Origin: Croceicoccus mobilis
GTDB lineage: Bacteria; Pseudomonadota; Alphaproteobacteria; Sphingomonadales; Sphingomonadaceae
Length of the DNA: 64,000 nt
Direction of reading: 5' to 3'
NCBI RefSeq assembly: GCF_001661965.1
Contig: NZ_LYWZ01000022.1
Span: forward strand, 186,001 to 250,000
Positions 1 through 64,000 of this stretch are shown piece by piece. The notes beneath the pieces were generated by a model. That model saw nothing but the letters and a program-made list of their open reading frames with translations, was not told the origin of the DNA and ran no database searches. Every line of letters begins with the position of its first letter. Position 1 is the first letter of the stretch. Made by a program: the position numbers and the translations under genes.

Positions 1-1
1 G

Positions 2-559
2 AGCGACGGCGCCTATCTCGCTTCCATGCCCAAACCCGCGCGAGCCGTCTCGCTGCTGGCTGGCCGCATGAAATGGACCAAGGGCGCAGAGCACAAGGCA
101 GCGCCCCTTCCGTCGGGCTCGAACGAAGCAGGCGCAGCGCCAGCTTCGGCCATGAAAAGCCGGGGCGGCATTACCATGACCGATATCGCGACCCGGCCGT
201 TCACCTCTGCCCGCAAAGGCGAGCGCGTTCTGGTGCTGGGCGACGGCGAGCATTCCTACGAAGCTTTGCGCATTGCCGAAGACATCGAACGCCAGGGAGG
301 TATCGCCGCGGTCCAATGCATTACCCGCAGCCCGGCGCTGCTCGGCCATGCCATGCAAAGCGTCTCGCATTTCGATGATGCCTATGGCTCGGGAGCGCCC
401 TGCTATCTCTACAACATCCTCTCGCACCAGCCCGATCGCATCATCATCGCAGCCGAAAAACTCGGCAACCAGCGCATGAAGGCGCTGGAGGCGCTGCAAG
501 AGCTGGGCGCGGAGATCCCGGTGGAACTCTATGAATGCCGCTACGAGGGCGGCAATTGA
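2..559 (+). CDS. TRSP-domain protein of the Ter stress cluster (3' part only)
   Basis: The reading frame is open from the left edge, so the 5' part of the gene lies outside the window. The visible C-terminal part carries the segment CITRSPALLG, whose T-R-S-P core gives the TRSP domain its name. In characterised gene neighbourhoods this domain follows a phosphoribosyltransferase (PRTase_2) in operons linked to tellurium-resistance stress systems, which were proposed from comparative genomics to make a nucleoside-like metabolite. The stop codon shares its last base with the ATG of the next gene (TGATG), so the two are probably translated together. The PRTase half is not visible, so its presence is inferred from the family and from the downstream genes. 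Confidence 0.72.
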   Translation, partial: SDGAYLASMPKPARAVSLLAGRMKWTKGAEHKAAPLPSGSNEAGAAPASAMKSRGGITMTDIATRPFTSARKGERVLVLGDGEHSYEALRIAEDIERQGGIAAVQCITRSPALLGHAMQSVSHFDDAYGSGAPCYLYNILSHQPDRIIIAAEKLGNQRMKALEALQELGAEIPVELYECRYEGGN

Positions 560-1299
560 TGGGCCCGCTCGTTCTCACCGATCTCGACGACACGCTCTTC
601 CAGACCCTGCGCAAGTGCCCGCCCGCCATGGGCGACGGCAAGCTTATGTCGACGCTGGCCGATGGCAGTCCGAGTGGCTACGCGAGCGACCGGCAAGTCC
701 GCTTCATCGAATGGCTCGACCACGGCCAGATCGTTCCTGTCACCGCGCGCAGCCGCGAAGTGCTTGAGCGGGTCGCGATCCGGCAGGCTCCGGCCATCTG
801 CGCCAACGGCGGCTGCATCATCGATGGCGCCGGCAACGTCGATCAGGACTGGCATGCGCATCTGAAGGCTGAATCGCTCGAGATCGATCCTGTTCGCGAG
901 ATCCATCTGCTCGCAACCGACGGGCTTGTCTCATCCGCATATCGGCATTGGATCGTGCAGGAAGGCGACCTCAATCTCTATTTCGTGGTCAAGGCCAACG
1001 GAGACGATCTCAGCATTCTCGATGAGGCTGAGCGCCGCGCAGCCATCCATGCGCCGCAGGGATGGCGTATCCACCGCAATGGCAACAATCTCGCCGTGCT
1101 GCCGCCCTGGCTCAACAAGCGCCACGCGGCCCGGCACCTGATTGAGATCCGGCGCGAGAGCGACCCTCATCTACCGGTCATCGGCATCGGCGACAGCCAT
1201 TCCGATGTTGGTTTCATGGACCTGTGTGATTTCGCGATGACACCGACGAACTCGCAGGTCTGGACCCTGCTTACAAAGGAGAATGGCTGGTGCAGCTGA
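559..1299 (+). CDS. HAD-superfamily hydrolase of the Ter stress cluster
   Basis: This is a haloacid-dehalogenase-fold phosphatase. The N-terminus has the motif I sequence DLDDTLF, with the nucleophilic and acid/base aspartates, and near the C-terminus GIGDSHSDVGFM matches the acidic motif IV. The size (about 246 residues) and the inserted middle domain fit the Cof/MPGP-like branch. The ATG at 559 was chosen over an in-frame ATG at 535 because it overlaps the upstream stop codon in the way typical of coupled genes. Its neighbours (TRSP protein, StiP-type protein, HpcH-like aldolase) suggest that it dephosphorylates an intermediate made by the phosphoribosyltransferases. The substrate is unknown. 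Confidence 0.82.
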   Translation: MGPLVLTDLDDTLFQTLRKCPPAMGDGKLMSTLADGSPSGYASDRQVRFIEWLDHGQIVPVTARSREVLERVAIRQAPAICANGGCIIDGAGNVDQDWHAHLKAESLEIDPVREIHLLATDGLVSSAYRHWIVQEGDLNLYFVVKANGDDLSILDEAERRAAIHAPQGWRIHRNGNNLAVLPPWLNKRHAARHLIEIRRESDPHLPVIGIGDSHSDVGFMDLCDFAMTPTNSQVWTLLTKENGWCS

Positions 1300-1322
1300 C
1301 CGCTCATAAAGAAGGGAAAACC

Positions 1323-2399
1323 ATGCATTTTTCCGGCAGCTATCCTCCCGAAGACGTCCGTATCCTCTTGAAGCCCGCCCAGATCGAGGCAACTCCGGTC
1401 GAAGAAAAGGAAGCCCTTATCCAGTCGGGTAAGCGGCATTATTCCGAGATGCTTTCAGCCGAAAAGGTGCCGGACGAGCGATACATGACCCTGTTTCGCG
1501 AGGCACTGAGCCGCAACAAGACCCGCCTGCGCTATGACATCGATTTGCTCGCCCGCATGATCCGCGCGCGGACGCAGACGCATTTCAAATGCGTGCTGGT
1601 CTCGCTCGCTCGCGCAGGCACGCCGATCGGGGTCTTGCTGAGCCGATCACTGAAGCGCCTCGGCGTCGAGGTTCACCACTATTCCGTGAGCATCATACGC
1701 GGAAGGGGCATCGATGAGAACGCGATGCGCCATATCCTCGATCGCCATGACGCAAGGCATATCGTGTTCGTCGACGGATGGACGGGGAAGGGCGCAATCA
1801 CCCGGGAACTGGAGACCTCGCTCGCCAAGCAGCGTCTCGGCATCGCGCCGTTTCTCGCCGTGGTAGCCGATCCTGCCGGCACAGCGCACCTTGCAGCGAC
1901 AAGCGAAGACTATGTCATCCCGAGCGGGCTGCTCAATGGCATCGTTTCCGGTCTCATCAGCCGCTCGGTTCTCAACGAAGATATCGTCGGAGAGGACGAC
2001 TTCCACGCCTGTCTCTTCATGGAAGAGCATCGCAGCGCTGACCTCAGCCGGGCATTCATCGACGCAATCGATGCCGTCGTTGTCTCCCATAGCAGCCAGT
2101 CGCCGTGGAGCGAGGAGATCGCAGCCGCTTCCCAGCGGGCCTGCCAGGACCTCCTCGCCACCATCATGGAAAGCGAAGGCGTAAGCGATGTGAACCGGAT
2201 CAAGCCCGGCATTGCCGAAGCAACCCGCGCGATCCTGCGGCGCGTGCCGGACAAGGTCATTTTGCGCGACCTCGACGATCCTGAAGTCCAGCACATGATC
2301 TATCTCGCCGAGCAATCGGGCGTGCCCGTCGAACAGCGCGACATCGGAAATTACCGCGCGCTGACCATCATTAAGAAACTCGGAGGCGAACAGGAGTGA
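1323..2399 (+). CDS. StiP-family phosphoribosyltransferase-like protein
   Basis: The protein begins FSGSYPPEDVRILLKP, the usual start of the family named cysteine protease StiP/PRTase_1 in Ter operons. Around the middle, IVFVDGWTGKGAI matches a PRPP-binding loop, preceded by LVSLARAGTPIGVLLSR. The fold is expected to be a phosphoribosyltransferase; the protease label attached to the family name is not supported by anything visible here. The ATG at 1323 has an upstream GAAGGG and gives the usual family N-terminus. A GTG at 1290 with a good AGGAG and a 10-base overlap with the HAD gene is an alternative start. The stop overlaps the next gene's GTG, giving a tightly coupled operon. Confidence 0.82.
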   Translation: MHFSGSYPPEDVRILLKPAQIEATPVEEKEALIQSGKRHYSEMLSAEKVPDERYMTLFREALSRNKTRLRYDIDLLARMIRARTQTHFKCVLVSLARAGTPIGVLLSRSLKRLGVEVHHYSVSIIRGRGIDENAMRHILDRHDARHIVFVDGWTGKGAITRELETSLAKQRLGIAPFLAVVADPAGTAHLAATSEDYVIPSGLLNGIVSGLISRSVLNEDIVGEDDFHACLFMEEHRSADLSRAFIDAIDAVVVSHSSQSPWSEEIAAASQRACQDLLATIMESEGVSDVNRIKPGIAEATRAILRRVPDKVILRDLDDPEVQHMIYLAEQSGVPVEQRDIGNYRALTIIKKLGGEQE

Positions 2400-3295
2400 G
2401 CAGACACATCCTGGGGGCGACCCTTTATATCCCCGCAACGCGGCCCAACATCGAAACAACGCTTCACGACGAGGAACTGGGCCTGCGGTCGGCCGTCATC
2501 TGTCTGGAAGATTCGGTCGGTGAGACCGACATCGAACGCGCCCAAGCGGCGTTCGAGCAATTCCTGCGCGGCCACCAGCCCGCTGGGGAATGCCGCGTCT
2601 ATGCGCGCCCGCGCGACATTGCCATGCTGGCCTGGATGCTCAGGCAGCCGGGCATCGAGAAGATCGCGGGTTTCGTCCTTCCCAAGATCACGACAACCAA
2701 TATCGGCCAATGGCTCGAGCTTCTGCTGAACAGCGAACATGCCATCATGCCGACGATCGAGGGCGAAGAAGCCTTCGACCTTTCGGCACTCCAGACAATG
2801 CGCGCGCAGCTGCTGCCGTTTGTCCGACGCGTCGATGCAATCCGGATCGGCGGCAACGACATCCTCAACATCCTCGGAGCACGCCGCTCAAAGAATCGCA
2901 CAGCCTATGACGGCCCGCTCGGGCAGGTCATCCGCGACTTCGCGGCCACTTTCATCCCGGCAGGCTTCAGTGTCTCCTCGCCGGTGTTCGAGCATTTTGC
3001 CCGCTTCGACATTCTCGAAGAGGAAATCGAACGAGACCTAGAGCATGGCGTCATGACCAAGACCGCTATCCATCCAGACCAGGTACGGCAGATCCATGCC
3101 CTCTACCGTCCCCGCGCAGATGAAGTAGCCGAAGCCCGGGCAATCCTGGCATCTGATGCTCTAGCCGTATTTGGGTCGAACGGCAGCATGTGCGAACCGG
3201 CCACGCATCGTTCGTGGGCCGCTACCATCATGTCGAGGGCGCAGGCTTTCGGGATCGAGACCCACGAGAACGTCACACCGATCCGCGTCGCCTGA
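2396..3295 (+). CDS. HpcH/HpaI aldolase / citrate lyase beta-like protein
   Basis: This is a TIM-barrel C-C lyase-like protein of the CitE/HpcH group, about 299 residues. The family signature is seen in CLEDSVGE near residue 40 (acidic metal and substrate contacts), VYARPRD, LPKITT and IRIGGND, with the late AIHPDQV segment typical of CitE-like proteins. It starts at a GTG that overlaps the StiP-like gene's stop (GTGA), so the two are coupled. In Ter-linked operons a CitE-like lyase regularly accompanies two PRTases and a HAD phosphatase; its probable role is to build or cleave a side chain on the proposed nucleoside-like product. Substrate specificity cannot be read from the sequence. Confidence 0.83.
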   Translation: MSRHILGATLYIPATRPNIETTLHDEELGLRSAVICLEDSVGETDIERAQAAFEQFLRGHQPAGECRVYARPRDIAMLAWMLRQPGIEKIAGFVLPKITTTNIGQWLELLLNSEHAIMPTIEGEEAFDLSALQTMRAQLLPFVRRVDAIRIGGNDILNILGARRSKNRTAYDGPLGQVIRDFAATFIPAGFSVSSPVFEHFARFDILEEEIERDLEHGVMTKTAIHPDQVRQIHALYRPRADEVAEARAILASDALAVFGSNGSMCEPATHRSWAATIMSRAQAFGIETHENVTPIRVA

Positions 3296-3416
3296 TATGC
3301 CGACTTATCCCCCACAAGGCCGTTTCTCTGCCGAAGTGGGATAATGTCCGGCGAATCCTACAATATTCAACCGACATGCAATACTTCTGCATAGAATGTC
3401 ATCAAAGGAGCCGCCT

Positions 3417-4583
3417 GTGTCCGAACTGACCCTTACAGCACCAGAACCCGTGAAGGCTGTGCCTGTCAATAAGGCCGCCGGGCTCGTTCCCGTGGATGAG
3501 AAGACGCGCAGCGAGCTGCAGGTCAAGGTCGACAGCTACGTGCGTGACCTCATTTCGGTTGATGCGCAGAGCCCCGAGTTCTCGGTAAAGGTGGGCCAAC
3601 TCACGAACATCGGCCAGAAAGAAATCACTGCGCTCGCAAGCCAGTCGAACCGCTTTCTCGACCGTCCGACCAAGTCGATGGAAGGCGAGGGCAGCGTTGG
3701 CCAGAGCCTTATCGAGCTGCGCCATGTCGTCGAAGACCTCGATCCCGGCCGCAACAGCAAGCTGCTGCAGCCGCGTAAGCTCTTCGGCATCATTCCGTTC
3801 GGCAATAAGCTGAAGGCCTATTTCGACAAATACGCCTCTTCCCAGACCCACATCCAGTCGGTCATCACCCATCTCGCCCGCGGTAAGGACGAGCTGCTGC
3901 AGGACAATATCGCGATCGATACCGAGCGCCGGAAGATGTGGGAGCAGATGGGCAAGCTCGAGCAGATGATCGTCATCGCCAAGAGCCTCGACACCAAGAT
4001 CGAAGACGCAGCGAACGATCTCGATGCGACCGATCCGAACAAAGCGAAGGCCCTGCGCGAAAGCGCCCTGTTCTACGTCCGCCAGCGCACGACCGATCTG
4101 CTGACCCAGATGGCGGTCACGGTGCAGGGCTATCTCGCGCTCGATCTCATCAAGAAGAACAATGTCGAGCTGATCAAGGGCGTCGACCGCGCCTCGACCA
4201 CGACCGTATCCGCGCTTCGTACTGCGGTGACCGTCGCGCAGGCGATGGCCAACCAGCGTCTGGTCCTCCAGCAGATCACCGCTCTCAACACGACGACATC
4301 GAACATCATCGACAGCACCAGCAACCTGCTGCGCAGCCAGTCCGCGGACATTCACGAGCAGGCCGCCTCCGCGACCATGCAGGTCGAGGTCCTGCAGCGC
4401 GCCTTCCAAAACATCTACGATACGATGGACATGGTCGACGATTTCAAGGTCAAGGCGCTTGGCAACATGAAGCAGACCATCGACACGCTATCGGCGGAAA
4501 CCGAGAAGTCGAAGGGCTATATCGCTCGCGCTCAAGGATCGGCGCAGGCGCAGACAGGCAGCTCGCTTCTCGGGATTGCCTGA
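3417..4583 (+). CDS. telA: TelA-type toxic anion resistance protein
   Basis: The protein (about 388 residues) is a TelA/KlaA family member: mostly helical, charged and without membrane segments, with the conserved stretches GQKEITALASQSNRFLDRP and IPFGNKLKAYFDKY. TelA proteins are linked to resistance to tellurite and other toxic anions and to envelope stress; the mechanism is not established. The GTG at 3417 was chosen because a strong AAAGGAG sits 7 bases upstream at 3404-3410; an upstream in-frame ATG at 3396 lies before this ribosome binding site. A 120-base gap separates it from the aldolase gene, so it may have its own promoter. Its presence supports the Ter-stress assignment of the whole cluster. 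Confidence 0.88.
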   Translation: MSELTLTAPEPVKAVPVNKAAGLVPVDEKTRSELQVKVDSYVRDLISVDAQSPEFSVKVGQLTNIGQKEITALASQSNRFLDRPTKSMEGEGSVGQSLIELRHVVEDLDPGRNSKLLQPRKLFGIIPFGNKLKAYFDKYASSQTHIQSVITHLARGKDELLQDNIAIDTERRKMWEQMGKLEQMIVIAKSLDTKIEDAANDLDATDPNKAKALRESALFYVRQRTTDLLTQMAVTVQGYLALDLIKKNNVELIKGVDRASTTTVSALRTAVTVAQAMANQRLVLQQITALNTTTSNIIDSTSNLLRSQSADIHEQAASATMQVEVLQRAFQNIYDTMDMVDDFKVKALGNMKQTIDTLSAETEKSKGYIARAQGSAQAQTGSSLLGIA

Positions 4584-4799
4584 TCGATGGGCTCTCTGTT
4601 TTCAACGCTGCTTTATGCAGCAATCTCGGTCTTCATAGTTTTTACCGTGCACCAGCTGATGCATAAGGAGACCGACTTTAAGCACTGGCTTAGAAGTCTT
4701 AAACCACGCATTCCACCACCCGCCAATTCGATTTCACCCGATGACCGCCTTATACCAACCCGCCATGACACCGGCACCGCCAATCCAGGAGGAGCGTCC

Positions 4800-5282
4800 A
4801 TGAGCAAAGATGGTCTGTTCAGCCGGATCGCACGCGCGATCGCCGGGGATGCCGCGCCGCCGCAGCCGCCGGTGCCGCCGGCACCGGCCGTGGCGCCTGT
4901 CATCGTGGATTACGAGGATGATCGTATTCCCGAAGGGGCAAAGGAAAAAGTCAGGCGTATCCTGGCCTGCCTCAAAGAGGTCGAGGAGCTCATGGCGCGC
5001 GAGAGCGTCGAAGGCTTCACCCGCGTCGATGTCCAGCAAATGCGCGAGCAGCACCTTCCCAAGTTGGTGAAGAGCTATATCGACATCCCGCCGGCGCACC
5101 GCTCGGAGATCTTCCGCAAGACGGGCAAATCGGCAAGCTACGTGCTCGAAGACAGCCTCGAACAGATGCAGTCGAAGATCGACGACATCATGCGCAATCT
5201 CGCGCAGCACGATCTCGATGCCTTTGCCGACAACACGCGCTTCATCAAGGAGCGTTACACGAACACCAATCCCTTCGATTGA
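4800..5282 (+). CDS. XpaC-like partner of TelA (tentative)
   Basis: A small charged protein of about 160 residues: a proline- and alanine-rich linker after the first 25 residues, then a helical domain ending in DDIMRNLAQHDLDAFADN. TelA genes are often paired with an XpaC (chloroindolyl-phosphate-hydrolysis family) gene whose C-terminal helical domain has this general look. The assignment rests on that resemblance and on position, not on a catalytic motif. The ATG at 4800 has an excellent GGAGGAG at 4788-4794. The frame is open back to an ATG at 4587, which would add a transmembrane segment (LLYAAISVFIVFTV) and start 3 bases after telA; that longer form is possible but its ribosome binding site is poor. 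Confidence 0.55.
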   Translation: MSKDGLFSRIARAIAGDAAPPQPPVPPAPAVAPVIVDYEDDRIPEGAKEKVRRILACLKEVEELMARESVEGFTRVDVQQMREQHLPKLVKSYIDIPPAHRSEIFRKTGKSASYVLEDSLEQMQSKIDDIMRNLAQHDLDAFADNTRFIKERYTNTNPFD

Positions 5283-5727
5283 TGGCGAGGGCAGCGTTCA
5301 TCAACGAACTCCAGTGGATATCAACCAGCGTTCAAACCCATCATTCTCGAAGTCGTCAGCCCCGTTGCTTCAACAAGACTGCATTTCACACAGGTCAATA
5401 GCATCAAGCGTGATCGCTGAGATAACCGGTCCGTGCAGCACATTTCAGCTTCCGCTTTCCTTGCTTCTTCTCCAGAAAGCTGCCGGTCCGCTATCGGCCA
5501 ATTTACGCCGTTTGGGTCATGAATGTACGGTAGCCCTCGACGAGCCTACCCAAGCTAGGATTGGGATCGTTGTCGCAGGCAGCTAACTATTGAGCCGGGT
5601 GTCGGACGTTCGCTTCCCGCCAGTTGCCTACTGAAAGGCGCCACTCTTTTATCGGCTAGTAAGGTCAATCAGGCAATTTGCGCCTTATGCCGAATTGCGC
5701 CACTGAAAATGGCATTGCAGTTGCACC
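5283..5727 (+). other. gene-free stretch left of IS66
   Basis: I see no gene that stands out: the frames that are open here are short, partly overlap the previous gene and show no recognisable domain. The right half (about 5600-5727) is rich in short related words: GCGCC occurs at about 5639, 5691 and 5698-5702 next to GAAA or AATT runs, and the words GGCAATTT and GAATTGCGCC follow each other closely. Such iterated words would fit a transposon end or a dispersed intergenic repeat. The IS66 element begins directly after it. Confidence 0.5.
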
Positions 5728-5779
5728 GTATCCGTCCGGTGAAGGCCGCAGCGTGATGCCGACCGGAGTGTAGGTCGGG

Positions 5780-7468
5780 TTACGCGGCGATCGCGTTCCG
5801 GTGGGGCGTCCAGTTCCAGGGCAGGAGCTCGTCGAGCCGTGTGGCAGGATGATCGGCGATGCGCGCGAGGACATCAGCAAGCCATGCCTGCGGATCGACG
5901 TCGCCCAGCTTCGCGGTCTGGATCAGGGTGTAGATGATGGCGGCGCGCTGGCCGCCACGATCGGATCCGCAGAACAGCCATGCCTTGCGGCCAAGCGGAA
6001 TGCAGCGCAGCGCGCGCTCGGCGGCGTTGTTGGTGAGGCAGATGCGGCCATCGTCGAGGAAGCGGGTGAACGCATCCCAGCGCTTCAGCATGTAGAAGCA
6101 GGCCTTGGTGAGGTCATGACCGCGCGATAGCTTGGCGACCTGCGCGGTAAGCCAGGTGTGGAGCTCGGCCATCAGCGGCGCGCTGAGTTCCTGACGGACT
6201 GCGAGCCGCTCGGCAGGACTCTTGCCGTTGATGCCGCGCTCGATGTCGAACAGGGCGTCGAGACGCTGCACGGCTTCGAGCGCGATCGGATAGATCATGC
6301 TGCTGCGCTGGCCGCGGCTCTTCTTGCGGGCTGAGCTCAGGACATCGGCGAGCTCGAAGAACTTGCGCCTGGCATGGGCAAAGCAGCCCGCTTCCATCAC
6401 GGGACCGGGAGCGCGGTCGCCGCGATAGAGATCGTTGTAGCCGCCGCTATAGGCATCGGCCTGCAGGATGCCGGACCATGCCGCGAGATGGGCTTGCGGG
6501 TGCTCGCCGCGCCGATCGCGCGAATAGTGGAACAGGGCAGCTGGAGGATCGGTGCCTGCAAAGGGACGATCATCGCGTACGTAAACCCATAATCGCGCCG
6601 TATCGGTCTTGCCCTTCGCCATGACCGGCACGGTGGTATCGTCACCGTGGATCCGGTTTGCAGCCAGAACATGCGTCTCGATGAGCTTGTAGATCGGCAT
6701 CAGCGCATGGGCAGCGGCCCCGACCTGATCGGCAAGAGTCGAGAGGCTGAGCGGCACGCCTTCGCGGGCAAACCGCTCGGCCTGGCGGTTGAGGGGCTGG
6801 TGCTCTCCATACTTCTCGAACAGGAGCATCGCGAGGAAGCTGGGTCCGGCCCATCCGCGGGGCACTACATGGAAGGGCGCGGGGGCCTGCGCGATCTTCT
6901 CGCAGTCGCGGCACGAGAACTTCTCGCGCACCGTCTGGATCACCTTCCACGAGCGCGAGATGACCTCGAGCGTCTCGGTGACGTCCTCGCCGAGCTTCGA
7001 GAGCCGATCCCCACCGCAGGCCGGGCAGGAACAGGGCGCAGGCACCACGACGCGCTCGCGCGGCAGATGCCCGGGGAACGGCTTCCTTGTCGGGCGCTTG
7101 CGCTCGAGGGCGGTGACCGTGGCGGTCTTGGCCGCCGCTCCCTCGGCGATCAGGTCGTCTTCGGCGGCATCAGCCTCGAGCTCTTCGAGCTGCAGCTCCA
7201 TCTGGTCGAGTAGACGGCGGCTGCGTTCGGCGCTGGGGCCATACTGCTCGCGCTTGAGCTTGGCGATCTGCAGCTTGAGGTGAGCGATCAGCGCCTCGAT
7301 GGCGCTCTGGTGGGCCATGGCGTTGGCAAGCTTGGCCTCTGCCTCATCGGCCTTGCGGGCCATCGCCGCCACCAGCGCCTTGAGCGCTTCAACGTCGTCC
7401 GGAAGGGGCGAAATGGCGGCCTCCATGGAAGGGATGGAATCATGTTCCACGCTCTGCCGCAAGGGCAA
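5780..7468 (-). CDS. tnpC: IS66 transposase TnpC
   Basis: This is the DDE transposase of the IS66 element, about 562 residues. An N-terminal coiled-coil (EALIAHLKLQIAKLKREQYG) is followed by a cysteine-containing zinc-binding region (CSCPACGG), the DDE core with GDDTTVPV, and the terminal acidic region LTNNAAERALRCIPLGRKAW typical of TnpC. The start used is a TTG at 7468 with GAAGG a few bases upstream; an ATG at 7426 (MEAAISPLPDD) is an equally reasonable start. The gene lies 18 bases after tnpB. No frameshift or internal stop is seen. Confidence 0.93.
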   Translation of the reverse strand: MPLRQSVEHDSIPSMEAAISPLPDDVEALKALVAAMARKADEAEAKLANAMAHQSAIEALIAHLKLQIAKLKREQYGPSAERSRRLLDQMELQLEELEADAAEDDLIAEGAAAKTATVTALERKRPTRKPFPGHLPRERVVVPAPCSCPACGGDRLSKLGEDVTETLEVISRSWKVIQTVREKFSCRDCEKIAQAPAPFHVVPRGWAGPSFLAMLLFEKYGEHQPLNRQAERFAREGVPLSLSTLADQVGAAAHALMPIYKLIETHVLAANRIHGDDTTVPVMAKGKTDTARLWVYVRDDRPFAGTDPPAALFHYSRDRRGEHPQAHLAAWSGILQADAYSGGYNDLYRGDRAPGPVMEAGCFAHARRKFFELADVLSSARKKSRGQRSSMIYPIALEAVQRLDALFDIERGINGKSPAERLAVRQELSAPLMAELHTWLTAQVAKLSRGHDLTKACFYMLKRWDAFTRFLDDGRICLTNNAAERALRCIPLGRKAWLFCGSDRGGQRAAIIYTLIQTAKLGDVDPQAWLADVLARIADHPATRLDELLPWNWTPHRNAIAA

Positions 7469-7486
7469 AACACCACCTTCAGGCGA

Positions 7487-7828
7487 TTATCCGGCGCTCT
7501 GCGGCCGCCATGTATACTGCGGGTTGCGCCAGTCGATCCCCTCCAGCAGGCAGGCCAGCTGCGAGGGGGTCAGCGACACCGTTCCCTCAGTCGCTGAGGG
7601 CCATACGAACCGGCCCTTCTCGAGCCTCTTGGCGTAGAGCGACATGCCGATCCCGTCGTGCCAGATGATCTTGATCAGCGAGCCTGCGCGGCCACGGAAC
7701 ACGAACAGATCGCCGCCGTGCGGATTACGCTTGAGACCCTGCTGCACCAGCAGCGCCAGGCCCTGCATCCCCTTCCGCATATCCGTGTGGCCGAGCGCGA
7801 TCCACACCCGCGCGCCGGGAGGGATCAT
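7487..7828 (-). CDS. tnpB: IS66 accessory protein TnpB
   Basis: A small protein (113 residues) beginning MIPPGARVWIALGHTDMRKG and containing FVFRGRAGSLIKIIWHDG, the hallmark stretch of the IS66 Orf2/TnpB family. It is needed with TnpA and TnpC for IS66 transposition, but its biochemical role is not established. The ATG at 7828 overlaps the tnpA stop by four bases (ATGA). A longer frame extends upstream but only overlaps tnpA and has no family similarity. Confidence 0.93.
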   Translation of the reverse strand: MIPPGARVWIALGHTDMRKGMQGLALLVQQGLKRNPHGGDLFVFRGRAGSLIKIIWHDGIGMSLYAKRLEKGRFVWPSATEGTVSLTPSQLACLLEGIDWRNPQYTWRPQSAG

Positions 7829-8202
7829 CGCAGCCCCTTCAGCGCCGCAGCGACCAGGGTCGGCGGTGCCGCCGCGAAAATGCTCAGCCGCTTGCCGCGC
7901 GGCAGGTCGATGATCATCGCGGGGTGCTCGGCAGCGCTGGCCCCCATCACATCTTCGTCGATCACCGCTTCGGCGAACACCGGCGTCGGAAGTGCTTCGG
8001 GCAGCTCTGCTTCCCGCTCCACGCCTGCATCGAGCAACTTGCGCCGCCAGGTGTAGATCAGCGCCGAAGAAATATCGTGCCGTCGGCACACCTGGGCGAC
8101 GCACGCGCCCGGCGCGAAAGCCTCGGACAGGATCTGCAGCCGCTCCTCATCGCTCCACCGCCGCCGCCGCTCCGGCCCCGAAAACACCGTCACCTGACCC
8201 AT
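7825..8202 (-). CDS. tnpA: IS66 accessory protein TnpA
   Basis: A 125-residue protein with an N-terminal helix-turn-helix of the transposase_8/IS3 OrfA type: RRRRWSDEERLQILSEAF, then the recognition helix region VAQVCRRHDISSALIYTWRR. In IS66 elements this first gene probably binds the element's DNA. The C-terminal third is variable and ends in the conserved-looking ALKGLR. It is the first gene of the element, starting about 85 bases inside the right inverted repeat. Confidence 0.92.
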   Translation of the reverse strand: MGQVTVFSGPERRRRWSDEERLQILSEAFAPGACVAQVCRRHDISSALIYTWRRKLLDAGVEREAELPEALPTPVFAEAVIDEDVMGASAAEHPAMIIDLPRGKRLSIFAAAPPTLVAAALKGLR

Positions 8203-8287
8203 CGACCACTCCTAAGCGCGCTCACAAGAGCACGCTTAAGAGCGCTCGATACCTATCCACGCAAGGCGGCCCTCGCCGGAGGGGTAC

Positions 8288-8753
8288 GCTGCACCCGTTA
8301 AGAGTCGAAAAGTTTCTCTTCCTGGCAAAATGATCTGACGTGATCTGGCAATAATTTGACCAAGCAGTAGAGAAGGCAGGACCAGCGTGGAGCTTTTCAA
8401 GCTTGCGCAGCGCTGGTCCTGCCAAGCGCAACCGTATTGGTGTACACCATGGACCCATCGCTTTGCGATGGGCTCCCTCAAATTGCCCGGCATCTGTCAG
8501 GTATGCGCCCTACATCCAGCGATCGAAGGTTCAACGACGATCGCCTGAAAGCGGACATCGAATCAGTAGGCTCGATCTGGCCGCAATGTTCAACAGACCA
8601 GAACGACAGCTTCCAAGAGGCTGATGCGGCAAGCAACACTGCTCGCTGTAAATATTGTGCGCTTTACGCAAGCAGTTTTGATCAATGGGAAAATTTCATT
8701 AAGTAGATATTAAGGAAATTTTCGAAATAGACTGAACAAACAATTTCGACAAT
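8288..8753 (+). other. gene-free stretch between IS66 and the cellulose operon
   Basis: No convincing gene is seen; the open frames are short and have no recognisable motif. The stretch contains a long perfect stem-loop (8375-8423) and a second hairpin at 8454-8472, cccatcg-ctttg-cgatggg. The last 60 bases are AT-rich and follow the stop of bcsZ. Joined to the sequence left of IS66, the pre-insertion site would be a single intergenic region of roughly 900 bases. Confidence 0.5.
8375..8423. repeat. Perfect 13-bp inverted repeat / stem-loop
   Basis: The arms ggcaggaccagcg (8375-8387) and cgctggtcctgcc (8411-8423) are perfectly complementary around a 23-base loop that itself contains gctt/aagc. 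There is no T-run on either strand, so it is not a normal intrinsic terminator. It could be a remnant of a mobile-element end or a small structured element. Confidence 0.65.
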
Positions 8754-9809
8754 TTATGCCATACGAGATAGCAAACGACTAAAGCAATTTAGCACGGCGG
8801 AATAATAGTTGTGCTGTACTTCTGCTGTGACGTCCGTTCCCACACCTGCCAGCAAACTTGCATATGTCGACGCCCCATAGGAGAGCGCGTATTCGGCCAT
8901 TGCACCTGATTTGACATCAACCCATGCAGGCGGAATGTTGCCCTTAACAAAATAGCTTCGCCAAAAATCGATTATATGCTGGGCTCGCCCCTGCAGTCCG
9001 CTCAGGCCCAGATAGAGGGGTATGCGAACCGCATCGAAACCAAATCTTGGCTCCCAACCTGGAGCTGGGCCGGTTACCTTCCCGTCCAAGTATGAGATCC
9101 AGTCAGAAGGAAGCTGGTGGCCACCGAACCGGCTTTGCCCCAGCAGCCAGAGGCCATCTTCCATGATTTTCGTCCACGGACCTTTGGGTTCCCTTTCGGC
9201 GAATTCGCTCAAAGCGGGCCAAATGTAATAGGACAGGTTCAACACGATCCGGTCTTCGTGCACGAAACCGTGCGCGGCAGGCAATAACAGCAGTCTTTCG
9301 CGCGCCAGGACGAGATCGCCCGCGATAGCGGCGCGAGTGGCGGCTGCATGAGATTCGAACGCGGAATTTTGCCATCGTGCTGCGGCGCGTCCCAGCGCCC
9401 ATGCAATCAGAATATCACCGTCGGTTGCATTATTAGGATCGGCAAGCGGATCAGATGCATTCGGATCAAAGCGCCATATAAACAATGCTTTATTCTGCTG
9501 CGCCAAATTCTTGTCCGTCCAGTTCCAGACGCGATCGAAAATCTCGCGGTCACCGGCCAATTCGGCAAGAACGAGAGCGTAACCCTGCCCCTCACTGTGG
9601 CTGATGCCGCCATTCCCGTTGTCAACGACCCGGCCGTCTTTCTGGATGTAGCGGCTTTTGAAATCGGTCCATGCGATCAGGTACGATGTCGTCTCGCCAG
9701 CCTTAGCCAAATATTCCGACCGTGCCTTCGGCGATGGTGATGCATAGCTGCAGTTGGAACTGCTCATCGCGGCCAGTGCGGCAAGGAAATGCCGCCGTTC
9801 AAGGCGCAT
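8754..9809 (-). CDS. bcsZ: Cellulase BcsZ, glycoside hydrolase family 8
   Basis: This is a periplasmic endo-beta-1,4-glucanase of family GH8 (about 351 residues) that trims cellulose during export. It shows the GH8 general-acid motif in GISHSEGQGYALVLAEL, the conserved NATDGDILIAWAL and the aromatic substrate-cleft segments LNLSYYIWPAL and RFGFDAVRIPLYL. The N-terminus MRLERRHFLAALAA has paired arginines followed by a hydrophobic stretch and could be a Tat-type signal; a cysteine follows at about residue 19. The ATG at 9809 was chosen because it begins this signal and overlaps bcsD by 11 bases; a longer open frame upstream lies within bcsD. It is the last gene of the operon. Confidence 0.93.
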   Translation of the reverse strand: MRLERRHFLAALAAMSSSNCSYASPSPKARSEYLAKAGETTSYLIAWTDFKSRYIQKDGRVVDNGNGGISHSEGQGYALVLAELAGDREIFDRVWNWTDKNLAQQNKALFIWRFDPNASDPLADPNNATDGDILIAWALGRAAARWQNSAFESHAAATRAAIAGDLVLARERLLLLPAAHGFVHEDRIVLNLSYYIWPALSEFAEREPKGPWTKIMEDGLWLLGQSRFGGHQLPSDWISYLDGKVTGPAPGWEPRFGFDAVRIPLYLGLSGLQGRAQHIIDFWRSYFVKGNIPPAWVDVKSGAMAEYALSYGASTYASLLAGVGTDVTAEVQHNYYSAVLNCFSRLLSRMA

Positions 9810-10284
9810 GGCGCAGTTCCAGACGCGAGCCGGAATGCGATACGACCCATGTACGCAGTGTAGCACCGTTTTGTGAGAGTGATTCAAGCCATGCGGCGTA
9901 GGCGCCCTCGAGCATAGCGGGCATGGCATTGACGATCGTTTCACTGGCGCCACTTTCCAGTGACGGCAGATTTGTGTGGACGATATCCAGCCCGTGATCG
10001 TCGAGTTCGAAATTAACGGATCCGAGGCCCATGCGGTTCCAGACCGTATTGAGCGTCAGTTCGATATCCTCGACATTGTTGAGATCGCCCAGCCTCGCGA
10101 GCGCGGCCATGCGTCGTCCCGTTGCCACGAAAAAGCCGTGGGTCTGATCGGCCGATGCCGATGCGCGGATTTGCTCGATGACCATCTCAAGCACAAATTG
10201 AACGGTTTCTGGGATGAAGTCCCCCGCACTGGCGTTAAAGCCGGATTCCTGTGTCTCAACCGTGTTATACGCCGAATTCATCAT
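9799..10284 (-). CDS. bcsD: Cellulose synthase subunit D
   Basis: A 161-residue protein matching the AxCesD/BcsD family in length and pattern, including QTHGFFVATGRRMA and the C-terminal YAAWLESLSQNGA. BcsD of Komagataeibacter is a periplasmic octamer that guides glucan chains into crystalline ribbons. Its presence marks a type I (Komagataeibacter-like) cellulose operon and suggests structured, bundled cellulose rather than only amorphous exopolymer. The start overlaps the bcsC stop by a few bases. The bcsH/ccpAx gene that accompanies bcsD in acetic acid bacteria is not seen here. Confidence 0.9.
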   Translation of the reverse strand: MMNSAYNTVETQESGFNASAGDFIPETVQFVLEMVIEQIRASASADQTHGFFVATGRRMAALARLGDLNNVEDIELTLNTVWNRMGLGSVNFELDDHGLDIVHTNLPSLESGASETIVNAMPAMLEGAYAAWLESLSQNGATLRTWVVSHSGSRLELRHAP

Positions 10285-13200
10285 TTCGCTCCAAGCGATT
10301 GTTTAAGGCCAAAGACGGTCTTCACCTCATTATATTCACCGAAAGTGTTAAGATCCAATTCGCCGCCGATCCGCGTCTGCCCGTTCAGATCATACCAGAA
10401 CGAACCGCCCAGATTGACGCCAAAACCGGTTTCGCTGCTGGCATCGTGATAAGCGGTTACATCGGAATCCAGCATTGCGAGCGCATCTAGCTCGCCCTGC
10501 GCGGCGGGATCCGTGGGATAGAAGGGTTCGACATCCTGTTCATAGCTTTGATAGCCGGGCGAGAGATAGCCGGCCACCTCCATGGCATTCTTCGAATAGC
10601 GATAACGCACCGGCAGGCTGACGCTGAGGAAATGTTGCGGGCTGAAATATCCGCCGTGACCGAAGGTGAAATTATTCTGATTGTTGTCATAGGCCTGGTA
10701 ATTGCCGTTGATCCCCACGGTCAGCACCGAATTGGCGTCAGCCATCGCCTGAAGATATCCGCCCGCATTGGCCTGCAGGCGATCGTTGCCCCGCACATTG
10801 CGGCCATCCATTTTGAAGTAACTGACATCGGCGTAGAACCCGCTTCCGTTGCGTTCTTGCGCAAAGGATGCGCCGCCACCGGTGCGCATAACCGATCCCC
10901 ATTCTTCGCCTGTGACCGGATCATATGCGCCGGCATAGGATAGCACGCTGTCGGTCACCGCACGGCGCTCGAACCACAGCCGGCCGCTGCTGTACGGCGA
11001 GAGGCGAGGTGTGACCGCAACCCCACCTTGCACTTCGACATGATCGAACCCCAGCGGGGTGCTGCCGACATCCGCTTCCACGATATCGCTCTTGTACTCG
11101 GCCGAGACCGCGACACCGGATGCGTGCTGCGGACCGGCATCGATCAATTCAGCCTCTTCCTCCGCGATGATGCCGCGCGCCTGCAGCAGACCGTTTCGCC
11201 CAAAGCCGAGCAGGCTGTTGTATTCGGGCGTTCCGGCATCGATTGAAATTGCCTTGGCTCGGGCAGCAATCCGCCCCCCGGCGAATCCGGTCGAAATGGC
11301 TGCATCAAGCCCCAATTCGGCCAGTTGCGACAGCCCCTTTTCTCCCGAACGTTCGCGGTAGTGCGTATCCACTTCGACCATGGTGCCGGTTTCACGCCGA
11401 AGCGTATCGATTTCAGCCGCGATCGACGCCAGCACCGGGTCGGAACCGACGGATTGGCCGGACATGGTTGGTCCGCTCCCTTCAAAGGCGTTCGAAGCCG
11501 GTGGGAGCGCTGACATTGGGGGCGACATAGCTGGCGCCGCAGGACGGATCGTGTTGAATGGCGTGCCCGCATAGTTCGAAAAAGCTTCGGGTGACGGCTG
11601 TTGCACTCTCGAGGTTAGGGGCGATCCGAACTGTACCGGCGCGGTCGCCTTTCCTGCGGCAGCCAGCGATGAGGGATCGAACGGATTGACCGCACGCTGC
11701 GTCGCAAACGGATTGGCGTTTTCCATCGTCGCAAATGGATTGCCATGTCCGAAAGCGCCGCCGCTGATTCCGTGCTGCGCCATGTAAAGTTCGCGCGCGT
11801 GCTCCAGATAGCGACGCTGGTCTCCGCTATCGCCGCGCGCCGCGTGAAAGCGCGCACCAGCCAGGTAGACGTTGTAGTCATCGGGAGCGAGACGTTCGGC
11901 CTGTCGCAGGGCCGCGCGGGCGCTGTCAAAATCGCCGCTGGTGCTGGCAGCGTCGATCAGTCCCATCAGCGCGGCCATGTTTTCGCCGTCGGATTGCAGC
12001 ACCAGCCGATAGGTTTGTGCGGCCTGCTGGTCCATCGCCCCCGCCTGGTACAACTGGCCAAGCGAAACGAGGATCGCGTCATTGCCGGGGGCGGACGCCC
12101 ATCCCGCCTGCAACACATCGAATGCTTCGGCATAACGGCCTTCCTCGCGCAGCCGATCGGCCTGTGCGGTGACGAGGAAACCGTTCATTCGGTCCATGGT
12201 CGCTACATCGGCAGGCGATCCGGTGGCGAGCGACGACGCCTGCCGGATTGCTGCCTGTGCGGCACCCGACTGGCCGGTCCCGGCCAGAACGCGCACCAGC
12301 GGCTCATAGGCTTCGGGCGCACCCAGCGGGCGTGCCATCAGCTCGTTTGCCAGCGAGGATGCGCCTTGAAGATCACCTATATCGTAAAGTGCTCCCGCGA
12401 TCTGGGCGCGGCGTTCTGGCGGCAGGCCGGTATTCGCGCCGATCTGGCGAAGCCCCGCACTTGCCTGCAATGCCTGACCGCCATCGGCCAGACCGACCGC
12501 GCGGTCAATGGCGCGTTGAGCGGCAACGCCCATCGCAAAGCTTTGCATTTCGGCACTGCGCTGCGCTTCGGGAATACGTTCGACTAGCTGGCGCGCCATA
12601 TCGGGTCGGTCCAGCCGTTCGGCCAGCAGGGCGGCAGCGAACAGATGATCGGGGTCGTTGAACCCCGTCAGGCTTTGCATCAGCGCATTCGCTTCGCTCC
12701 GCCGGTTTTGCGACAGGAGGAAGCGTCCGAATTCATAGCGAATCCACGGGTCCTGCGTATAGGTTAACATCGCGCGTTGGAACAGGTGTTCGGCCATGGC
12801 GCTGTCGCCTGCGCTCCACGCCGCCAATGCTTCCTGCCGCGCTGCATTCGTTTCCAGCTGCCCCGAAAGTTCCGCCGCGGTACCCGGCACGGCAAGCGCC
12901 TGCCGCGATGCGCGCGCGGCCTCGGCATAACGGCCCTGTGTTTCGTAGATATCGGCAAGCAGGCCATAGGCTACGGCCTCGTCACCTTGTCCCGATGCGA
13001 CTAGCCTTTCGGCGATGGACGCAGCCTGGCCTGCCTGCCCGTTCGCCAATAATCGACGCGCTTCTTCGCTCTCGGCGTAAAAGCTGGCCGATGCCAGCGC
13101 GTCGCTCCAGCGGGCGGCATTACCGCCGCGCGATGCGCGTGTCAGCAAATCACGGGAATCCGCGAATTCGCCCCGCCGCAGGGCCACGATGCCAAGTCCG

Positions 13201-13658
13201 CCCAGCGTATCGGCATCATTGGGTGCAAGGGCCAACGCGGCATCGAAGCGGCGCTTGGCGCCCGGCAGGTCGGATTTGGCCAGCGCGTCGAAACCGGCGG
13301 CTCGCTCCTGTCCGGCCCGCTCGCTGGCGGACGGGCGGTAAGGGGCCGGCGACGGCGCGGCCGACGGAGCGCGTCGAGAAGGTGATGCCGACGGCACCGG
13401 CTTGGCGGCCGGAGCGGGTGTCGGCGTCGGCGTTGCGTGACGGTGGTTCAAGGCGCGCCTGGCCTCGGCATTGTCGGGATCGACGTCCAGTACGCGGCGA
13501 TAGGCTTCATTCGCGCGCGATTGCTGGCCCCGTTCCTGCCAATAGCGGGCCTGTTCCAGCAGGGCGTTAACTGCGTTCGACTGCGCCCATGCAGGACTTG
13601 TCGCGCACAAGGCCAAAGCCGTGCCACAAATCAGCGAACTGGCGATTCTGCGGATCAT
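10281..13658 (-). CDS. bcsC: Cellulose export outer-membrane protein BcsC
   Basis: An 1125-residue protein: signal peptide (cleavage near PAWAQS), a long array of TPR repeats in the periplasm, then a C-terminal outer-membrane beta-barrel (alternating aromatic strands such as FYADVSYFKMDG and SVSLPVRYRYSK) through which the glucan leaves the cell. The length is close to the family norm. Between TPRs and barrel is a low-complexity linker in which the short motif NPFA/NPFD recurs three times within about 25 residues (GNPFATMENANPFATQRAVN). The start overlaps the stop of the bcsAB fusion by four bases. Confidence 0.93.
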   Translation of the reverse strand: MIRRIASSLICGTALALCATSPAWAQSNAVNALLEQARYWQERGQQSRANEAYRRVLDVDPDNAEARRALNHRHATPTPTPAPAAKPVPSASPSRRAPSAAPSPAPYRPSASERAGQERAAGFDALAKSDLPGAKRRFDAALALAPNDADTLGGLGIVALRRGEFADSRDLLTRASRGGNAARWSDALASASFYAESEEARRLLANGQAGQAASIAERLVASGQGDEAVAYGLLADIYETQGRYAEAARASRQALAVPGTAAELSGQLETNAARQEALAAWSAGDSAMAEHLFQRAMLTYTQDPWIRYEFGRFLLSQNRRSEANALMQSLTGFNDPDHLFAAALLAERLDRPDMARQLVERIPEAQRSAEMQSFAMGVAAQRAIDRAVGLADGGQALQASAGLRQIGANTGLPPERRAQIAGALYDIGDLQGASSLANELMARPLGAPEAYEPLVRVLAGTGQSGAAQAAIRQASSLATGSPADVATMDRMNGFLVTAQADRLREEGRYAEAFDVLQAGWASAPGNDAILVSLGQLYQAGAMDQQAAQTYRLVLQSDGENMAALMGLIDAASTSGDFDSARAALRQAERLAPDDYNVYLAGARFHAARGDSGDQRRYLEHARELYMAQHGISGGAFGHGNPFATMENANPFATQRAVNPFDPSSLAAAGKATAPVQFGSPLTSRVQQPSPEAFSNYAGTPFNTIRPAAPAMSPPMSALPPASNAFEGSGPTMSGQSVGSDPVLASIAAEIDTLRRETGTMVEVDTHYRERSGEKGLSQLAELGLDAAISTGFAGGRIAARAKAISIDAGTPEYNSLLGFGRNGLLQARGIIAEEEAELIDAGPQHASGVAVSAEYKSDIVEADVGSTPLGFDHVEVQGGVAVTPRLSPYSSGRLWFERRAVTDSVLSYAGAYDPVTGEEWGSVMRTGGGASFAQERNGSGFYADVSYFKMDGRNVRGNDRLQANAGGYLQAMADANSVLTVGINGNYQAYDNNQNNFTFGHGGYFSPQHFLSVSLPVRYRYSKNAMEVAGYLSPGYQSYEQDVEPFYPTDPAAQGELDALAMLDSDVTAYHDASSETGFGVNLGGSFWYDLNGQTRIGGELDLNTFGEYNEVKTVFGLKQSLGAK

Positions 13659-16600
13659 TTGCCGTCGTCCAGTGCTTTAAGTCGCCGAGCCTGTTGAGCC
13701 TGCAAGGCGCGATAGGCCACACCTGCAATGAAGAGCGCGGACAGCAACGCGCCAAGCGCCATCAGCAAAGGATAGCGCGACAACCAGTGGGCCACGGCAA
13801 GCCACCATGGCAGATCGCCCACTGTATAGGTTTTCCCGATGTGATAGCTGGACATGCCATCTGCGCTAACGATGGACAGACCGCCCTGAACCTGTGCGTT
13901 CAATTCCGCATCGTCGAGATCGTGCAGCATCCGTGGCAGCGCCGCCGTATCCGATGCCAGAACGGCCACCACCGTGCGATCCGAGTTGAATGGCGACTGG
14001 AACGATGCGATGCCGGTAAAGCTGTCCGAAGCGTACAACGCTTCGTTCGCTTCGACCGATTGATCCTCAATTCCGGTAAGGTTCATCGATTTCTGCATAA
14101 AGCTGCGTTCAGCAACGCGCAGACGATCGCTTTCGAAACGGATCGGGGCATCGTCGAATAATCCACCACTGGCAGCCATGCTGTCGGGGCCGATCACCAA
14201 AATGTCCTTGTCGCCCAGCAATTCGCTGTTCAGCGTGTTCGTTACGACAACGCGTGCGGTCGCGATGCCGGTTGCATCGCCCATGCGCCCCATGATCATC
14301 AAGAATGTTTCAATGGTCGCTATATCGGCATTGGCAGGGAGCAGCACTGCCGTCGCCGCCAGATCGGGCCTCACGGTAAAGGGATAGCCCGCCGATGCAA
14401 ACATCGACAGGTTGGGCAATTGCGCCGAATGAAAGGTGCCAGTCAGGTCGATGGTGCTGTGCGGCATGATGTTCACGCGTACATTGTCGGGAAGCGTGCC
14501 TTCACATTGCCGCTTGTCGGCCATGATAAGGCTATAGTCGAACACCAGCTCGTTCTGGCCGAACAGGATATAGTCGGACAGGATCACATGCGCTTCACGC
14601 TCACGCGAGGAAGCATCCGGCCCGTCCGAAATCCATTTGCTCCACCAGTTGCCGCTGCCCATGCCGAGCGTGCGCAGATATTGCCCATTCATCGAGACGT
14701 CGAGCCGCGATGCGCGCAGGTCCAGCCAGCTGGCCGTTGGATAGCGATAGGCCATATCGAGCCGGGCACCGCTGCGCGGCCAGAAGAACAGATCGGGGGC
14801 CACGCGGAATTGCGCGGTCAGCGGACCGGGCGGCAGGCCACGTCCTTCGAGCGCGAAAGGTTCGGTGAACTCCGACAGTTCCACCGGCCGGTCATTTCGC
14901 AACCAGCGCGGCGCGCCATAAGGCTTGAAAACAGGTATGCGAACGCTGGACATGGATGCCGATGGCCCACCTGCCAGCCCCTTGGTAAATGCCAGCCCGT
15001 TAGCGGCCAGTTTCAGTTCGGCACCGGTGCGTCCCATGATCAGCAGCAGCTTGCCGAACCGGTCGGCCGGATTGCGGATCACCGCTACAGAAGGGCCATT
15101 GGGGCGACGTTCGATGCCTGCAATTCGATTGTTTCCCGTAAGGAACACGATGGCATTGCCCTTCGGCAGGGTGCCGATCGAAGGCGGGAAGGCAAAGCCG
15201 CGATAGCTGGCCTTCGAACCCATCCACGATGCAATAACGCCTGCGGCTTCCAGCTCGCTGTTGCCGGGCTGGTCTGCAAATACAAAGGGCAGTCGCAGCG
15301 GCAGCGGATCGCGGCTGTCGAAGAACGGCGCAGGCAAATCGGCAAGGTCGGCGGGTAACGCCAGTCGCTGGGTGGTAAGGTCGATAAACGACCGCCGGTT
15401 GGACAGGTTCAGCCAGAGCGAGGAATGGAACGGGTCTTCGCAATCGCGCGCATAATGGCCCAGGAATCGTATATTAAGCTGGTTGTCGCCCGGCAGGAAC
15501 AGCGCGGGTTCGACATCCAGTGTCAGGCGCAACCGATCTGAGGTATCTGCCGTCAGCGCTACCGTGCGCAGCACTTCTCCGTTTAACAGCACCACAAGCT
15601 GGCTGATGTCACCCAGAAGATCGGGCGAGTACGCAAGATCGAGCGTGAGGCTGGCGCCAGTGACGACTTCATCCGATCGCAGGCCGAATGGGATACCGAT
15701 CTCGCCGCGCGTGCCCTGAAGCCTGATCGGCGAACCGATGGACAGATCCTTCAGCGTGATGCGATGCTTGCGCACGCCGTCCCCCGTTACTACCGGGATG
15801 GTTTTCTCTGTCACCAGAGCTTGCGCCGACGTTTGCGCGATGGCTGTGCCGGCACCGGCAAGCGCGATGCCGCTCGCCAGCAATGCTGCCAAAAACGCGC
15901 TTGTTGCCGATGCAGGTATATTGGCCGGAACCTTGCGCAACGAAGGCCGAACGATCCGGCGCAATGTGGTAAGCGCGACGACGATGATATCTCGCAGCGA
16001 ACGCAGACCCGATACGGGCGCGTGCCCCTCCGCCTGTTGCCATGCGTCGGCGCGGCCCATCACGGCGCGCACCAGCTGACGCGATTGAAACATCGAAAGC
16101 TCCTCGAAACGCAGGCGTACCGTACCCGCATCGGTGCGAACCGTGTCGACCGGCAGGGTCAGCATATCGTCGCCCATCGGCATGGAGACATGGGTGACGT
16201 CACGGTTGTTGATCTCAAAACCCTTGGGCAGTTGCGCGGCCAGCCCGCCCATCGAAAAATCGGAAGTAATGCAATCAACGACCACACCATCCTCGAAATA
16301 GACGGTAACGGGCAGCTTGGTATCGATACGGATCTGGCCGCGGATCTGGCGGGTCTCACGCGCGACCGACACGGCAGCGAGCAGGATCAGCATGCTGAAC
16401 AGCGCCCATCCCAGATTGAGCAGCAGCGTGCCCAGCTGCATGTCGAAAAAATCCTTCCACAATACATATTTGGCTATGCCCAGCACGATGCCGAAAATCA
16501 GCACGCCGATGGTGAAAAGATGCGGCTGTACGGTTTTCAGATCGAAATGGGTGCGGTCGAGCACGCTACCCTTGTCGGTTACGTTGAACTTGCCTTTACG

Positions 16601-18004
16601 AGGCTGGAACAGCGTGATCACCGTGGGGCGCACCAGATGGAATGCCAACAGGGTTTCATAGATCTCGCCCCAAAATGGCTGGCGGTCGCCGCCCTGCGTT
16701 CGCTCGCTGGACAGGGTAGAGATGAACAGATGCGGCAGCGCATTGGCAAAAATCAGCGAGGCCGATGCGAAGATGATGTTCTGACCCGCAATCAGGAACG
16801 CCAGCGGCGCGGTCAGGAACACGATGCGCGGCAGCGGAAACTGAAAGTGCATCATCGCATTCAGATAGCAAAGCCGCTGTTGCCAGCTGAGGCCCCGACC
16901 CAAGAGCGGATTGTCGACCCGGAAGATCTGCGTCATCCCGCGTGCCCAGCGGATGCGCTGGCCGATATGAAGGACGAGGCGTTCGGTCGCCAAGCCAGCC
17001 GACAGACGTGCACCGATATAGGCCGTATTCCAGCCCATGCGTTGCAGTTTCAGCGCGGTATGCGCGTCTTCAGTTACGGTTTCACCAGCGAAACCGTTGG
17101 TCTGCATCAAGGCTTCGCGCCGGATAATAGCGCAGGAACCGCAAAAGAAGGTCGCGTTCCACAAATCGTTACCCGATTGTACCGCGCCATAAAACAAATC
17201 GCCTTCACCGGGCAGGTCCTTGACGGTACGCAGGTTGCGCTGGACCGGATCGGGCGAATAGAAATGGTGCGGCGTCTGCATCAGCGCCAGCTTGGGATCT
17301 TTCTGGAACCAGCCCACCGTCACTTGCAGAAATGCGCGCGTCGGCACGTGATCACAGTCAAAGATCGCGATCAGTTCGCCATTGGTCTTCTTCATGGCGG
17401 CATTCAGATTGCCAGCCTTGGCGTGCAGACTGTCGCTGCGTGTCAGATAGCCACATTTGGCCTGGCGGGCGAATTCGCGGAATTCCTCTCGCTTGCCGTC
17501 GTCGAGAATATATACATTAAACCGGTCGCTGGGGTAATCCATGTCCATCGCAGCGAAAACCGTGTTGCGCACGATTTCCAGGCTTTCGTTATATGTGGGG
17601 ATGTAGACGTCGATCGTGGGCCAGGTCTCGGGTTCGCCCTCAATTTCGACGATGGGGCGATGCAGTGGCCAGCTGGTCTGGATCAGACCCAGCACAAGGA
17701 TCAGCCACGCATAGGCCTCGGCCAGATAGAGGCCCATGCCCAAACCGTATTCCAAGGGAGTTTCGAACGACAGCGTCTGCGTCGTGCGCCAGATCATATA
17801 GCGGGTCGACGCCAACAGGGCGAAAACGCCGATGATCAACGTAGTCCGCCGACCGGCTTTGCGGTGGACGATAGCTGCCACCACGATCATGCCGACGGCG
17901 AAAACCCATTGCTGCGTCTCGTCCAGCGGAACCGTAACAATCAGCGCCATGCAGGCGATTGCGGCCAGCCATTTCGGCAGGCGTACAAGCAAGCTCTTGC
18001 TCAT
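13655..18004 (-). CDS. bcsAB: Fused cellulose synthase BcsA-BcsB (AcsAB type)
   Basis: A 1449-residue fusion. Residues 1-600 form BcsA: membrane helices, the GT2 glycosyltransferase with DDG (168), DCD (216), TED (311) and the QRIRW product-site motif (349-353), further helices, then a PilZ domain with RETRQIR and DFSMGG (582-587) that binds cyclic di-GMP. From about residue 720, a hydrophobic stretch leads into the periplasmic BcsB carbohydrate-binding and ferredoxin-like domains, ending in a C-terminal membrane anchor (LLMALGALLSALFIAGVAY). The enzyme polymerises UDP-glucose and passes the chain to the periplasm. All catalytic motifs are intact. In most bacteria these are two genes; fusion is known from Komagataeibacter. 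Confidence 0.95.
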   Translation of the reverse strand: MSKSLLVRLPKWLAAIACMALIVTVPLDETQQWVFAVGMIVVAAIVHRKAGRRTTLIIGVFALLASTRYMIWRTTQTLSFETPLEYGLGMGLYLAEAYAWLILVLGLIQTSWPLHRPIVEIEGEPETWPTIDVYIPTYNESLEIVRNTVFAAMDMDYPSDRFNVYILDDGKREEFREFARQAKCGYLTRSDSLHAKAGNLNAAMKKTNGELIAIFDCDHVPTRAFLQVTVGWFQKDPKLALMQTPHHFYSPDPVQRNLRTVKDLPGEGDLFYGAVQSGNDLWNATFFCGSCAIIRREALMQTNGFAGETVTEDAHTALKLQRMGWNTAYIGARLSAGLATERLVLHIGQRIRWARGMTQIFRVDNPLLGRGLSWQQRLCYLNAMMHFQFPLPRIVFLTAPLAFLIAGQNIIFASASLIFANALPHLFISTLSSERTQGGDRQPFWGEIYETLLAFHLVRPTVITLFQPRKGKFNVTDKGSVLDRTHFDLKTVQPHLFTIGVLIFGIVLGIAKYVLWKDFFDMQLGTLLLNLGWALFSMLILLAAVSVARETRQIRGQIRIDTKLPVTVYFEDGVVVDCITSDFSMGGLAAQLPKGFEINNRDVTHVSMPMGDDMLTLPVDTVRTDAGTVRLRFEELSMFQSRQLVRAVMGRADAWQQAEGHAPVSGLRSLRDIIVVALTTLRRIVRPSLRKVPANIPASATSAFLAALLASGIALAGAGTAIAQTSAQALVTEKTIPVVTGDGVRKHRITLKDLSIGSPIRLQGTRGEIGIPFGLRSDEVVTGASLTLDLAYSPDLLGDISQLVVLLNGEVLRTVALTADTSDRLRLTLDVEPALFLPGDNQLNIRFLGHYARDCEDPFHSSLWLNLSNRRSFIDLTTQRLALPADLADLPAPFFDSRDPLPLRLPFVFADQPGNSELEAAGVIASWMGSKASYRGFAFPPSIGTLPKGNAIVFLTGNNRIAGIERRPNGPSVAVIRNPADRFGKLLLIMGRTGAELKLAANGLAFTKGLAGGPSASMSSVRIPVFKPYGAPRWLRNDRPVELSEFTEPFALEGRGLPPGPLTAQFRVAPDLFFWPRSGARLDMAYRYPTASWLDLRASRLDVSMNGQYLRTLGMGSGNWWSKWISDGPDASSREREAHVILSDYILFGQNELVFDYSLIMADKRQCEGTLPDNVRVNIMPHSTIDLTGTFHSAQLPNLSMFASAGYPFTVRPDLAATAVLLPANADIATIETFLMIMGRMGDATGIATARVVVTNTLNSELLGDKDILVIGPDSMAASGGLFDDAPIRFESDRLRVAERSFMQKSMNLTGIEDQSVEANEALYASDSFTGIASFQSPFNSDRTVVAVLASDTAALPRMLHDLDDAELNAQVQGGLSIVSADGMSSYHIGKTYTVGDLPWWLAVAHWLSRYPLLMALGALLSALFIAGVAYRALQAQQARRLKALDDGK

Positions 18005-18020
18005 GAAGATATCCAGTGGA

Positions 18021-18755
18021 TCAGACGGTTTGGTGTTCGGCAGAATTGACAGCGCGCAGTTTCTGCGGATCGCGTACCAAACCGGTTATCGCCAGCCGCT
18101 GCTCGATTGAATCGATCAGTATATCAACATCGGTAATTATGACGCTGTTGGGGGCGTAATCGACCAAGGATTCGAACCGGGCAATCGCTTCGTTTGCAGA
18201 CTCGTCGCGACGGATCGAACCGACAAACTGGTTGACGAACAATTGCTTCATGAAGCGGTGACAATGGCGTGATAGTTTGCGCCTATCGTCCAGCTTGTTC
18301 AGCACGATAGCAATGTCTTCGCGTTCCGTGACCGGCAGCTGCTCGCCCAGCCGGGTCAGGCTGGCAAGTCCGATCGGATTGGGTTCGATTACGCAAATGC
18401 TCAAGTCCGCGAAGCGGCGGATCTGCTCCCATCCGTCCCAGTCTGCGGACGCAATATCGACCAGCGCGAGTTCGTCGGGAGGTGTAGCTTTAATACGTTC
18501 GATCGCAGCATCGCGTTCACCTTTAGTGACATAATTGCCGTTGAGGCGCACTCCGCGCACGACCATTGCTTGGCCATTTGCGCCGACCAGGTTCTGATGC
18601 GGCAAAAGCCCGAAAAGCAGCTTAAGCGAGTCCTGTCGCGTCAAGTCATACGCAGAAACTGCTCGCCCCCGTATGGCAGCCCGGCGAGCGATTGCCGCCG
18701 TTACCAACGTATTTCCCGCGCCGCCTTTGGGTGAGTGAAACGCTAGAACGGTCAA
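18021..18755 (-). CDS. bcsQ: Cellulose biosynthesis protein BcsQ (ParA/MinD-like)
   Basis: A 244-residue P-loop protein of the ParA/MinD superfamily. The Walker A region is SPKGGAGNT, with asparagine where the second lysine of the usual KGGxGKT would be; E. coli BcsQ is similarly unconventional (RGGVGTT), so this need not mean loss of function. LALVDIASADWDGW is the Walker B-like region. BcsQ helps localise and assemble the synthase complex at the inner membrane. It lies 16 bases before bcsAB, and its ATG overlaps the stop of the small upstream gene by four bases. Confidence 0.85.
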   Translation of the reverse strand: MTVLAFHSPKGGAGNTLVTAAIARRAAIRGRAVSAYDLTRQDSLKLLFGLLPHQNLVGANGQAMVVRGVRLNGNYVTKGERDAAIERIKATPPDELALVDIASADWDGWEQIRRFADLSICVIEPNPIGLASLTRLGEQLPVTEREDIAIVLNKLDDRRKLSRHCHRFMKQLFVNQFVGSIRRDESANEAIARFESLVDYAPNSVIITDVDILIDSIEQRLAITGLVRDPQKLRAVNSAEHQTV

Positions 18756-19117
18756 TTGGAAAGTCCCGACAGGAACAAGCGCAAGTCGTCAGCACCACCA
18801 ACTTTCTGTTGCACACGCGCTTGAGCTTGCGGTGCTTCCGCATCGCCGTACCCAGCAAAAATATTCGAATTGGCAGGGTTGATCCTATTAGGAGGAGCGC
18901 TTGGCCGATCAGCGATATCCGCGCGGATGGCTTCCCGTTGTCCGAGCGGCGTCTTAAGCGGCGGAACGATCCGCGGATCTTTCAATAACGCCTCGAATAT
19001 GGGCCACAGCTCCATATCCGCATATTGATCTTCGAACTGGCGATACTGGAAATCCTGCCTGCTTAGCTTTTCGAGCAAGGCTTTGGCATCTTGACGCACG
19101 GCAACCTCCAAATTCAT
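18752..19117 (-). CDS. Small cellulose-operon protein, BcsR/BcsP-like
   Basis: A 121-residue protein heading the operon. The N-terminal part (ALLEKLSRQDFQYRQFEDQ...LWPIFEALLKD) resembles the short BcsR proteins that stand before bcsQ: helix, a Y-x-x-F/I element, then a WPL/WPI-like motif. The C-terminus DDLRLFLSGLSN looks like a short docking helix. I assign it to the BcsR/BcsP group by position and pattern only. It overlaps bcsQ by four bases. The 255 bases upstream, before the TadE gene, are AT-rich near 19120-19200 and probably contain the operon promoter. Confidence 0.6.
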   Translation of the reverse strand: MNLEVAVRQDAKALLEKLSRQDFQYRQFEDQYADMELWPIFEALLKDPRIVPPLKTPLGQREAIRADIADRPSAPPNRINPANSNIFAGYGDAEAPQAQARVQQKVGGADDLRLFLSGLSN

Positions 19118-19372
19118 CGAGGTTTTAAAATGACTGAAATTGCTTAATTAACCTTTAAAGGCCGCAGATTTGCTGAGCTCTTGAAGAACTTTTCTGTAAA
19201 CTGATGATGAAATTGGCGCCTTAGGCGAGCGCGAAAAAGTTGGTGCGCACTCGTCGCACCGGATTGCGAAGCAGTTCCATTCCATTGAACGTCCCAGCAA
19301 GTCCTGGGCGCGGTTGCGGCACTAATTAAAATGGGACGCGTTTCTGTGGGTCTAGGCTCGCCCAAGCCAGCC

Positions 19373-19795
19373 TCAACCTAGGTTCGGAAAGCATGCCTCG
19401 GCCTCGACCGTGGCAGGGAATTGCGGGACCAGCGATTGCATGACCGAATTGAACTTTGCATCGATCAAGACACGGTTGGAACTGCCGAAGGTCTTGCAGG
19501 TCGTGTCAGTCTGCGGTGAAACATTGGCCGCGACGACGGTGATGCCATAAGACGCGGCGCGGTCGATGGCAAAGGCCTGCTGCGCATCGGCATCGGAACA
19601 TTGATCGGATATGCTCATGCAGCGCACGGTGGCAAAGGCAACCTCGTCCAGCGAGTGCTGAGTCCAGAACAGGCGGCCGGTTTCGATGAGGCCAAACAGC
19701 ATCATCACTAACAACGGACCGAGCAAGGCAAATTCGATGGCGGCCGCACCGCGCTGATCGGATGCCAAACTACGAATTCGGTTCATCGCCGTCAC
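19373..19795 (-). CDS. tadE: TadE-like pseudopilin (Tad pilus)
   Basis: A 140-residue protein with the classic TadE N-terminus: DQRGAAAIEFALLGPLLVMMLFGLIETGRLFW, that is, a G/AAAIEFA processing site with E at +5 followed by one membrane helix. Such proteins are minor pseudopilins cleaved by the prepilin peptidase of the Flp/Tad system. Three cysteines in the periplasmic part could form disulfides. The start overlaps the stop of the second TadE-like gene by four bases, so the three tad genes here form a minus-strand unit ending just before the cellulose operon. Confidence 0.85.
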   Translation of the reverse strand: MTAMNRIRSLASDQRGAAAIEFALLGPLLVMMLFGLIETGRLFWTQHSLDEVAFATVRCMSISDQCSDADAQQAFAIDRAASYGITVVAANVSPQTDTTCKTFGSSNRVLIDAKFNSVMQSLVPQFPATVEAEACFPNLG

Positions 19796-20283
19796 TCCAG
19801 CCTCACCGTCGTGCTGCGGCTGATGCGGCCATTCCCCACCATCGAGCTTGGCACGATGACTGAAGTAAAATCCGACGACGCATCGAGCGTCAGGTAATAG
19901 CCGGCGCTGGTGCCGTTAGCTGTGCAGACTGTGCCGCAGGCTTGACCGGTAAAGCTTCCGTCACCGTTCAGGCACGAGCATGTGCGCGAAAGATTGGTGC
20001 AGCTTCCCGCGCTGCCGTTGCAACTCACCGCCACAGTCATGGCATCGTCATCGGCAAGCGCCCGAGCATATTGCGGCAGACTGGTGAAGGCAACATTTTG
20101 GCGCGCGTCGAACGCGCTGATCGCGGTGGCCGAAAGGGATTCGTCCATGTGGCTGCGCTGGATGAAATAGAGACCAAAATCCAGCCCTGCCGCGATCACG
20201 AAGAACAGCGTAACGGTCCATAAGGCGAACTCAACCGCAACTGCACCGTCTTCATCCTGGCGGAATCTCCGCAAGCGTTTCAT
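19792..20283 (-). CDS. Second TadE/TadF-like pseudopilin
   Basis: A 163-residue protein with the same architecture: short basic N-terminus, DEDGAVAVEFALWTVTLFFVIAAGLDFG (processing site plus one membrane helix), then a periplasmic domain with seven cysteines, several clustered (NGSAGSCTNLSRTCSC). It is best called a TadE/TadF family member. It starts two bases after the TadG-like gene and overlaps TadE. The clustered cysteines are unusual for such a small pseudopilin and suggest a disulfide-stabilised tip or adaptor subunit. Confidence 0.8.
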   Translation of the reverse strand: MKRLRRFRQDEDGAVAVEFALWTVTLFFVIAAGLDFGLYFIQRSHMDESLSATAISAFDARQNVAFTSLPQYARALADDDAMTVAVSCNGSAGSCTNLSRTCSCLNGDGSFTGQACGTVCTANGTSAGYYLTLDASSDFTSVIVPSSMVGNGRISRSTTVRLE

Positions 20284-20285
20284 CT

Positions 20286-22334
20286 CTACCTCACCAGCTT
20301 GATGTCAGCATCGCCACTGCCGGAATCGTCTTCATCGGCAGAAACGCAGGCCGATCCCGCCACCGCGCCGCCAGCGGCCTTGATCTTGCCGGCGATAAGC
20401 ATGAAGCACCCGCCGCCACCCGATGTCGAATTGCCGCCGGTCATGGAAACTTCGGTCTTGGGCATGTGAACGACGCCGCCGAAGATATTGCCCGATCCGC
20501 CGGTCCAGCTCGCCTTGCTCGTCGTATCCGAATGGAACAGCAGCATGCCAATCTCACCGCCTGTCATCGAATTTTCGGCCGCAAGCAGCTTGCTTTTAGC
20601 ACCGCCCGCCAGTTTCAGCGTTCCCGATGCAACAAAACTGACGTCATAGCCGACCATGTCATAGCCCGATCCCCAGCTGCCATATTCCGTGCCGTCGAGG
20701 CTGGAATATTGGGGCCAGGTCGTTCCGCCGGTGCCGTTTACGAAATCGCCATCGATCGTATAGCGCCCCGACCCAAAGTAGGCCGAACCCGCAATCGTAA
20801 GATCGCCGGTGATGTAATGGTTGTTGGTCTCGCCGAATGCGATGGCGCTGCCCCCTTGGGTATCGATGTCGCCATGAGCCGAGAACATGCCATCGCCCAT
20901 GAACATGCGCGCGCTGCCGCCTAGCTTGATTGCATAGCCCTGCTTGGTCGCGCCGATATTGTAATCGCCTTCGCCTGCTTTCAACTCGCTGTTGCCGGCG
21001 ATGTCGATGCCTTCCAGCACGGTCAGGTCGCCATCGCCCAGCAGCGTATTGCCGCCGCCTGAAAGCTTCAGCGACTTGAAGCTATGATCACCGTCGCCCG
21101 CTTCGAAATAATGTCCGCCGCCAAGGGCGACATCCCCGTTGATGATGACATTGCCGTCGCCCTTCTTGTTCGTGCCCTTGAACGACACCGTGCCCGAGCC
21201 GATCCACAATTCACCATCGCCAAAGGTCACACCGTTCGAACCGGAATCGAAGCCACCGTTTATATAGACATCGCTGTCCCCGAAATTGACCGTTGAGCCA
21301 CCGCCCACAGCGACGCCCTTGGATACGGTGATAACCGAGCCGGCTTCGAAGGTGACATTGATGCCGCCTGCTACAGTGAATTTCCTGATGTTATAGGTGC
21401 CTGCGGGTAGCACATAGTTGCCGCTTGTCCCCAGCCTATAGTAGGCAGCGGCGCCTTTCGGGCTCCATGAAAAATCATAGTCGGACCCGCTTGGTGTGAC
21501 AGGATCGGACAAGGTGGGCAGCGGGTCGGCATCGCTGATCTGTGCTACCGCCGAAAGCAATTCTGCATTCGTTTCCCACGGATCTACTAGTGTCGTGGGC
21601 GTGTTATGCCTGTCCTCAGCATCTGGAATTGCGTTGTTCCACTGCGGCACCTTGAGGCTTCCCGCATAGCGCAGCGAGTTTGCGACCAGCGACCCGGAAT
21701 TTAGCGTGATGTCCCCGCTTCCCGAGATGATGTCGCTAGCCTCGATCGACGTCCCCTTCTGGTCGAGATCGCCAATAGCGGCGACCGAGCAATTGGGTGC
21801 GATGATCGATGCACCGCCATTTACAACCAGCGATCCGCCACCGGAATCGAGCGCCAGAAAGCATGGCGATGCATATTGATCTTCGGCCGAAACGATGGCT
21901 GCACTGTCGGCGGTAACCGTGAAATTGCCCGTAAAGCCCAGCACCGATGCCAGCATGAAAGGCACGTCGCGCGAGACAGCAACCGAGATCGAGGTCTCGC
22001 CCTCTCCAGGGAAATCCGCGAGGAGCGACGCATCGACCACTGCGCCTTCGAGTCCGTTGGCCAAGGCGATTACATTGGCGACAGCGTCAATATCGACCGT
22101 ATCATCACGCTGATATTCCATGGCGGCCGCCAGCGCAGCCATATCGGCCACGCGCTGGTTCATGACCCTTTGCCCGTATCCCCGGTTGAGGTCGAAGGCT
22201 AGGCCAACCCCGCCAATTACAACCGGCAGGCTCAACGCGACCAGCGTCGTGACTGACGCACGACTGTCTTCGCGCAATCGCGCTGCCAGACTGCGTATAC
22301 GAGAAAAGAGCGACCCTTCCATGCGACGGTGCAT
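20286..22334 (-). CDS. tadG: TadG-like protein with large glycine-rich repeat domain
   Basis: A 682-residue protein. The N-terminus has the TadG (Tad/TadE-G) pattern SRASVTTLVALSLPVVIGGVGLAFDLNRGYGQRVMNQRVADMAALAAA: one membrane helix and the Tad helical region. From about residue 170 to the end runs a long glycine- and aspartate-rich stretch with recurring units such as GDGDLTVLEGIDIAGNSELKAGEGD and VAVGGGSTVNFGDSDVYING, which looks like a right-handed parallel beta-helix. Typical TadG proteins instead carry a von Willebrand A domain. There is an alternative ATG 12 bases downstream of the one used. The product is likely a pilus-associated surface or adhesive protein; the repeat domain's function is unknown. 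Confidence 0.75.
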   Translation of the reverse strand: MHRRMEGSLFSRIRSLAARLREDSRASVTTLVALSLPVVIGGVGLAFDLNRGYGQRVMNQRVADMAALAAAMEYQRDDTVDIDAVANVIALANGLEGAVVDASLLADFPGEGETSISVAVSRDVPFMLASVLGFTGNFTVTADSAAIVSAEDQYASPCFLALDSGGGSLVVNGGASIIAPNCSVAAIGDLDQKGTSIEASDIISGSGDITLNSGSLVANSLRYAGSLKVPQWNNAIPDAEDRHNTPTTLVDPWETNAELLSAVAQISDADPLPTLSDPVTPSGSDYDFSWSPKGAAAYYRLGTSGNYVLPAGTYNIRKFTVAGGINVTFEAGSVITVSKGVAVGGGSTVNFGDSDVYINGGFDSGSNGVTFGDGELWIGSGTVSFKGTNKKGDGNVIINGDVALGGGHYFEAGDGDHSFKSLKLSGGGNTLLGDGDLTVLEGIDIAGNSELKAGEGDYNIGATKQGYAIKLGGSARMFMGDGMFSAHGDIDTQGGSAIAFGETNNHYITGDLTIAGSAYFGSGRYTIDGDFVNGTGGTTWPQYSSLDGTEYGSWGSGYDMVGYDVSFVASGTLKLAGGAKSKLLAAENSMTGGEIGMLLFHSDTTSKASWTGGSGNIFGGVVHMPKTEVSMTGGNSTSGGGGCFMLIAGKIKAAGGAVAGSACVSADEDDSGSGDADIKLVR

Positions 22335-22510
22335 ATGGCCGCACTAGTTAAGCAAATCTTGCATCTAGATATGCATAACAGAAATTCACGGGATCATTCG
22401 CGATTTGTCATCTTGGTAACAACCGACGAATGATATTCGTTCTCAGATGGCCGATGCCATCCCTTGAAAATTTCCACTGAGAGCTGATTCGTGACTTCCA
22501 TTGAAAATTG

Positions 22511-24159
22511 GCTCTGACTCACTTTTGCTGCTGGCGATTGGTTACGCACCGACTACGCGAGCGCGCAGCAGGTCCAGTTTCGCTCGCCCATACATCTGTC
22601 GTTTTATCAGCTTGAGGCGAGTGATCTGCCCCTCGGTCTGCCCGTTCGACCATGGCGAGATAATCGCGTTGCGAACTGCAATCAGGTCTTTTTCCACACC
22701 GTTGACGAACGACGCAACGAGGCTGCCTCTGGTCAGTTCGATCCATTCATCAAGTTTGGCGGCTGATTTTGATCTGATCATTGATTGGAATTCTCCAATC
22801 GCCTTGCGTGCTGCCACCAACTCAGGAACATTGTTCTCGATCACGGCGACGAGGATGGCTTCGGATGTTCCCAGTCCATCCTGCGCTGAGGTCATTAAGC
22901 GAGCCAGAACCCGTGCCGACGGCGTGCGCATGAGGCCGCTTTGTCCGGCTTGTTCGGCGAGGCGGCGGCGTTGGGCCCACTGAGCGACGATACCTCGCTG
23001 TCCGACGAAGCCTTCCGCGCGCATCTCACGCCAGAGCGCCAATGCGTTGCGGGACCCAGCTTCCCATCGCTCGTTCAGCCATGGCAACCAACTATCCAGA
23101 ATACTTGGCCGGGTACGAAAGAAGTCTAGCCGCTGTCCGCGGAGCACGTCCCGAACGAGTTTGCGGCTGTGACCAGTCTGTCGGACGATCTGTCGGATGG
23201 AAGTGCCACTTTTGGCCAGTTTCTGAATCGCCTCATTGGTTTCCTGACGGCGAAGGTACCCCTCGTACTGCAGCTTCTCGGCATAGGTGAGAAGCTTGGG
23301 GTCGACCACATTGTTGCCGACCGCTTGCCTGATCTGCCGCATGGTTTTGCTGACGGCGTCCAGAAATGCTCGGCTCGAGTTCTCCATGAGGTGCCAGCGA
23401 TCGGCAACCTGCTGAGCATGAGGCAGTCCGCGTGCGATCGCCTCACCATATCCGCCGCCGCGATCTCGAGCGACGATTGATATGGACGGGTGCTTGGTTA
23501 GCCAGGCGCGTGACGTCTCCAGCGCCCGATCTGGTAAGAGTGTGACAGGCTTACGGCGCTCCAGATCGCAGACAATCGTTCCGTATGTCTGGCCTCGTCG
23601 GAAAGCAAAATCATCAATGCCGATGACATGGAGTTCGTCATGCCGATCAATGGCGTGGCGCCGTACAACCCGCAGCAAAGTGTCCTTGCTTACTGGCACC
23701 ATCAGACGGTTGGCAAACGCGGCACCGGGTCTGCCGCCGAGTGCGAGACCCAGATGGTGGACGATTGTTTCAAGTCGCTGAGTACGCCGGCTATATCGAG
23801 CCAAGACACCTACATCGAACCGCTCGCAGAAAATGCGCCGACCGCACACCACTGTATCACACCAAAAGCGGCGCGCCTGGATCGTTAAAACGACGCGGCG
23901 CCCCGCGAGGGGGAGATCTGACGGTTTACGCAGATACCGGCTCTGAACCCGCTGACTTGGGCGGCCGCAATCCGGGCAAACGCCTGAACCACAGCGAGAA
24001 CGCAGTTGAATTTGGAAATCATCTCCGACGCTCTGCAGCGACACAATCTCAAAGCCTTCAGGAACAAGACGCGCTCGTTGAAATCGTCCGTGCATGGCTG
24101 ATCCTCCCAAAGAAGCCTCGGAAGGATACCATTACCAGCAGCAAAAGTGAGTCAGAGCC
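22511..24159 (-). mobile_element. ISL3-family insertion sequence with intact ends
   Basis: The ends are a perfect 25-bp inverted repeat: ggctctgactcactttt... at 22510-22534 and its complement at 24135-24159. The sequence gaaaattg occurs on both sides (22503-22510 and 24160-24167), an 8-bp target duplication as usual for ISL3; the last G of the left copy is also the first base of the repeat, so the exact left border is 22510 or 22511. The element contains one complete transposase gene. Identical ends and duplication point to a recent insertion. Confidence 0.92.
22542..24095 (-). CDS. ISL3-family transposase
   Basis: About 517 residues. The N-terminal zinc-binding domain has CPDCGR and a later pair of cysteines (FWCDTVVCGRRIFCERF); the DDE core follows with VIGIDDFAFRRGQTYGTIVCDLERR, RDRGGGYGEA and VADRWHLMENSS, all hallmarks of ISL3 transposases, and the terminal SPWSNGQTEGQITRLKLIKRQMYGR carries the catalytic glutamate. 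The ATG at 24095 (MHGRFQRARLVPEGFE) is preferred to one 15 bases upstream. No interruption is seen. Confidence 0.93.
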   Translation of the reverse strand: MHGRFQRARLVPEGFEIVSLQSVGDDFQIQLRSRCGSGVCPDCGRPSQRVQSRYLRKPSDLPLAGRRVVLTIQARRFWCDTVVCGRRIFCERFDVGVLARYSRRTQRLETIVHHLGLALGGRPGAAFANRLMVPVSKDTLLRVVRRHAIDRHDELHVIGIDDFAFRRGQTYGTIVCDLERRKPVTLLPDRALETSRAWLTKHPSISIVARDRGGGYGEAIARGLPHAQQVADRWHLMENSSRAFLDAVSKTMRQIRQAVGNNVVDPKLLTYAEKLQYEGYLRRQETNEAIQKLAKSGTSIRQIVRQTGHSRKLVRDVLRGQRLDFFRTRPSILDSWLPWLNERWEAGSRNALALWREMRAEGFVGQRGIVAQWAQRRRLAEQAGQSGLMRTPSARVLARLMTSAQDGLGTSEAILVAVIENNVPELVAARKAIGEFQSMIRSKSAAKLDEWIELTRGSLVASFVNGVEKDLIAVRNAIISPWSNGQTEGQITRLKLIKRQMYGRAKLDLLRARVVGA

Positions 24160-24410
24160 GAAAATTGACCCGGGTTGATATCATTTTCCGCTGTGAACTC
24201 GCCGCGATGAAGCAGGTGAACCATGGCCTCGTTCATCTCGCTGGACAGGAGATCGAAGCCGGCCAGGTCCTTGTAGGCCGGGATTTGGCCGCTTTGATCT
24301 GGTAGGCGTTGGAACGGACCTCGCGTTCCGGCGACTTTGGACTTGGGCAACTGGGAGAGAAACGGGACGGCCGCATCAAACGCGGGCGCCCCTTGTTCGG
24401 GATTTCACCG
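24160..24410 (-). pseudogene. Remnant of an IS21-like IstB helper gene
   Basis: The minus-strand frame reads IPAYKDLAGFDLLSSEMNEA followed by MVHLLHRGEF, which resembles the segment just before the Walker A motif in one group of IstB ATPases. No start codon context and no ATP-binding part are present: the frame runs into the ISL3 element at 24160. Left of ISL3, at about 22460-22510, and here, short words such as attttccactg and attttccgctg recur, as in the ends of some IS21 elements. I read this as an IS21-like remnant into which ISL3 inserted; the family call is tentative. Confidence 0.4.
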
Positions 24411-24499
24411 ACGGTCTGGGCCATGCCATAAGTCTGAGGTGGTGCCGGTTTTCTGGACAGGGTGTTAAGCTACTCCCGACCTGAAGGAATGGTACGGGA

Positions 24500-24784
24500 A
24501 TGAAAACGACTAGGAAGCGGTACAGTGCGGATTTCAAGGCACGGGTTGCGCTGGAAGCGATCCGTGGTGACCTGACGCTGGCAGAGTTGGCCGCGAAACA
24601 CGGTGTCCACCACACGATGATTGCCTCATGGAAGCGGCAGGCCGTCGAGGGGATGGCATCCACGTTTTCCGGGTCTGGTGATGCGGCCAGAGCCGTGAGC
24701 GACGCGGAGCTAGAAAAGCTTCACGCCAAGATCGGTCAACTGGTCGTGGAACGCGATTTTTTAGCGAAAGCCTCCGGTCGATGA
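24500..24784 (+). CDS. IS3-family OrfA
   Basis: A 94-residue DNA-binding protein with the transposase_8 helix-turn-helix: RYSADFKARVALEAIRGDLT, then LAAKHGVHHTMIASWKRQAV, and a C-terminal leucine-zipper-like segment (LEKLHAKIGQLVVERDFLAKA). In IS3 elements it pairs with OrfB. Here orfB starts with an ATG overlapping the orfA stop (ATGA), just after a T-rich stretch (gatttttta), so OrfAB could be made by frameshifting or OrfB by coupled re-initiation. Both frames are intact. Confidence 0.9.
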   Translation: MKTTRKRYSADFKARVALEAIRGDLTLAELAAKHGVHHTMIASWKRQAVEGMASTFSGSGDAARAVSDAELEKLHAKIGQLVVERDFLAKASGR

Positions 24785-25671
24785 GCGTGGCGCGGAGGCG
24801 TTCGATGATCGAACCTGCTCACCACCGCCTGTCGATCTCGGCGCAGTGTCGCCTGCTCCAGATAAGCCGTTCGTCCTATTACTACGCACCGGTGCCGGAA
24901 ACGGACGAGACGCTGGCACTTATGACGGTGATCGACGAGGCATTCATGGAATGCCCGTGGTATGGCAGCCGCCAGATGGCGCGACACTTGCGGCGTGCGG
25001 GTCACGAGGTCGGTCGACGGCGTGTGCGGCGGTTGATGGCGAAGATGGGGCTGACGCCGATCTATCAACGACCGCGGACCAGTGATCCACATCCGCAGCA
25101 CCGGGTCTATCCATACTTGCTGCGCAAGCTGACGATCGAGCGACCCAACCACGTCTGGTGCGCCGACGTGACATACATCCCCATGCGCCGTGGCTTCCTC
25201 TACCTGGTGGCGGTCATGGACTGGGCGACCCGCAAGGTCCTGGCCTGGCGGTTGTCGAACACCATGGATGCGGGGTTCTGCGTCGCGGCTCTGGAGGAGG
25301 CGCTGGCCCGGTTCGGCAGGCCGGACATCTTCAACACGGATCAGGGCAGCCAGTTCACCAGCTTCGCCTTTACCAGCGTGCTGCGCGACGCCGAGGTGCG
25401 GATCAGCATGGATGGTCGGGGGCGTTGGATGGACAACGTCTTCATCGAACGCCTCTGGCGCTCCCTGAAGTACGAGTGCGTCTATCTCCATGCCTTCGAG
25501 ACCGGGTCAGAGCTGAAGTCTGGTCTTGGCCGGTGGATCACCTATTACAACACCCAGCGTCCGCACTCGGGCCTTGCCGGGAGAACCCCGGTCGAAGCCT
25601 ATCGGCGGATCGGACAAACAGATCATGGGGGGCATGCCCCCCATGATCTGATGATCAAACAGGCGGCGTGA
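24781..25671 (+). CDS. IS3-family OrfB transposase
   Basis: A 296-residue DDE integrase-type transposase (rve domain). HTH_21-like start (LSISAQCRLLQISRSSYYY), then the catalytic residues in WCADVTYIPM (first D), NTDQGSQFTS (second D) and DNVFIERLWRSLKYE (E), and the C-terminal YNTQRPHSGLAGRTPVEAY motif. The protein appears complete. About 55 bases separate its stop from the right inverted repeat. Near its end the DNA repeats gatcatggggg/cccccatgatc as an inverted pair, within the coding sequence. Confidence 0.92.
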   Translation: MSVARRRSMIEPAHHRLSISAQCRLLQISRSSYYYAPVPETDETLALMTVIDEAFMECPWYGSRQMARHLRRAGHEVGRRRVRRLMAKMGLTPIYQRPRTSDPHPQHRVYPYLLRKLTIERPNHVWCADVTYIPMRRGFLYLVAVMDWATRKVLAWRLSNTMDAGFCVAALEEALARFGRPDIFNTDQGSQFTSFAFTSVLRDAEVRISMDGRGRWMDNVFIERLWRSLKYECVYLHAFETGSELKSGLGRWITYYNTQRPHSGLAGRTPVEAYRRIGQTDHGGHAPHDLMIKQAA

Positions 25672-25727
25672 ACGACAACCGCGATTAGCTTAACTCAGCC
25701 GCTAAACTGTCCAAGAAGGCGGGACCA

Positions 25728-26271
25728 GTTCGAGCAGCGGCGGCGAAAGCATGGCATTGCGATCGCGCCCGCCCTTGCCGTTCTCGACGCGGATTAACAT
25801 CCGCTGGCTGTCGATATCGTCGACCTTGGGGTGTGCGACCTCCGAGACCCGCAGGCCTGCGCCATAGGCGACGCCCAGCGCGGCCTTATATTTAATCCCC
25901 GGCGCTGCCTCGAGCAGTCGAGCGGCTTCTTCGACGCTCAGCACCTCACGCACCGTGTGCGGGCGGCGTGTGGCGACAAGGCCGCGGGCAAGATCGCGTC
26001 GCCGCAAGGTGACCGTGTAAAAGAAGCGCAAGGCCGAAACGGTGCTGTTGATGGTTCCGGCGTTCGCGCCGCACTCGTGCTGGTGGATCTGGAAATTGCG
26101 CAGGTCTTCCGACGTGGCGGTATCGGGAGGGCGCCCGAGATAGGCTGCAAAGCGCTGTACGTTGCGGACATACTGACGCTGGGTGCGGGGCGAGAGCCCG
26201 CGCATCATCATGTCGTGCTGCATCCGCTGACGCAGCGGGCTGACGGAAGTGGATGGAGTGGTGGTAGTCAT
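25728..26271 (-). pseudogene. Tyrosine recombinase (phage-type integrase), truncated by IS3
   Basis: The N-terminal core-binding domain is present (LRQRMQHDMMMRGLSPRTQRQYVRNVQRFAAYLGRPP) and the catalytic domain begins with the first arginine region AYGAGLRVSEVAHPKVDDID. The coding sequence stops making sense at 25727, where the IS3 end starts, so the H-x-x-R and the tyrosine are lost and the protein cannot recombine DNA. The family resembles integrases that travel with IS91-like elements. The missing half is not found elsewhere in the window. Confidence 0.85.
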
Positions 26272-26456
26272 TGCAAGTTCCTCTCTTTGAAGGGACTTGC
26301 ATCGTCAGGCGGCGGCCGCTCCCCGGCCAAAGCCAATTAATACCACGCTACCTCGCAAATAGGCACCCGTCCCGCGAAGCGGGTTCGTGCTTGTCGGCGA
26401 CCGCGGTCAACTCGCCCAATATCTGATGGTCATTCAGGTCGCGTTGGCAGCGACTA

Positions 26457-26763
26457 AACGGACGCGGCGGCCCTCCTTGACGACCTGCCAAAGGCGAAAT
26501 GGATGCTGGCCGATCGGGGTTATGACGCCGAAAAGTTCAGAGACGCGCTTGAGCGAAAGGGCATCAAGCCGTGAATGCCGGGTCGGAAATCCCGCTCCAT
26601 GCCGGTCAAATACGACAAGCGCCGATACAAGCATCGCAACCGCATCGAGATCATGTTCGGTCGCCTCAAGGATTGGCGCCGCGTCGCAACCCGCTACGAC
26701 GGCTGCCCAACCGTCTTCTTCTCGGCCCTCGCTCTCGGCGGCACTTTGCTCTTCTGGCTGTAA
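26457..26763 (+). pseudogene. IS5-like transposase, C-terminal remnant with internal stop
   Basis: The plus-strand frame reads TDAAALLDDLPKAKWMLADRGYDAEKFRDALERKGIKP, then a TGA stop at about 26575, then continues in the same frame as MPGRKSRSMPVKYDKRRYKHRNRIEIMFGRLKDWRRVATRYD up to FFSALALGGTLLFWL. This is the last third of an IS5 (IS427/IS1031-like) DDE transposase, including the D of ADRGYD and the E of NRIEIMFGRLKDW. The stop replaces a codon just before the PGRKSR segment. The N-terminal two thirds are absent. Confidence 0.85.
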
Positions 26764-26779
26764 TCAGTGAGTCCTGAGG

Positions 26780-28651
26780 TTACGATTCCCTGACTGAGTC
26801 CCCCTCAGTGCATGTTGGTATAAGATCCGACAGTCTGTATCGGTAGGAAGGATGATGTCGCGTGCCATCGAACACAGAATGCATTTCGAATGCAATTTCG
26901 CCATTCTTGCGAGCATCCGCGAGATATTCAGAGGTTATTTTTTTCCTATCGAAACCTGCTCGATCCAACAAATGGCGCACTTGTCCGATCGCAACAAATA
27001 GGGGTTCCAACAAACATGATCGGGTGAGCCAATTCACGATCTCGAAATTTGCCTGAACGGGATCGATCAAAAGATCGAGGAACGTCAAATCCTGCTTCGT
27101 CGCATACAGGGGAATTGCCCCACGTTTGATGTCCAGAAGCATCTGCTGCTTCTTGTAGCGAAGCACCAGGAGATGGCGTAGCGCATCTCTGAGGCGCATC
27201 ATGCCTGTAGCGCCATCGATAATTTGCACCCGGCCAAATATGGCAGCCTTGACCGCCAAGACGTCTGAGAGCCTGTAGCTTTCGCTTCTCTTGCCGAAAA
27301 AGCTGTCAAGTGATGTGTCCGGCATTAATAAGTCGGGATGATTCCACCCCAGCAGTCGTCGATCATATGGAGTGCCTTCAAGAATCCGCGCCGCTGAGAC
27401 GGAGCTGACGCTATTAGCGCAGGCTTCGAGACAGGCATTAATTTCAGCCCACAGCCTGTCAGCCAGAAGCTGAGGGTTGTCAAAGGAGCAGTGCTCCGTC
27501 AGCTCCCGGAGCTTCAGTTCATATGCTTTGCGAACGCGATCGCGAGAGGCTCTTCCTTCTATGGTTTTCAAGAAGGCGCTTATCGAAGCATTCGGCGGTA
27601 GCGTTCTAGCGACCGGTATAGAGGTTGCTAGATTTCGTCTCCGGCGGCGGACATTAAGGCGGTCTGCGCAATAGGAGTCGATCGCTTCCTGCAGGGCCGG
27701 AAGCGGCACACCGCTGAGTCCCTTGCGAGGGAAAAGAATCATCTGGCCTATCGCCGTCGCAAAGGCTTCCCGCTCGGGAAGATGATGGCGGACAGCCTCG
27801 TTGCGGTAGGTAATTGTGTCGACCAGATCATAATAGGAATTTGGCCAATCGGACATGGTCGCGGCCGCGACTTCGACGCGGCAGAGGCATTGTTCAAAGC
27901 TCAAGGACTGGTCGATCAGACCGTGCCGGTAGCGAATGCTTTCGGTGTGAACAGGATCGTCTTCTTCTGCAGGCGTTGTGGCTGCGACCCCGATGATGTC
28001 GATGGTCGTCATAAGATCATTGGCAGGCAGCGCGCGAAACCGCTCGTTCAGTCGGCTCTGTGCTCGAGTTTGATTAATCCCCGCCAAAGGTTCAAACAAT
28101 GCGGACATCGCGTCGATAAGGCCAGGCGATGCCGCCGGCGCGACAATCTCGCCGAAATGCCGGCCGCATCTGCATTCCCAAGGATGAGCCGCGGAAATGA
28201 GCTGGAATGGGCGGGGTTCGCCGTCTGCGCCAACGCAGGCGTCGCAGTGGTCGACCAGCAGCTTTCCATGACGCGGGCAAGCTACGGCATAGAAGAGGAA
28301 CCAGGCGTCGTGAATGACGCCGGTTTCCCTGACGCACTCCGGGCAGATCCGAAGCTGTCCCGTCCGGAGAAACTTCTTCTGGATCATTTGGCCACAGAAA
28401 GTGACCAGCCCCTGCAGCATGTCCGAAGCTGCGGGCCGCCAGCGCATCGAATGAAGGACCTCGATCGTTTGCCCGGACACCTCGGACAGGCGTTCCCAAA
28501 GCCTGTCGTCGCTGCTGGTCGGCGTCAGCCCGGTGATGCCGGCTGCGGCGCGACCCTGCCTTAGATTGGTAAGGAAATTCGCATCGCACAGCCGGCGCAC
28601 GTAGCCATGCAGGTTTTCACCAGGGATGGGTGAGACGATGAAAGGGAGCAT
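26780..28651 (-). CDS. tniQ: TniQ-family target-selection protein
   Basis: A 623-residue protein. The N-terminal TniQ domain starts MLPFIVSPIPGENLHGYVRRLC and has the zinc-binding pattern ICPECVRETG...AVACPRHGKLLVDHCDAC...WECRCGRHFG. The long C-terminal half is unlike short TniQ proteins and resembles TnsD in size, suggesting DNA sequence recognition. In Tn7-like elements TnsD/TniQ binds a chromosomal site and recruits TnsC to direct insertion. It lies 26 bases after tnsC. Its 3' end abuts the IS5 remnant, so whatever cargo once followed is disrupted here. Confidence 0.88.
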   Translation of the reverse strand: MLPFIVSPIPGENLHGYVRRLCDANFLTNLRQGRAAAGITGLTPTSSDDRLWERLSEVSGQTIEVLHSMRWRPAASDMLQGLVTFCGQMIQKKFLRTGQLRICPECVRETGVIHDAWFLFYAVACPRHGKLLVDHCDACVGADGEPRPFQLISAAHPWECRCGRHFGEIVAPAASPGLIDAMSALFEPLAGINQTRAQSRLNERFRALPANDLMTTIDIIGVAATTPAEEDDPVHTESIRYRHGLIDQSLSFEQCLCRVEVAAATMSDWPNSYYDLVDTITYRNEAVRHHLPEREAFATAIGQMILFPRKGLSGVPLPALQEAIDSYCADRLNVRRRRRNLATSIPVARTLPPNASISAFLKTIEGRASRDRVRKAYELKLRELTEHCSFDNPQLLADRLWAEINACLEACANSVSSVSAARILEGTPYDRRLLGWNHPDLLMPDTSLDSFFGKRSESYRLSDVLAVKAAIFGRVQIIDGATGMMRLRDALRHLLVLRYKKQQMLLDIKRGAIPLYATKQDLTFLDLLIDPVQANFEIVNWLTRSCLLEPLFVAIGQVRHLLDRAGFDRKKITSEYLADARKNGEIAFEMHSVFDGTRHHPSYRYRLSDLIPTCTEGDSVRES

Positions 28652-28677
28652 GGATTGGTGCTTGAGGCTGCTACCGC

Positions 28678-29649
28678 CTATGCTGCGTTCTTCGTTTCTC
28701 GGCCACCGTCAAGAAGCTTGGTGAAAGGATTCGACTTGCCGGTAATTGTGCCCCTTCGCATGATTTGCTCGGTGGCGGCGTACAGGTCGATCACCTCGAT
28801 CTTTTCATGTTCGCCATGGAGGGCGAGTTCAGCAGCCTTTCGAAGCAGGAAGTTCAGCGGTCGCAGCAGTCCGCCCGTCACTGAGTGGATCGCATCGGCG
28901 ATTTTTGGGGAGCCTATCCTAGATTTCTCGTTGAATGGAAGCGCACTGTCGAAATTAAATAGGAAATTTCGAAACTCGGTCTTTTCGTCCCGCTGCTTGT
29001 AGTAAAAGGAACCTAGCGTGACGCGATAGGGTGTGATGCTCTTGAGTTGATCGTTCGTCTCGACGATGGCTGTCACTTCCTTCATCCCGGCCATGACAAA
29101 GGGGACGCGAGTGTCCTTAGTAATTTCCTTGATCCATTCGGCCGCTTGGTAGGTCTGAACGCTACCTGCCGTTCGTACGATATGCTGGAACTCATCGCAG
29201 ATGACGAGTTCGACCTTCTGGGCTATGAGATGCTTCTTGGCCAGATCGGTAAGTCCTTTGAGGCCGCCCTTTGCGAATTCCTTCCCGACCAGCTGGCTCA
29301 CCATCTCCTGAGCTGTTGTGAGCGGCGTCGCACGGGCGGGAAGGGTGATATATAGAACAGGTGTGATCTGGTTTTGGTTTTCGTCGCGGAATGACTGGCC
29401 ATACACATCCCGATATCGCTTCAGAAATGTGGTCTTGCCGACGCCGGTTTCACCGGTAATAATCATACACGTCGGTTCGGCGAAGAGGCGACGATCCTCT
29501 CTGATCTCGTCTAGAATCGCTTCGATCTCGGTGGTTGAATCCCTGTTTACAAACACAGTGGGGATCACTGCAAGCCGCACGGCAGCGGAGTGCTTTGTCC
29601 AATCTATTTCTTTGTTCGTATTAAGTGTCACCGTCAGCCTCGCCATCAT
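28678..29649 (-). CDS. tnsC: TnsC/TniB-type AAA+ ATPase
   Basis: About 323 residues with Walker A CMIITGETGVGKTTFL and Walker B VELVICDEFQHI. TnsC/TniB ATPases link the target selector (TniQ/TnsD) to the transposase and assemble on target DNA. The start is uncertain: adjacent ATGs at 29649 and 29646 lie inside the end of tnsB; a longer frame from 29697 and a GTG at 29631 are also possible. All of them overlap or abut tnsB, so translational coupling is expected whichever is used. Confidence 0.88.
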   Translation of the reverse strand: MMARLTVTLNTNKEIDWTKHSAAVRLAVIPTVFVNRDSTTEIEAILDEIREDRRLFAEPTCMIITGETGVGKTTFLKRYRDVYGQSFRDENQNQITPVLYITLPARATPLTTAQEMVSQLVGKEFAKGGLKGLTDLAKKHLIAQKVELVICDEFQHIVRTAGSVQTYQAAEWIKEITKDTRVPFVMAGMKEVTAIVETNDQLKSITPYRVTLGSFYYKQRDEKTEFRNFLFNFDSALPFNEKSRIGSPKIADAIHSVTGGLLRPLNFLLRKAAELALHGEHEKIEVIDLYAATEQIMRRGTITGKSNPFTKLLDGGRETKNAA

Positions 29650-31840
29650 TGTATGGATCGAAATCGCACTCGTCACTAAATTCGATTCTTCTTCCAAATA
29701 CCTTATTGATATCGCTAATGATTTCTGACTCGGTTTGGCAATCGAGATAGGGATCTATGCCTTCATCCTCTTCGGGTTCGACATTCTGGAAGGGAAAGAC
29801 GGCACTTGAATCGCCAGCGTCATTGGCGGCCTGCTGGGGCGCGTCCCAATCCTTCGCATCGACGGCGGTGTCGCTGCCAGAGTATGAGGAGCGACCCTTG
29901 CCGACGAACCTGGCCGCCTTCTTGGTGCCGGCGATGGAACCGGTCTTTTTGCCCTTTTTAGGCTGGCTAAGGCGGCTGCGCATGATCTCATACAGCTCGA
30001 CCTTGGCCTTTAGCAATTGATCAGCGAGCTCAGCTTGCCTTCCATTCTTATTAACAAAAACCTGAATGGTGAGATGCTGCCATATCGAAAGCCCCGGTAC
30101 ATAGGCCGCCCATTTGGGTACAGCAGGAATTCGCATGATGGTCCCGTCATGTTTGACGATGCGAACCTCCGAGAGATCCTTTGGATCGTAGAGGAATTCT
30201 ACGCGGTTATCGTCACCGCGGATTTTGGCGCACTCGGGGCTTAGTCGATAGATATCGAGCTCTTTAGAGTTGTACTTGATATTGTGCAGGCTGATGCCGC
30301 TGCGCCTCAAGGCGGAGCGCTCACGCCGGCCAATTTGATCGAGCTCTCGGCGATCAGTCAAAATGGTGACCGGATAGACCTCGATTAAGCGGTTCCACTT
30401 CGATCTCGGTGTTTCTTTGTTGAGGCCCTTGTGCGGCGTCATCTGGTAAACGTCGATCAGCCACTTGTGGACTGCGTGCAACAGATCCTTGAGGGTTACG
30501 ACCGCGCGATTGGCAGAATCGTAGTCGCCCCGCTGCAGAATGTTGCTGAACGTCGTGCCTGGTGCACTGTGGGCAATTTGGCGATTTGCGGTGCCAATGA
30601 AGCGCTCAACCCCACCTTTATACCAAGCCTTGCGGCCAGGCATGAAATGAATCTCGCTGATGTGCAGCTTGAATGCAAGATCGCGTACATCTTGGGACAT
30701 GTTTTCGCGAGCAAGATCGACGACTAGGCACTTTGGGATGCCTCCGACAGGCCAGTCGTTTTTGATGTTCCAAGGAGATTGGGGGTCGCCTCGCATCAGC
30801 TCAACGTAGTCCTTGTAGAGCAGCCCGTTCTTCAACAACTCCATGACGGTTAAAAGGCTCGGTGGCTCAAACGAAACATGCACAGCATAGGGCATTCGCG
30901 TGCAGCGATCGATGCCGACTGCGATTGTCGGCCGCCCGAGCGGGAGGCCGTTCTCCTCGTCGACCACGATGAGGTCGAATACGGTGTGATCTATTTCCAC
31001 CCGATCCAGAGGTGCTTCCGGATCGGGCAGTTCCATAGTCAATCCCTCTTTGGCGAAAGCGATCGTGGGGCCGAGTTGCGCTTCAAGGATGTCGAAGCGC
31101 GAGATGCGCATGATCGCATTTCGGAGCGCCTTCTCGCCCGGCTGATCCAATTGCTCGTCAGGTTTCCTAGATTTGTTCGTTTCGTTGACCCTATGCTGAA
31201 TGTGCCGGAGCAGCTGCAACTTGGGCAATGGTGCCGGGCACAGGAATTTCTCCGTAATCTCATTCTCGATGATTTTCTGCACTTCCGGATGGAGGCGAGG
31301 GTTCCTGTTGCCCTTGAGATGCTGACGGGAACTGAGACGGGGAGCCGTAGCATGCTTGTTGCCGCGCAGCAGCCAACGACGTAGGGTCGAACATGAGGGC
31401 GCTACGACATCGCCGCGCTCTTGGCGAATTTGCTCGAGCAGGTCAGCGGCTGCTTTCGAAGTTGGGGAGAGGTGCAGCCCGGCGTCTCTCACGCGCTGGA
31501 GATAGTGAAGGCGGTCGGCACCTTTGAGCCGGTTCGCGCTATCGACGCGCTTCTTTCTTCCGAACATTGGATTGGCATGGCTGCCGTCGCTGCGTGCAGC
31601 ATCGCCAGTGATTTCGAGATCGGTTTCGGGATCATAGTCGAGGCCTGGAAGCTGCAAAGTGCAACTACCGGCGCTCAGCATCTGATAGAGTTCCATGTCG
31701 GTCACGGTGAACAGTTCACGGCTCCGCTCGCCAACCCAGTCCAACTTGCTGTGGCGGCGCTCCCGGAACTCAAAGCTCTCGCCATTGGAAATGAGGCGAT
31801 AGCCAACCCCGACATCGAGGCGGAAATTCGTATGCTTCAC
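29621..31840 (-). CDS. tnsB: TnsB/TniA-type DDE transposase
   Basis: A 739-residue transposase with a rve catalytic core: D284 in VEIDHT, D375 in LVVDLAREN and E412 in YKGGVERFIGTANRQ (36 residues apart, as expected for DD35E). The N-terminal 200 residues contain DNA-binding segments, and a Mu-type C-terminal beta-barrel region follows the core. The last 130 residues are charged and acidic (for example VEPEEDEGID) and may contact TnsC, as the TnsB tail does in Tn7. The start overlaps the tnsA stop by four bases (ATGA). Confidence 0.9.
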   Translation of the reverse strand: MKHTNFRLDVGVGYRLISNGESFEFRERRHSKLDWVGERSRELFTVTDMELYQMLSAGSCTLQLPGLDYDPETDLEITGDAARSDGSHANPMFGRKKRVDSANRLKGADRLHYLQRVRDAGLHLSPTSKAAADLLEQIRQERGDVVAPSCSTLRRWLLRGNKHATAPRLSSRQHLKGNRNPRLHPEVQKIIENEITEKFLCPAPLPKLQLLRHIQHRVNETNKSRKPDEQLDQPGEKALRNAIMRISRFDILEAQLGPTIAFAKEGLTMELPDPEAPLDRVEIDHTVFDLIVVDEENGLPLGRPTIAVGIDRCTRMPYAVHVSFEPPSLLTVMELLKNGLLYKDYVELMRGDPQSPWNIKNDWPVGGIPKCLVVDLARENMSQDVRDLAFKLHISEIHFMPGRKAWYKGGVERFIGTANRQIAHSAPGTTFSNILQRGDYDSANRAVVTLKDLLHAVHKWLIDVYQMTPHKGLNKETPRSKWNRLIEVYPVTILTDRRELDQIGRRERSALRRSGISLHNIKYNSKELDIYRLSPECAKIRGDDNRVEFLYDPKDLSEVRIVKHDGTIMRIPAVPKWAAYVPGLSIWQHLTIQVFVNKNGRQAELADQLLKAKVELYEIMRSRLSQPKKGKKTGSIAGTKKAARFVGKGRSSYSGSDTAVDAKDWDAPQQAANDAGDSSAVFPFQNVEPEEDEGIDPYLDCQTESEIISDINKVFGRRIEFSDECDFDPYNDGEADGDT

Positions 31841-32553
31841 ATGTCCTCCAAGGTGGTTAGGCGAGTGAACGGAACGATCCTGGGGGGCAGGTTCCCGCGA
31901 TCGGGGTATCGAATGACCGAATGGCGGGAGACGTCGGTCGATAGGTCGATGAAGACCCGTTCGTTGTATGCCATGGAAAGCACCTGATGAAATTGCAGGT
32001 CATGGCTCGCCATTTTTCCCAGAAGGGAATCTATCGTCAGGGGGCCAGCCTCGAGCGCCGTTGCGACATGAAGCGCTGCGATGTCCTCGAAGATGGGCTT
32101 TGCATAGCGGAGAAGGGTCTCGGCGCGCTTTATGAGATCGGCGGTGATCGACCCCTCGGTAACGACCGAATAGGGGATTCCTTGCTCTTCAGCCCACTCG
32201 GTCCAACCGAGGCGGACTTCGTGCTTTTCTTTCTTTCGCAACTCCTCGATCGTCTTGACCTCGTGGACCTCGCCTCTGCCTTCAACGACAATCGCGAAAT
32301 CGGGATAGTGCACTCGGTTCGCATTCAGCAGCCAGCCTCGCCACTCAAACGGCTGGGAATAGACTTCGGTTACATTCGGATCGAGGTCGCAGAGTAGTAG
32401 GAAATTGCGCTCATGTGAGGATTCGCAGTCAACCATCCGTCCGGCTTTGAGGCTGAGGAAACTCTTCTTTGACCGATTTGAACTGCGTGTAATGGTGTTG
32501 CGCAGCGGTGTTCGGGACGGATTGCAGCCTGCAGGCCATGCTTGATGGGTCAT
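31837..32553 (-). CDS. tnsA: TnsA-like endonuclease
   Basis: A 238-residue protein with the TnsA N-terminal endonuclease fold: CESSHERNFLLLCDLDPNV (glutamates at 44 and 48), VHYPDFAIVV (D85) and GEVHEVK (E98 and K100), matching the E-D-(Q/E)xK pattern of the restriction-type nuclease. TnsA cuts the 5' strands so that Tn7 moves by cut-and-paste. Its presence separates this module from Tn5053/Tn402 elements, which lack tnsA. It is the first gene; about 180 bases upstream lies the presumed right end. Confidence 0.85.
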   Translation of the reverse strand: MTHQAWPAGCNPSRTPLRNTITRSSNRSKKSFLSLKAGRMVDCESSHERNFLLLCDLDPNVTEVYSQPFEWRGWLLNANRVHYPDFAIVVEGRGEVHEVKTIEELRKKEKHEVRLGWTEWAEEQGIPYSVVTEGSITADLIKRAETLLRYAKPIFEDIAALHVATALEAGPLTIDSLLGKMASHDLQFHQVLSMAYNERVFIDLSTDVSRHSVIRYPDRGNLPPRIVPFTRLTTLEDM

Positions 32554-32733
32554 ATTTCGACTGCCTTCCCTTTAATTGACGGGAAGACCAAGGGCCGGGT
32601 AATAGGTTCAGGTTCAGGGTGCCTCATAAATTGGAAAAATGGCACGAAGAACTTAAAGTGCGGTTAGTGTTGGGTTTTCCCCAAATTGCCAGCTTTCAAG
32701 GCGCTTTCATTTCAACTTTTGGGCCGGACGACA
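32554..32733 (-). promoter_or_regulatory. Candidate right end of the Tn7-like element, with tnsA promoter
   Basis: This gene-free stretch lies between tnsA and the 3' end of the yegP-like gene. Read inward on the minus strand from 32733 it begins TGTCGTCCGG, with the TGT start of Tn7-type ends, and then shows related words spaced about 25 bases apart (gaaagcgcc, tgaaagctggc, gtgcc...aatttatgaggcacc) that could be TnsB sites. The outside 5 bases are cggtc. No matching left end with the same 5 bases was found, so the border is a hypothesis based on position and sequence style. Confidence 0.35.
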
Positions 32734-32746
32734 CGGTCCCGAGGGC

Positions 32747-32785
32747 ATAAAGAAAAGGCCGGAAAGCCTGCGCGCTTCCCGACCC
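32747..32785 (-). terminator. Intrinsic terminator after the yegP-like gene
   Basis: On the minus strand a stem of about 10 bp (ggtcgggaagc / gctttccggcc, two mismatches) is followed by TTTTCTTT. It sits about 40 bases past the stop codon at 32827. Confidence 0.65.
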
Positions 32786-32826
32786 TTCCTGAGAGACCCC
32801 CCGGTCCCTTGGGTAATCTACCCGTC

Positions 32827-33009
32827 TTATTCGACGGTCGTGTCGACCATCTCGGCGCCGGGGCCGTTCTTGATGATGGATTCGATGGCGTTCTTCGCGC
32901 TCGCCTTCGAGCTGTAGCCTTCGGTCCAGAACATTGTTTCGGAGTTGTAGCAGAAATAGGCGACGAACTCGCCCTTCTTGTTCTTCCGGATCTCGAACCG
33001 ATGCGCCAT
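32827..33009 (-). CDS. YegP/DUF1508 family small protein
   Basis: A 60-residue single-repeat member of the DUF1508 (YegP) family: FEIRKNKKGEFVAYFCYNSE...GYSSKASAKNAIESIIKNGP is the family's RY/F-E-I...G.Y..ka.a..gI..v..n pattern. The function is unknown. The ATG at 33009 was chosen because it begins the domain; an upstream extension has no family similarity. Its 3' end faces the tnsA-proximal end of the Tn7-like module 94 bases away, so the gene may be the attachment target of that element. Confidence 0.85.
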   Translation of the reverse strand: MAHRFEIRKNKKGEFVAYFCYNSETMFWTEGYSSKASAKNAIESIIKNGPGAEMVDTTVE

Positions 33010-33116
33010 CAAAATGCTCCCGTCGTTGTGGTCAAGAATGTCAGTACCCATGCATAACGACCCGATTCGCGCTGGCAAGCCGGGTAACAATTCTCGTCAT
33101 GTTTTCGGGCGCAGGC

Positions 33117-34214
33117 CTAACCGAACCGCGCCGGGGAATAGAGCGCCGGATCGATTCCGCGCGCAGGCCCTTGCGCCTCGCGGTCCAAAAGCAGGCTGGC
33201 CGCCATATCGCCGCCCGCAGGTGATGTCTGAATGCCCGATCCGCCCTGCCCGGCGCACCAGAAAAAGCCCTCGACCCGGGTGTCGAAGCCATAGACCGGC
33301 GTGCGATCGGGCGAAAAGCTCCTGAGCCCTGCCCATTTGCGCTCGACGGTCTCGATCCGCCAGTCGACGACTTTCTCCATCCGGTCGATGGCGATGGCGA
33401 CGTCAATCTCCTCGGGCGCGGCGTCGCAGGGGGGCGAGGGCGTCTCGTCATGCGGACTTAGCCACACGCGACCGCTTTCCGGCTTGAAGTAGAAGCTGTC
33501 GTTGATGTCGAGGACCAGCGGCAGGTCGTCAGGCGCGGCGGGCGCGGTGCGCAATTGCGCGACGGTGCGCCGCATGGGAGAGATCGCGATCGGCGCAGCG
33601 CCTGCCATCGCGGCGACTTCGCTGGCCCATGCACCTGCGGCATTGGCGATGATGCCTGCCTTTATCTCGCTGCCATCGGCAAGGCCAAGCCGCCAGCCGC
33701 CAGCCTCACGCGTGGCCGCGACAAGCCGGGCACGGCTGCGCAGCTTTACCCCGCGCTGCTTAGAAAGCGACAGGAAATGGGCGTGCACTGCGGCCACATC
33801 GATATCGGCGCAGGTCCCGCCCCATGTGCCGCAGACCCAATCGGAGCGGATGCCGGGCACCATCTCTACGATCCTGTCCCGCCCGACCATTTCGATATTC
33901 GCGCCCAGTTCGCGGAATTCACGGTAATATCTCTCCACCGCGGCGCGATCTTCCTCTCGCCCGATATTGAGCGCCCCGCGCGCGGTCAGAAAGCCATGTT
34001 CGCGCAGGTAAGGTCCCGAGCCGACCGTCAAGGGCAGGATCTGCGGGCCGCCATAGGTTTCTTCCCAGAATGCGGCCGAGCGCCCGGTGGCGTGATAGCC
34101 GGGGCGATCCTCACCCTCCAGCATGATGACCGATGCGTGGGGGCCAAGAAAAGCGGCCATGCTGGCCCCGGCGATTCCTGCACCTATGATCGCGACATCG
34201 AAACGCTCGGTCAT
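33117..34214 (-). CDS. FAD-dependent oxidoreductase (DAO family)
   Basis: A 365-residue flavoprotein of the D-amino-acid oxidase/glycine oxidase group. The N-terminus has the dinucleotide-binding fold VAIIGAGIAGASMAAFL with the acidic end of strand 2 (MLEGE), and the C-terminus has WCAGQGGSGIQTSPAGG, which contacts the flavin. The substrate is probably an amino acid or related amine, but this cannot be read off. The start overlaps the stop of the upstream hydrolase by four bases, so the two are a transcriptional unit. Confidence 0.88.
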   Translation of the reverse strand: MTERFDVAIIGAGIAGASMAAFLGPHASVIMLEGEDRPGYHATGRSAAFWEETYGGPQILPLTVGSGPYLREHGFLTARGALNIGREEDRAAVERYYREFRELGANIEMVGRDRIVEMVPGIRSDWVCGTWGGTCADIDVAAVHAHFLSLSKQRGVKLRSRARLVAATREAGGWRLGLADGSEIKAGIIANAAGAWASEVAAMAGAAPIAISPMRRTVAQLRTAPAAPDDLPLVLDINDSFYFKPESGRVWLSPHDETPSPPCDAAPEEIDVAIAIDRMEKVVDWRIETVERKWAGLRSFSPDRTPVYGFDTRVEGFFWCAGQGGSGIQTSPAGGDMAASLLLDREAQGPARGIDPALYSPARFG

Positions 34215-35194
34215 GCCGCCGCCCCTGCCGGGACATGCCGGTCGAGGAAATCGGCGATGCCCTGCAGCGCGCGATCGCGCACATCATCCGATTCGCGCAG
34301 GATCTCGTGCGCCGATTCGGGGCCGAATTCGATATGCTCGGCATCGGGCAAGAGGTTGACGGCGCGGCGTATGGCGCGGGCACTGACCAGCCGGTCGGCG
34401 CTGGTGGATAGGACAAGCACGGGAAGGTTCACCTGTTTCAGGAAGTCGGCGCGCGCGGTGCGGCGCATTGATTCGGCAGCACGTTCCAGCCAGCCCCAGC
34501 TGGGCGCGCCCATTTGCAGTTCCGGACGGGCCTGACGCCAGAAATGTTCATCGTCATAGCGGCTCTTGTCATGGGTCAGGAGCGACTGGCGCGCGTCGAT
34601 GCCGCTGGCGGGTTTCTCGCCCGCTTTCCATGCCGGACGATGGCGCGGGCCCAGCGCGGTCATGGCGATGGTGGCGGCATGCCACATGGCGGGCGGCAGC
34701 GGCGGACCGGCAAAGCCCAGCATCGGCGCGACAAGCACCAGCGCGTCGGGCGAGACCGCTCCTTCGCCCACGGCGCGAAGCGACAGGTGCCCGCCCATGG
34801 AATGCCCGACCAGCACACGCGGACCGCTATCGTGCCGCGCACTCCAATCGGCCCAGAAATCGCGCAAATCACTGATCCAATGCGAAAAATCAGCGACATG
34901 GCCTGTCATGGAATCGCTACCCAGCCGCCCCGACCCGGCCTGCCCGCGCCAGTCTATGGACGTCACTGCCCAGCCTTGCCGGTGCCAGTGGTCGAGCGTC
35001 TCCAGATATTTCTCGTAATGGTCGCCCCGCCCACCCAGGAACAGGATGGCGCCGCGATCACGCGCGCCGGTTTCAGCCGCGTTAATGCCCGGCCAGTCGA
35101 TCCGGCGGATCGGATGGCCATCGGCGGCATGCCAGACCGATTCGGTCGCCCCTGTCGGGATGGATCGGCGGGTGTCGGAAATGCGGGCCTTCAC
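34211..35194 (-). CDS. Alpha/beta hydrolase (lysophospholipase-like)
   Basis: An alpha/beta-hydrolase with the nucleophile elbow VGHSMGGHLSL, the oxyanion region LFLGGRGDHYEKYLETLDHW, the acid in VLVLSTSADRLVS and a late histidine in GPESAHEILRE. This pattern fits the PldB/monoglyceride-lipase group. The start is uncertain: the frame is open to an ATG at 35284 that overlaps the divergent cpaA start, while a GTG at 35194 leaves room for promoters; I chose the latter. It is co-transcribed with the FAD oxidoreductase; no shared pathway is evident. Confidence 0.82.
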   Translation of the reverse strand: MKARISDTRRSIPTGATESVWHAADGHPIRRIDWPGINAAETGARDRGAILFLGGRGDHYEKYLETLDHWHRQGWAVTSIDWRGQAGSGRLGSDSMTGHVADFSHWISDLRDFWADWSARHDSGPRVLVGHSMGGHLSLRAVGEGAVSPDALVLVAPMLGFAGPPLPPAMWHAATIAMTALGPRHRPAWKAGEKPASGIDARQSLLTHDKSRYDDEHFWRQARPELQMGAPSWGWLERAAESMRRTARADFLKQVNLPVLVLSTSADRLVSARAIRRAVNLLPDAEHIEFGPESAHEILRESDDVRDRALQGIADFLDRHVPAGAAA

Positions 35195-35282
35195 TTGCCT
35201 AACGCCATCTTCGTCGGCGTGGTTACTGTTTGGTAAGTCATGATCTCTAGACCGGCCCCTGACCTTGAGGGACCGATCCGAC

Positions 35283-35801
35283 ATGAATTATGAAATGATC
35301 ACTTACGGACTGCTCGCCGCCTTGGCAATCGCGGTGCTTTATGCCGGGATCACCGACTTCCGGCACCGGAAGATCACGAATCGGCTGACCGGCGCGATCG
35401 CGCTGGGCGCACCCGTTTTCTGGTGGGTCAGCGGTCTCTCCCTGTGGCCCGGCGTCGCCATCCAGGTCGCGCTGGCCATGGGCTGGTTCGTTTTCGGTGT
35501 TTTCCTGTTCAAGGTCCGCCAGATGGGCGGCGGCGACATCAAGCTCTTCACCGCGCTCGCGCTCTGGCTCGACCCGCAGCTTTTCATGATGGTCACGCTG
35601 CTGACCATGATCGTCAACGGCGCTGCGACACTGATCGTATGGCGCAAGGTCCGCCGCGCCCGGCGCGAGGGAATCAAGATGGATGCGCGCTCCACGCCCT
35701 ATGGCGTGTCCGCAGCGCTGGTCCTGCTTGTCATGTTCGCCATTCGCTATGGCGACGCCGCACATGCCGCATTTTCTGCCTCGGGCCCGATTTTTGCCTG
35801 A
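35283..35801 (+). CDS. cpaA: Prepilin peptidase CpaA (TadV)
   Basis: A 172-residue membrane aspartyl protease that processes Flp pilin and the pseudopilins. The two catalytic aspartates are in YAGITDFRHRKITN and in RQMGGGDIKLFTAL (the GxGD motif). Six or so hydrophobic segments fill the rest. The ATG at 35283 with GAGGGA upstream is preferred to an upstream in-frame start. It begins the cpa operon; 107 bases separate it from cpaB. Confidence 0.9.
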   Translation: MNYEMITYGLLAALAIAVLYAGITDFRHRKITNRLTGAIALGAPVFWWVSGLSLWPGVAIQVALAMGWFVFGVFLFKVRQMGGGDIKLFTALALWLDPQLFMMVTLLTMIVNGAATLIVWRKVRRARREGIKMDARSTPYGVSAALVLLVMFAIRYGDAAHAAFSASGPIFA

Positions 35802-35908
35802 GGCTCCAGCAATTTTGACCTGATTTTAACCATTGCCAGCGAGTCTGGCAGCACAACACGAGGGTGACGATTCACCCGACAGGGATTTGACGAAGGGGCT
35901 TTGGAGCC

Positions 35909-36910
35909 ATGGACAAGAAGAAGCTGATCCTGCTGGCGGTTGCGCTGGTCGTCGCAGTCGGGACCGCCCTGATGGCGCGCTCGATGTTTGCCGGGGGCTC
36001 GTCCGCTCCGCAGGCAGAGGCCGCAGTGGCCGAGCCCCAGGGCAAGCGTGTACTGGTCGCCCAGCGCGCCCTGCCTGTCGGCACCATCATCACCGTCGAC
36101 GCGCTGCAGTTCAAGCAGTGGCCCGACGAAATGGTGCAGGACGCCTATTACATTGAAGGCGAGGCCGACATGCAGAAGCTGCTCGGCACTGTCGCACGCT
36201 TCCCTGTAACCGCAGGCCAGCCCCTTACCCGGGGCGCGCTGGTCATGCCCGGCGACCGCGGTTTCCTTGCCGCGGCGCTTGGCCCCGGCATGCGCGCCGT
36301 CACTATCACCGTTTCGGAAAAGACCGGTGTCGCAGGCTTCGTCTTCCCCGGTGACCGCATCGACCTGATGGTCACGCAGTCGATCGGCGGCGGCCGCGGC
36401 GCGGACCAGGGCTTCAAGGCGACCGAGACCGTGCTGCGCAACCTGCGCGTGCTTGCCACCGACCAGTCGACCGAGACGCAGAAGGGCGACGATGGCAAGA
36501 CCGTCGTGAAGAAGTTCCGCACCGTCACGCTGGAAGCCACCCCGCGCATCGCCGAGAAGATCTCGGTCGCGCAGGAAATCGGCACGCTTTCGCTGGCCCT
36601 GCGCTCGATCGCGGACAACCGCGCCGAGCTCGACCGCGCCATCGCCACCGGCGAGATCACCATTCCCGACGGCGCTTCGCCCGAAGAGGAAGAGGAAATC
36701 ATGCGCCTTGCCATGAACCGCCCGCAGGAAGGTCGCACGACATTCCAGACCGGCGGCGACGTCTCGCGCTTCCAGTCGCGCTACATGCAGAGCACCCAGA
36801 GCGCTGGCTCGGGTGGCGGCAGCGGCGCCCCGGCAGCAGCGCGCCCGACCGGCCCGGTCGTCCGTGTCAGCCGCGGCTCCAACACCGTCATCGTGCCCGC
36901 CGGCAAGTAA
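35909..36910 (+). CDS. cpaB: Flp pilus assembly protein CpaB (RcpC)
   Basis: A 333-residue protein with an N-terminal membrane anchor (KKLILLAVALVVAVGTALMA), a SAF domain (RVLVAQRALPVGTIITVDALQF) and an RcpC-like domain with MRAVTITVSEKTGVAGFVFPGDRIDLMVTQ. CpaB/RcpC is a periplasmic partner of the secretin in Tad pili. The C-terminal 40 residues are Gly/Ser/Pro-rich. It sits 81 bases before cpaC. Confidence 0.92.
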   Translation: MDKKKLILLAVALVVAVGTALMARSMFAGGSSAPQAEAAVAEPQGKRVLVAQRALPVGTIITVDALQFKQWPDEMVQDAYYIEGEADMQKLLGTVARFPVTAGQPLTRGALVMPGDRGFLAAALGPGMRAVTITVSEKTGVAGFVFPGDRIDLMVTQSIGGGRGADQGFKATETVLRNLRVLATDQSTETQKGDDGKTVVKKFRTVTLEATPRIAEKISVAQEIGTLSLALRSIADNRAELDRAIATGEITIPDGASPEEEEEIMRLAMNRPQEGRTTFQTGGDVSRFQSRYMQSTQSAGSGGGSGAPAAARPTGPVVRVSRGSNTVIVPAGK

Positions 36911-36991
36911 CAGCAAAGCCGGGAGCACAGCCAAGTGACCAAGATCAATTTCATGTCCAAGGCCGACACGGCTTCAATGGGGGGACATTCG

Positions 36992-38521
36992 ATGAAACGC
37001 CGCATGCTCGCAGGGATCGCCCTTGCCGCTACCGCCCTTGCGCCGATCCCGGCGATCGGCACCGCGACCACCGCCGTCGCCCAGCCCCTCCCGACCCCGA
37101 GCCGCGATGTCGTGCTCTCGATCGGTCGCGGCCAGCTGGTGAACGTTGGCGGCCGGATGACCGACATCTTCATCGCCGACGAATCGATCGCCGACGTGCA
37201 GGTGAAGTCGACCAACCAGGTCTATATCTTCGGCAAGTCGGGTGGTGAGACCACCGTCTATGCCAGCGACGCCGCCGGTGCGATCATCTGGTCGGCCAAT
37301 GTGCGCGTGGGCACCAATATCGACAGCATCGACCAGATGCTCGGCCTCGCCATGCCCGAAGCGAAGATTTCGACGGCGACGATGAACAACACCGTGCTGT
37401 TGACCGGCACCGTGGCCGCACCCGAAGACGCTGCGGAGGCCGAGCGTCTCGTCCAGGCTTTCGTCGGTGATGAAACGCAGGTCATCAGCCGCCTGAAGCT
37501 CGCCACCCCGCTGCAGGTGAACCTTCAGGTCCGCTTTGCCGAGGTGAGCCGCACGCTGGTCCGTGCGCTGGGCGTCAACCTCAACACCTATGACAGCACG
37601 AGCGGCTTCAAGTTCGGCATCGGCCAGGGCCGCGCCGACGCGGTTTCGCAGTGGCAGGTCGGCGGCGGTGTCTTCACCGGCGGCACCGAGGCCGCCGAAG
37701 GCTCCAGCCTCGTCACCACCACAGGTTCGGGCAGCACCATCGCCGCCTTTGGCAAGTTCCTCGGCCTCGACCTCGCAGGCGCGCTGGACCTTGGCGAAAC
37801 CGAAGGCCTTGTCAGCACGCTTTCGCAGCCTAACCTGACCGCGCTTTCGGGCGAAACGGCGGAATTCCTCGCAGGCGGCGAATTCCCGATCCCGATGGCG
37901 GGCGGGCTTGGCACGACGTCCGTCGAATACAAGAAATACGGCGTCAGCCTCGCCTATACCCCGACGGTGCTCGCCAATGGCCGCATCTCGATCCGCGTCC
38001 GCCCCGAGGTCTCGGAGCTTTCGAGCGCCGGTTCGGTTACGGTCAACGGCTTCGAGATCCCGGCCCTGTCCACCCGCCGCGCCGAAACGACGGTCGAGCT
38101 GGGTTCGGGCCAGAGCTTCATGATCGCGGGCCTGCTGTCGAACTATTCGAACAGCTCGATCGACAAGACCCCGGGCGTGGGCGACCTGCCGATCCTGGGC
38201 AATCTCTTCCGCTCGAACAGCTTCAGGAAGGGCGAGACCGAGCTGGTGATCGTGGTCACCCCCTATCTCGTCAAGCCGGTCGACGCGAAGGACATCGCGC
38301 TTCCGACCGACGGTTTCCGTTCGCCCACGATGATGGGCCAGTTCTTCGGCAACCAGCTCAGCGATGGTGTGTCGGGCGGTTCGCGCCCGATGCCGACCGC
38401 AGCAGAAACCGTGCCCGCGGGTCCGACCGTCGGCATGCTCGAACCCGGTGCGCCCAGTGCGCCCGCCGCCCCGGTCCGCAGCGCGGACGCCAGCGAAGCC
38501 AAGCCCGGCTTCTCGTTCTGA
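36992..38521 (+). CDS. cpaC: Tad secretin CpaC (RcpA)
   Basis: A type II/IV secretin forming the outer-membrane channel of the Flp pilus. Signal peptide MKRRMLAGIALAATALAPIP..AVAQP; N-domain with VYIFGKSGGETTVYASD; a BON-like region (NNTVLLTGTVAAPEDAAEAERL); and the secretin core with ETAEFLAGGEFPIP and the terminal GETELVIVVTPYLVKPV. I took the ATG at 36992, which begins the signal peptide and has a G-rich upstream; a GTG at 36935 with GGGAG upstream would add 19 residues. The C-terminal 60 residues are Pro/Ala-rich. Confidence 0.92.
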   Translation: MKRRMLAGIALAATALAPIPAIGTATTAVAQPLPTPSRDVVLSIGRGQLVNVGGRMTDIFIADESIADVQVKSTNQVYIFGKSGGETTVYASDAAGAIIWSANVRVGTNIDSIDQMLGLAMPEAKISTATMNNTVLLTGTVAAPEDAAEAERLVQAFVGDETQVISRLKLATPLQVNLQVRFAEVSRTLVRALGVNLNTYDSTSGFKFGIGQGRADAVSQWQVGGGVFTGGTEAAEGSSLVTTTGSGSTIAAFGKFLGLDLAGALDLGETEGLVSTLSQPNLTALSGETAEFLAGGEFPIPMAGGLGTTSVEYKKYGVSLAYTPTVLANGRISIRVRPEVSELSSAGSVTVNGFEIPALSTRRAETTVELGSGQSFMIAGLLSNYSNSSIDKTPGVGDLPILGNLFRSNSFRKGETELVIVVTPYLVKPVDAKDIALPTDGFRSPTMMGQFFGNQLSDGVSGGSRPMPTAAETVPAGPTVGMLEPGAPSAPAAPVRSADASEAKPGFSF

Positions 38522-38542
38522 TCCGCGCACAGGAGAGCCAAG

Positions 38543-39217
38543 GTGACCAAGATGAACAAATCCATCATCGGCCGTAAGACCGCCGCCGCGCTTCTGCTCG
38601 GCGCGACCGCGACGCTCGCGGGCTGCGGCAGCATTCCGACCAATCGCACGCTGTATTCCGAGCATCAGCCGGTCGTGTCGCGCACCAATTACGTGTTCGA
38701 CGTGATGACCAGCTCTGCCGGCATCCCGATTTCCGAACAGCGCCGCCTGTCGGGCTGGTGGGAAGCCATGGAGCTTTCCTATGGCGACAAGGTGTCGGTC
38801 GATTTCTCGAAGATCGGCCCGGCAGCGCGCGACGATCTCGTCTCGCTGGCCGACAAGCAGGGCATCCTGCTGGCCGATGCCGCCCCCGTCACCGAGGGTG
38901 AGGCAGGACCGGGCGTCGCCCGCGTCGTCGTGACCCGCTCGACCGCGTCGGTCCCGGGCTGCCCCGACTGGGGCGACAAGACCGACTTCAACCCGAACAA
39001 CGCCACCAGCAAGGGCTATGGCTGCGCCATCAACGGCAATCTCGCCGCGATGGTCGCCAATCCCGAAGACCTGCTGACCGGACAGACCGGATCGGGCGAG
39101 ACGGTGGTGATGAGCTCGACCAAGGCGATCGAGACCTATCGGAACAAGGCCCCCACTGGCGAGGGCGACCTCAAATCGGTGTCTTCCAGCAGCGGCGGCG
39201 GCGGTAGCAGCAACTAA
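38543..39217 (+). CDS. cpaD: Pilus assembly lipoprotein CpaD
   Basis: A 224-residue outer-membrane lipoprotein with lipobox TLAGC at about residue 28 and the CpaD-family segments YSEHQPVVSRTNYVFDV and GCPDWGDKTDFNPNNATSKGYGCAINGNLAAMVANPEDLL. It stabilises or pilots the secretin. The C-terminus is a Ser/Gly run. The start is a GTG with AGGAGA 8 bases upstream; an ATG three codons later is possible. It begins 21 bases after cpaC. Confidence 0.9.
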   Translation: MTKMNKSIIGRKTAAALLLGATATLAGCGSIPTNRTLYSEHQPVVSRTNYVFDVMTSSAGIPISEQRRLSGWWEAMELSYGDKVSVDFSKIGPAARDDLVSLADKQGILLADAAPVTEGEAGPGVARVVVTRSTASVPGCPDWGDKTDFNPNNATSKGYGCAINGNLAAMVANPEDLLTGQTGSGETVVMSSTKAIETYRNKAPTGEGDLKSVSSSSGGGGSSN

Positions 39218-39235
39218 GGCGAAGGAGCAGGTATT

Positions 39236-40510
39236 ATGAATTCCCCGTTCTCATCCGGTGCATCCGGCGAGCGTGACGCCTTCGCTGCCTTTGTCAGCGA
39301 CGAAGCGACCATGGAAGTGGTCCGCACGGCGGTTTCGAACCTCAACATGCCGCACGAAAAGTGCAACATGGGCGGACTTCGCAACGCGGTGCAGACCCTC
39401 TCGGTCTCGGCAAGCCCGCAGATCCTGCTGGTCGATCTTTCGGAATGCGGCGATCCGCTGTCCGACATCAACGCCCTTGCCGAGGTCTGCGAACCGGGCA
39501 CGGTGGTGATCGCGGTCGGGCAGATCAACGATGTTCGCCTCTATCGCGACCTGACCGCAAGCGGCATCCAGGACTATCTCCTGAAGCCTCTTTCGGAGGA
39601 AATGCTGCGCGATTCGCTGATCCAAGCGCAAAGCGTCTTTAACGCCCCGCGCCAGCACGCCGACGCTTCGGTTACGCGCAACCACATCATCACCGCCGTC
39701 GTCGGCACCCGTGGCGGTGTGGGCGCATCGACCATCGCGACCTCGCTCGCATGGCTTTTCTCGAACGAGAACAAGCTGCCGACCGCATTGCTCGACCTCG
39801 ACGTGCACTTCGGCACCGGCGCGCTGACGATGGACCTTGAGCCCGGCCGCGGCCTTTCGGACGCGATCGAGAACCCGTCGCGTATCGACGGCCTGTTCAT
39901 CGAACGCGCCATGGTGCGGGCGAACGACAATCTCTCGGTCCTGTCGGCCGAAGCGCCAATCCATTCGCCGCTGATGACCGACGGCAGCGCCTTCGTGCAG
40001 CTGGAAGAAGAGTTCCGCCAGGCCTTCGACATGACGGTCATCGACCTGCCCCGGAACATGCTGATCAACTTCCCGCATGTGCTGACCGATGCCGATGTCT
40101 TCATCCTGACGACGGAGCTGACGCTGGCCAGCGCGCGCGATGCGATCCGCATCCTGTCGTGGGTTGCGACCAATGCCTCGCACATGACCCCGATCGTGGT
40201 CGCCAACAAGGTGACGCCGGGTTCGGGCGAAATCAGCAAGGCCGATTTCGAAGCCTCGATCGAGAGGAAGATCGATTTCATCATGCCTTATGACGCCAAG
40301 ACCGCGACGCAGGCCGCCAAGGTCGGCCAGGTCTTCGTCGACGCCAACCGCTCCAGCAAGGCATCGGCCGCGATCCGCGATCTTGCCCGCCGGGTGATGG
40401 CATCGAACGGCGAAGACGCCGCCCAGGGCGGCGGCGCGGCGGCCAGCGGCTCGCTGATGGAAAAGTTCGGCCTCGGCTCGATGAAGGGCAAGGCCAAGCA
40501 GAAAGCCTGA
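39236..40510 (+). CDS. cpaE: Pilus assembly protein CpaE (TadZ)
   Basis: A 424-residue protein: an atypical receiver-like domain (residues 15-140, ILLVDLSE...DYLLKPLS) and a ParA/MinD-type ATPase domain. Its P-loop is GTRGGVGAST (157-166), lacking the second lysine of the canonical motif, as in other CpaE/TadZ proteins. Walker B-like segments LLDLDVHFG and TVIDLPRNM follow. TadZ marks the pole or assembly site of the Tad machine. The next gene is tadB: the cpaF ATPase gene that normally follows is missing. Confidence 0.92.
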   Translation: MNSPFSSGASGERDAFAAFVSDEATMEVVRTAVSNLNMPHEKCNMGGLRNAVQTLSVSASPQILLVDLSECGDPLSDINALAEVCEPGTVVIAVGQINDVRLYRDLTASGIQDYLLKPLSEEMLRDSLIQAQSVFNAPRQHADASVTRNHIITAVVGTRGGVGASTIATSLAWLFSNENKLPTALLDLDVHFGTGALTMDLEPGRGLSDAIENPSRIDGLFIERAMVRANDNLSVLSAEAPIHSPLMTDGSAFVQLEEEFRQAFDMTVIDLPRNMLINFPHVLTDADVFILTTELTLASARDAIRILSWVATNASHMTPIVVANKVTPGSGEISKADFEASIERKIDFIMPYDAKTATQAAKVGQVFVDANRSSKASAAIRDLARRVMASNGEDAAQGGGAAASGSLMEKFGLGSMKGKAKQKA

Positions 40511-40585
40511 TTGCACACCCCCGCGCCCACCGGCGTGGGGGATGCCACCGGGCATGTTTGAATTGGGTACCGAAGGGAACTCTCG

Positions 40586-41557
40586 ATGCAGTTCGCGCAG
40601 ATCATTTTCATAGCCATCGGCATGTTGCTGGTGATCGGCGTCGCCTTCTATGCCCTTTATGGCTCGCCCGGTTCGCGCCAGCAGGCGAAACGGCTCCAGC
40701 AGATCCGCTATCGCCACTCGCAAAGCGCGGCATCCAAGGTGGAAGCCCAGCTGAAAAAGGCGGTCGCCGCGCGCAAACCGCGCCAGCACACCGCCGCAGG
40801 CTCCGATTCCAAGATCGCCGCCCTTGCCCTGCGCCTGCATCGCACAGGCCGCAACTGGACCTTGCAGAACTACATGTATGTTTCGGGCGGGCTGTTCCTG
40901 TTCGTCGCGGTCGCGGTGCTGATCAAGACCGGATCGATCATGTTCGCCCTGCCCGCTGGCGCGATCGTCGGCCTGGGCGGCCCGCATTTCGTGGTCAGCC
41001 GCCAGATCACCAAGCGATTGAAGGCCTTCAACGCCCGCTTCCCCGATGGCATCGACCTGCTCGTGCGCGGCCTGCGTTCGGGTCTGCCGGTCACCGAAAC
41101 GCTGGGCGTGGTGTCGAGCGAGATCCCCGGCCCTGTGGGCGAGGAATTCAAGGCGATCGTCGACCGCGTGAAGGTCGGCAAGACGCTTGACGATTCGCTG
41201 CAGGAAACGGCGGACCGTCTCGACATTCCGGAATTCAAGTTCTTCTGCATCTCGCTCGCCATCCAGCGCGAGACCGGCGGCAATCTCGCCGAAACGCTCG
41301 CCAACCTGGGTGAGGTGCTGAGGAAGCGCATGCAGATGAAGCTGAAGATCAAGGCGATGAGCTCGGAAGCCAAGGCGTCGGCCTATATCGTGGGCGCCCT
41401 GCCCTTCCTGGTCTTCACCATCGTCTACATGCTCAACCCCGCCTATCTGAACGGCTTCTTCACTGACGACCGCCTGATCGTGGCCGGCCTGTTCGGCGCC
41501 GTGTGGATGAGCATCGGGGCGTTCGTAATGTTCAAGATGGTCAATTTCGAAATCTGA
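40586..41557 (+). CDS. tadB: Tad inner-membrane platform protein TadB (CpaG)
   Basis: A 323-residue T2SSF-family protein with membrane helices at the N-terminus, at about 95-135 and at the C-terminus, and the conserved cytoplasmic stretch FPDGIDLLVRGLRSGLPVTETL followed by ISLAIQRETGGNLAETLANL. TadB and TadC form the inner-membrane platform on which the pilus is assembled by the CpaF/TadA motor. It follows cpaE by 75 bases. Confidence 0.92.
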   Translation: MQFAQIIFIAIGMLLVIGVAFYALYGSPGSRQQAKRLQQIRYRHSQSAASKVEAQLKKAVAARKPRQHTAAGSDSKIAALALRLHRTGRNWTLQNYMYVSGGLFLFVAVAVLIKTGSIMFALPAGAIVGLGGPHFVVSRQITKRLKAFNARFPDGIDLLVRGLRSGLPVTETLGVVSSEIPGPVGEEFKAIVDRVKVGKTLDDSLQETADRLDIPEFKFFCISLAIQRETGGNLAETLANLGEVLRKRMQMKLKIKAMSSEAKASAYIVGALPFLVFTIVYMLNPAYLNGFFTDDRLIVAGLFGAVWMSIGAFVMFKMVNFEI

Positions 41558-41576
41558 CGGGGACGCGAGAGATATC

Positions 41577-42563
41577 ATGCAGACAACCGGCCCCACCCTC
41601 CTTGGCGTTGACGTCATCCTTGTCGGCTCGATCCTTGCCGGGATCGCCGCCCTTGCCACGGTGCTCGCCATCTATGCGGCGCTCACGGTCAAGGACCCGA
41701 TGGCAAAGCGCGTCAAATCGCTCACCGCCCGCCGCGAGGAGCTGAAGCTCGGCCTGATGAGCGAGGCGCAGGTCAAGCGCCGCACCCTGCGCCGCAAGAC
41801 CGACCTTACCGACAAGGTCCGCGACCTGCTTTCGCGTTTCTCGATGCTGCAGGACAGCCAGATCAAGGAAATCGAGCAAAAGCTGATGCAGGCGGGTATC
41901 CGCCGCAAGGAACTGGCCTATGTGGTCGTCCTCGCCCGGCTCGTGCTGCCGATCGTTTTCGGCCTGTTTTCGGCGACGCTGGTCTATTGGACCGACGCGT
42001 ATCCCGAATGGGGCGCGGTCAAGCGTTTCGCCGTGTTCGCGGGCAGCCTGCTTGCCGGCTATTACGGCCCCAACGTCTATCTGACGAACCTCGTCAACAA
42101 GCGTACCGACGCCATCCGCAAGGCGCTGCCCGACGCACTCGACCTGCTGGTCATCTGCGCCGAGGCGGGCCTGACCGTCGACGCCTCTTTCAATCGCGTC
42201 GCCCGCGAACTGGGCCGCGCCTATCCCGAACTGTCGGACGAATTCGCGCTGACCTCGATCGAGCTGTCGTTCCTGACCGAACGCCGCCTCGCCTTCGAAA
42301 ACCTGACCTATCGCGTCAACCTTGAGGCGATGAAGGGCGTGACCACGACCATGGTCCAGACCGAACGCTATGGTACGCCGCTGGCTTCGGCCCTGCGCGT
42401 GCTGTCGGCCGAATTCCGTAACGAACGCATGATGCGCGCCGAGGAAAAGGCCGCGCGCCTTCCGGCCATCATGACCGTGCCGCTCATTCTTTTCATCCTG
42501 CCGGTGCTGTTCATCGTGATCCTTGGCCCGGCGGCCTGCTCGATCTCGGACGCGATGCTCTGA
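41577..42563 (+). CDS. tadC: Tad inner-membrane platform protein TadC (CpaH)
   Basis: A 328-residue T2SSF-family protein with an N-terminal membrane helix (VDVILVGSILAGIAALATVLAI), a central cytoplasmic domain with KALPDALDLLVICAEAGLTVDASFNRVARELG, and a C-terminal helix pair (LIFILPVLFIVILG). It is the last gene of the operon, 19 bases after tadB and followed by a double hairpin with a T-rich end. Confidence 0.92.
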   Translation: MQTTGPTLLGVDVILVGSILAGIAALATVLAIYAALTVKDPMAKRVKSLTARREELKLGLMSEAQVKRRTLRRKTDLTDKVRDLLSRFSMLQDSQIKEIEQKLMQAGIRRKELAYVVVLARLVLPIVFGLFSATLVYWTDAYPEWGAVKRFAVFAGSLLAGYYGPNVYLTNLVNKRTDAIRKALPDALDLLVICAEAGLTVDASFNRVARELGRAYPELSDEFALTSIELSFLTERRLAFENLTYRVNLEAMKGVTTTMVQTERYGTPLASALRVLSAEFRNERMMRAEEKAARLPAIMTVPLILFILPVLFIVILGPAACSISDAML

Positions 42564-42574
42564 CGGCAGCGCGC

Positions 42575-42685
42575 CCATCCCCGGGGGCAATGCCCCGGGG
42601 GCGCAAGACAGGGGGGAGCGTCCTATCCAGGACGCACAAAAAGATGCGGGGGAAGCCGAACCGGCCTCCCCCGCATTTCTTTCAT
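42575..42685 (+). terminator. Terminator region between tadC and marR
   Basis: Two hairpins lie here: ccccgggggc-aat-gccccgggg near 42582-42602, and a long stem at about 42644-42677 (atgcgggggaagccg / cggcctcccccgcat) followed by TTCTTT. The second is the stronger terminator and may serve both the pilus operon and the convergent marR gene. Confidence 0.8.
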
Positions 42686-42721
42686 CCGCCGGTCACCTAC
42701 CGATCAACGGCACGCATCGGT

Positions 42722-43204
42722 TCAATCTTCGTCATCGCCGTCGTCGGCATCCATGCCGCTATCGGTCGCCATGACCTGCGCGAACAACTTGTCGAGCGTG
42801 CGGCGCAGCGCCTTTTGCTCGGCAACCGTGAGGCAATCGAGGATCTGCTCCTCCAGCTTCAGCGCAAGAGGAATGACCTGGCGGTAGATATCGCGGCCCT
42901 CATCGTTCAGCTCGATCAGGTGGGAACGACCGTCATGGAGATTCGGCGTGCGCTGCACCCATCCCTTGTCGGCAAGCACCTTGCAGGCGCGATTGACGGC
43001 GACCTTGTCCATGAAAGTGGCCGAAACGAGCTGGCGCTGCGTCAGCGCGCCCGATTCGCCCAGGATCGCCATCACCCGCCATTCGGGCACTTTCAGACCA
43101 AAGCGCGCGCGATACTCCACGGCGATACGCTGGCTGACCGCATTTGAGGTAATCGAAAGACGGTATGGCAGGAAATCGGCAAGGCGCGACAGCACTTCAG
43201 CCAT
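42722..43204 (-). CDS. MarR-family transcriptional regulator
   Basis: A 160-residue winged-helix protein. The DNA-binding core is WRVMAILGESGALTQRQLVSATFMDKVAVNRACKVLADKGWVQRTPNLHDGRSHLIELNDEGR, in which the wing carries the typical D-G-R-S. The C-terminus is a run of acidic residues (DADDGDDED). The ATG at 43204 has a strong GGGGAGGG upstream. A palindrome at 43440-43455 between this gene and the divergent TonB receptor is a candidate operator. The ligand is unknown. Confidence 0.9.
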   Translation of the reverse strand: MAEVLSRLADFLPYRLSITSNAVSQRIAVEYRARFGLKVPEWRVMAILGESGALTQRQLVSATFMDKVAVNRACKVLADKGWVQRTPNLHDGRSHLIELNDEGRDIYRQVIPLALKLEEQILDCLTVAEQKALRRTLDKLFAQVMATDSGMDADDGDDED

Positions 43205-43617
43205 GGGCTGCCCTCCCCAAAGCCGCGAACGCCAAGGGTCGACCGCATGCGCTGGCAGGCGATCTCGATGGAAAACCCATTTGATTCATCATCATACTCA
43301 TTCCCGTCCGCATCATGTCCAGCTCCCTCCAGCCGAGCATCGGTGCAGGCCCTCCGCGATCCCGATGGCGAAGCGACTGCGTCACGACGCCAACGCGGCT
43401 CCCGTCGATGCGTAGGCCACAGTGCCCCTTGAAAGCAATGTTGCTTAACTGCAACGCTGCATCGGGAAAACGTTACCTTTGATACTGTCTCTTTTGCAAT
43501 CGCAAAGCTTATCGTCGAGACGTTCCGCACTTCGACCCGCCAATGCGCGGGGTGAAGCTGGAATGAACCGGGTCGGGACGGGAACCGAGCCGGTGGCATC
43601 ACAAGGGACTGCACCAC
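43205..43617 (+). other. Divergent intergenic region marR / TonB receptor
   Basis: No credible gene: the short open frames have no motif. The region contains the palindrome at 43440-43455 and AT-richer DNA (43480-43515, with gatact) that could be the receptor promoter. The receptor's untranslated leader would then be roughly 100-130 bases. Confidence 0.55.
43440..43455. promoter_or_regulatory. Palindromic operator candidate
   Basis: The sequence gttgcttaactgcaac is an inverted repeat of GTTGC with a 6-base spacer, of the size bound by MarR-family dimers. It lies 162 bases before the receptor gene and 236 bases before marR. A copy with one changed base is found in front of clpB at 50988-51003. 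Confidence 0.55.
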
Positions 43618-46600
43618 ATGAAACTTTCCAACCTCCGCAAGCGTGCGCTGAGTGCCGGATCGGCACTGAACGCGCTCGCTTTGGTCGGCGCCGGCGCTGG
43701 CGTTGCGGCAATCGCCGCAGCACCTGCACACGCGCAGGACTATACGAACATCACCGCCTCGGGTCGCGTCGTCAGCGTCGATGGTACGCCGGTCTCCGGC
43801 GCCACCGTCACCGTCGTTTCCGACGATCAGGGCTTTAGTCGTACCGCCACCACGGATGGTAGCGGCACGTTCCGTCTCGTTCAGCTGCCGCCGGGCGACT
43901 ACACTGTCACGATCGTTGCAAACGATTACGAGACCTACAGCGAATCGATCGCCCTGAGCCAGTCGAGCGCTGCCAACCAGTTCGCGCTGGTCCCCAGCAA
44001 CTATGCTGGCGAGATCGTCGTGACCGCCGGTCGCTCGAAGATCATCGATTTCGAACGCACGACCACAGGCCTCGTGCTCGACGTTGCAGAACTCGCACAG
44101 CGCGTTCCGGTCGCACGTGACCTCACCTCGATCATCGAACTTTCGCCCGGCGTTTCCGCTGGCGACAGCGCGTTCGGCAACCTGGCTTCTATCTCCGGTT
44201 CGTCGGTGTCGGAAAACGCCTACTACGTGAACGGCCTGAACATCACCGACTTCCGTAAGGGTCTGGGTTCCGCAACCGTTCCCTTCGACTTCTATGAGAC
44301 TGTCGAAGTCAAGAACGGCGGCTATCAGGCAGAATTCGGTCGCGCCACCGGCGGTGTCGTGAACGCGACGACCAAGTCGGGCTCGAACGAATTCCATGGC
44401 TCGGTCCTGTTCAACTACGAGCCGGACGATCTGCGCAGCGACAGCCCCGACACGCGTAACCCGCTGACCGGTGACTCGCTGTACATCGACAACAGCCTCG
44501 ACAACCGCGAGCGTATCGACACCGTCGTTCAGCTTTCGGGTCCGATCTGGAAGGATCGCCTGTTCTTCTACGGCATCTACAACCACCGTGACGTAAAGAC
44601 CGGTGGCGGTATTGCAACGGCGAACCGTTACGACGAAACGACGACCGATGATCCGTTCTACGGCGGCAAGCTCGACTTCGTGCCGTTCGACGGCCATCGT
44701 TTCGAAGGCACCTACTTCAACACCGAGGGTGTGCAGACGACCAAGTCGTTTGCTTATGATCCCGAAACCGACGAAATCGGCGATTACCTGTCGTCCGAGC
44801 TGCTCGAATACGGTTCGGAGAACTATGTCGGTCGCTACACCGGCAACTTCACCGACTGGTTCGTCTTCTCGGCCGCATATGGTAAGAGCAAGCTGCGTGA
44901 GAACACTGTTCCTCAGGATCAGACCACGCCTTATTCCGTCGACAACCGTTCGGGCACCCCGCTCGTCATCGGCAACCCCTCGGCCATCATCGAGATCGCC
45001 GAAGACGAGCGCGAGTTCTACCGCTTCGACGCCGACTTCTATGTCGATTTCCTCGGCTCGCACCACTTCCGTGCGGGTTACGACAACGAGAAGCTGACGT
45101 CGGACAATCGCGTCCTTTACACCGGCAATGTCGTTTGGAACTACTTCACTGCAGGCGCAGACGACAACTATGCGCCTGAAGGAACCGACTATGCTTCGGG
45201 CCGCACGTTTATCAGCGGCGGTATCTTCCAGACCGAGAATGAGGCGTTCTACATTCAGGACAACTGGTCGCTGCTCGACAACCGTCTGCAGCTGCAGCTT
45301 GGCCTGCGTAACGACCGCTTTGTGAACAAGAACGCTGACGGCGACGTGTTCTACGCTTCGGGTGATCAGTGGGGTCCGCGTCTGGGCTTCACCCTCGACG
45401 CCTTCGGCGATCAGCGCACCAAGGTGTACGGCTCGTTCGGTCGTTATTACCTGCCGATCCCGTCGAACACCAACATCCGCCTTGCTGGCGCAGAGTTCGA
45501 TCTTGAGCGTTACTACGAGCTGGATGGCGTCAATGCCGACGGCAGCCCGATCCTGGGTGATGCGCTGATTGGCTTCGATGGTTCAGCTCCGTGTTACGAT
45601 ACCGGTATCGATCAGTGCGAAAACATCAGTGATGGCACTGCTGTCGATACGCGTGCAGCAGCATCGCAGGATCTCAAGCCGCAGTCGGTCGATGAGTACA
45701 TCCTGGGTGGTGAAGTTCGTGTCGGCGATCGCTGGAAGTTCGGTCTGTTCGGTACGTATCGTTCGCTCAACCGTTCGCTCGAAGACGCTGCAATCGACGC
45801 TGCCGTCAACGCTTATTGCGATTCGGAAGGCCTGGACTGCACCAACTCGAACGGTTCGGACATCTGGAGCGGTTTCCACCAGTACGTCCTGATCAATCCG
45901 GGCGATCCGCAGACGATCACCCTTTCGGATCCGGTCAATGGCGAAAGCGAACTTCGTACGGTTTCGTTCTCGGCTGAAGACCTTGGCTACCCTGCTGCGA
46001 AGCGTACCTACAAGGCGATTACCGCCACCTTCGATCGTGAGTTCGACGGTGTCTGGTCGCTGAGCGGTTCGTACACCTACTCGCAGACCAAGGGTAACAT
46101 CGAAGGCGGCGTGAAGTCCGACAACGGACAGGATGACTCGGGCATCACCACCGACTTCGACCAGCCCGGCTTCACCTACGGCGCATACGGCTATCTGCCC
46201 AACCACCGTGCCCACAACTTCAAGATCTTCGGCGCCTATCAGGCTACCGATTGGCTCTTGCTGGGTGCGAATGCAAAGGTCAGCTCGCCGCGTAAGTTTG
46301 GCTGTATCGGTCGTATCCCGTCGAGCGTCGATGCCTATGCAACGCTGTATGGCGGTTACGCATGGTATTGTAACGTCGACGACAATGGTGACATCATCAC
46401 CTCGGGTTCGGTCCCGAGTGGCACGACCACTCTGACGCCGCGCGGCAGCCGTTTCGAAAGCGACTGGCTGACCCAGCTCGACGTTTCGGCTGTTGTCAGC
46501 CTGCCGACCGATTTCGACGCCAAGCTGCGCCTCGATGTCTTCAACGTCTTCAACTCGAAGGCCGAGCTTGACTTCGAAGAACGTGGTACGCTCAGCAACT

Positions 46601-46683
46601 ACCAGCCGCGTAACACCTACGGTCTTACCACCGGCTATCAGACGCCGCGTTACGTGCGCGTTCAGCTGCAGGTCGGTTTCTAA
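43618..46683 (+). CDS. Oar-like TonB-dependent receptor
   Basis: A 1021-residue outer-membrane protein. Signal peptide (cleavage near APAHAQD), then a carboxypeptidase-regulatory-like beta-sandwich domain (ITASGRVVSVDGTPVSGATVTVVS ... LPPGDYTVTIVANDYET, residues 45-130), a plug domain with EIVVTAGR and YYVNGLNITDFRKGLG, and a long beta-barrel ending in VRVQLQVGF with the terminal phenylalanine needed for barrel insertion. The Oar-like group often handles peptides or adhesion-related substrates. The codon use is less extreme in GC at third positions than in its neighbours (many GTT, GGT, CGT), which is typical of highly expressed genes here. Confidence 0.92.
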   Translation: MKLSNLRKRALSAGSALNALALVGAGAGVAAIAAAPAHAQDYTNITASGRVVSVDGTPVSGATVTVVSDDQGFSRTATTDGSGTFRLVQLPPGDYTVTIVANDYETYSESIALSQSSAANQFALVPSNYAGEIVVTAGRSKIIDFERTTTGLVLDVAELAQRVPVARDLTSIIELSPGVSAGDSAFGNLASISGSSVSENAYYVNGLNITDFRKGLGSATVPFDFYETVEVKNGGYQAEFGRATGGVVNATTKSGSNEFHGSVLFNYEPDDLRSDSPDTRNPLTGDSLYIDNSLDNRERIDTVVQLSGPIWKDRLFFYGIYNHRDVKTGGGIATANRYDETTTDDPFYGGKLDFVPFDGHRFEGTYFNTEGVQTTKSFAYDPETDEIGDYLSSELLEYGSENYVGRYTGNFTDWFVFSAAYGKSKLRENTVPQDQTTPYSVDNRSGTPLVIGNPSAIIEIAEDEREFYRFDADFYVDFLGSHHFRAGYDNEKLTSDNRVLYTGNVVWNYFTAGADDNYAPEGTDYASGRTFISGGIFQTENEAFYIQDNWSLLDNRLQLQLGLRNDRFVNKNADGDVFYASGDQWGPRLGFTLDAFGDQRTKVYGSFGRYYLPIPSNTNIRLAGAEFDLERYYELDGVNADGSPILGDALIGFDGSAPCYDTGIDQCENISDGTAVDTRAAASQDLKPQSVDEYILGGEVRVGDRWKFGLFGTYRSLNRSLEDAAIDAAVNAYCDSEGLDCTNSNGSDIWSGFHQYVLINPGDPQTITLSDPVNGESELRTVSFSAEDLGYPAAKRTYKAITATFDREFDGVWSLSGSYTYSQTKGNIEGGVKSDNGQDDSGITTDFDQPGFTYGAYGYLPNHRAHNFKIFGAYQATDWLLLGANAKVSSPRKFGCIGRIPSSVDAYATLYGGYAWYCNVDDNGDIITSGSVPSGTTTLTPRGSRFESDWLTQLDVSAVVSLPTDFDAKLRLDVFNVFNSKAELDFEERGTLSNYQPRNTYGLTTGYQTPRYVRVQLQVGF

Positions 46684-46708
46684 ACCGTCGCATAACTGCA
46701 AAAACTGG

Positions 46709-46737
46709 AAAGGGCCCCGCAAGGGGCCCTTTCTTTT
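46709..46737 (+). terminator. Intrinsic terminator after the TonB receptor
   Basis: A perfect stem aaagggcccc / ggggcccttt around a gcaa loop is followed by CTTTTT. It sits about 25 bases after the stop codon. Confidence 0.9.
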
Positions 46738-46802
46738 TATGTGCCGTCTCTGATTTGCCGATCCGCCTGAGCGGAAGTCGCAGCGCCATATACGGCCCGG
46801 CC

Positions 46803-48266
46803 TTACCCCTGCCAGGCTTGCAAAAACTGCTGCTGGAATTCGGAGTATCGTGCAGCCTTCCCCACTGCGGAAGCCGAAATGGGGCTTCGAACCTGCTGAA
46901 CGCTTGCGGTTCGCACAAGCCTGCGCACCTTGTGCGAAGAGTGATGCATGGCTGGCTCATCCGCTATGCCGACGTGGTCTGCGATCCGCGTGATCCATTT
47001 CCCCGGCTCGCCGACCATCGCTTCATAAGGCACGGTCAGAATGCGATCGGGGAACAACGCGGTCCAGTGCCGGTAAAGCTCATCCTCCAGCTTCATGTAG
47101 TGAGCGATATCGGCCGCATGCCAACTCCACGGCATTGAGGACGTGAACAGGGTGCGGAAACACGAAAGCGCACAATCAGCAGGATCGCGCCGCATCCAAA
47201 TAATGCGGGCATCGGGCAAGACGTTGAGCAAGAGGCCCATCATGCGCGATTGCAGTAATGTCTTGTCGACCACGCGGCCGGTTGGCCCGAAACGCATTTT
47301 CAGCATCTTCTCGTATGTAGCAGCCACCGAGGCCCAGGCACCTGCCGGGTCGACGCTCCGCGTCTGAAATGCCAGCCCGTCAGCAAGGCCGCTCCCCCCG
47401 ATCGCGGAGACCAAAGCCGCGCGAAACAGGTTTAACTCACCGCCATCACTAACCTGTGATCCGGCCATTAATACCTGCTCGACCATCGTCGTCCCCGAAC
47501 GGGGCAGACCATTTACAAAGATCGCGCGCGAACCCTCATGGCGAGAAGGGACAAGTCGCTCAAGGCCGGACGAGCTGAAATCGCTCATCAATTGCCTCGT
47601 TGCCTGCTCGGCACCTGCAGGGTCGTAAGGTTCGATCTGCCGACGCTGGGCGGCCCCTGACGAATAACACGCAAAGGCTTGGTCCGTATCGCCAAGATCG
47701 TCAAATGCTTTCGCCAAAGCATAATATAGAGCAGCCTGTGACCGCGCGGGCATGGCGGCGATATGCGGCAAGGCCGCCTTCATTGCCTCAAGGTCGGGAT
47801 CACCCGGCTGAAAATTCTTGATCATGGCTAGCGCGTACCAACTTGGAGGAGATATTCCCGTCCGTGTCACGCGCTGAAACAAGGCGATAGCTTCCTCGAA
47901 ATCCCCTTCCTGGCTTGCAAGGGTTCCAAGGAAGTGAAGCACACCGGGGCTTGTGCGGGCATTTTCCGGCAAACGAGCGATATCGGCGCGGGCCTCTTCG
48001 GTACGCCCTTGCGCGGCAAGTTCACCCCAATAGAATTGTTTACGAGCCAGATTCACAGGGCGCGTTGCTGCAAAGCGGCGCGCGGCTTCCAGTGCGATTT
48101 CGATTTCGCCGATACGACTGGCAAGCTGGTGGTGATGCCTGAAACGCTCACCATTGTCGGGTGAGACTTGCAGATCCTTTTCAAGCAGTGAAACGGCAAG
48201 TTCGCGTTCGTGCCGTTCAAGCGCTGCGATCGCCTGAAGTATAAGGGGCTTGGTTCCCGGGATCAT
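46803..48266 (-). CDS. TPR-domain sulfotransferase
   Basis: A 487-residue protein with N-terminal TPR-like helical repeats (residues 1-230, for example ALYYALAKAFDDLGDTDQAFACYSSG) and a C-terminal sulfotransferase domain starting with the 5'-phosphosulfate loop VNGLPRSGTTMVEQVL; RIIWMRRDPADCALSCFRTLF matches the 3'-phosphate-binding region. It would move sulfate from PAPS to a sugar, peptide or small molecule; such TPR-sulfotransferases are common in sphingomonads. It is a single gene between the receptor terminator and clpB. Confidence 0.88.
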   Translation of the reverse strand: MIPGTKPLILQAIAALERHERELAVSLLEKDLQVSPDNGERFRHHHQLASRIGEIEIALEAARRFAATRPVNLARKQFYWGELAAQGRTEEARADIARLPENARTSPGVLHFLGTLASQEGDFEEAIALFQRVTRTGISPPSWYALAMIKNFQPGDPDLEAMKAALPHIAAMPARSQAALYYALAKAFDDLGDTDQAFACYSSGAAQRRQIEPYDPAGAEQATRQLMSDFSSSGLERLVPSRHEGSRAIFVNGLPRSGTTMVEQVLMAGSQVSDGGELNLFRAALVSAIGGSGLADGLAFQTRSVDPAGAWASVAATYEKMLKMRFGPTGRVVDKTLLQSRMMGLLLNVLPDARIIWMRRDPADCALSCFRTLFTSSMPWSWHAADIAHYMKLEDELYRHWTALFPDRILTVPYEAMVGEPGKWITRIADHVGIADEPAMHHSSHKVRRLVRTASVQQVRSPISASAVGKAARYSEFQQQFLQAWQG

Positions 48267-48353
48267 TTCGCGCTCCTACGCTTATCTTGCTCGCAAGAGA
48301 AGCGGCCAAATCCGCAGCAACCCAAGCCCCCGATTACGCTCACTCCGGCAGTC

Positions 48354-50933
<2,580 letters not shown>

Positions 50934-51249
50934 GGGAAATTACCCGCCTGTCTGACCTGAACCTGTGTTGCTCCGACCCTAGATAGTGTTGCTTAAATGC
51001 AACACAAGGCCTCCTCCCCCGCAACGCGGCGATTTTTACCGCCACGCCGCTGCGAATATGAATTTCGGTCCGGCCCGCGCGCTTTTCAAGCCGTTCATCC
51101 CCCATGCTGATCGACGAGTGTATGACAAAGCTCGACAAATGTCGGGCAATGGCTGGCATTCGTCTATCAGCTTGGTATCAACGGTAATTATTTCGCGCGC
51201 GATCCCCAATCGTGTTCCCCCAATCGCGCCGATCCGGACTGGAGTTGTC
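50934..51249 (+). other. Divergent intergenic region clpB / M16 peptidase
   Basis: The frame of the M16 gene is open upstream into this region, but the protein's signal peptide begins at 51250, so I treat the rest as non-coding. Besides the palindrome at 50988-51003 there is a matching half-site gtgttgct at 50965-50972, exactly 21 bases (two helix turns) from the first half of the palindrome. Confidence 0.5.
50988..51003. promoter_or_regulatory. Palindromic operator candidate, clpB side
   Basis: The sequence gttgcttaaatgcaac differs in one spacer base from the palindrome between marR and the TonB receptor (43440-43455). Including neighbours it extends to a 7-bp arm, gtgttgc/gcaacac. It is 55 bases from clpB, close enough to overlap its promoter. 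Confidence 0.55.
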
Positions 51250-54183
51250 ATGCATCTTTCCACCCGGCTGCTGCTGGCAGCCTCCGCACTCTCGCTTTCC
51301 GCCCTGCCCCACGCGGCCATCGCCAAAAGCGCCGGGACGAGCGTCGCCGCGACTGCCGCCGCCGACATGAAGGCCGCGCCGCTTGCCGATCTCGTGCAGG
51401 GCGTCGACATTCCCTATTCGATGTTCAAGCTCGACAATGGTCTGACCGTGCTGGTGAACGAGGATCGCTCGGCCCCGCTGGTCGCGGTTTCGGTCTGGTA
51501 CAGGGTCGGGTCCAAGAACGAGCCCGAGGGCAAGACCGGCTTTGCCCACCTGTTCGAGCACCTGATGTTCAACGGTTCCGAAAACGCGCAGGGCGATTTC
51601 TTCAAGCCGCTGCAGCAGATCGGCGCGACCGATCTCAACGGCACGACCTGGTTCGACCGCACCAATTATTTCGAGACCGTCCCCTCGGGCGCGCTGGATG
51701 TCGCGCTTTTCCTCGAAAGCGACCGGATGGGCCATTTGCTTGGCGCGGTGACGCAGGAAAATCTCGATAACCAGATCGGTGTCGTCCAGAACGAAAAGCG
51801 GCAGGGTGACAATGCGCCCTTCGGCCTCGTCGATTACGAGATGCTGGAAACGCTCTACCCCTCGGGCCACCCCTATCACCACGATACGATCGGCTCGATG
51901 GACGACTTGTCGGGCGCGACGATGGCTGACGTGCAGGGCTGGTTCAAGGATCACTACGGCCCCAACAACGCCGTGCTGGTGCTGGCAGGCGACATCGATG
52001 TCGCCACGGCCAAGGAAAAGGTCGCGCACTGGTTCGGCGAGATCCCGGCAGGTCCCGCCGTCCAGCCGGTCGCGGCGCCTGTCCCCACGCTCGACAAGCC
52101 GATTTCCAAGACCATCACCGACAAGGTCGCCACTACGCGCATCTATCGCGCATGGGCGATCCCCGGCCTTAACGACAAGGATGCGGTCGCGCTGGAAATG
52201 GCGGGCAGCGTTCTGGGCGGCCTCGCCTCCTCGCGGCTCGACAACGAACTGGTGCGCGGCAAGCAGCTGGCTGTGAAGGTTTCGGCCAGCGCGCAGCTGT
52301 TCCAGCAGGCGGGCCAGTTCGAGGTTTATGCCGATCTCAAGCCCGGCGTGGAGCAGGGCGAACTGGAAGCCGCGCTCGACGCCGAGATTGCGAAGCTGAT
52401 CGCCAAGGGTCCCACCGCCGACGAACTGAAGCGCGCCGCGACCAATTATGTCTCGAGCGAGATCAAGGGCCTCGACAGCCTTGGCGGCTTTGGCGGCAAG
52501 GCGCCGACGCTGGCGCAGGGTCTCCTGTATTCCGACGATCCCGAATTTTACAAAAAGCGCCTCAATCGGATCGCCACGATCACGCCCAGGGAAGTGCAGC
52601 AGGCGGCCAAGCGCTGGCTCTCCCGCCCAGTGTTCAAACTGGTCGTCGAACCGGGTGAACGCACCGAAGGCGGCGAAAACCGCGGCGGTTTCGTGACCGG
52701 TCGCGAGCAGACGGGCGCGCAGCCGGCGTTCTATTGGAACCCCGACAATATGGCAGGCCCGCTTGGCAGCGGCATAACCGCGTCGGTGCAGGCCGCTGCA
52801 GCGGCAGTCGTTCCCGATCGATCGCAGATCCCGGCGGTCGACACGCTGCAGCCGCTGGACTTCCCCGATATCGAGCGTGCCGTTCTCGACAATGGCATGG
52901 AAATCTATGTCGTTCGCCGCGAAGGCGTGCCAGCGGTTACCGCGCGCCTCAGCTTTGACGCGGGCGGCGCGGCAGACCCCGAAGGGGCGCTTGGCACGCA
53001 GGCGCTGATGCTGGATTTGATGGATGCGGGCACGACCACGCTCGACGCGACCGAACTTGCCATCGCACAGGAACGGCTCGGTGCCTCGATCTCTTCGGGG
53101 TCGAGCCGGGATTCGACGAATTTCACGCTTTCGGCGCTGAAGCCGAACCTGGGCGCTTCGTTCGAACTCCTTGCCGATTACGTGCGCAACCCCGCCTTTG
53201 ACACGACCGAGCTGGAGCGCGTGCGCGCGCAACAGCTGAACGCGATCCAGGCGGAAAAGACGCAGCCCTCCGCCGTGGCGCAGCGGTTCTTCTACCCCGC
53301 GATCTATGGCGACAAGCATCCCTATGGCCGCGCCCCCAGCGGCCTCGGAAATGCCGATGTCGTCGCACAGCTCACCGCGTCCGATCTCAAGGGCTTCCAC
53401 GATACCTGGCTGCGTCCCGACACGGCGCGCCTGTATGTCGTAGGGGACACCACGCTCGATCAGGTGGTCGAACTGGCGAACGAAACCTTCGGCAATTGGA
53501 AGCGCCCGGCGATGCCCGCCCCGCAGAAGAATTTCGACGTTGCGATCCCCAGCCCCGAACCGCGCGTAATCCTTATCGACCGTCCCGGTTCGCCGCAGTC
53601 GATGATCATTGCCGGCAAGGTGCTCGACAAGACGGGCCGCGACGATCTCGTCAATCTGGCTTCGGCCAATGACGTGATGGGCGGCAATTTCCTGTCGCGC
53701 CTCAACATGGACCTGCGTGAAACGAAGGGCTGGTCCTATGGCGTGCAGAGCTTGCTGGTGCGTCCGGAAAACCAGATCGCCTTCATGATCTACGCCCCGG
53801 TGCAAAGCGACCGGACCGGCGATTCCATCGCCGCCATGCGCAGCGACATTGCCGACTTCATGGGGCCGAACGGCGTGACCGGCGAAGAGCTGGAGCGCAC
53901 CATCAACGGGCAGGTTCGTTCGCTGCCCGGCACGTTCGAGACCGGCGGCGACGTGCTGGCCGGGCTTTACAATATCGTGGAGCTGGATCGTCCCGACAAT
54001 TACTACGAACTGCTGGCCCCGCGCTATCAGGCGATGACGGCACAGGCGCTGGACGATGCGGCACGCGGTCAGGATCTTGGCGACGGCCTTGTCTGGGTCG
54101 TCGTGGGCGATGCCAATGTGGTGAAGCCGCAGCTGGAACAGCTGGGCCTGCCGGTCGAGGAAAAGGACATCTCGGGCGAATGA
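51250..54183 (+). CDS. M16-family zinc metallopeptidase (pitrilysin-like)
   Basis: A 977-residue secreted peptidase with two M16 halves. The inverted zinc motif HLFEH lies at H100-H104 in FAHLFEHLMFNGS, with a distal glutamate expected near QNEKRQGDN. The second half (from about residue 540) lacks HxxEH, as usual for the inactive partner half. The signal peptide MHLSTRLLLAASALSLSALPHAAIAKS begins at the ATG at 51250, which has GGAG 6 bases upstream; a long upstream open frame is ignored. It probably degrades peptides in the periplasm. Confidence 0.92.
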   Translation: MHLSTRLLLAASALSLSALPHAAIAKSAGTSVAATAAADMKAAPLADLVQGVDIPYSMFKLDNGLTVLVNEDRSAPLVAVSVWYRVGSKNEPEGKTGFAHLFEHLMFNGSENAQGDFFKPLQQIGATDLNGTTWFDRTNYFETVPSGALDVALFLESDRMGHLLGAVTQENLDNQIGVVQNEKRQGDNAPFGLVDYEMLETLYPSGHPYHHDTIGSMDDLSGATMADVQGWFKDHYGPNNAVLVLAGDIDVATAKEKVAHWFGEIPAGPAVQPVAAPVPTLDKPISKTITDKVATTRIYRAWAIPGLNDKDAVALEMAGSVLGGLASSRLDNELVRGKQLAVKVSASAQLFQQAGQFEVYADLKPGVEQGELEAALDAEIAKLIAKGPTADELKRAATNYVSSEIKGLDSLGGFGGKAPTLAQGLLYSDDPEFYKKRLNRIATITPREVQQAAKRWLSRPVFKLVVEPGERTEGGENRGGFVTGREQTGAQPAFYWNPDNMAGPLGSGITASVQAAAAAVVPDRSQIPAVDTLQPLDFPDIERAVLDNGMEIYVVRREGVPAVTARLSFDAGGAADPEGALGTQALMLDLMDAGTTTLDATELAIAQERLGASISSGSSRDSTNFTLSALKPNLGASFELLADYVRNPAFDTTELERVRAQQLNAIQAEKTQPSAVAQRFFYPAIYGDKHPYGRAPSGLGNADVVAQLTASDLKGFHDTWLRPDTARLYVVGDTTLDQVVELANETFGNWKRPAMPAPQKNFDVAIPSPEPRVILIDRPGSPQSMIIAGKVLDKTGRDDLVNLASANDVMGGNFLSRLNMDLRETKGWSYGVQSLLVRPENQIAFMIYAPVQSDRTGDSIAAMRSDIADFMGPNGVTGEELERTINGQVRSLPGTFETGGDVLAGLYNIVELDRPDNYYELLAPRYQAMTAQALDDAARGQDLGDGLVWVVVGDANVVKPQLEQLGLPVEEKDISGE

Positions 54184-54216
54184 TCGCCCGGGGTTTCCGG
54201 CCCCAATAACAAGAAA

Positions 54217-54254
54217 GGGGCGCCGGTCGGATCTGACCGGCGCCCCTTTTCTCT
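54217..54254. terminator. Bidirectional terminator between the M16 gene and gatB
   Basis: A perfect 12-bp stem ggggcgccggtc / gaccggcgcccc around ggatct is followed by TTTTCTCTGTTTTT on the plus strand; on the minus strand the stem is followed by TTTCTTG. It separates two convergent units. Confidence 0.92.
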
Positions 54255-54269
54255 GTTTTTCCGGCGACC

Positions 54270-55760
54270 TTAGCCCAGCTTGGTCTTCAGGATCTCGTTC
54301 ACGATGGCGGGATTGCCCTTGCCCTTCATCGCCTTCATCGTCTGGCCGACGAAGAAGCCGAAGAGCTTGTCCTTGCCGCCGCGATATTCCTCGACCTTGT
54401 CGGCATTGTTCGCCAGCACTTCGTCGATCACGGCCTCGATCGCGCCGGTGTCGCTGGTCTGCTTCAGGCCCTCGGTCTCGGCGATCTCGTCCGGTTCGCG
54501 GCCGGTTTTCAGGACGATCTCGTAGATCTCCTTGGCCTGACCGCCGCCGACAGTGCCCGCCGCCTGCAGCGCGATAATGCCGGCATTGGCGACAGTGGTG
54601 TCATTGGCCTCATCCGCGTCTTCGGTCGCGTTCTTCACGCCCGGAGCCACGGACAGCACCCAGTTCGCCACCTGCGTCGCGACATCTTTTTCGGGCTTAC
54701 CCGTCTTATCGGCCGTCGCGCCCAAGATCGCCTCGTATCGCTGATAGACATCGACGTCGGCGGTCAGCTGGCCCGCGTTATAGGCGGACAGGCCCAGCTC
54801 GTTCTCATAGCGGTGGCGCTTCGCGTCCGGCAGTTCGGGCAGGCTTTCGCGGCAATCGTGCAGGAACGCATCGTCCAGCTCCAGCGGCAGCAGGTCGGGA
54901 TCGGGGAAGTAGCGATAATCATGCGCGTCTTCCTTTGACCGCATGGTCCGCGTGGTGCCGGTGTCGGGATCGAACAGGCGCGTTTCCTGATCCACGGTGC
55001 CGCCCGATTCGATCACGTCGACCTGACGGTTTGCCTCATACTCGATGACCTGCATGACGAAGCGAACCGAGTTCACGTTCTTCGTCTCGGTCCGCGTGCC
55101 GAATTCATCGCCCGGCTTGCGGACGGACACGTTCACGTCGGCCCGCATCGAGCCTTCTTCCATATTGCCGTCGCACGAACCGACATAGCGCAGGATCGAA
55201 CGCAGCTTGCGCACGTATGCACCCGCTTCGGCAGGAGAGCGCATGTCGGGCTTCGACACGATCTCCATCAGCGCGACGCCGCTGCGGTTGAGGTCGACAT
55301 AGGACATGGTCGGATGCTGGTCGTGCATCAGCTTGCCCGCGTCCTGCTCGACATGGATGCGCTCCACACCGATGCGCTTGGTCGCCTCGGGGTTCTTTTC
55401 ATCGGGCGAGACATCCAGATGCCCCTCGCCCACCAGCGGGTGGTAAAGCTGGCTGATCTGGTAGCCCTGCGGCAGATCGGCGTAGAAATAGTTCTTGCGG
55501 TCGAACCGGCTCCACTTGTTGATCTGCGCGTCGATCGCCATGCCGGTGCGCACCGCCTGACGGATGCACTCGCGATTGGGCACGGGCAGCATGCCCGGCA
55601 TCGCGGCATCGACAAGGCTGACCTGCGTATTGGGTTCCGCGCCGAAAGCGGTGGCGGCGCCCGAAAACAGCTTGGCCTTCGACGTGACCTGCGCATGGAC
55701 TTCAAGGCCGATCACGACTTCCCATTCGCCCGTGGCGCCCTGGATACGATAGGTGCTCAT
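54270..55760 (-). CDS. gatB: Asp/Glu-tRNA amidotransferase subunit B
   Basis: A 496-residue GatB: the cradle domain starts [22 protein letters not shown], with [16 protein letters not shown] and [20 protein letters not shown], and the C-terminal YqeY/tail domain ends [17 protein letters not shown]. Together with GatC and GatA it converts Glu-tRNA(Gln) (and Asp-tRNA(Asn)) to the amidated form. The ATG at 55760 with GGGAAGAAG upstream is preferred to one four codons earlier; it overlaps the upstream small gene's stop by four bases. Confidence 0.97.
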
Positions 55761-56026
55761 TCTTCTTCCCAATTCAGTTCGGCGGCACGCTTGATCGCGG
55801 CGAATTGCTTGTCGAAAATCGGCATGATCTTCACAGTCAGCTCTTCGGGCAAATGCTCCAGCGTCCGCGCCACGCCTTCCAGCGACACATCGACATCGTA
55901 TGGCGAGACGAGGCCGGTGCTGGCCATCATGCGGATCGACTGCAACGAGGCATTCAGCGCCGCCATGGCGAGCGTGTATTCGGCCGAGACGGTCAATTCC
56001 AACGCTCCCCCATATGGCAGCGACAA
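55757..56026 (-). CDS. Small uncharacterised protein inside the gat operon
   Basis: An 89-residue soluble protein with no motif that I recognise; it ends in [11 protein letters not shown]. It sits 3 bases after the preceding small gene and overlaps gatB by four bases (ATGA), so it is very likely translated. It has no hydrophobic segment long enough for a membrane span. Confidence 0.65.
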
Positions 56027-56029
56027 TCC

Positions 56030-56410
56030 TCAGACATCATTCTGACCCAACAGATGCGATTCGACTTTCTTGATTTCCAGCTTGGCCAAGTCATTAAATT
56101 TGCCCGTGCCGGTAATGTTGATCTCTTCGAGATACATGACGCTGAGGTCCCTATGCTCGGGAAAATTTTTCAGCTCCCGGATGCTGGCGACAAGTGAGGC
56201 GCCACATTGACTATCGGTCTTTGGCCTATTCAATGTCGAGTGGAGGTAGTCCATGACCTCGTTGTATCGCATGATCCGGGATTCATCCGCACCGTCAACC
56301 GACCAACGAACTGCAATTTTCGTCGTAACGTAGCTCATCATCCAGAACGGAATCACCATTCCGAACAGAATCAGTCCAAGTGCCGCCCAGCCAAAGGCAT
56401 TCACCACCAT
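56030..56410 (-). CDS. Small membrane-anchored protein inside the gat operon
   Basis: A 126-residue protein with one N-terminal membrane helix ([24 protein letters not shown]) followed by a soluble, charged domain. I do not recognise the family. It overlaps the end of gatA by 10 bases. Its base composition is less GC-rich (gacattgactatcggtct-like stretches) than gatA and gatB, which together with its position between them suggests a recent insertion into the operon. Confidence 0.6.
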
Positions 56411-57885
56411 TTCTCCGGCGTCGCGGTAAAGCCCGCCGCATTTTCGATGGCGAGGCCGGCGTTCAGCACGCCCTGCTCGTCGAAAGCCTTGCCGATGATC
56501 TGCAGGCCAAGCGGCAGGCCTTCACGGTTCACGCCAGCCGGAACGCTCATCGCGGGCAGGCCCGCCAGCGAAGCGGGCACGGCGAAAACATCGTTCAGAT
56601 ACATCGCCAGCGGATCGCTCATCTTCTCACCCAGCGCGAAGGCCGCAGTGGGGCAGGTCGGCGCAAGGATCACGTCGCACTGCTCGAAAGCCTTGGCGAA
56701 ATCCTGCGCGATCAGCGTGCGGATTTTCTGCGCCTGATTGTAATAAGCGTCATAGAATCCGGCCGACAGCACATAGGTGCCGATCATGATGCGGCGCTTG
56801 ACCTCGGCCCCGAAACCCTCGGCGCGGGTGGCGGCGTACATGTCCTGCAGGCCAGCGCCTTCAGGCAGGTCGCGCAGGCCGTAACGCACGCCGTCATAGC
56901 GCGCGAGGTTGGACGATGCCTCTGCCGGGGCGATGATGTAATAGGCGGGCAGCGCATATTTGGTGTGGGGCAGCGAGATATCGACGATCTCGGCGCCCGC
57001 CGCCTTCATCCACGCGATGCCGTCGTCCCAGCTTTTCGCGACATCCTCGTCCATCCCGTCCATGCGATATTCGCGCGGGATGCCGATCTTCTTGCCCTTC
57101 ATGTCGGGATTGAGGCCCGCTTCCCATTCGGGGACCGGCATGTCCAGCGAAGTCGAATCCTTCGGATCGAAACCCGCCATCGCCTCAAGCATGATGGCGC
57201 AGTCACGCGTATCGCGCGCCATCGGGCCCGCCTGATCCAGCGACGAGGCAAACGCCACCACGCCCCAGCGCGAGCAGCGGCCATAGGTCGGCTTGATGCC
57301 GGTGATGCCGGTGAAGGCCGCAGGCTGGCGGATGGAGCCGCCAGTGTCAGTGCCGGTCGCCGCCGGGCACAGGCGCGCGGAGATCGCGGCGGACGAGCCG
57401 CCCGACGAACCGCCGGGGGCGAGAGCCGCATTGCCGCCATCCTTGCGCCGCCACGGGCTGATGACATTGCCGAAAAAGCTGGTCTCGTTCGACGAACCCA
57501 TCGCGAACTGGTCGAGGTTGAGCTTGCCCAACATGCCCGCGCCCGCATCCCACAATTTCTGGGAGACGGTCGATTCGTACTGCGGCTTGAAGCCTTCCAG
57601 CATGTGGCTGGCAGCCGTCGTCTGCACGCCAGTGGTGGCGAACAGGTCCTTCATGCCGATCGGCACGCCGCCCATCTTGCCCAAAGGCTGTCCGGCTGCG
57701 CGCTTCGCATCCACCGCCTTGGCCGCGTCGACCGCCGCTTCCGGCGTCGCCACGATAAAGGCGTTAAGGGCAGAGGCCGCCGCGACATTGGCGTTGAACG
57801 CCTCTGCCACCTCGACAGCGGTGAAGTCGCCAGCGGCGACACCGTCGCGGATCGCCGCGACGCCCAGTTCAGTCAGATTGGTCAT
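56401..57885 (-). CDS. gatA: Asp/Glu-tRNA amidotransferase subunit A
   Basis: A 494-residue amidase-signature enzyme that releases ammonia from glutamine for the amidotransferase. The Ser-cisSer-Lys triad is seen as K79 (VPIGMKD), S160 ([12 protein letters not shown]) and S184 ([13 protein letters not shown]), with the usual 24-residue spacing of the two serines. Its start shares a base with the gatC stop. The gene order gatC-gatA-two small genes-gatB is slightly disrupted compared with the tight gatCAB order. Confidence 0.97.
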
Positions 57886-58187
57886 TATTCGATCACCTTG
57901 GGCACGCCGAAGAAGCCATGTTCGGCGGCGGGGGCATTGGCCAGCACTTCGTCGCGCTTGCCGCCGCCGGTCAGCGGGTCGGCATCGACGACATCGTCGC
58001 GCAGGCGCAGCGTATTGGGGATGACAGCGGTCATCGGCTCGACGCCGGTGACATCGACCTCGCCCAATTGCTCGACCCAGCCAAGGATCTGGTTCAGTTC
58101 AGGAACGAGCGCCTCGGCCTCTCCATCGCGCAGGGCGATGCGAGCGAGTGAGGCGATCTTTTCGACCGTTGCTTTATCGACAGACAT
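57885..58187 (-). CDS. gatC: Asp/Glu-tRNA amidotransferase subunit C
   Basis: A 100-residue GatC that bridges GatA and GatB. It shows [41 protein letters not shown] and the late [12 protein letters not shown] typical of the family. It heads the gat operon. Confidence 0.96.
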
Positions 58188-58259
58188 GGCAGGGGCGATT
58201 AGCCGCCCCTGCGCCCGATGCCAAGCGGGTGCGTGCGTGCACCCGCCAAAAATTTTGCG

Positions 58260-58790
58260 TTACTGCGCGCCCTGCGGTGCGCCACCGGGACCGCCAGGGC
58301 CACCCATGCCGCCAAGGCCCATCGCCTGCATCTGCTGCTGGATCGCGCGCAGTTCGGCTTCGGAACGGAAATCGAGCAACTCGACCTCGAACGTCAGGTC
58401 GGCATTGGGCGGGATCGCGCCGTTACCGGCGCCCTCTGCGCCATAGGCCTGATCGGAAGGGATGTAGACCTCGTATCGGCCGCCCTTCTTCATCTGGAGC
58501 AGCGCATCGCGGAAGCCGGGGACCACGCCCTTTACCGGGAATACAGCGCCTTCACCCTGGTCGAACACGGTGCCATCGGGCAGCTTGCCGGTGTAATTGA
58601 CGTTGACCACGTCATCCAGCGTAGGCGATCCGCCGGTGCCTTCCGAAAGCGTCGTGACCTCAAGCCCGTGATAGCGCGAGGCATAGGCAGCGCCTGCGGC
58701 CAGCAGAACGGCGATGACGACGCCGATCCACAGCTTGGAAAGAATGCCCTTGCCGATCGGCTGGAGCGGGACGCGGGTGATTTCTGCCAT
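58260..58790 (-). CDS. FKBP-type peptidyl-prolyl isomerase, membrane-anchored
   Basis: A 176-residue protein: one N-terminal membrane helix (ILSKLWIGVVIAVLLAAGAAYA) and an FKBP domain with VNVNYTGKLPDGTVFDQGEG, VVPGFRDALLQMKKGGRYEVYIPSDQAYG and PPNADLTFEVELLDF, which carry the usual active-site aromatics. It folds proline-containing proteins, probably in the periplasm. The C-terminus is a Gly/Pro/Met tail (GLGGMGGPGGPGGAPQG). Confidence 0.93.
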   Translation of the reverse strand: MAEITRVPLQPIGKGILSKLWIGVVIAVLLAAGAAYASRYHGLEVTTLSEGTGGSPTLDDVVNVNYTGKLPDGTVFDQGEGAVFPVKGVVPGFRDALLQMKKGGRYEVYIPSDQAYGAEGAGNGAIPPNADLTFEVELLDFRSEAELRAIQQQMQAMGLGGMGGPGGPGGAPQGAQ

Positions 58791-58816
58791 ATTATTGCGC
58801 TTTCCGGATCAAATGC

Positions 58817-58850
58817 AAAAAGGGCGCGAGGTCGAATGACCGTCGCGCCC
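58817..58850 (-). terminator. Intrinsic terminator after rpsU
   Basis: On the minus strand the stem gggcgcga / tcgcgccc, extended inward by gtc/gac, is followed by TTTTT (58816-58820). Confidence 0.85.
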
Positions 58851-58912
58851 CTTTGGCTTATGCAGCGATAAGGTTCAAGGCTCTATAGCCCCTAGCCCAA
58901 ACGCCAGGCGTC

Positions 58913-59119
58913 TTACTTGACGCCGTCACGCTCCATGCGCTTACGCTCAAGCTTGCGAGCGCGGCGCACGGCAGCAGCCTTTTCACGGGCGCGCTTTTCG
59001 CTGGGCTTTTCGTAGTGGCGACGCAGCTTCATCTCGCGATAGACGCCCTCACGCTGCAGCTTCTTCTTGAGCGCGCGGAGAGCCTGGTCGACGTTGTTAT
59101 CGCGGACGATGATCTGCAT
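58913..59119 (-). CDS. rpsU: Small-subunit ribosomal protein bS21
   Basis: A 68-residue basic protein with the S21 pattern [25 protein letters not shown] and [23 protein letters not shown]. It helps the 30S subunit select mRNAs at initiation. It is a single gene with its own terminator. Confidence 0.97.
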
Positions 59120-59472
59120 AAAAGCCTGCTACCTCAAATTCTTTGCATGACGGGTGCGGGCAGACATTGCCTGCACCAACCGCCGGATGAAACGGATCAA
59201 ACAAAACAGGGCCGCATCCCACACGCGAATCGACGCCCAAAGGCGAATCTGTGTGAAGGACCGGCCAAAACCGGCGGTGCCGCTAACAGCATGCCGATAT
59301 GAAAGCAAGCATGAAAGCCCGACAAGCGGTCCTCATGCCCCTGCGATCTGTTGCCTACATAGCACAGATGGGGGCGCACCCGCAAATCCACAAGTGCAAT
59401 GCCCGATAGCGCGCCTGAGCGCGTAAACACCCCTTTCGCCTTTGCGTTCCCGCCGCTACACGCACAGGCCAG
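59120..59472 (+). other. Divergent intergenic region rpsU / crcB
   Basis: No gene seen. A hairpin of ggtgc and ggc with gcc and gcacc at about 59155-59175 lies just upstream of rpsU and could be part of its leader or a promoter-proximal element. I found no fluoride riboswitch pattern before crcB. Confidence 0.45.
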
Positions 59473-59889
59473 ATGGCCACCCCTTCCCCCCTTTTCGCTT
59501 CCGCACTCGTCGCCATTGGCGGCGGGACCGGCGCTGTCCTGCGCTATCAGCTCGGACGTCTCGTCACGAAGCTGATGCCTGCGGCATCGGGCGCATTTCC
59601 GTGGGGGACGATGGCCGCCAATGTCATCGGCAGCGCAGCCATGGGTCTCCTGATCGCATGGCTCGCGTCTTATGACACGCATCATGGCGGCGGGGGTGAG
59701 CACTGGCGGCTGATCCTGGGGGTTGGCCTGCTGGGCGGATTTACCACTTTCTCATCCTTTTCGATGGAAGCCGTACTTCTGTGGCAACGGGGCGAGCCGG
59801 TTCTGGCCGCGACTTATGTTTTCACCTCGCTCGCGCTGGGGCTTGCGGGGCTGGTAGCCGGGCTTACACTTGCCCGGGGGATGATCTGA
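59473..59889 (+). CDS. crcB: Fluoride exporter CrcB/FluC
   Basis: A 138-residue membrane protein with four helices and the Fluc signatures GGGTGAVLRYQLGR, GTMAANVIGSAAMGLL and GGFTTFSSFSMEAVLLW, which hold the central asparagine and the phenylalanine box of the fluoride channel. It exports fluoride as a dual-topology dimer. Its stop shares a base with the ATG of the pseudouridine synthase (TGATG). Confidence 0.93.
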   Translation: MATPSPLFASALVAIGGGTGAVLRYQLGRLVTKLMPAASGAFPWGTMAANVIGSAAMGLLIAWLASYDTHHGGGGEHWRLILGVGLLGGFTTFSSFSMEAVLLWQRGEPVLAATYVFTSLALGLAGLVAGLTLARGMI

Positions 59890-61142
59890 TGGCGGACGAC
59901 CGCAGCAATTCTGGTGACAATAATATCCGCCGCTTCACCGTGGGCGCGGATGACGATGGCGCGCGGCTCGACCGCTGGTTCAAACGGCACCTGCCGCAGA
60001 TCGGGTTCAACACGATCTCGCGCTGGGCGCGGACCGGGCAGATCAGGCTGGACGGCAAGCGGGCCAAGCCCGAAGACCGCATCACCAAGGGGCAGGAAAT
60101 CCGCGTGCCGCCGGGTGGAGCGGAAATGTCGACCGCACGCCCCGAACGCCGCCGCGTGCCCTTGACAGAGGAAGAGCTGGCCGAAGCCGATGCGATGGTC
60201 CTCCACCGCGACCGCGCCGCCATCGTGCTGAACAAGCCGCCGGGGCTGGCGACGCAGGGCGGTACCGGCACGAAGCACCATGTCGACAAGCTGCTCGACG
60301 CTTTCGTGCCCGAGGGTGACACCCGCACGCCCAAGCCCAAGCTCGTCCACCGGCTCGACAAGGATACGAGCGGCGTATTGCTGACGGCGGCGACACCGGG
60401 CAGCGCGGCGTTCTTCTCCAAGCGGTTTTCGGGCCGCAGCGCGAAGAAGATATATTGGGCGCTGGTGACGGGCGTTCCCGACATCTCGGCGGGCACGATC
60501 GACCTCGCGCTGGCGAAGCAGCCGGGCACGGGCGGCGAAAAGATGATGCCGCTCGAAGATGGCCAGCCCGCCAAGACGAAATACCGTGTCGTCGACCGCG
60601 CCGGCAACAAGGCCGCGTGGGTCGAGCTGGAGCCGCTGACGGGGCGCACCCACCAGCTGCGCGTCCACATGGCCGCGATCGGGCACCCGATCGTGGGCGA
60701 TGGCAAATATGGCGGGCAGGCTGCGTTCCTGACCGGCTCAATCAGCCGCAAGATGCACCTGCATGCGCGCCGCCTGATCATCGATCACCCCGATGGCGTG
60801 CCGCTGGACGTGACCGCTCCGCTGCCCGAACATTTCGCCGCCAGCATGGAACAGCTGGGTTTCGACGAGACCATGAGCGACGCCTCGCCCGAGGAAGGCC
60901 CCCCGCCGCCCACGCGTGAGGACAAGAAGATTGCCGCGCGCCGCCATGCCAAGGAGATCCGCAAGGAACGCCGCGGCGAGCGGAAAACGCGGGTTGTCTC
61001 GGGCGGGAAGGCCGCGAAATTCGGGACCACGAAGCCCGGAAAGCCCGGCAAGAACGACCGGTCGGCCAGGCCGGTGAAGAAAGGTCCGACCAAGGGCAAG
61101 GGCTCGTTCCGGAAGGGTCCGCCAAAGGGCGCGAAGAAATGA
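59889..61142 (+). CDS. RluC/RluD-family pseudouridine synthase
   Basis: A 417-residue enzyme: S4 RNA-binding domain (residues 15-75, DRWFKRHLPQIGFNTISRWARTGQI) and the catalytic domain with HRLDKDTSG (catalytic D157) and PLTGRTHQLRVHMAAIGHPIVGD. It likely modifies 23S rRNA. The C-terminal 80 residues are very rich in Lys, Arg, Gly and Pro (for example KPGKPGKNDRSARPVKKGP), which is much longer than in E. coli RluC and may add RNA affinity. The ATG at 59889 was chosen because it overlaps the crcB stop; an upstream frame is just crcB antisense of phase. Confidence 0.92.
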   Translation: MADDRSNSGDNNIRRFTVGADDDGARLDRWFKRHLPQIGFNTISRWARTGQIRLDGKRAKPEDRITKGQEIRVPPGGAEMSTARPERRRVPLTEEELAEADAMVLHRDRAAIVLNKPPGLATQGGTGTKHHVDKLLDAFVPEGDTRTPKPKLVHRLDKDTSGVLLTAATPGSAAFFSKRFSGRSAKKIYWALVTGVPDISAGTIDLALAKQPGTGGEKMMPLEDGQPAKTKYRVVDRAGNKAAWVELEPLTGRTHQLRVHMAAIGHPIVGDGKYGGQAAFLTGSISRKMHLHARRLIIDHPDGVPLDVTAPLPEHFAASMEQLGFDETMSDASPEEGPPPPTREDKKIAARRHAKEIRKERRGERKTRVVSGGKAAKFGTTKPGKPGKNDRSARPVKKGPTKGKGSFRKGPPKGAKK

Positions 61143-61801
61143 GCCGGGTTGCCATCTTCGATTGCGACGGCACGCTGGTCGATGGCCAGGCCAATGTGTG
61201 CATCGCGATGGAAGAGGCATTTGCCGCCTCCGACCTCGAGGCGCCGTCCCGCTCGCTGATCCGCCGTGCGGTCGGGCTGTCACTGCCGCAGGCGATGGCC
61301 ATGTTGCTGCCCGGCAGCACCGCTGCCGAACAGGAAATGCTGGCCGAACGCTATCGTATAGCCTTTCGCGAACACCGCCGCGCCGGACTGATTGATGAGC
61401 CCTTGTTCGACGGTATGCGCGAATTGCTGATCGACCTGCATGAAAGCGGCTGGCAACTGGCTGTCGCCACCGGCAAGTCGAAGCGCGGGCTGCGCCACTG
61501 CCTTGAAACGCATGGGATCAAGCATTTGTTCTGCAGCCTGCAGACCGCTGACGATCACCCGTCGAAGCCCGATCCCGCGATGATCAATACCGTGCTGTGG
61601 GATACGGGTTTGCAGGCGGGCGACGCAGTGATGATCGGTGACACCAGTTTCGACATGATGATGGCAGGCGCTGCCGGCGTGCGCGCATTGGGCGTCGACT
61701 GGGGCTATCACGGCGGTGAGGAACTGCTGGCCACAGGCGCTGTCGGCGTTGCCGAAACGATGAACGATCTGCGCAAGATGATCGAAGGCGACCAGCCATG
61801 A
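61139..61801 (+). CDS. HAD-IA hydrolase (phosphoglycolate phosphatase-like)
   Basis: A 220-residue phosphatase with FDCDGTLVDG (motif I), VATGKSKRG (motif II), KPDPAM (motif III) and IGDTSFDMMMA (motif IV), plus a helical cap. It overlaps the upstream gene by four bases (ATGA). It resembles Gph-type enzymes; the substrate is not certain. Confidence 0.9.
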   Translation: MSRVAIFDCDGTLVDGQANVCIAMEEAFAASDLEAPSRSLIRRAVGLSLPQAMAMLLPGSTAAEQEMLAERYRIAFREHRRAGLIDEPLFDGMRELLIDLHESGWQLAVATGKSKRGLRHCLETHGIKHLFCSLQTADDHPSKPDPAMINTVLWDTGLQAGDAVMIGDTSFDMMMAGAAGVRALGVDWGYHGGEELLATGAVGVAETMNDLRKMIEGDQP

Positions 61802-62064
61802 ACGATCCCGCCGCCAGCCGGTTCTTCACCATCCAACTGCTGCGCATGGCGGGCGTTGCGGTCGTCGTCTATGCGCTGCTGGTGCTGCAGGGGTCCGCTC
61901 CTTGGCCCGATGGCGTGCCGAGATGGATAGCCTATGTCATGCTGGTCGCAGGGCTGACCGATGCGCTGCTGGTGCCGACCCTGCTGTCGCGGGTGTGGAG
62001 TTCGCGCCGCATCGACCAGCGCCGCGAGCATGGGCACCGGAATTTCGAGGACCAGGATAAGTGA
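61798..62064 (+). CDS. Small two-helix membrane protein
   Basis: An 88-residue protein with two predicted membrane helices (MAGVAVVVYALLVLQG and WIAYVMLVAGLTDALLVP) and a basic tail. The family is not recognised. It overlaps both neighbours by four bases (ATGA), so it is a genuine member of the operon. Confidence 0.75.
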   Translation: MNDPAASRFFTIQLLRMAGVAVVVYALLVLQGSAPWPDGVPRWIAYVMLVAGLTDALLVPTLLSRVWSSRRIDQRREHGHRNFEDQDK

Positions 62065-62756
62065 AGCGTTTCTACCGCGAAGTGACCGTCCGCGAAGATG
62101 CGGACGGCTGGCAGGTCATGCTCGATGGCAGGCCGCTCAAGACGCAAGGCGGCGCGCAGCAGATCGTGCCGTCCCGCGCGCTGGCGGACATGCTGGCAGC
62201 GGAATGGGATGCGCAAGGGGACAAGATCGATCCCCAGACCTTCCCCATGCGCGACATGACCGACTACGCCATCGACCGCGTGGCCAAGGACCCGGCAGCC
62301 GTGATCGCCAGCATCCTGCCTTATGCCGAAACCGACACGCTGTGCTATCGCGCCGATGATGGCGATGCGCTGCGCGAACGGCAGGATGAGGCGTGGGAGC
62401 CGCTGGTATGCGATGCCGAAGCGCGCCTTGGCTGCCGGTTTTCACGCGCGGCGGGCATCGTGTTTTCCGCCCATCCACCAGAGACCATGGCCGCGATGCA
62501 CGCCGAGCTTGAGGCGATGGACGCCTTTACGCTGGCCGCGCTCCAGAACCTTGCCAGCCTTGCCGCCTCGCTGATCGCGGGGCTGGCGGCATTGTCGCCG
62601 GACGCGGATGTGGAGGCATTGTTCGCTGCCGCAAATCTGGAAGAGGACTGGCAGGCGCAGCAATGGGGCTGGGACGGCGATGCGCTGGCCCGCCGTGGCT
62701 CGCGAGAGGCCGGCTTCAGGCTGGCGCGCGATTTCGCGCTGGCCGCACGCGGTTGA
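62061..62756 (+). CDS. ATP12-family F1-ATPase assembly chaperone
   Basis: A 231-residue protein with the ATP12 pattern KRFYREVTVREDADGWQVMLDGRPLKTQGGAQQIVPSRALADMLAAEW and DPQTFPMRDMTDYAIDRV. In mitochondria ATP12 binds the alpha subunit of F1 during assembly; alphaproteobacterial homologues presumably do the same. It is the last gene of the crcB operon. Confidence 0.93.
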   Translation: MKRFYREVTVREDADGWQVMLDGRPLKTQGGAQQIVPSRALADMLAAEWDAQGDKIDPQTFPMRDMTDYAIDRVAKDPAAVIASILPYAETDTLCYRADDGDALRERQDEAWEPLVCDAEARLGCRFSRAAGIVFSAHPPETMAAMHAELEAMDAFTLAALQNLASLAASLIAGLAALSPDADVEALFAAANLEEDWQAQQWGWDGDALARRGSREAGFRLARDFALAARG

Positions 62757-62780
62757 ACGAGCAGCCCCGCGAGGGGCTGA

Positions 62781-63428
62781 TTATTTGCCCGGATCGAACC
62801 AGTTCGCGACGTCGAGCGCGACGGCATTTGCCGCCTCGTTCAGCGCAGGTGCGACGGAGATGACATCGGGCGTCAACCCGTCGACCGTGTGGGAGAAACG
62901 CTGCGAACGTACCGTGCCATCGGGCGCTATCTGCACCGCGTCATAGGTGACGATCACGCTGGAGGAGCGTGCGTTATAGCCCATGTCGACCAGCTGCCCA
63001 TAAAGCCGCGTGCGATTGGGAAGGCCAGGATCGACACCTTCGACCACCAGCATGCCGCCCTTGGCCCGCAGCGTTTCAGCCAGCAGGTGCTGGAACAGCC
63101 GCGCGGGGCGATCGACATAGGTCGCGCCTTGTAGATAGGCGACCGAGCTGTCGTCGATCTGTACCGGCACGCGCTTGTTGTCCAAACGGTTCTGAACCTC
63201 GGGCTCGAAGACGAAGACCGCCTCGTCCACCTGCCCGCTTTCGCTCGCGCCCGCCGGTGCCACGGCGCGCGGGGTCAAGTCGATCAGCTGGTCGGGCTGT
63301 TCCCCGCCGCCACCGATGCTGACGCAGCCCGAAAGCGCGGTAAGGGCCAGTGCCGGGGCCGCGATGGCGGCCAGTTTCCACGAACGGTTCATTCTCGTCA
63401 TCTCGCTCATCAGCATGGCCATGATCAC
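62781..63428 (-). CDS. ABC-transport auxiliary lipoprotein
   Basis: A lipoprotein with the signal peptide KLAAIAAPALALTALSGC (lipobox LSGC) and an ABC-type transport auxiliary domain (PqiC-like, DUF330 style) with QIDDSSVAYLQGATYVDRPARLFQHLLAETLRAKG. It follows the MCE gene by translational overlap (a GTG at 63428 overlaps the upstream stop). An ATG at 63392, directly before the signal peptide, may be the real start. It probably belongs to a lipid transport (Mla/Pqi-like) system. Confidence 0.85.
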   Translation of the reverse strand: MIMAMLMSEMTRMNRSWKLAAIAAPALALTALSGCVSIGGGGEQPDQLIDLTPRAVAPAGASESGQVDEAVFVFEPEVQNRLDNKRVPVQIDDSSVAYLQGATYVDRPARLFQHLLAETLRAKGGMLVVEGVDPGLPNRTRLYGQLVDMGYNARSSSVIVTYDAVQIAPDGTVRSQRFSHTVDGLTPDVISVAPALNEAANAVALDVANWFDPGK

Positions 63429-64000
63429 GGCTGGTAATCGGGCAGCTTCTCGCCCCCGATCAATCCGCCTGCGCCCTGGTCGTTCAGCTTTTCGGTAATG
63501 CCGCGCAGGGCCCGCGTGGTGGAACGCAAGTCACGAATGGCGGCCTCGGTCTCGGGCAGGGTCGTTTCGGAGAACTGCTGCGCTGCCGGGCGGACATCGT
63601 TCATCGTCGCCTCCAGCGTGTTCATCGCGTTCTCCGCGCTCTGCAGCGTTTCGCGCAGCTGGTCGGCCAGCGGACGCCCCTCGCCGTCGATCAGGCTGTT
63701 GGTCGATGCCGCCACCTTCTCGAACTCGGCCAGCGTGTTGTTCGCCTGCCGCAAGGTCGCCTGCAATTCGGCCATGGTCTGGTCAATGCGCGGGCTGGCC
63801 TCGGCCAGGTTGCGCGTCATGCGATTGGTATTCTCGAGGATGCCCTCGATCGATTCCTGGTTCTTGTCCGACAGCACCATGGTCATGCGCTCGGTCAGCG
63901 TCGCCAGCCGTTCCATCAAGAGCGGCGCGTTGGTGAGCAGTTCGCCAAGCCCGCTCTTCTTCGTCGGGATGACGGGCACGCCTTCGGGCCCCTTCTCCGT
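63425..64000 (-). CDS. MCE/MlaD-family substrate-binding protein (C-terminal part)
   Basis: The reading frame runs off the right edge, so the N-terminal membrane anchor and the MCE domain are outside the window. The visible part is the long helical needle region (LLTNAPLLMERLATLTERMT ... NTLAEFEKVAASTNSLIDGEGRPLADQLRETLQSAENAMNTLEATMND), typical of MlaD-like proteins of ABC lipid transporters. The auxiliary lipoprotein follows directly. Confidence 0.85.
   Translation of the reverse strand, partial: TEKGPEGVPVIPTKKSGLGELLTNAPLLMERLATLTERMTMVLSDKNQESIEGILENTNRMTRNLAEASPRIDQTMAELQATLRQANNTLAEFEKVAASTNSLIDGEGRPLADQLRETLQSAENAMNTLEATMNDVRPAAQQFSETTLPETEAAIRDLRSTTRALRGITEKLNDQGAGGLIGGEKLPDYQP

Follow-up and report, generated by a model that had tools for sequence, protein, structure and literature searches.

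The transposon Tn7, which carries TnsABC together with TnsD, inserts at attTn7 behind glmS, with its right end facing glmS. TnsD covers the last 36 bp of glmS, the element being joined about 25 bp further downstream (PMC2918618), with fixed insertion distances being described as general (PMC8649781, section 6). Control of orientation seems to be present in all Tn7 relatives (PMC11406308, a review), rare reverse-orientation products are known for Tn7 at glmS and the polarity of CAST can be shifted by changes to the right end or, for one of the systems, when IHF is lost (PMC10201428). Protein-guided Tn7-like transposons are insertion tools, with targets and polarity rules known for few genes. 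In the literature searched, mostly open-access text, rnhA, yegP/DUF1508 and SWIB are not named as Tn7-like attachment genes.

The window, the whole stretch of 64,000 nucleotides analysed (C15:186001-250000 of its contig), opens inside an element whose coordinates on C15 extend left beyond it. Between matched terminal repeats the element measures 43,422 bp (C15:175312-218733), its left end lying 10,689 bp (~10.7 kb) before the first base of the window and directly behind rnhA. The right-hand repeat, TGTCGTCCGGCCCAAAAGTTGAA, reads from 32733 to 32711 and the identical 23 bases are found inverted at C15:175312-175334, forming a perfect repeat. In a whole-genome search allowing up to 3 mismatches this 23-mer occurred at 2 places only, with its reversed control at 0. 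Tn7-type TG..CA termini (ends TGTCGTCC) and a 5-bp duplication, CGGTC, are present. An element end at 32733, proposed in an initial annotation of this DNA, is therefore exact to the base by the 23-bp repeat and CGGTC, and the distance from that end to the yegP stop, put there at about 94 bases, was measured as 93 bp. A candidate end at the cluster of insertion sequences was rejected, as a matching end was found behind rnhA. The features are as follows.

1-32733, no strand: portion of the element inside the window, from the 23-bp terminal inverted repeat with CGGTC on both sides
26-4583, plus strand: end of the ter operon (TRSP, StiP-PELOTA, C-C bond lyase, TelA; Pfam)
8754-18755, minus strand: cellulose synthesis (GH8, BcsC, BcsA-BcsB fusion, BcsQ-like; Pfam)
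19373-22334, minus strand: TadE, TadE and Tad/TadG-like genes (Pfam)
22510-24159, minus strand: ISL3-family insertion sequence with perfect 25-bp inverted repeats
24500-25671, plus strand: IS3-family genes (24781-25671 by search, frame 24500-24784 by reading)
25702-26271, minus strand: truncated tyrosine recombinase (Pfam Phage_integrase 4.1e-11, profile positions 2-79 of 172)
26780-28651, minus strand: tniQ, 623 aa, a single long TniQ/TnsD-like selector (Pfam TniQ 1.7e-13; alignment A5)
28678-29697, minus strand: tnsC, AAA+ regulator (Pfam TniB 4.7e-20 and AAA_22; Walker A/B)
29621-31840, minus strand: tnsB, DDE transposase (Pfam Mu-transpos_C 1.3e-5; D284, D375, E412)
31837-32553, minus strand: tnsA, endonuclease (Pfam TnsA_N 8.6e-8; E44, E48, D85, E98 and K100 present)
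32711-32733, minus strand: right (tnsA-side) terminal repeat, with one TnsB-type site at offset 12
32734-32738, plus strand: target duplication CGGTC, its second copy at C15:175307-175311, 4 bp after the rnhA stop
32739-32826, no strand: flanking DNA from the duplication to the yegP stop, 88 bp (from sequence)
32827-33009, minus strand: yegP-like gene (Pfam DUF1508 8.9e-13)
33117-34214, minus strand: FAD-dependent oxidoreductase, flanking chromosomal gene
C15:174865-175302, outside the window: rnhA, the opposite flank, now 43.5 kb from yegP

The element thus lies where the 3′ ends of rnhA and yegP converge, with 4 bp on the rnhA side and 88 bp on the yegP side outside the duplications, and the reconstructed empty gap in this genome is 97 bp. 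A terminator-like inverted repeat was read by eye within 32739-32826. Judged from its sequence, this is a single 43.4-kb unit, bounded by perfect 23-bp ends and a duplication of 5 bp and inserted in the rnhA-yegP gap, and a complete, cargo-rich Tn7-like transposon with TnsABC plus one long TniQ.

The genes tnsA, tnsB, tnsC and tniQ form one minus-strand run (32553-26780) in which tnsA and tnsB overlap by 4 bases and tnsC starts within tnsB, its start being uncertain between TTG 29697 and the first internal ATG at 29649 (the Pfam search used 28678-29655, where 29655 is no start codon). All of the TnsA, TnsB and TnsC residues and motifs named in the initial annotation, which had recognised a Tn7-like tnsABC-tniQ set, were found, including GETGVGKT (Walker A) and VELVICDEF (Walker B) in TnsC, with D284, D375 and E412 of TnsB invariant in a 6-row alignment. 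With TnsA, a DDE TnsB and an AAA+ TnsC that all carry catalytic motifs, and a selector of the TniQ/TnsD family (Pfam TniQ 1.7e-13; profile A5 against solved TniQ chains 7.1e-11), the element is Tn7-like. TniQ has CPxC, CxxH and additional Cys residues, and Cys/His residues and scattered C-terminal residues are kept in an alignment of five long TniQs that are 23-28% identical to it. The PDB sequence search with profile A5 matched TniQ chains across the N-terminal portion and, at E 0.1, a TnsD. The structural model of TniQ has a mean pLDDT of 63, with the C-terminal two thirds mostly at 60-87, and no PDB fold matched it at E <= 0.001, a chain of a TnsC-TnsD complex standing at rank 11 (E 1.5). 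With a weak model and no PDB fold at that threshold, a dedicated C-terminus of TniQ that would read the target gene, as the initial annotation had proposed, is plausible at most.

In the cargo a ter stress operon is combined with an operon for cellulose, both on one transposon. Left of the window (locus L059) Pfam identified five TerD-domain proteins, TerC/DUF475, an ATP-grasp protein, a trypsin-like protease, DUF4236 and PRTase_2, and an IS66 transposase is also among the cargo inside the window. Several cargo ORFs, among the subset of the element's ORFs searched, are without a Pfam family.

The initial annotation had proposed an insertion behind yegP and had named an empty site in other genomes as support for it, and rnhA sites lacking the element were indeed found in 13 same-genus genomes. 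The gene rnhA was present in 13/13 of those searched, facing yegP in 8/13 (G119, G302, G299, G290, G300, G258, G178, G221), the FAD oxidoreductase gene in 3/13 (G303, G036, G298) and another neighbour in 2/13 (G301, G304), with no element at rnhA in any. A survey of 19 yegP loci gave 13 in which the gap was measured, using the first stop, and here the 3′ ends of rnhA and yegP lie 6-62 bp apart, the 62 bp being that of G290; L035, L047 and L051 had no rnhA within 900 bp, while L037, L049 and L050 were left unparsed, the gap in L037 (G299) being 4 bp by reading. No TnsB profile match at E <= 1e-60 was found in 10 other same-genus genomes sampled.

Matches to TnsB were found in 35/298 family genomes at 1e-10, 18/396 order genomes at 1e-30 and 6/387 order genomes at 1e-70, with profile A1 matching in 8/385 class genomes at 1e-40 and profile A4 in 2/397 family genomes at 1e-60, the search sets overlapping and each containing the genome of the window itself. 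An alignment search of genome contigs with TnsB gave 10 loci, and a TniQ search of the same contigs gave no relative. Four of these loci were delimited (L092, L093, L094, L096); L095 was dropped as its match coordinates, identities and site matches were the same as those of L094, L091 has one candidate end only and L097, L098, L099 and L100 are without delimited ends. Among 20 loci fetched separately, L071 (G436) and L072 (the L096 element) were delimited and the other 18 compared by tblastn. Of these 18, 7 served as tree rows, L073-L076 and L078 being drawn once L077, L080 and L086 had been dropped. Nothing nearer than 7 mismatches to the window end sequence was found in the 20 fetched loci, and the ends of the kin were located individually, one element at a time.

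The window TnsB is 30-35% identical to those of its kin, and TniQ 23-28%. In the TnsB tree (midpoint root) the window groups with L071, L072 (= L096), L091, L092, L093 and L094 (100/99), in which L072, L091, L092, L093 and L094 form a group of their own (100/99) to which L071 is attached at 88/83. The TnsC tree places the window next to these five (97/95) and L071 outside them. The order of the window and L071 thus differs between the TnsB and TnsC trees, and the branching of TniQ is not settled by its tree. All tree rows were open frames read from the first start codon in each, and in some of them the N-terminus carries additional residues.

Five kin have matched ends and duplications (L092, L096, L093, L094 and G436). 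The element L092 (Sphingomonas A2-49; 10,463 bp) has GGCTG on both sides and lies inside the rnhA stop codon, with yegP at its other, tniQ-side, end, while L096 (S. jeddahensis, G452; 8,883 bp) has GGTAG on both sides and lies at the rnhA stop with the FAD gene opposite and no match to yegP in the locus; in both the tnsA side abuts rnhA. In L093 (Sphingomonas CROZ-RG-20F-R02-07; 7,609 bp, duplication CGCGC) and L094 (UBA2369; 7,633 bp, duplication GCCGC) it is a SWIB gene (Pfam SWIB 2e-30 and 2.5e-30) that lies opposite the tniQ side, while the tnsA-side neighbours differ. The G436 element (L071; 34,223 bp, duplication TTGTT) has its tnsA-side end 28 bp from the 3′ end of tRNA-Cys. In the Porphyrobacter MAG G950 (BIN49) an element-type end stands directly after the rnhA stop, with no tns match in the 39.7 kb inside it; the tns genes (L091) are on another contig, their tniQ side towards the FAD gene, where a candidate end, flanked by AGCGC, lies 116 bp beyond the FAD stop. 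This candidate end is without the GCTAA found beside rnhA in G950, the complement TTAGC overlapping the FAD stop. As the rnhA-facing and FAD-facing candidate ends are on separate contigs their linkage is a candidate one only.

Among the five delimited kin yegP flanks L092 only, and a yegP site shared by the group was not seen. As a shared site yegP was rejected, with related tnsABC-tniQ elements found beside rnhA without yegP, beside SWIB (2) and beside tRNA-Cys, an outcome that the initial annotation had itself named as refuting its proposal. Use of the rnhA site appears to be confined to few of the elements seen, because although rnhA was found in 48/50 genomes with a TnsB match, only G452 has it within 60 kb of TnsB on one contig; contig breaks could hide others.

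Distances to the candidate targets were measured from the end of a conserved block chosen by the analyst, NERADxLAS or LAC in RnhA and FEMNKxISxHV in SWIB. From the conserved RnhA codons to the element there are 36 bp in the window, 29 in L092, 30 in L096 and 27 in G950, and from the conserved SWIB end 33 bp in both L093 and L094. The 36 bp is near the kin range of 27-33, yet 6-9 bp beyond the three other rnhA ends (27-30), and is taken from a single window copy. Past the stop codon the kin lie 24-27 bp away at SWIB and about 0 bp at rnhA, the 93 bp of the window element past yegP being roughly three times the kin distances. By distance the window element would fit rnhA better than yegP. Because the kin sit at rnhA or other genes, and because 36 bp (kin 27-33) stands against 93 bp past yegP, rnhA seems the likelier attachment gene. 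Also in keeping with rnhA are the presence of L092 and L096 at the same gene, the G950 end immediately behind the rnhA stop, and the absence of a yegP match from L096. It was also observed that the tnsA side of the window element faces yegP and that its 36 bp exceeds the 27-30 bp measured at the other three rnhA ends, both of which speak against rnhA.

The terminal site arrays point the other way. They were scored with a weight matrix built from 26 sites of other elements, the outermost and picked internal ones, which favours those sites; sites 34 and 56 from L092 and from G950 are not in it. Such scores arise by chance at 0.14 per 240 bp in the element interior, a simpler site count being noisier (0.48 chance matches per 300 bp) and giving only 56 and 90 at the rnhA end of L092 and six scattered weak matches at the yegP end of the window element. 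Compact ends, with sites at 12, 34 and 56, were found in L092 and G950 at rnhA and in L093 and L094 at SWIB, with 12 and 34 in G436 at tRNA-Cys. Spaced ends have sites at 12, 92-94 and 125-127 in L092, L096, L093 and L094 (the last with an extra 71) and at 12 and 90 in G436. In 5/6 kin ends it is the compact kind that is turned to the presumed target; the sixth, L096 at rnhA, shows 12 and 131. The tniQ side carries the compact end in L093 and L094, and here it is the operon rather than the insertion that is turned round. The rnhA-facing end of the window element is of the spaced kind, with 12, 102, 134 and an inverted 208 (scored with the matrix plus three window sites of that end, which favours them), while the yegP-facing end has 12, an inverted 98 and a weak 174. 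The polarity is thus opposite to that of the kin if the target is rnhA, and as in Tn7 if it is the yegP side. With the spaced array towards rnhA in the window and the compact array towards the target in most kin, polarity would argue for the yegP side, contrary to the argument from distance.

On balance we lean towards rnhA as the attachment gene, with the window element reversed in polarity relative to its kin. TniQ would bind the 3′ end of the rnhA coding sequence, near the NERADxLAS codons, and TnsC would be loaded from the rnhA-bound TniQ. TnsA and TnsB would then excise the element and join it some 36 bp past these codons just behind the rnhA stop, such that the gene would be spared, the window copy being placed with its spaced-site end towards rnhA, opposite to the kin. 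We infer the steps after DNA binding from Tn7, on which they are modelled.

Placement of the tnsA-side end towards the target in ordinary Tn7 polarity, 93 bp past the yegP stop and with TniQ reading the yegP side, is unlikely, though it is the strongest competitor. The tnsA side does point at yegP, the rnhA-facing end has the spaced, left-type array and polarity is usually controlled in Tn7 relatives (PMC11406308), and as the TnsB and TniQ proteins are only 30-35% and 23-28% identical to those of the kin the window target need not equal theirs. Moreover, with a gap of only 97 bp any insertion here would be near both genes. Set against this are the 93 bp, where the kin lie about 0 bp past rnhA and 24-27 bp past SWIB, L096 at rnhA without yegP, three same-genus genomes with no yegP at the site and a yegP-facing end that lacks a compact array. 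The original proposal of yegP as the target has partial support, from the tnsA side facing yegP and the spaced array facing rnhA; kin that lie elsewhere and a distance about three times theirs count against it.

An insertion at rnhA in normal polarity followed by inversion of the whole element between its 23-bp ends would reconcile distance and polarity and is compatible with perfect inverted ends and intact duplications, and we regard it as improbable, as it has left no direct trace and the ends, 23 bp being short for homologous recombination, count against it. Untargeted or other-target insertion that fell by chance between two convergent genes is more doubtful still, a harmless place though such a junction is and elsewhere though G436 of the same wider clade sits, given that two kin with both ends delimited, and another single end, lie right at the rnhA stop codon.

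Returning to rnhA as the target, we give about an even chance to the broader proposal that a Tn7-like lineage attaches at the active-site end of the RNase HI gene with sister lineages there in opposite polarity. If true, and taken with the operon of the SWIB pair being flipped relative to the compact end, polarity in Tn7-like elements would be evolvable and separable from target choice. As attachment sites, the ends of rnhA and of a SWIB gene would be two more natural, conserved targets for which empty sites are at hand; the copy in the window is itself a natural test of what sets left-right polarity.

The window element shares with Tn7 the proteins TnsA, TnsB and TnsC, a TniQ-family selector, putative terminal site arrays, a 5-bp duplication and insertion behind the 3′ end of a conserved gene. 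It differs in having one long TniQ and no TnsE among the ORFs searched, in its low identity, in flanks of rnhA and yegP rather than glmS and, if the target is rnhA, in its reversed polarity. Core TnsABC and TniQ are likewise shared with CRISPR-associated Tn7-like transposons, the PADLOC CAST models for TniQ, TnsC and TnsB matching in the window, whereas no Cas protein was found among the subset of element ORFs searched with Pfam and there was no Rfam match in the window, on which grounds CRISPR guidance was rejected. With L093 and L094/L095 it has in common the TnsB clade, a long TniQ and 5-bp duplications, while in these it is a SWIB gene that stands at the fixed distance and the compact end is on the tniQ side. 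It also resembles the L092, L096 and L091 elements, which share its TnsB clade, an rnhA or FAD flank of the same interval and the kind of terminal site; in contrast to the window element, the tnsA-side end abuts the rnhA stop in L092 and L096, with two extra genes between tnsA and that end, and L096 has broken tnsA and tniQ frames.

The Tn7-like element in the window bears a ter stress operon along with a cellulose operon, with its cargo extending leftwards into locus L059 and an insertion sequence cluster lying next to tniQ.

window 26-22334 and L059:3494-13560, ter and cellulose cargo
window 22335-26770, IS cluster (ISL3, IS3, truncated recombinase), adjoining the tniQ stop

Another transposase-like remnant was recognised by reading at approximately 26440-26760 in this cluster, and a Pfam search with the ORF at 26387-26770 returned no match.

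Among the relatives, the two rnhA-adjoining elements, from Sphingomonas A2-49 (L092) and S. jeddahensis (L072), each hold two genes of opposite transcription between tnsA and the rnhA-facing end.

L092:6580-8671, gene pair
L072:13540-15734, gene pair

Neither pair gave a match in a Pfam search. One gene is similar between the two elements (24.5%, 6e-6) with weak similarity to the TnsB regions of L098 and L078, two other loci found by TnsB searches, while the second occupies the same position in both with no detectable similarity between them.

Two further TnsABC-TniQ elements, from Sphingomonas CROZ-RG-20F-R02-07 (L093) and UBA2369 (L094), lie near a SWIB gene, 33 bp downstream of its conserved end.

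L093:7900-15508, 7.6 kb element
L094:7881-15513, 7.6 kb element

Their tns operon is reversed relative to the compact end, the one where the TnsB-type sites lie close together. Both are nearly devoid of cargo, and in both an extra gene, Z (57-60% identity between the two; no match in a Pfam search), precedes tnsA. The other flank of L094 is an aminoglycoside 3-N-acetyltransferase-family gene.

A stop interrupts tnsB in another relative, G436, the cargo of which resembles genes for metal efflux and for type I restriction, judged by eye from translations.

G436:C1:466340-500562, 34 kb Tn7-like element, 28 bp from tRNA-Cys
L091:9225-10004, TnsA gene of the Porphyrobacter element

In the TnsA alignment, residues D85, E98 and K100 of the window TnsA correspond to H, D and R in the Porphyrobacter protein, whose cutting activity may have been lost because of these replacements.
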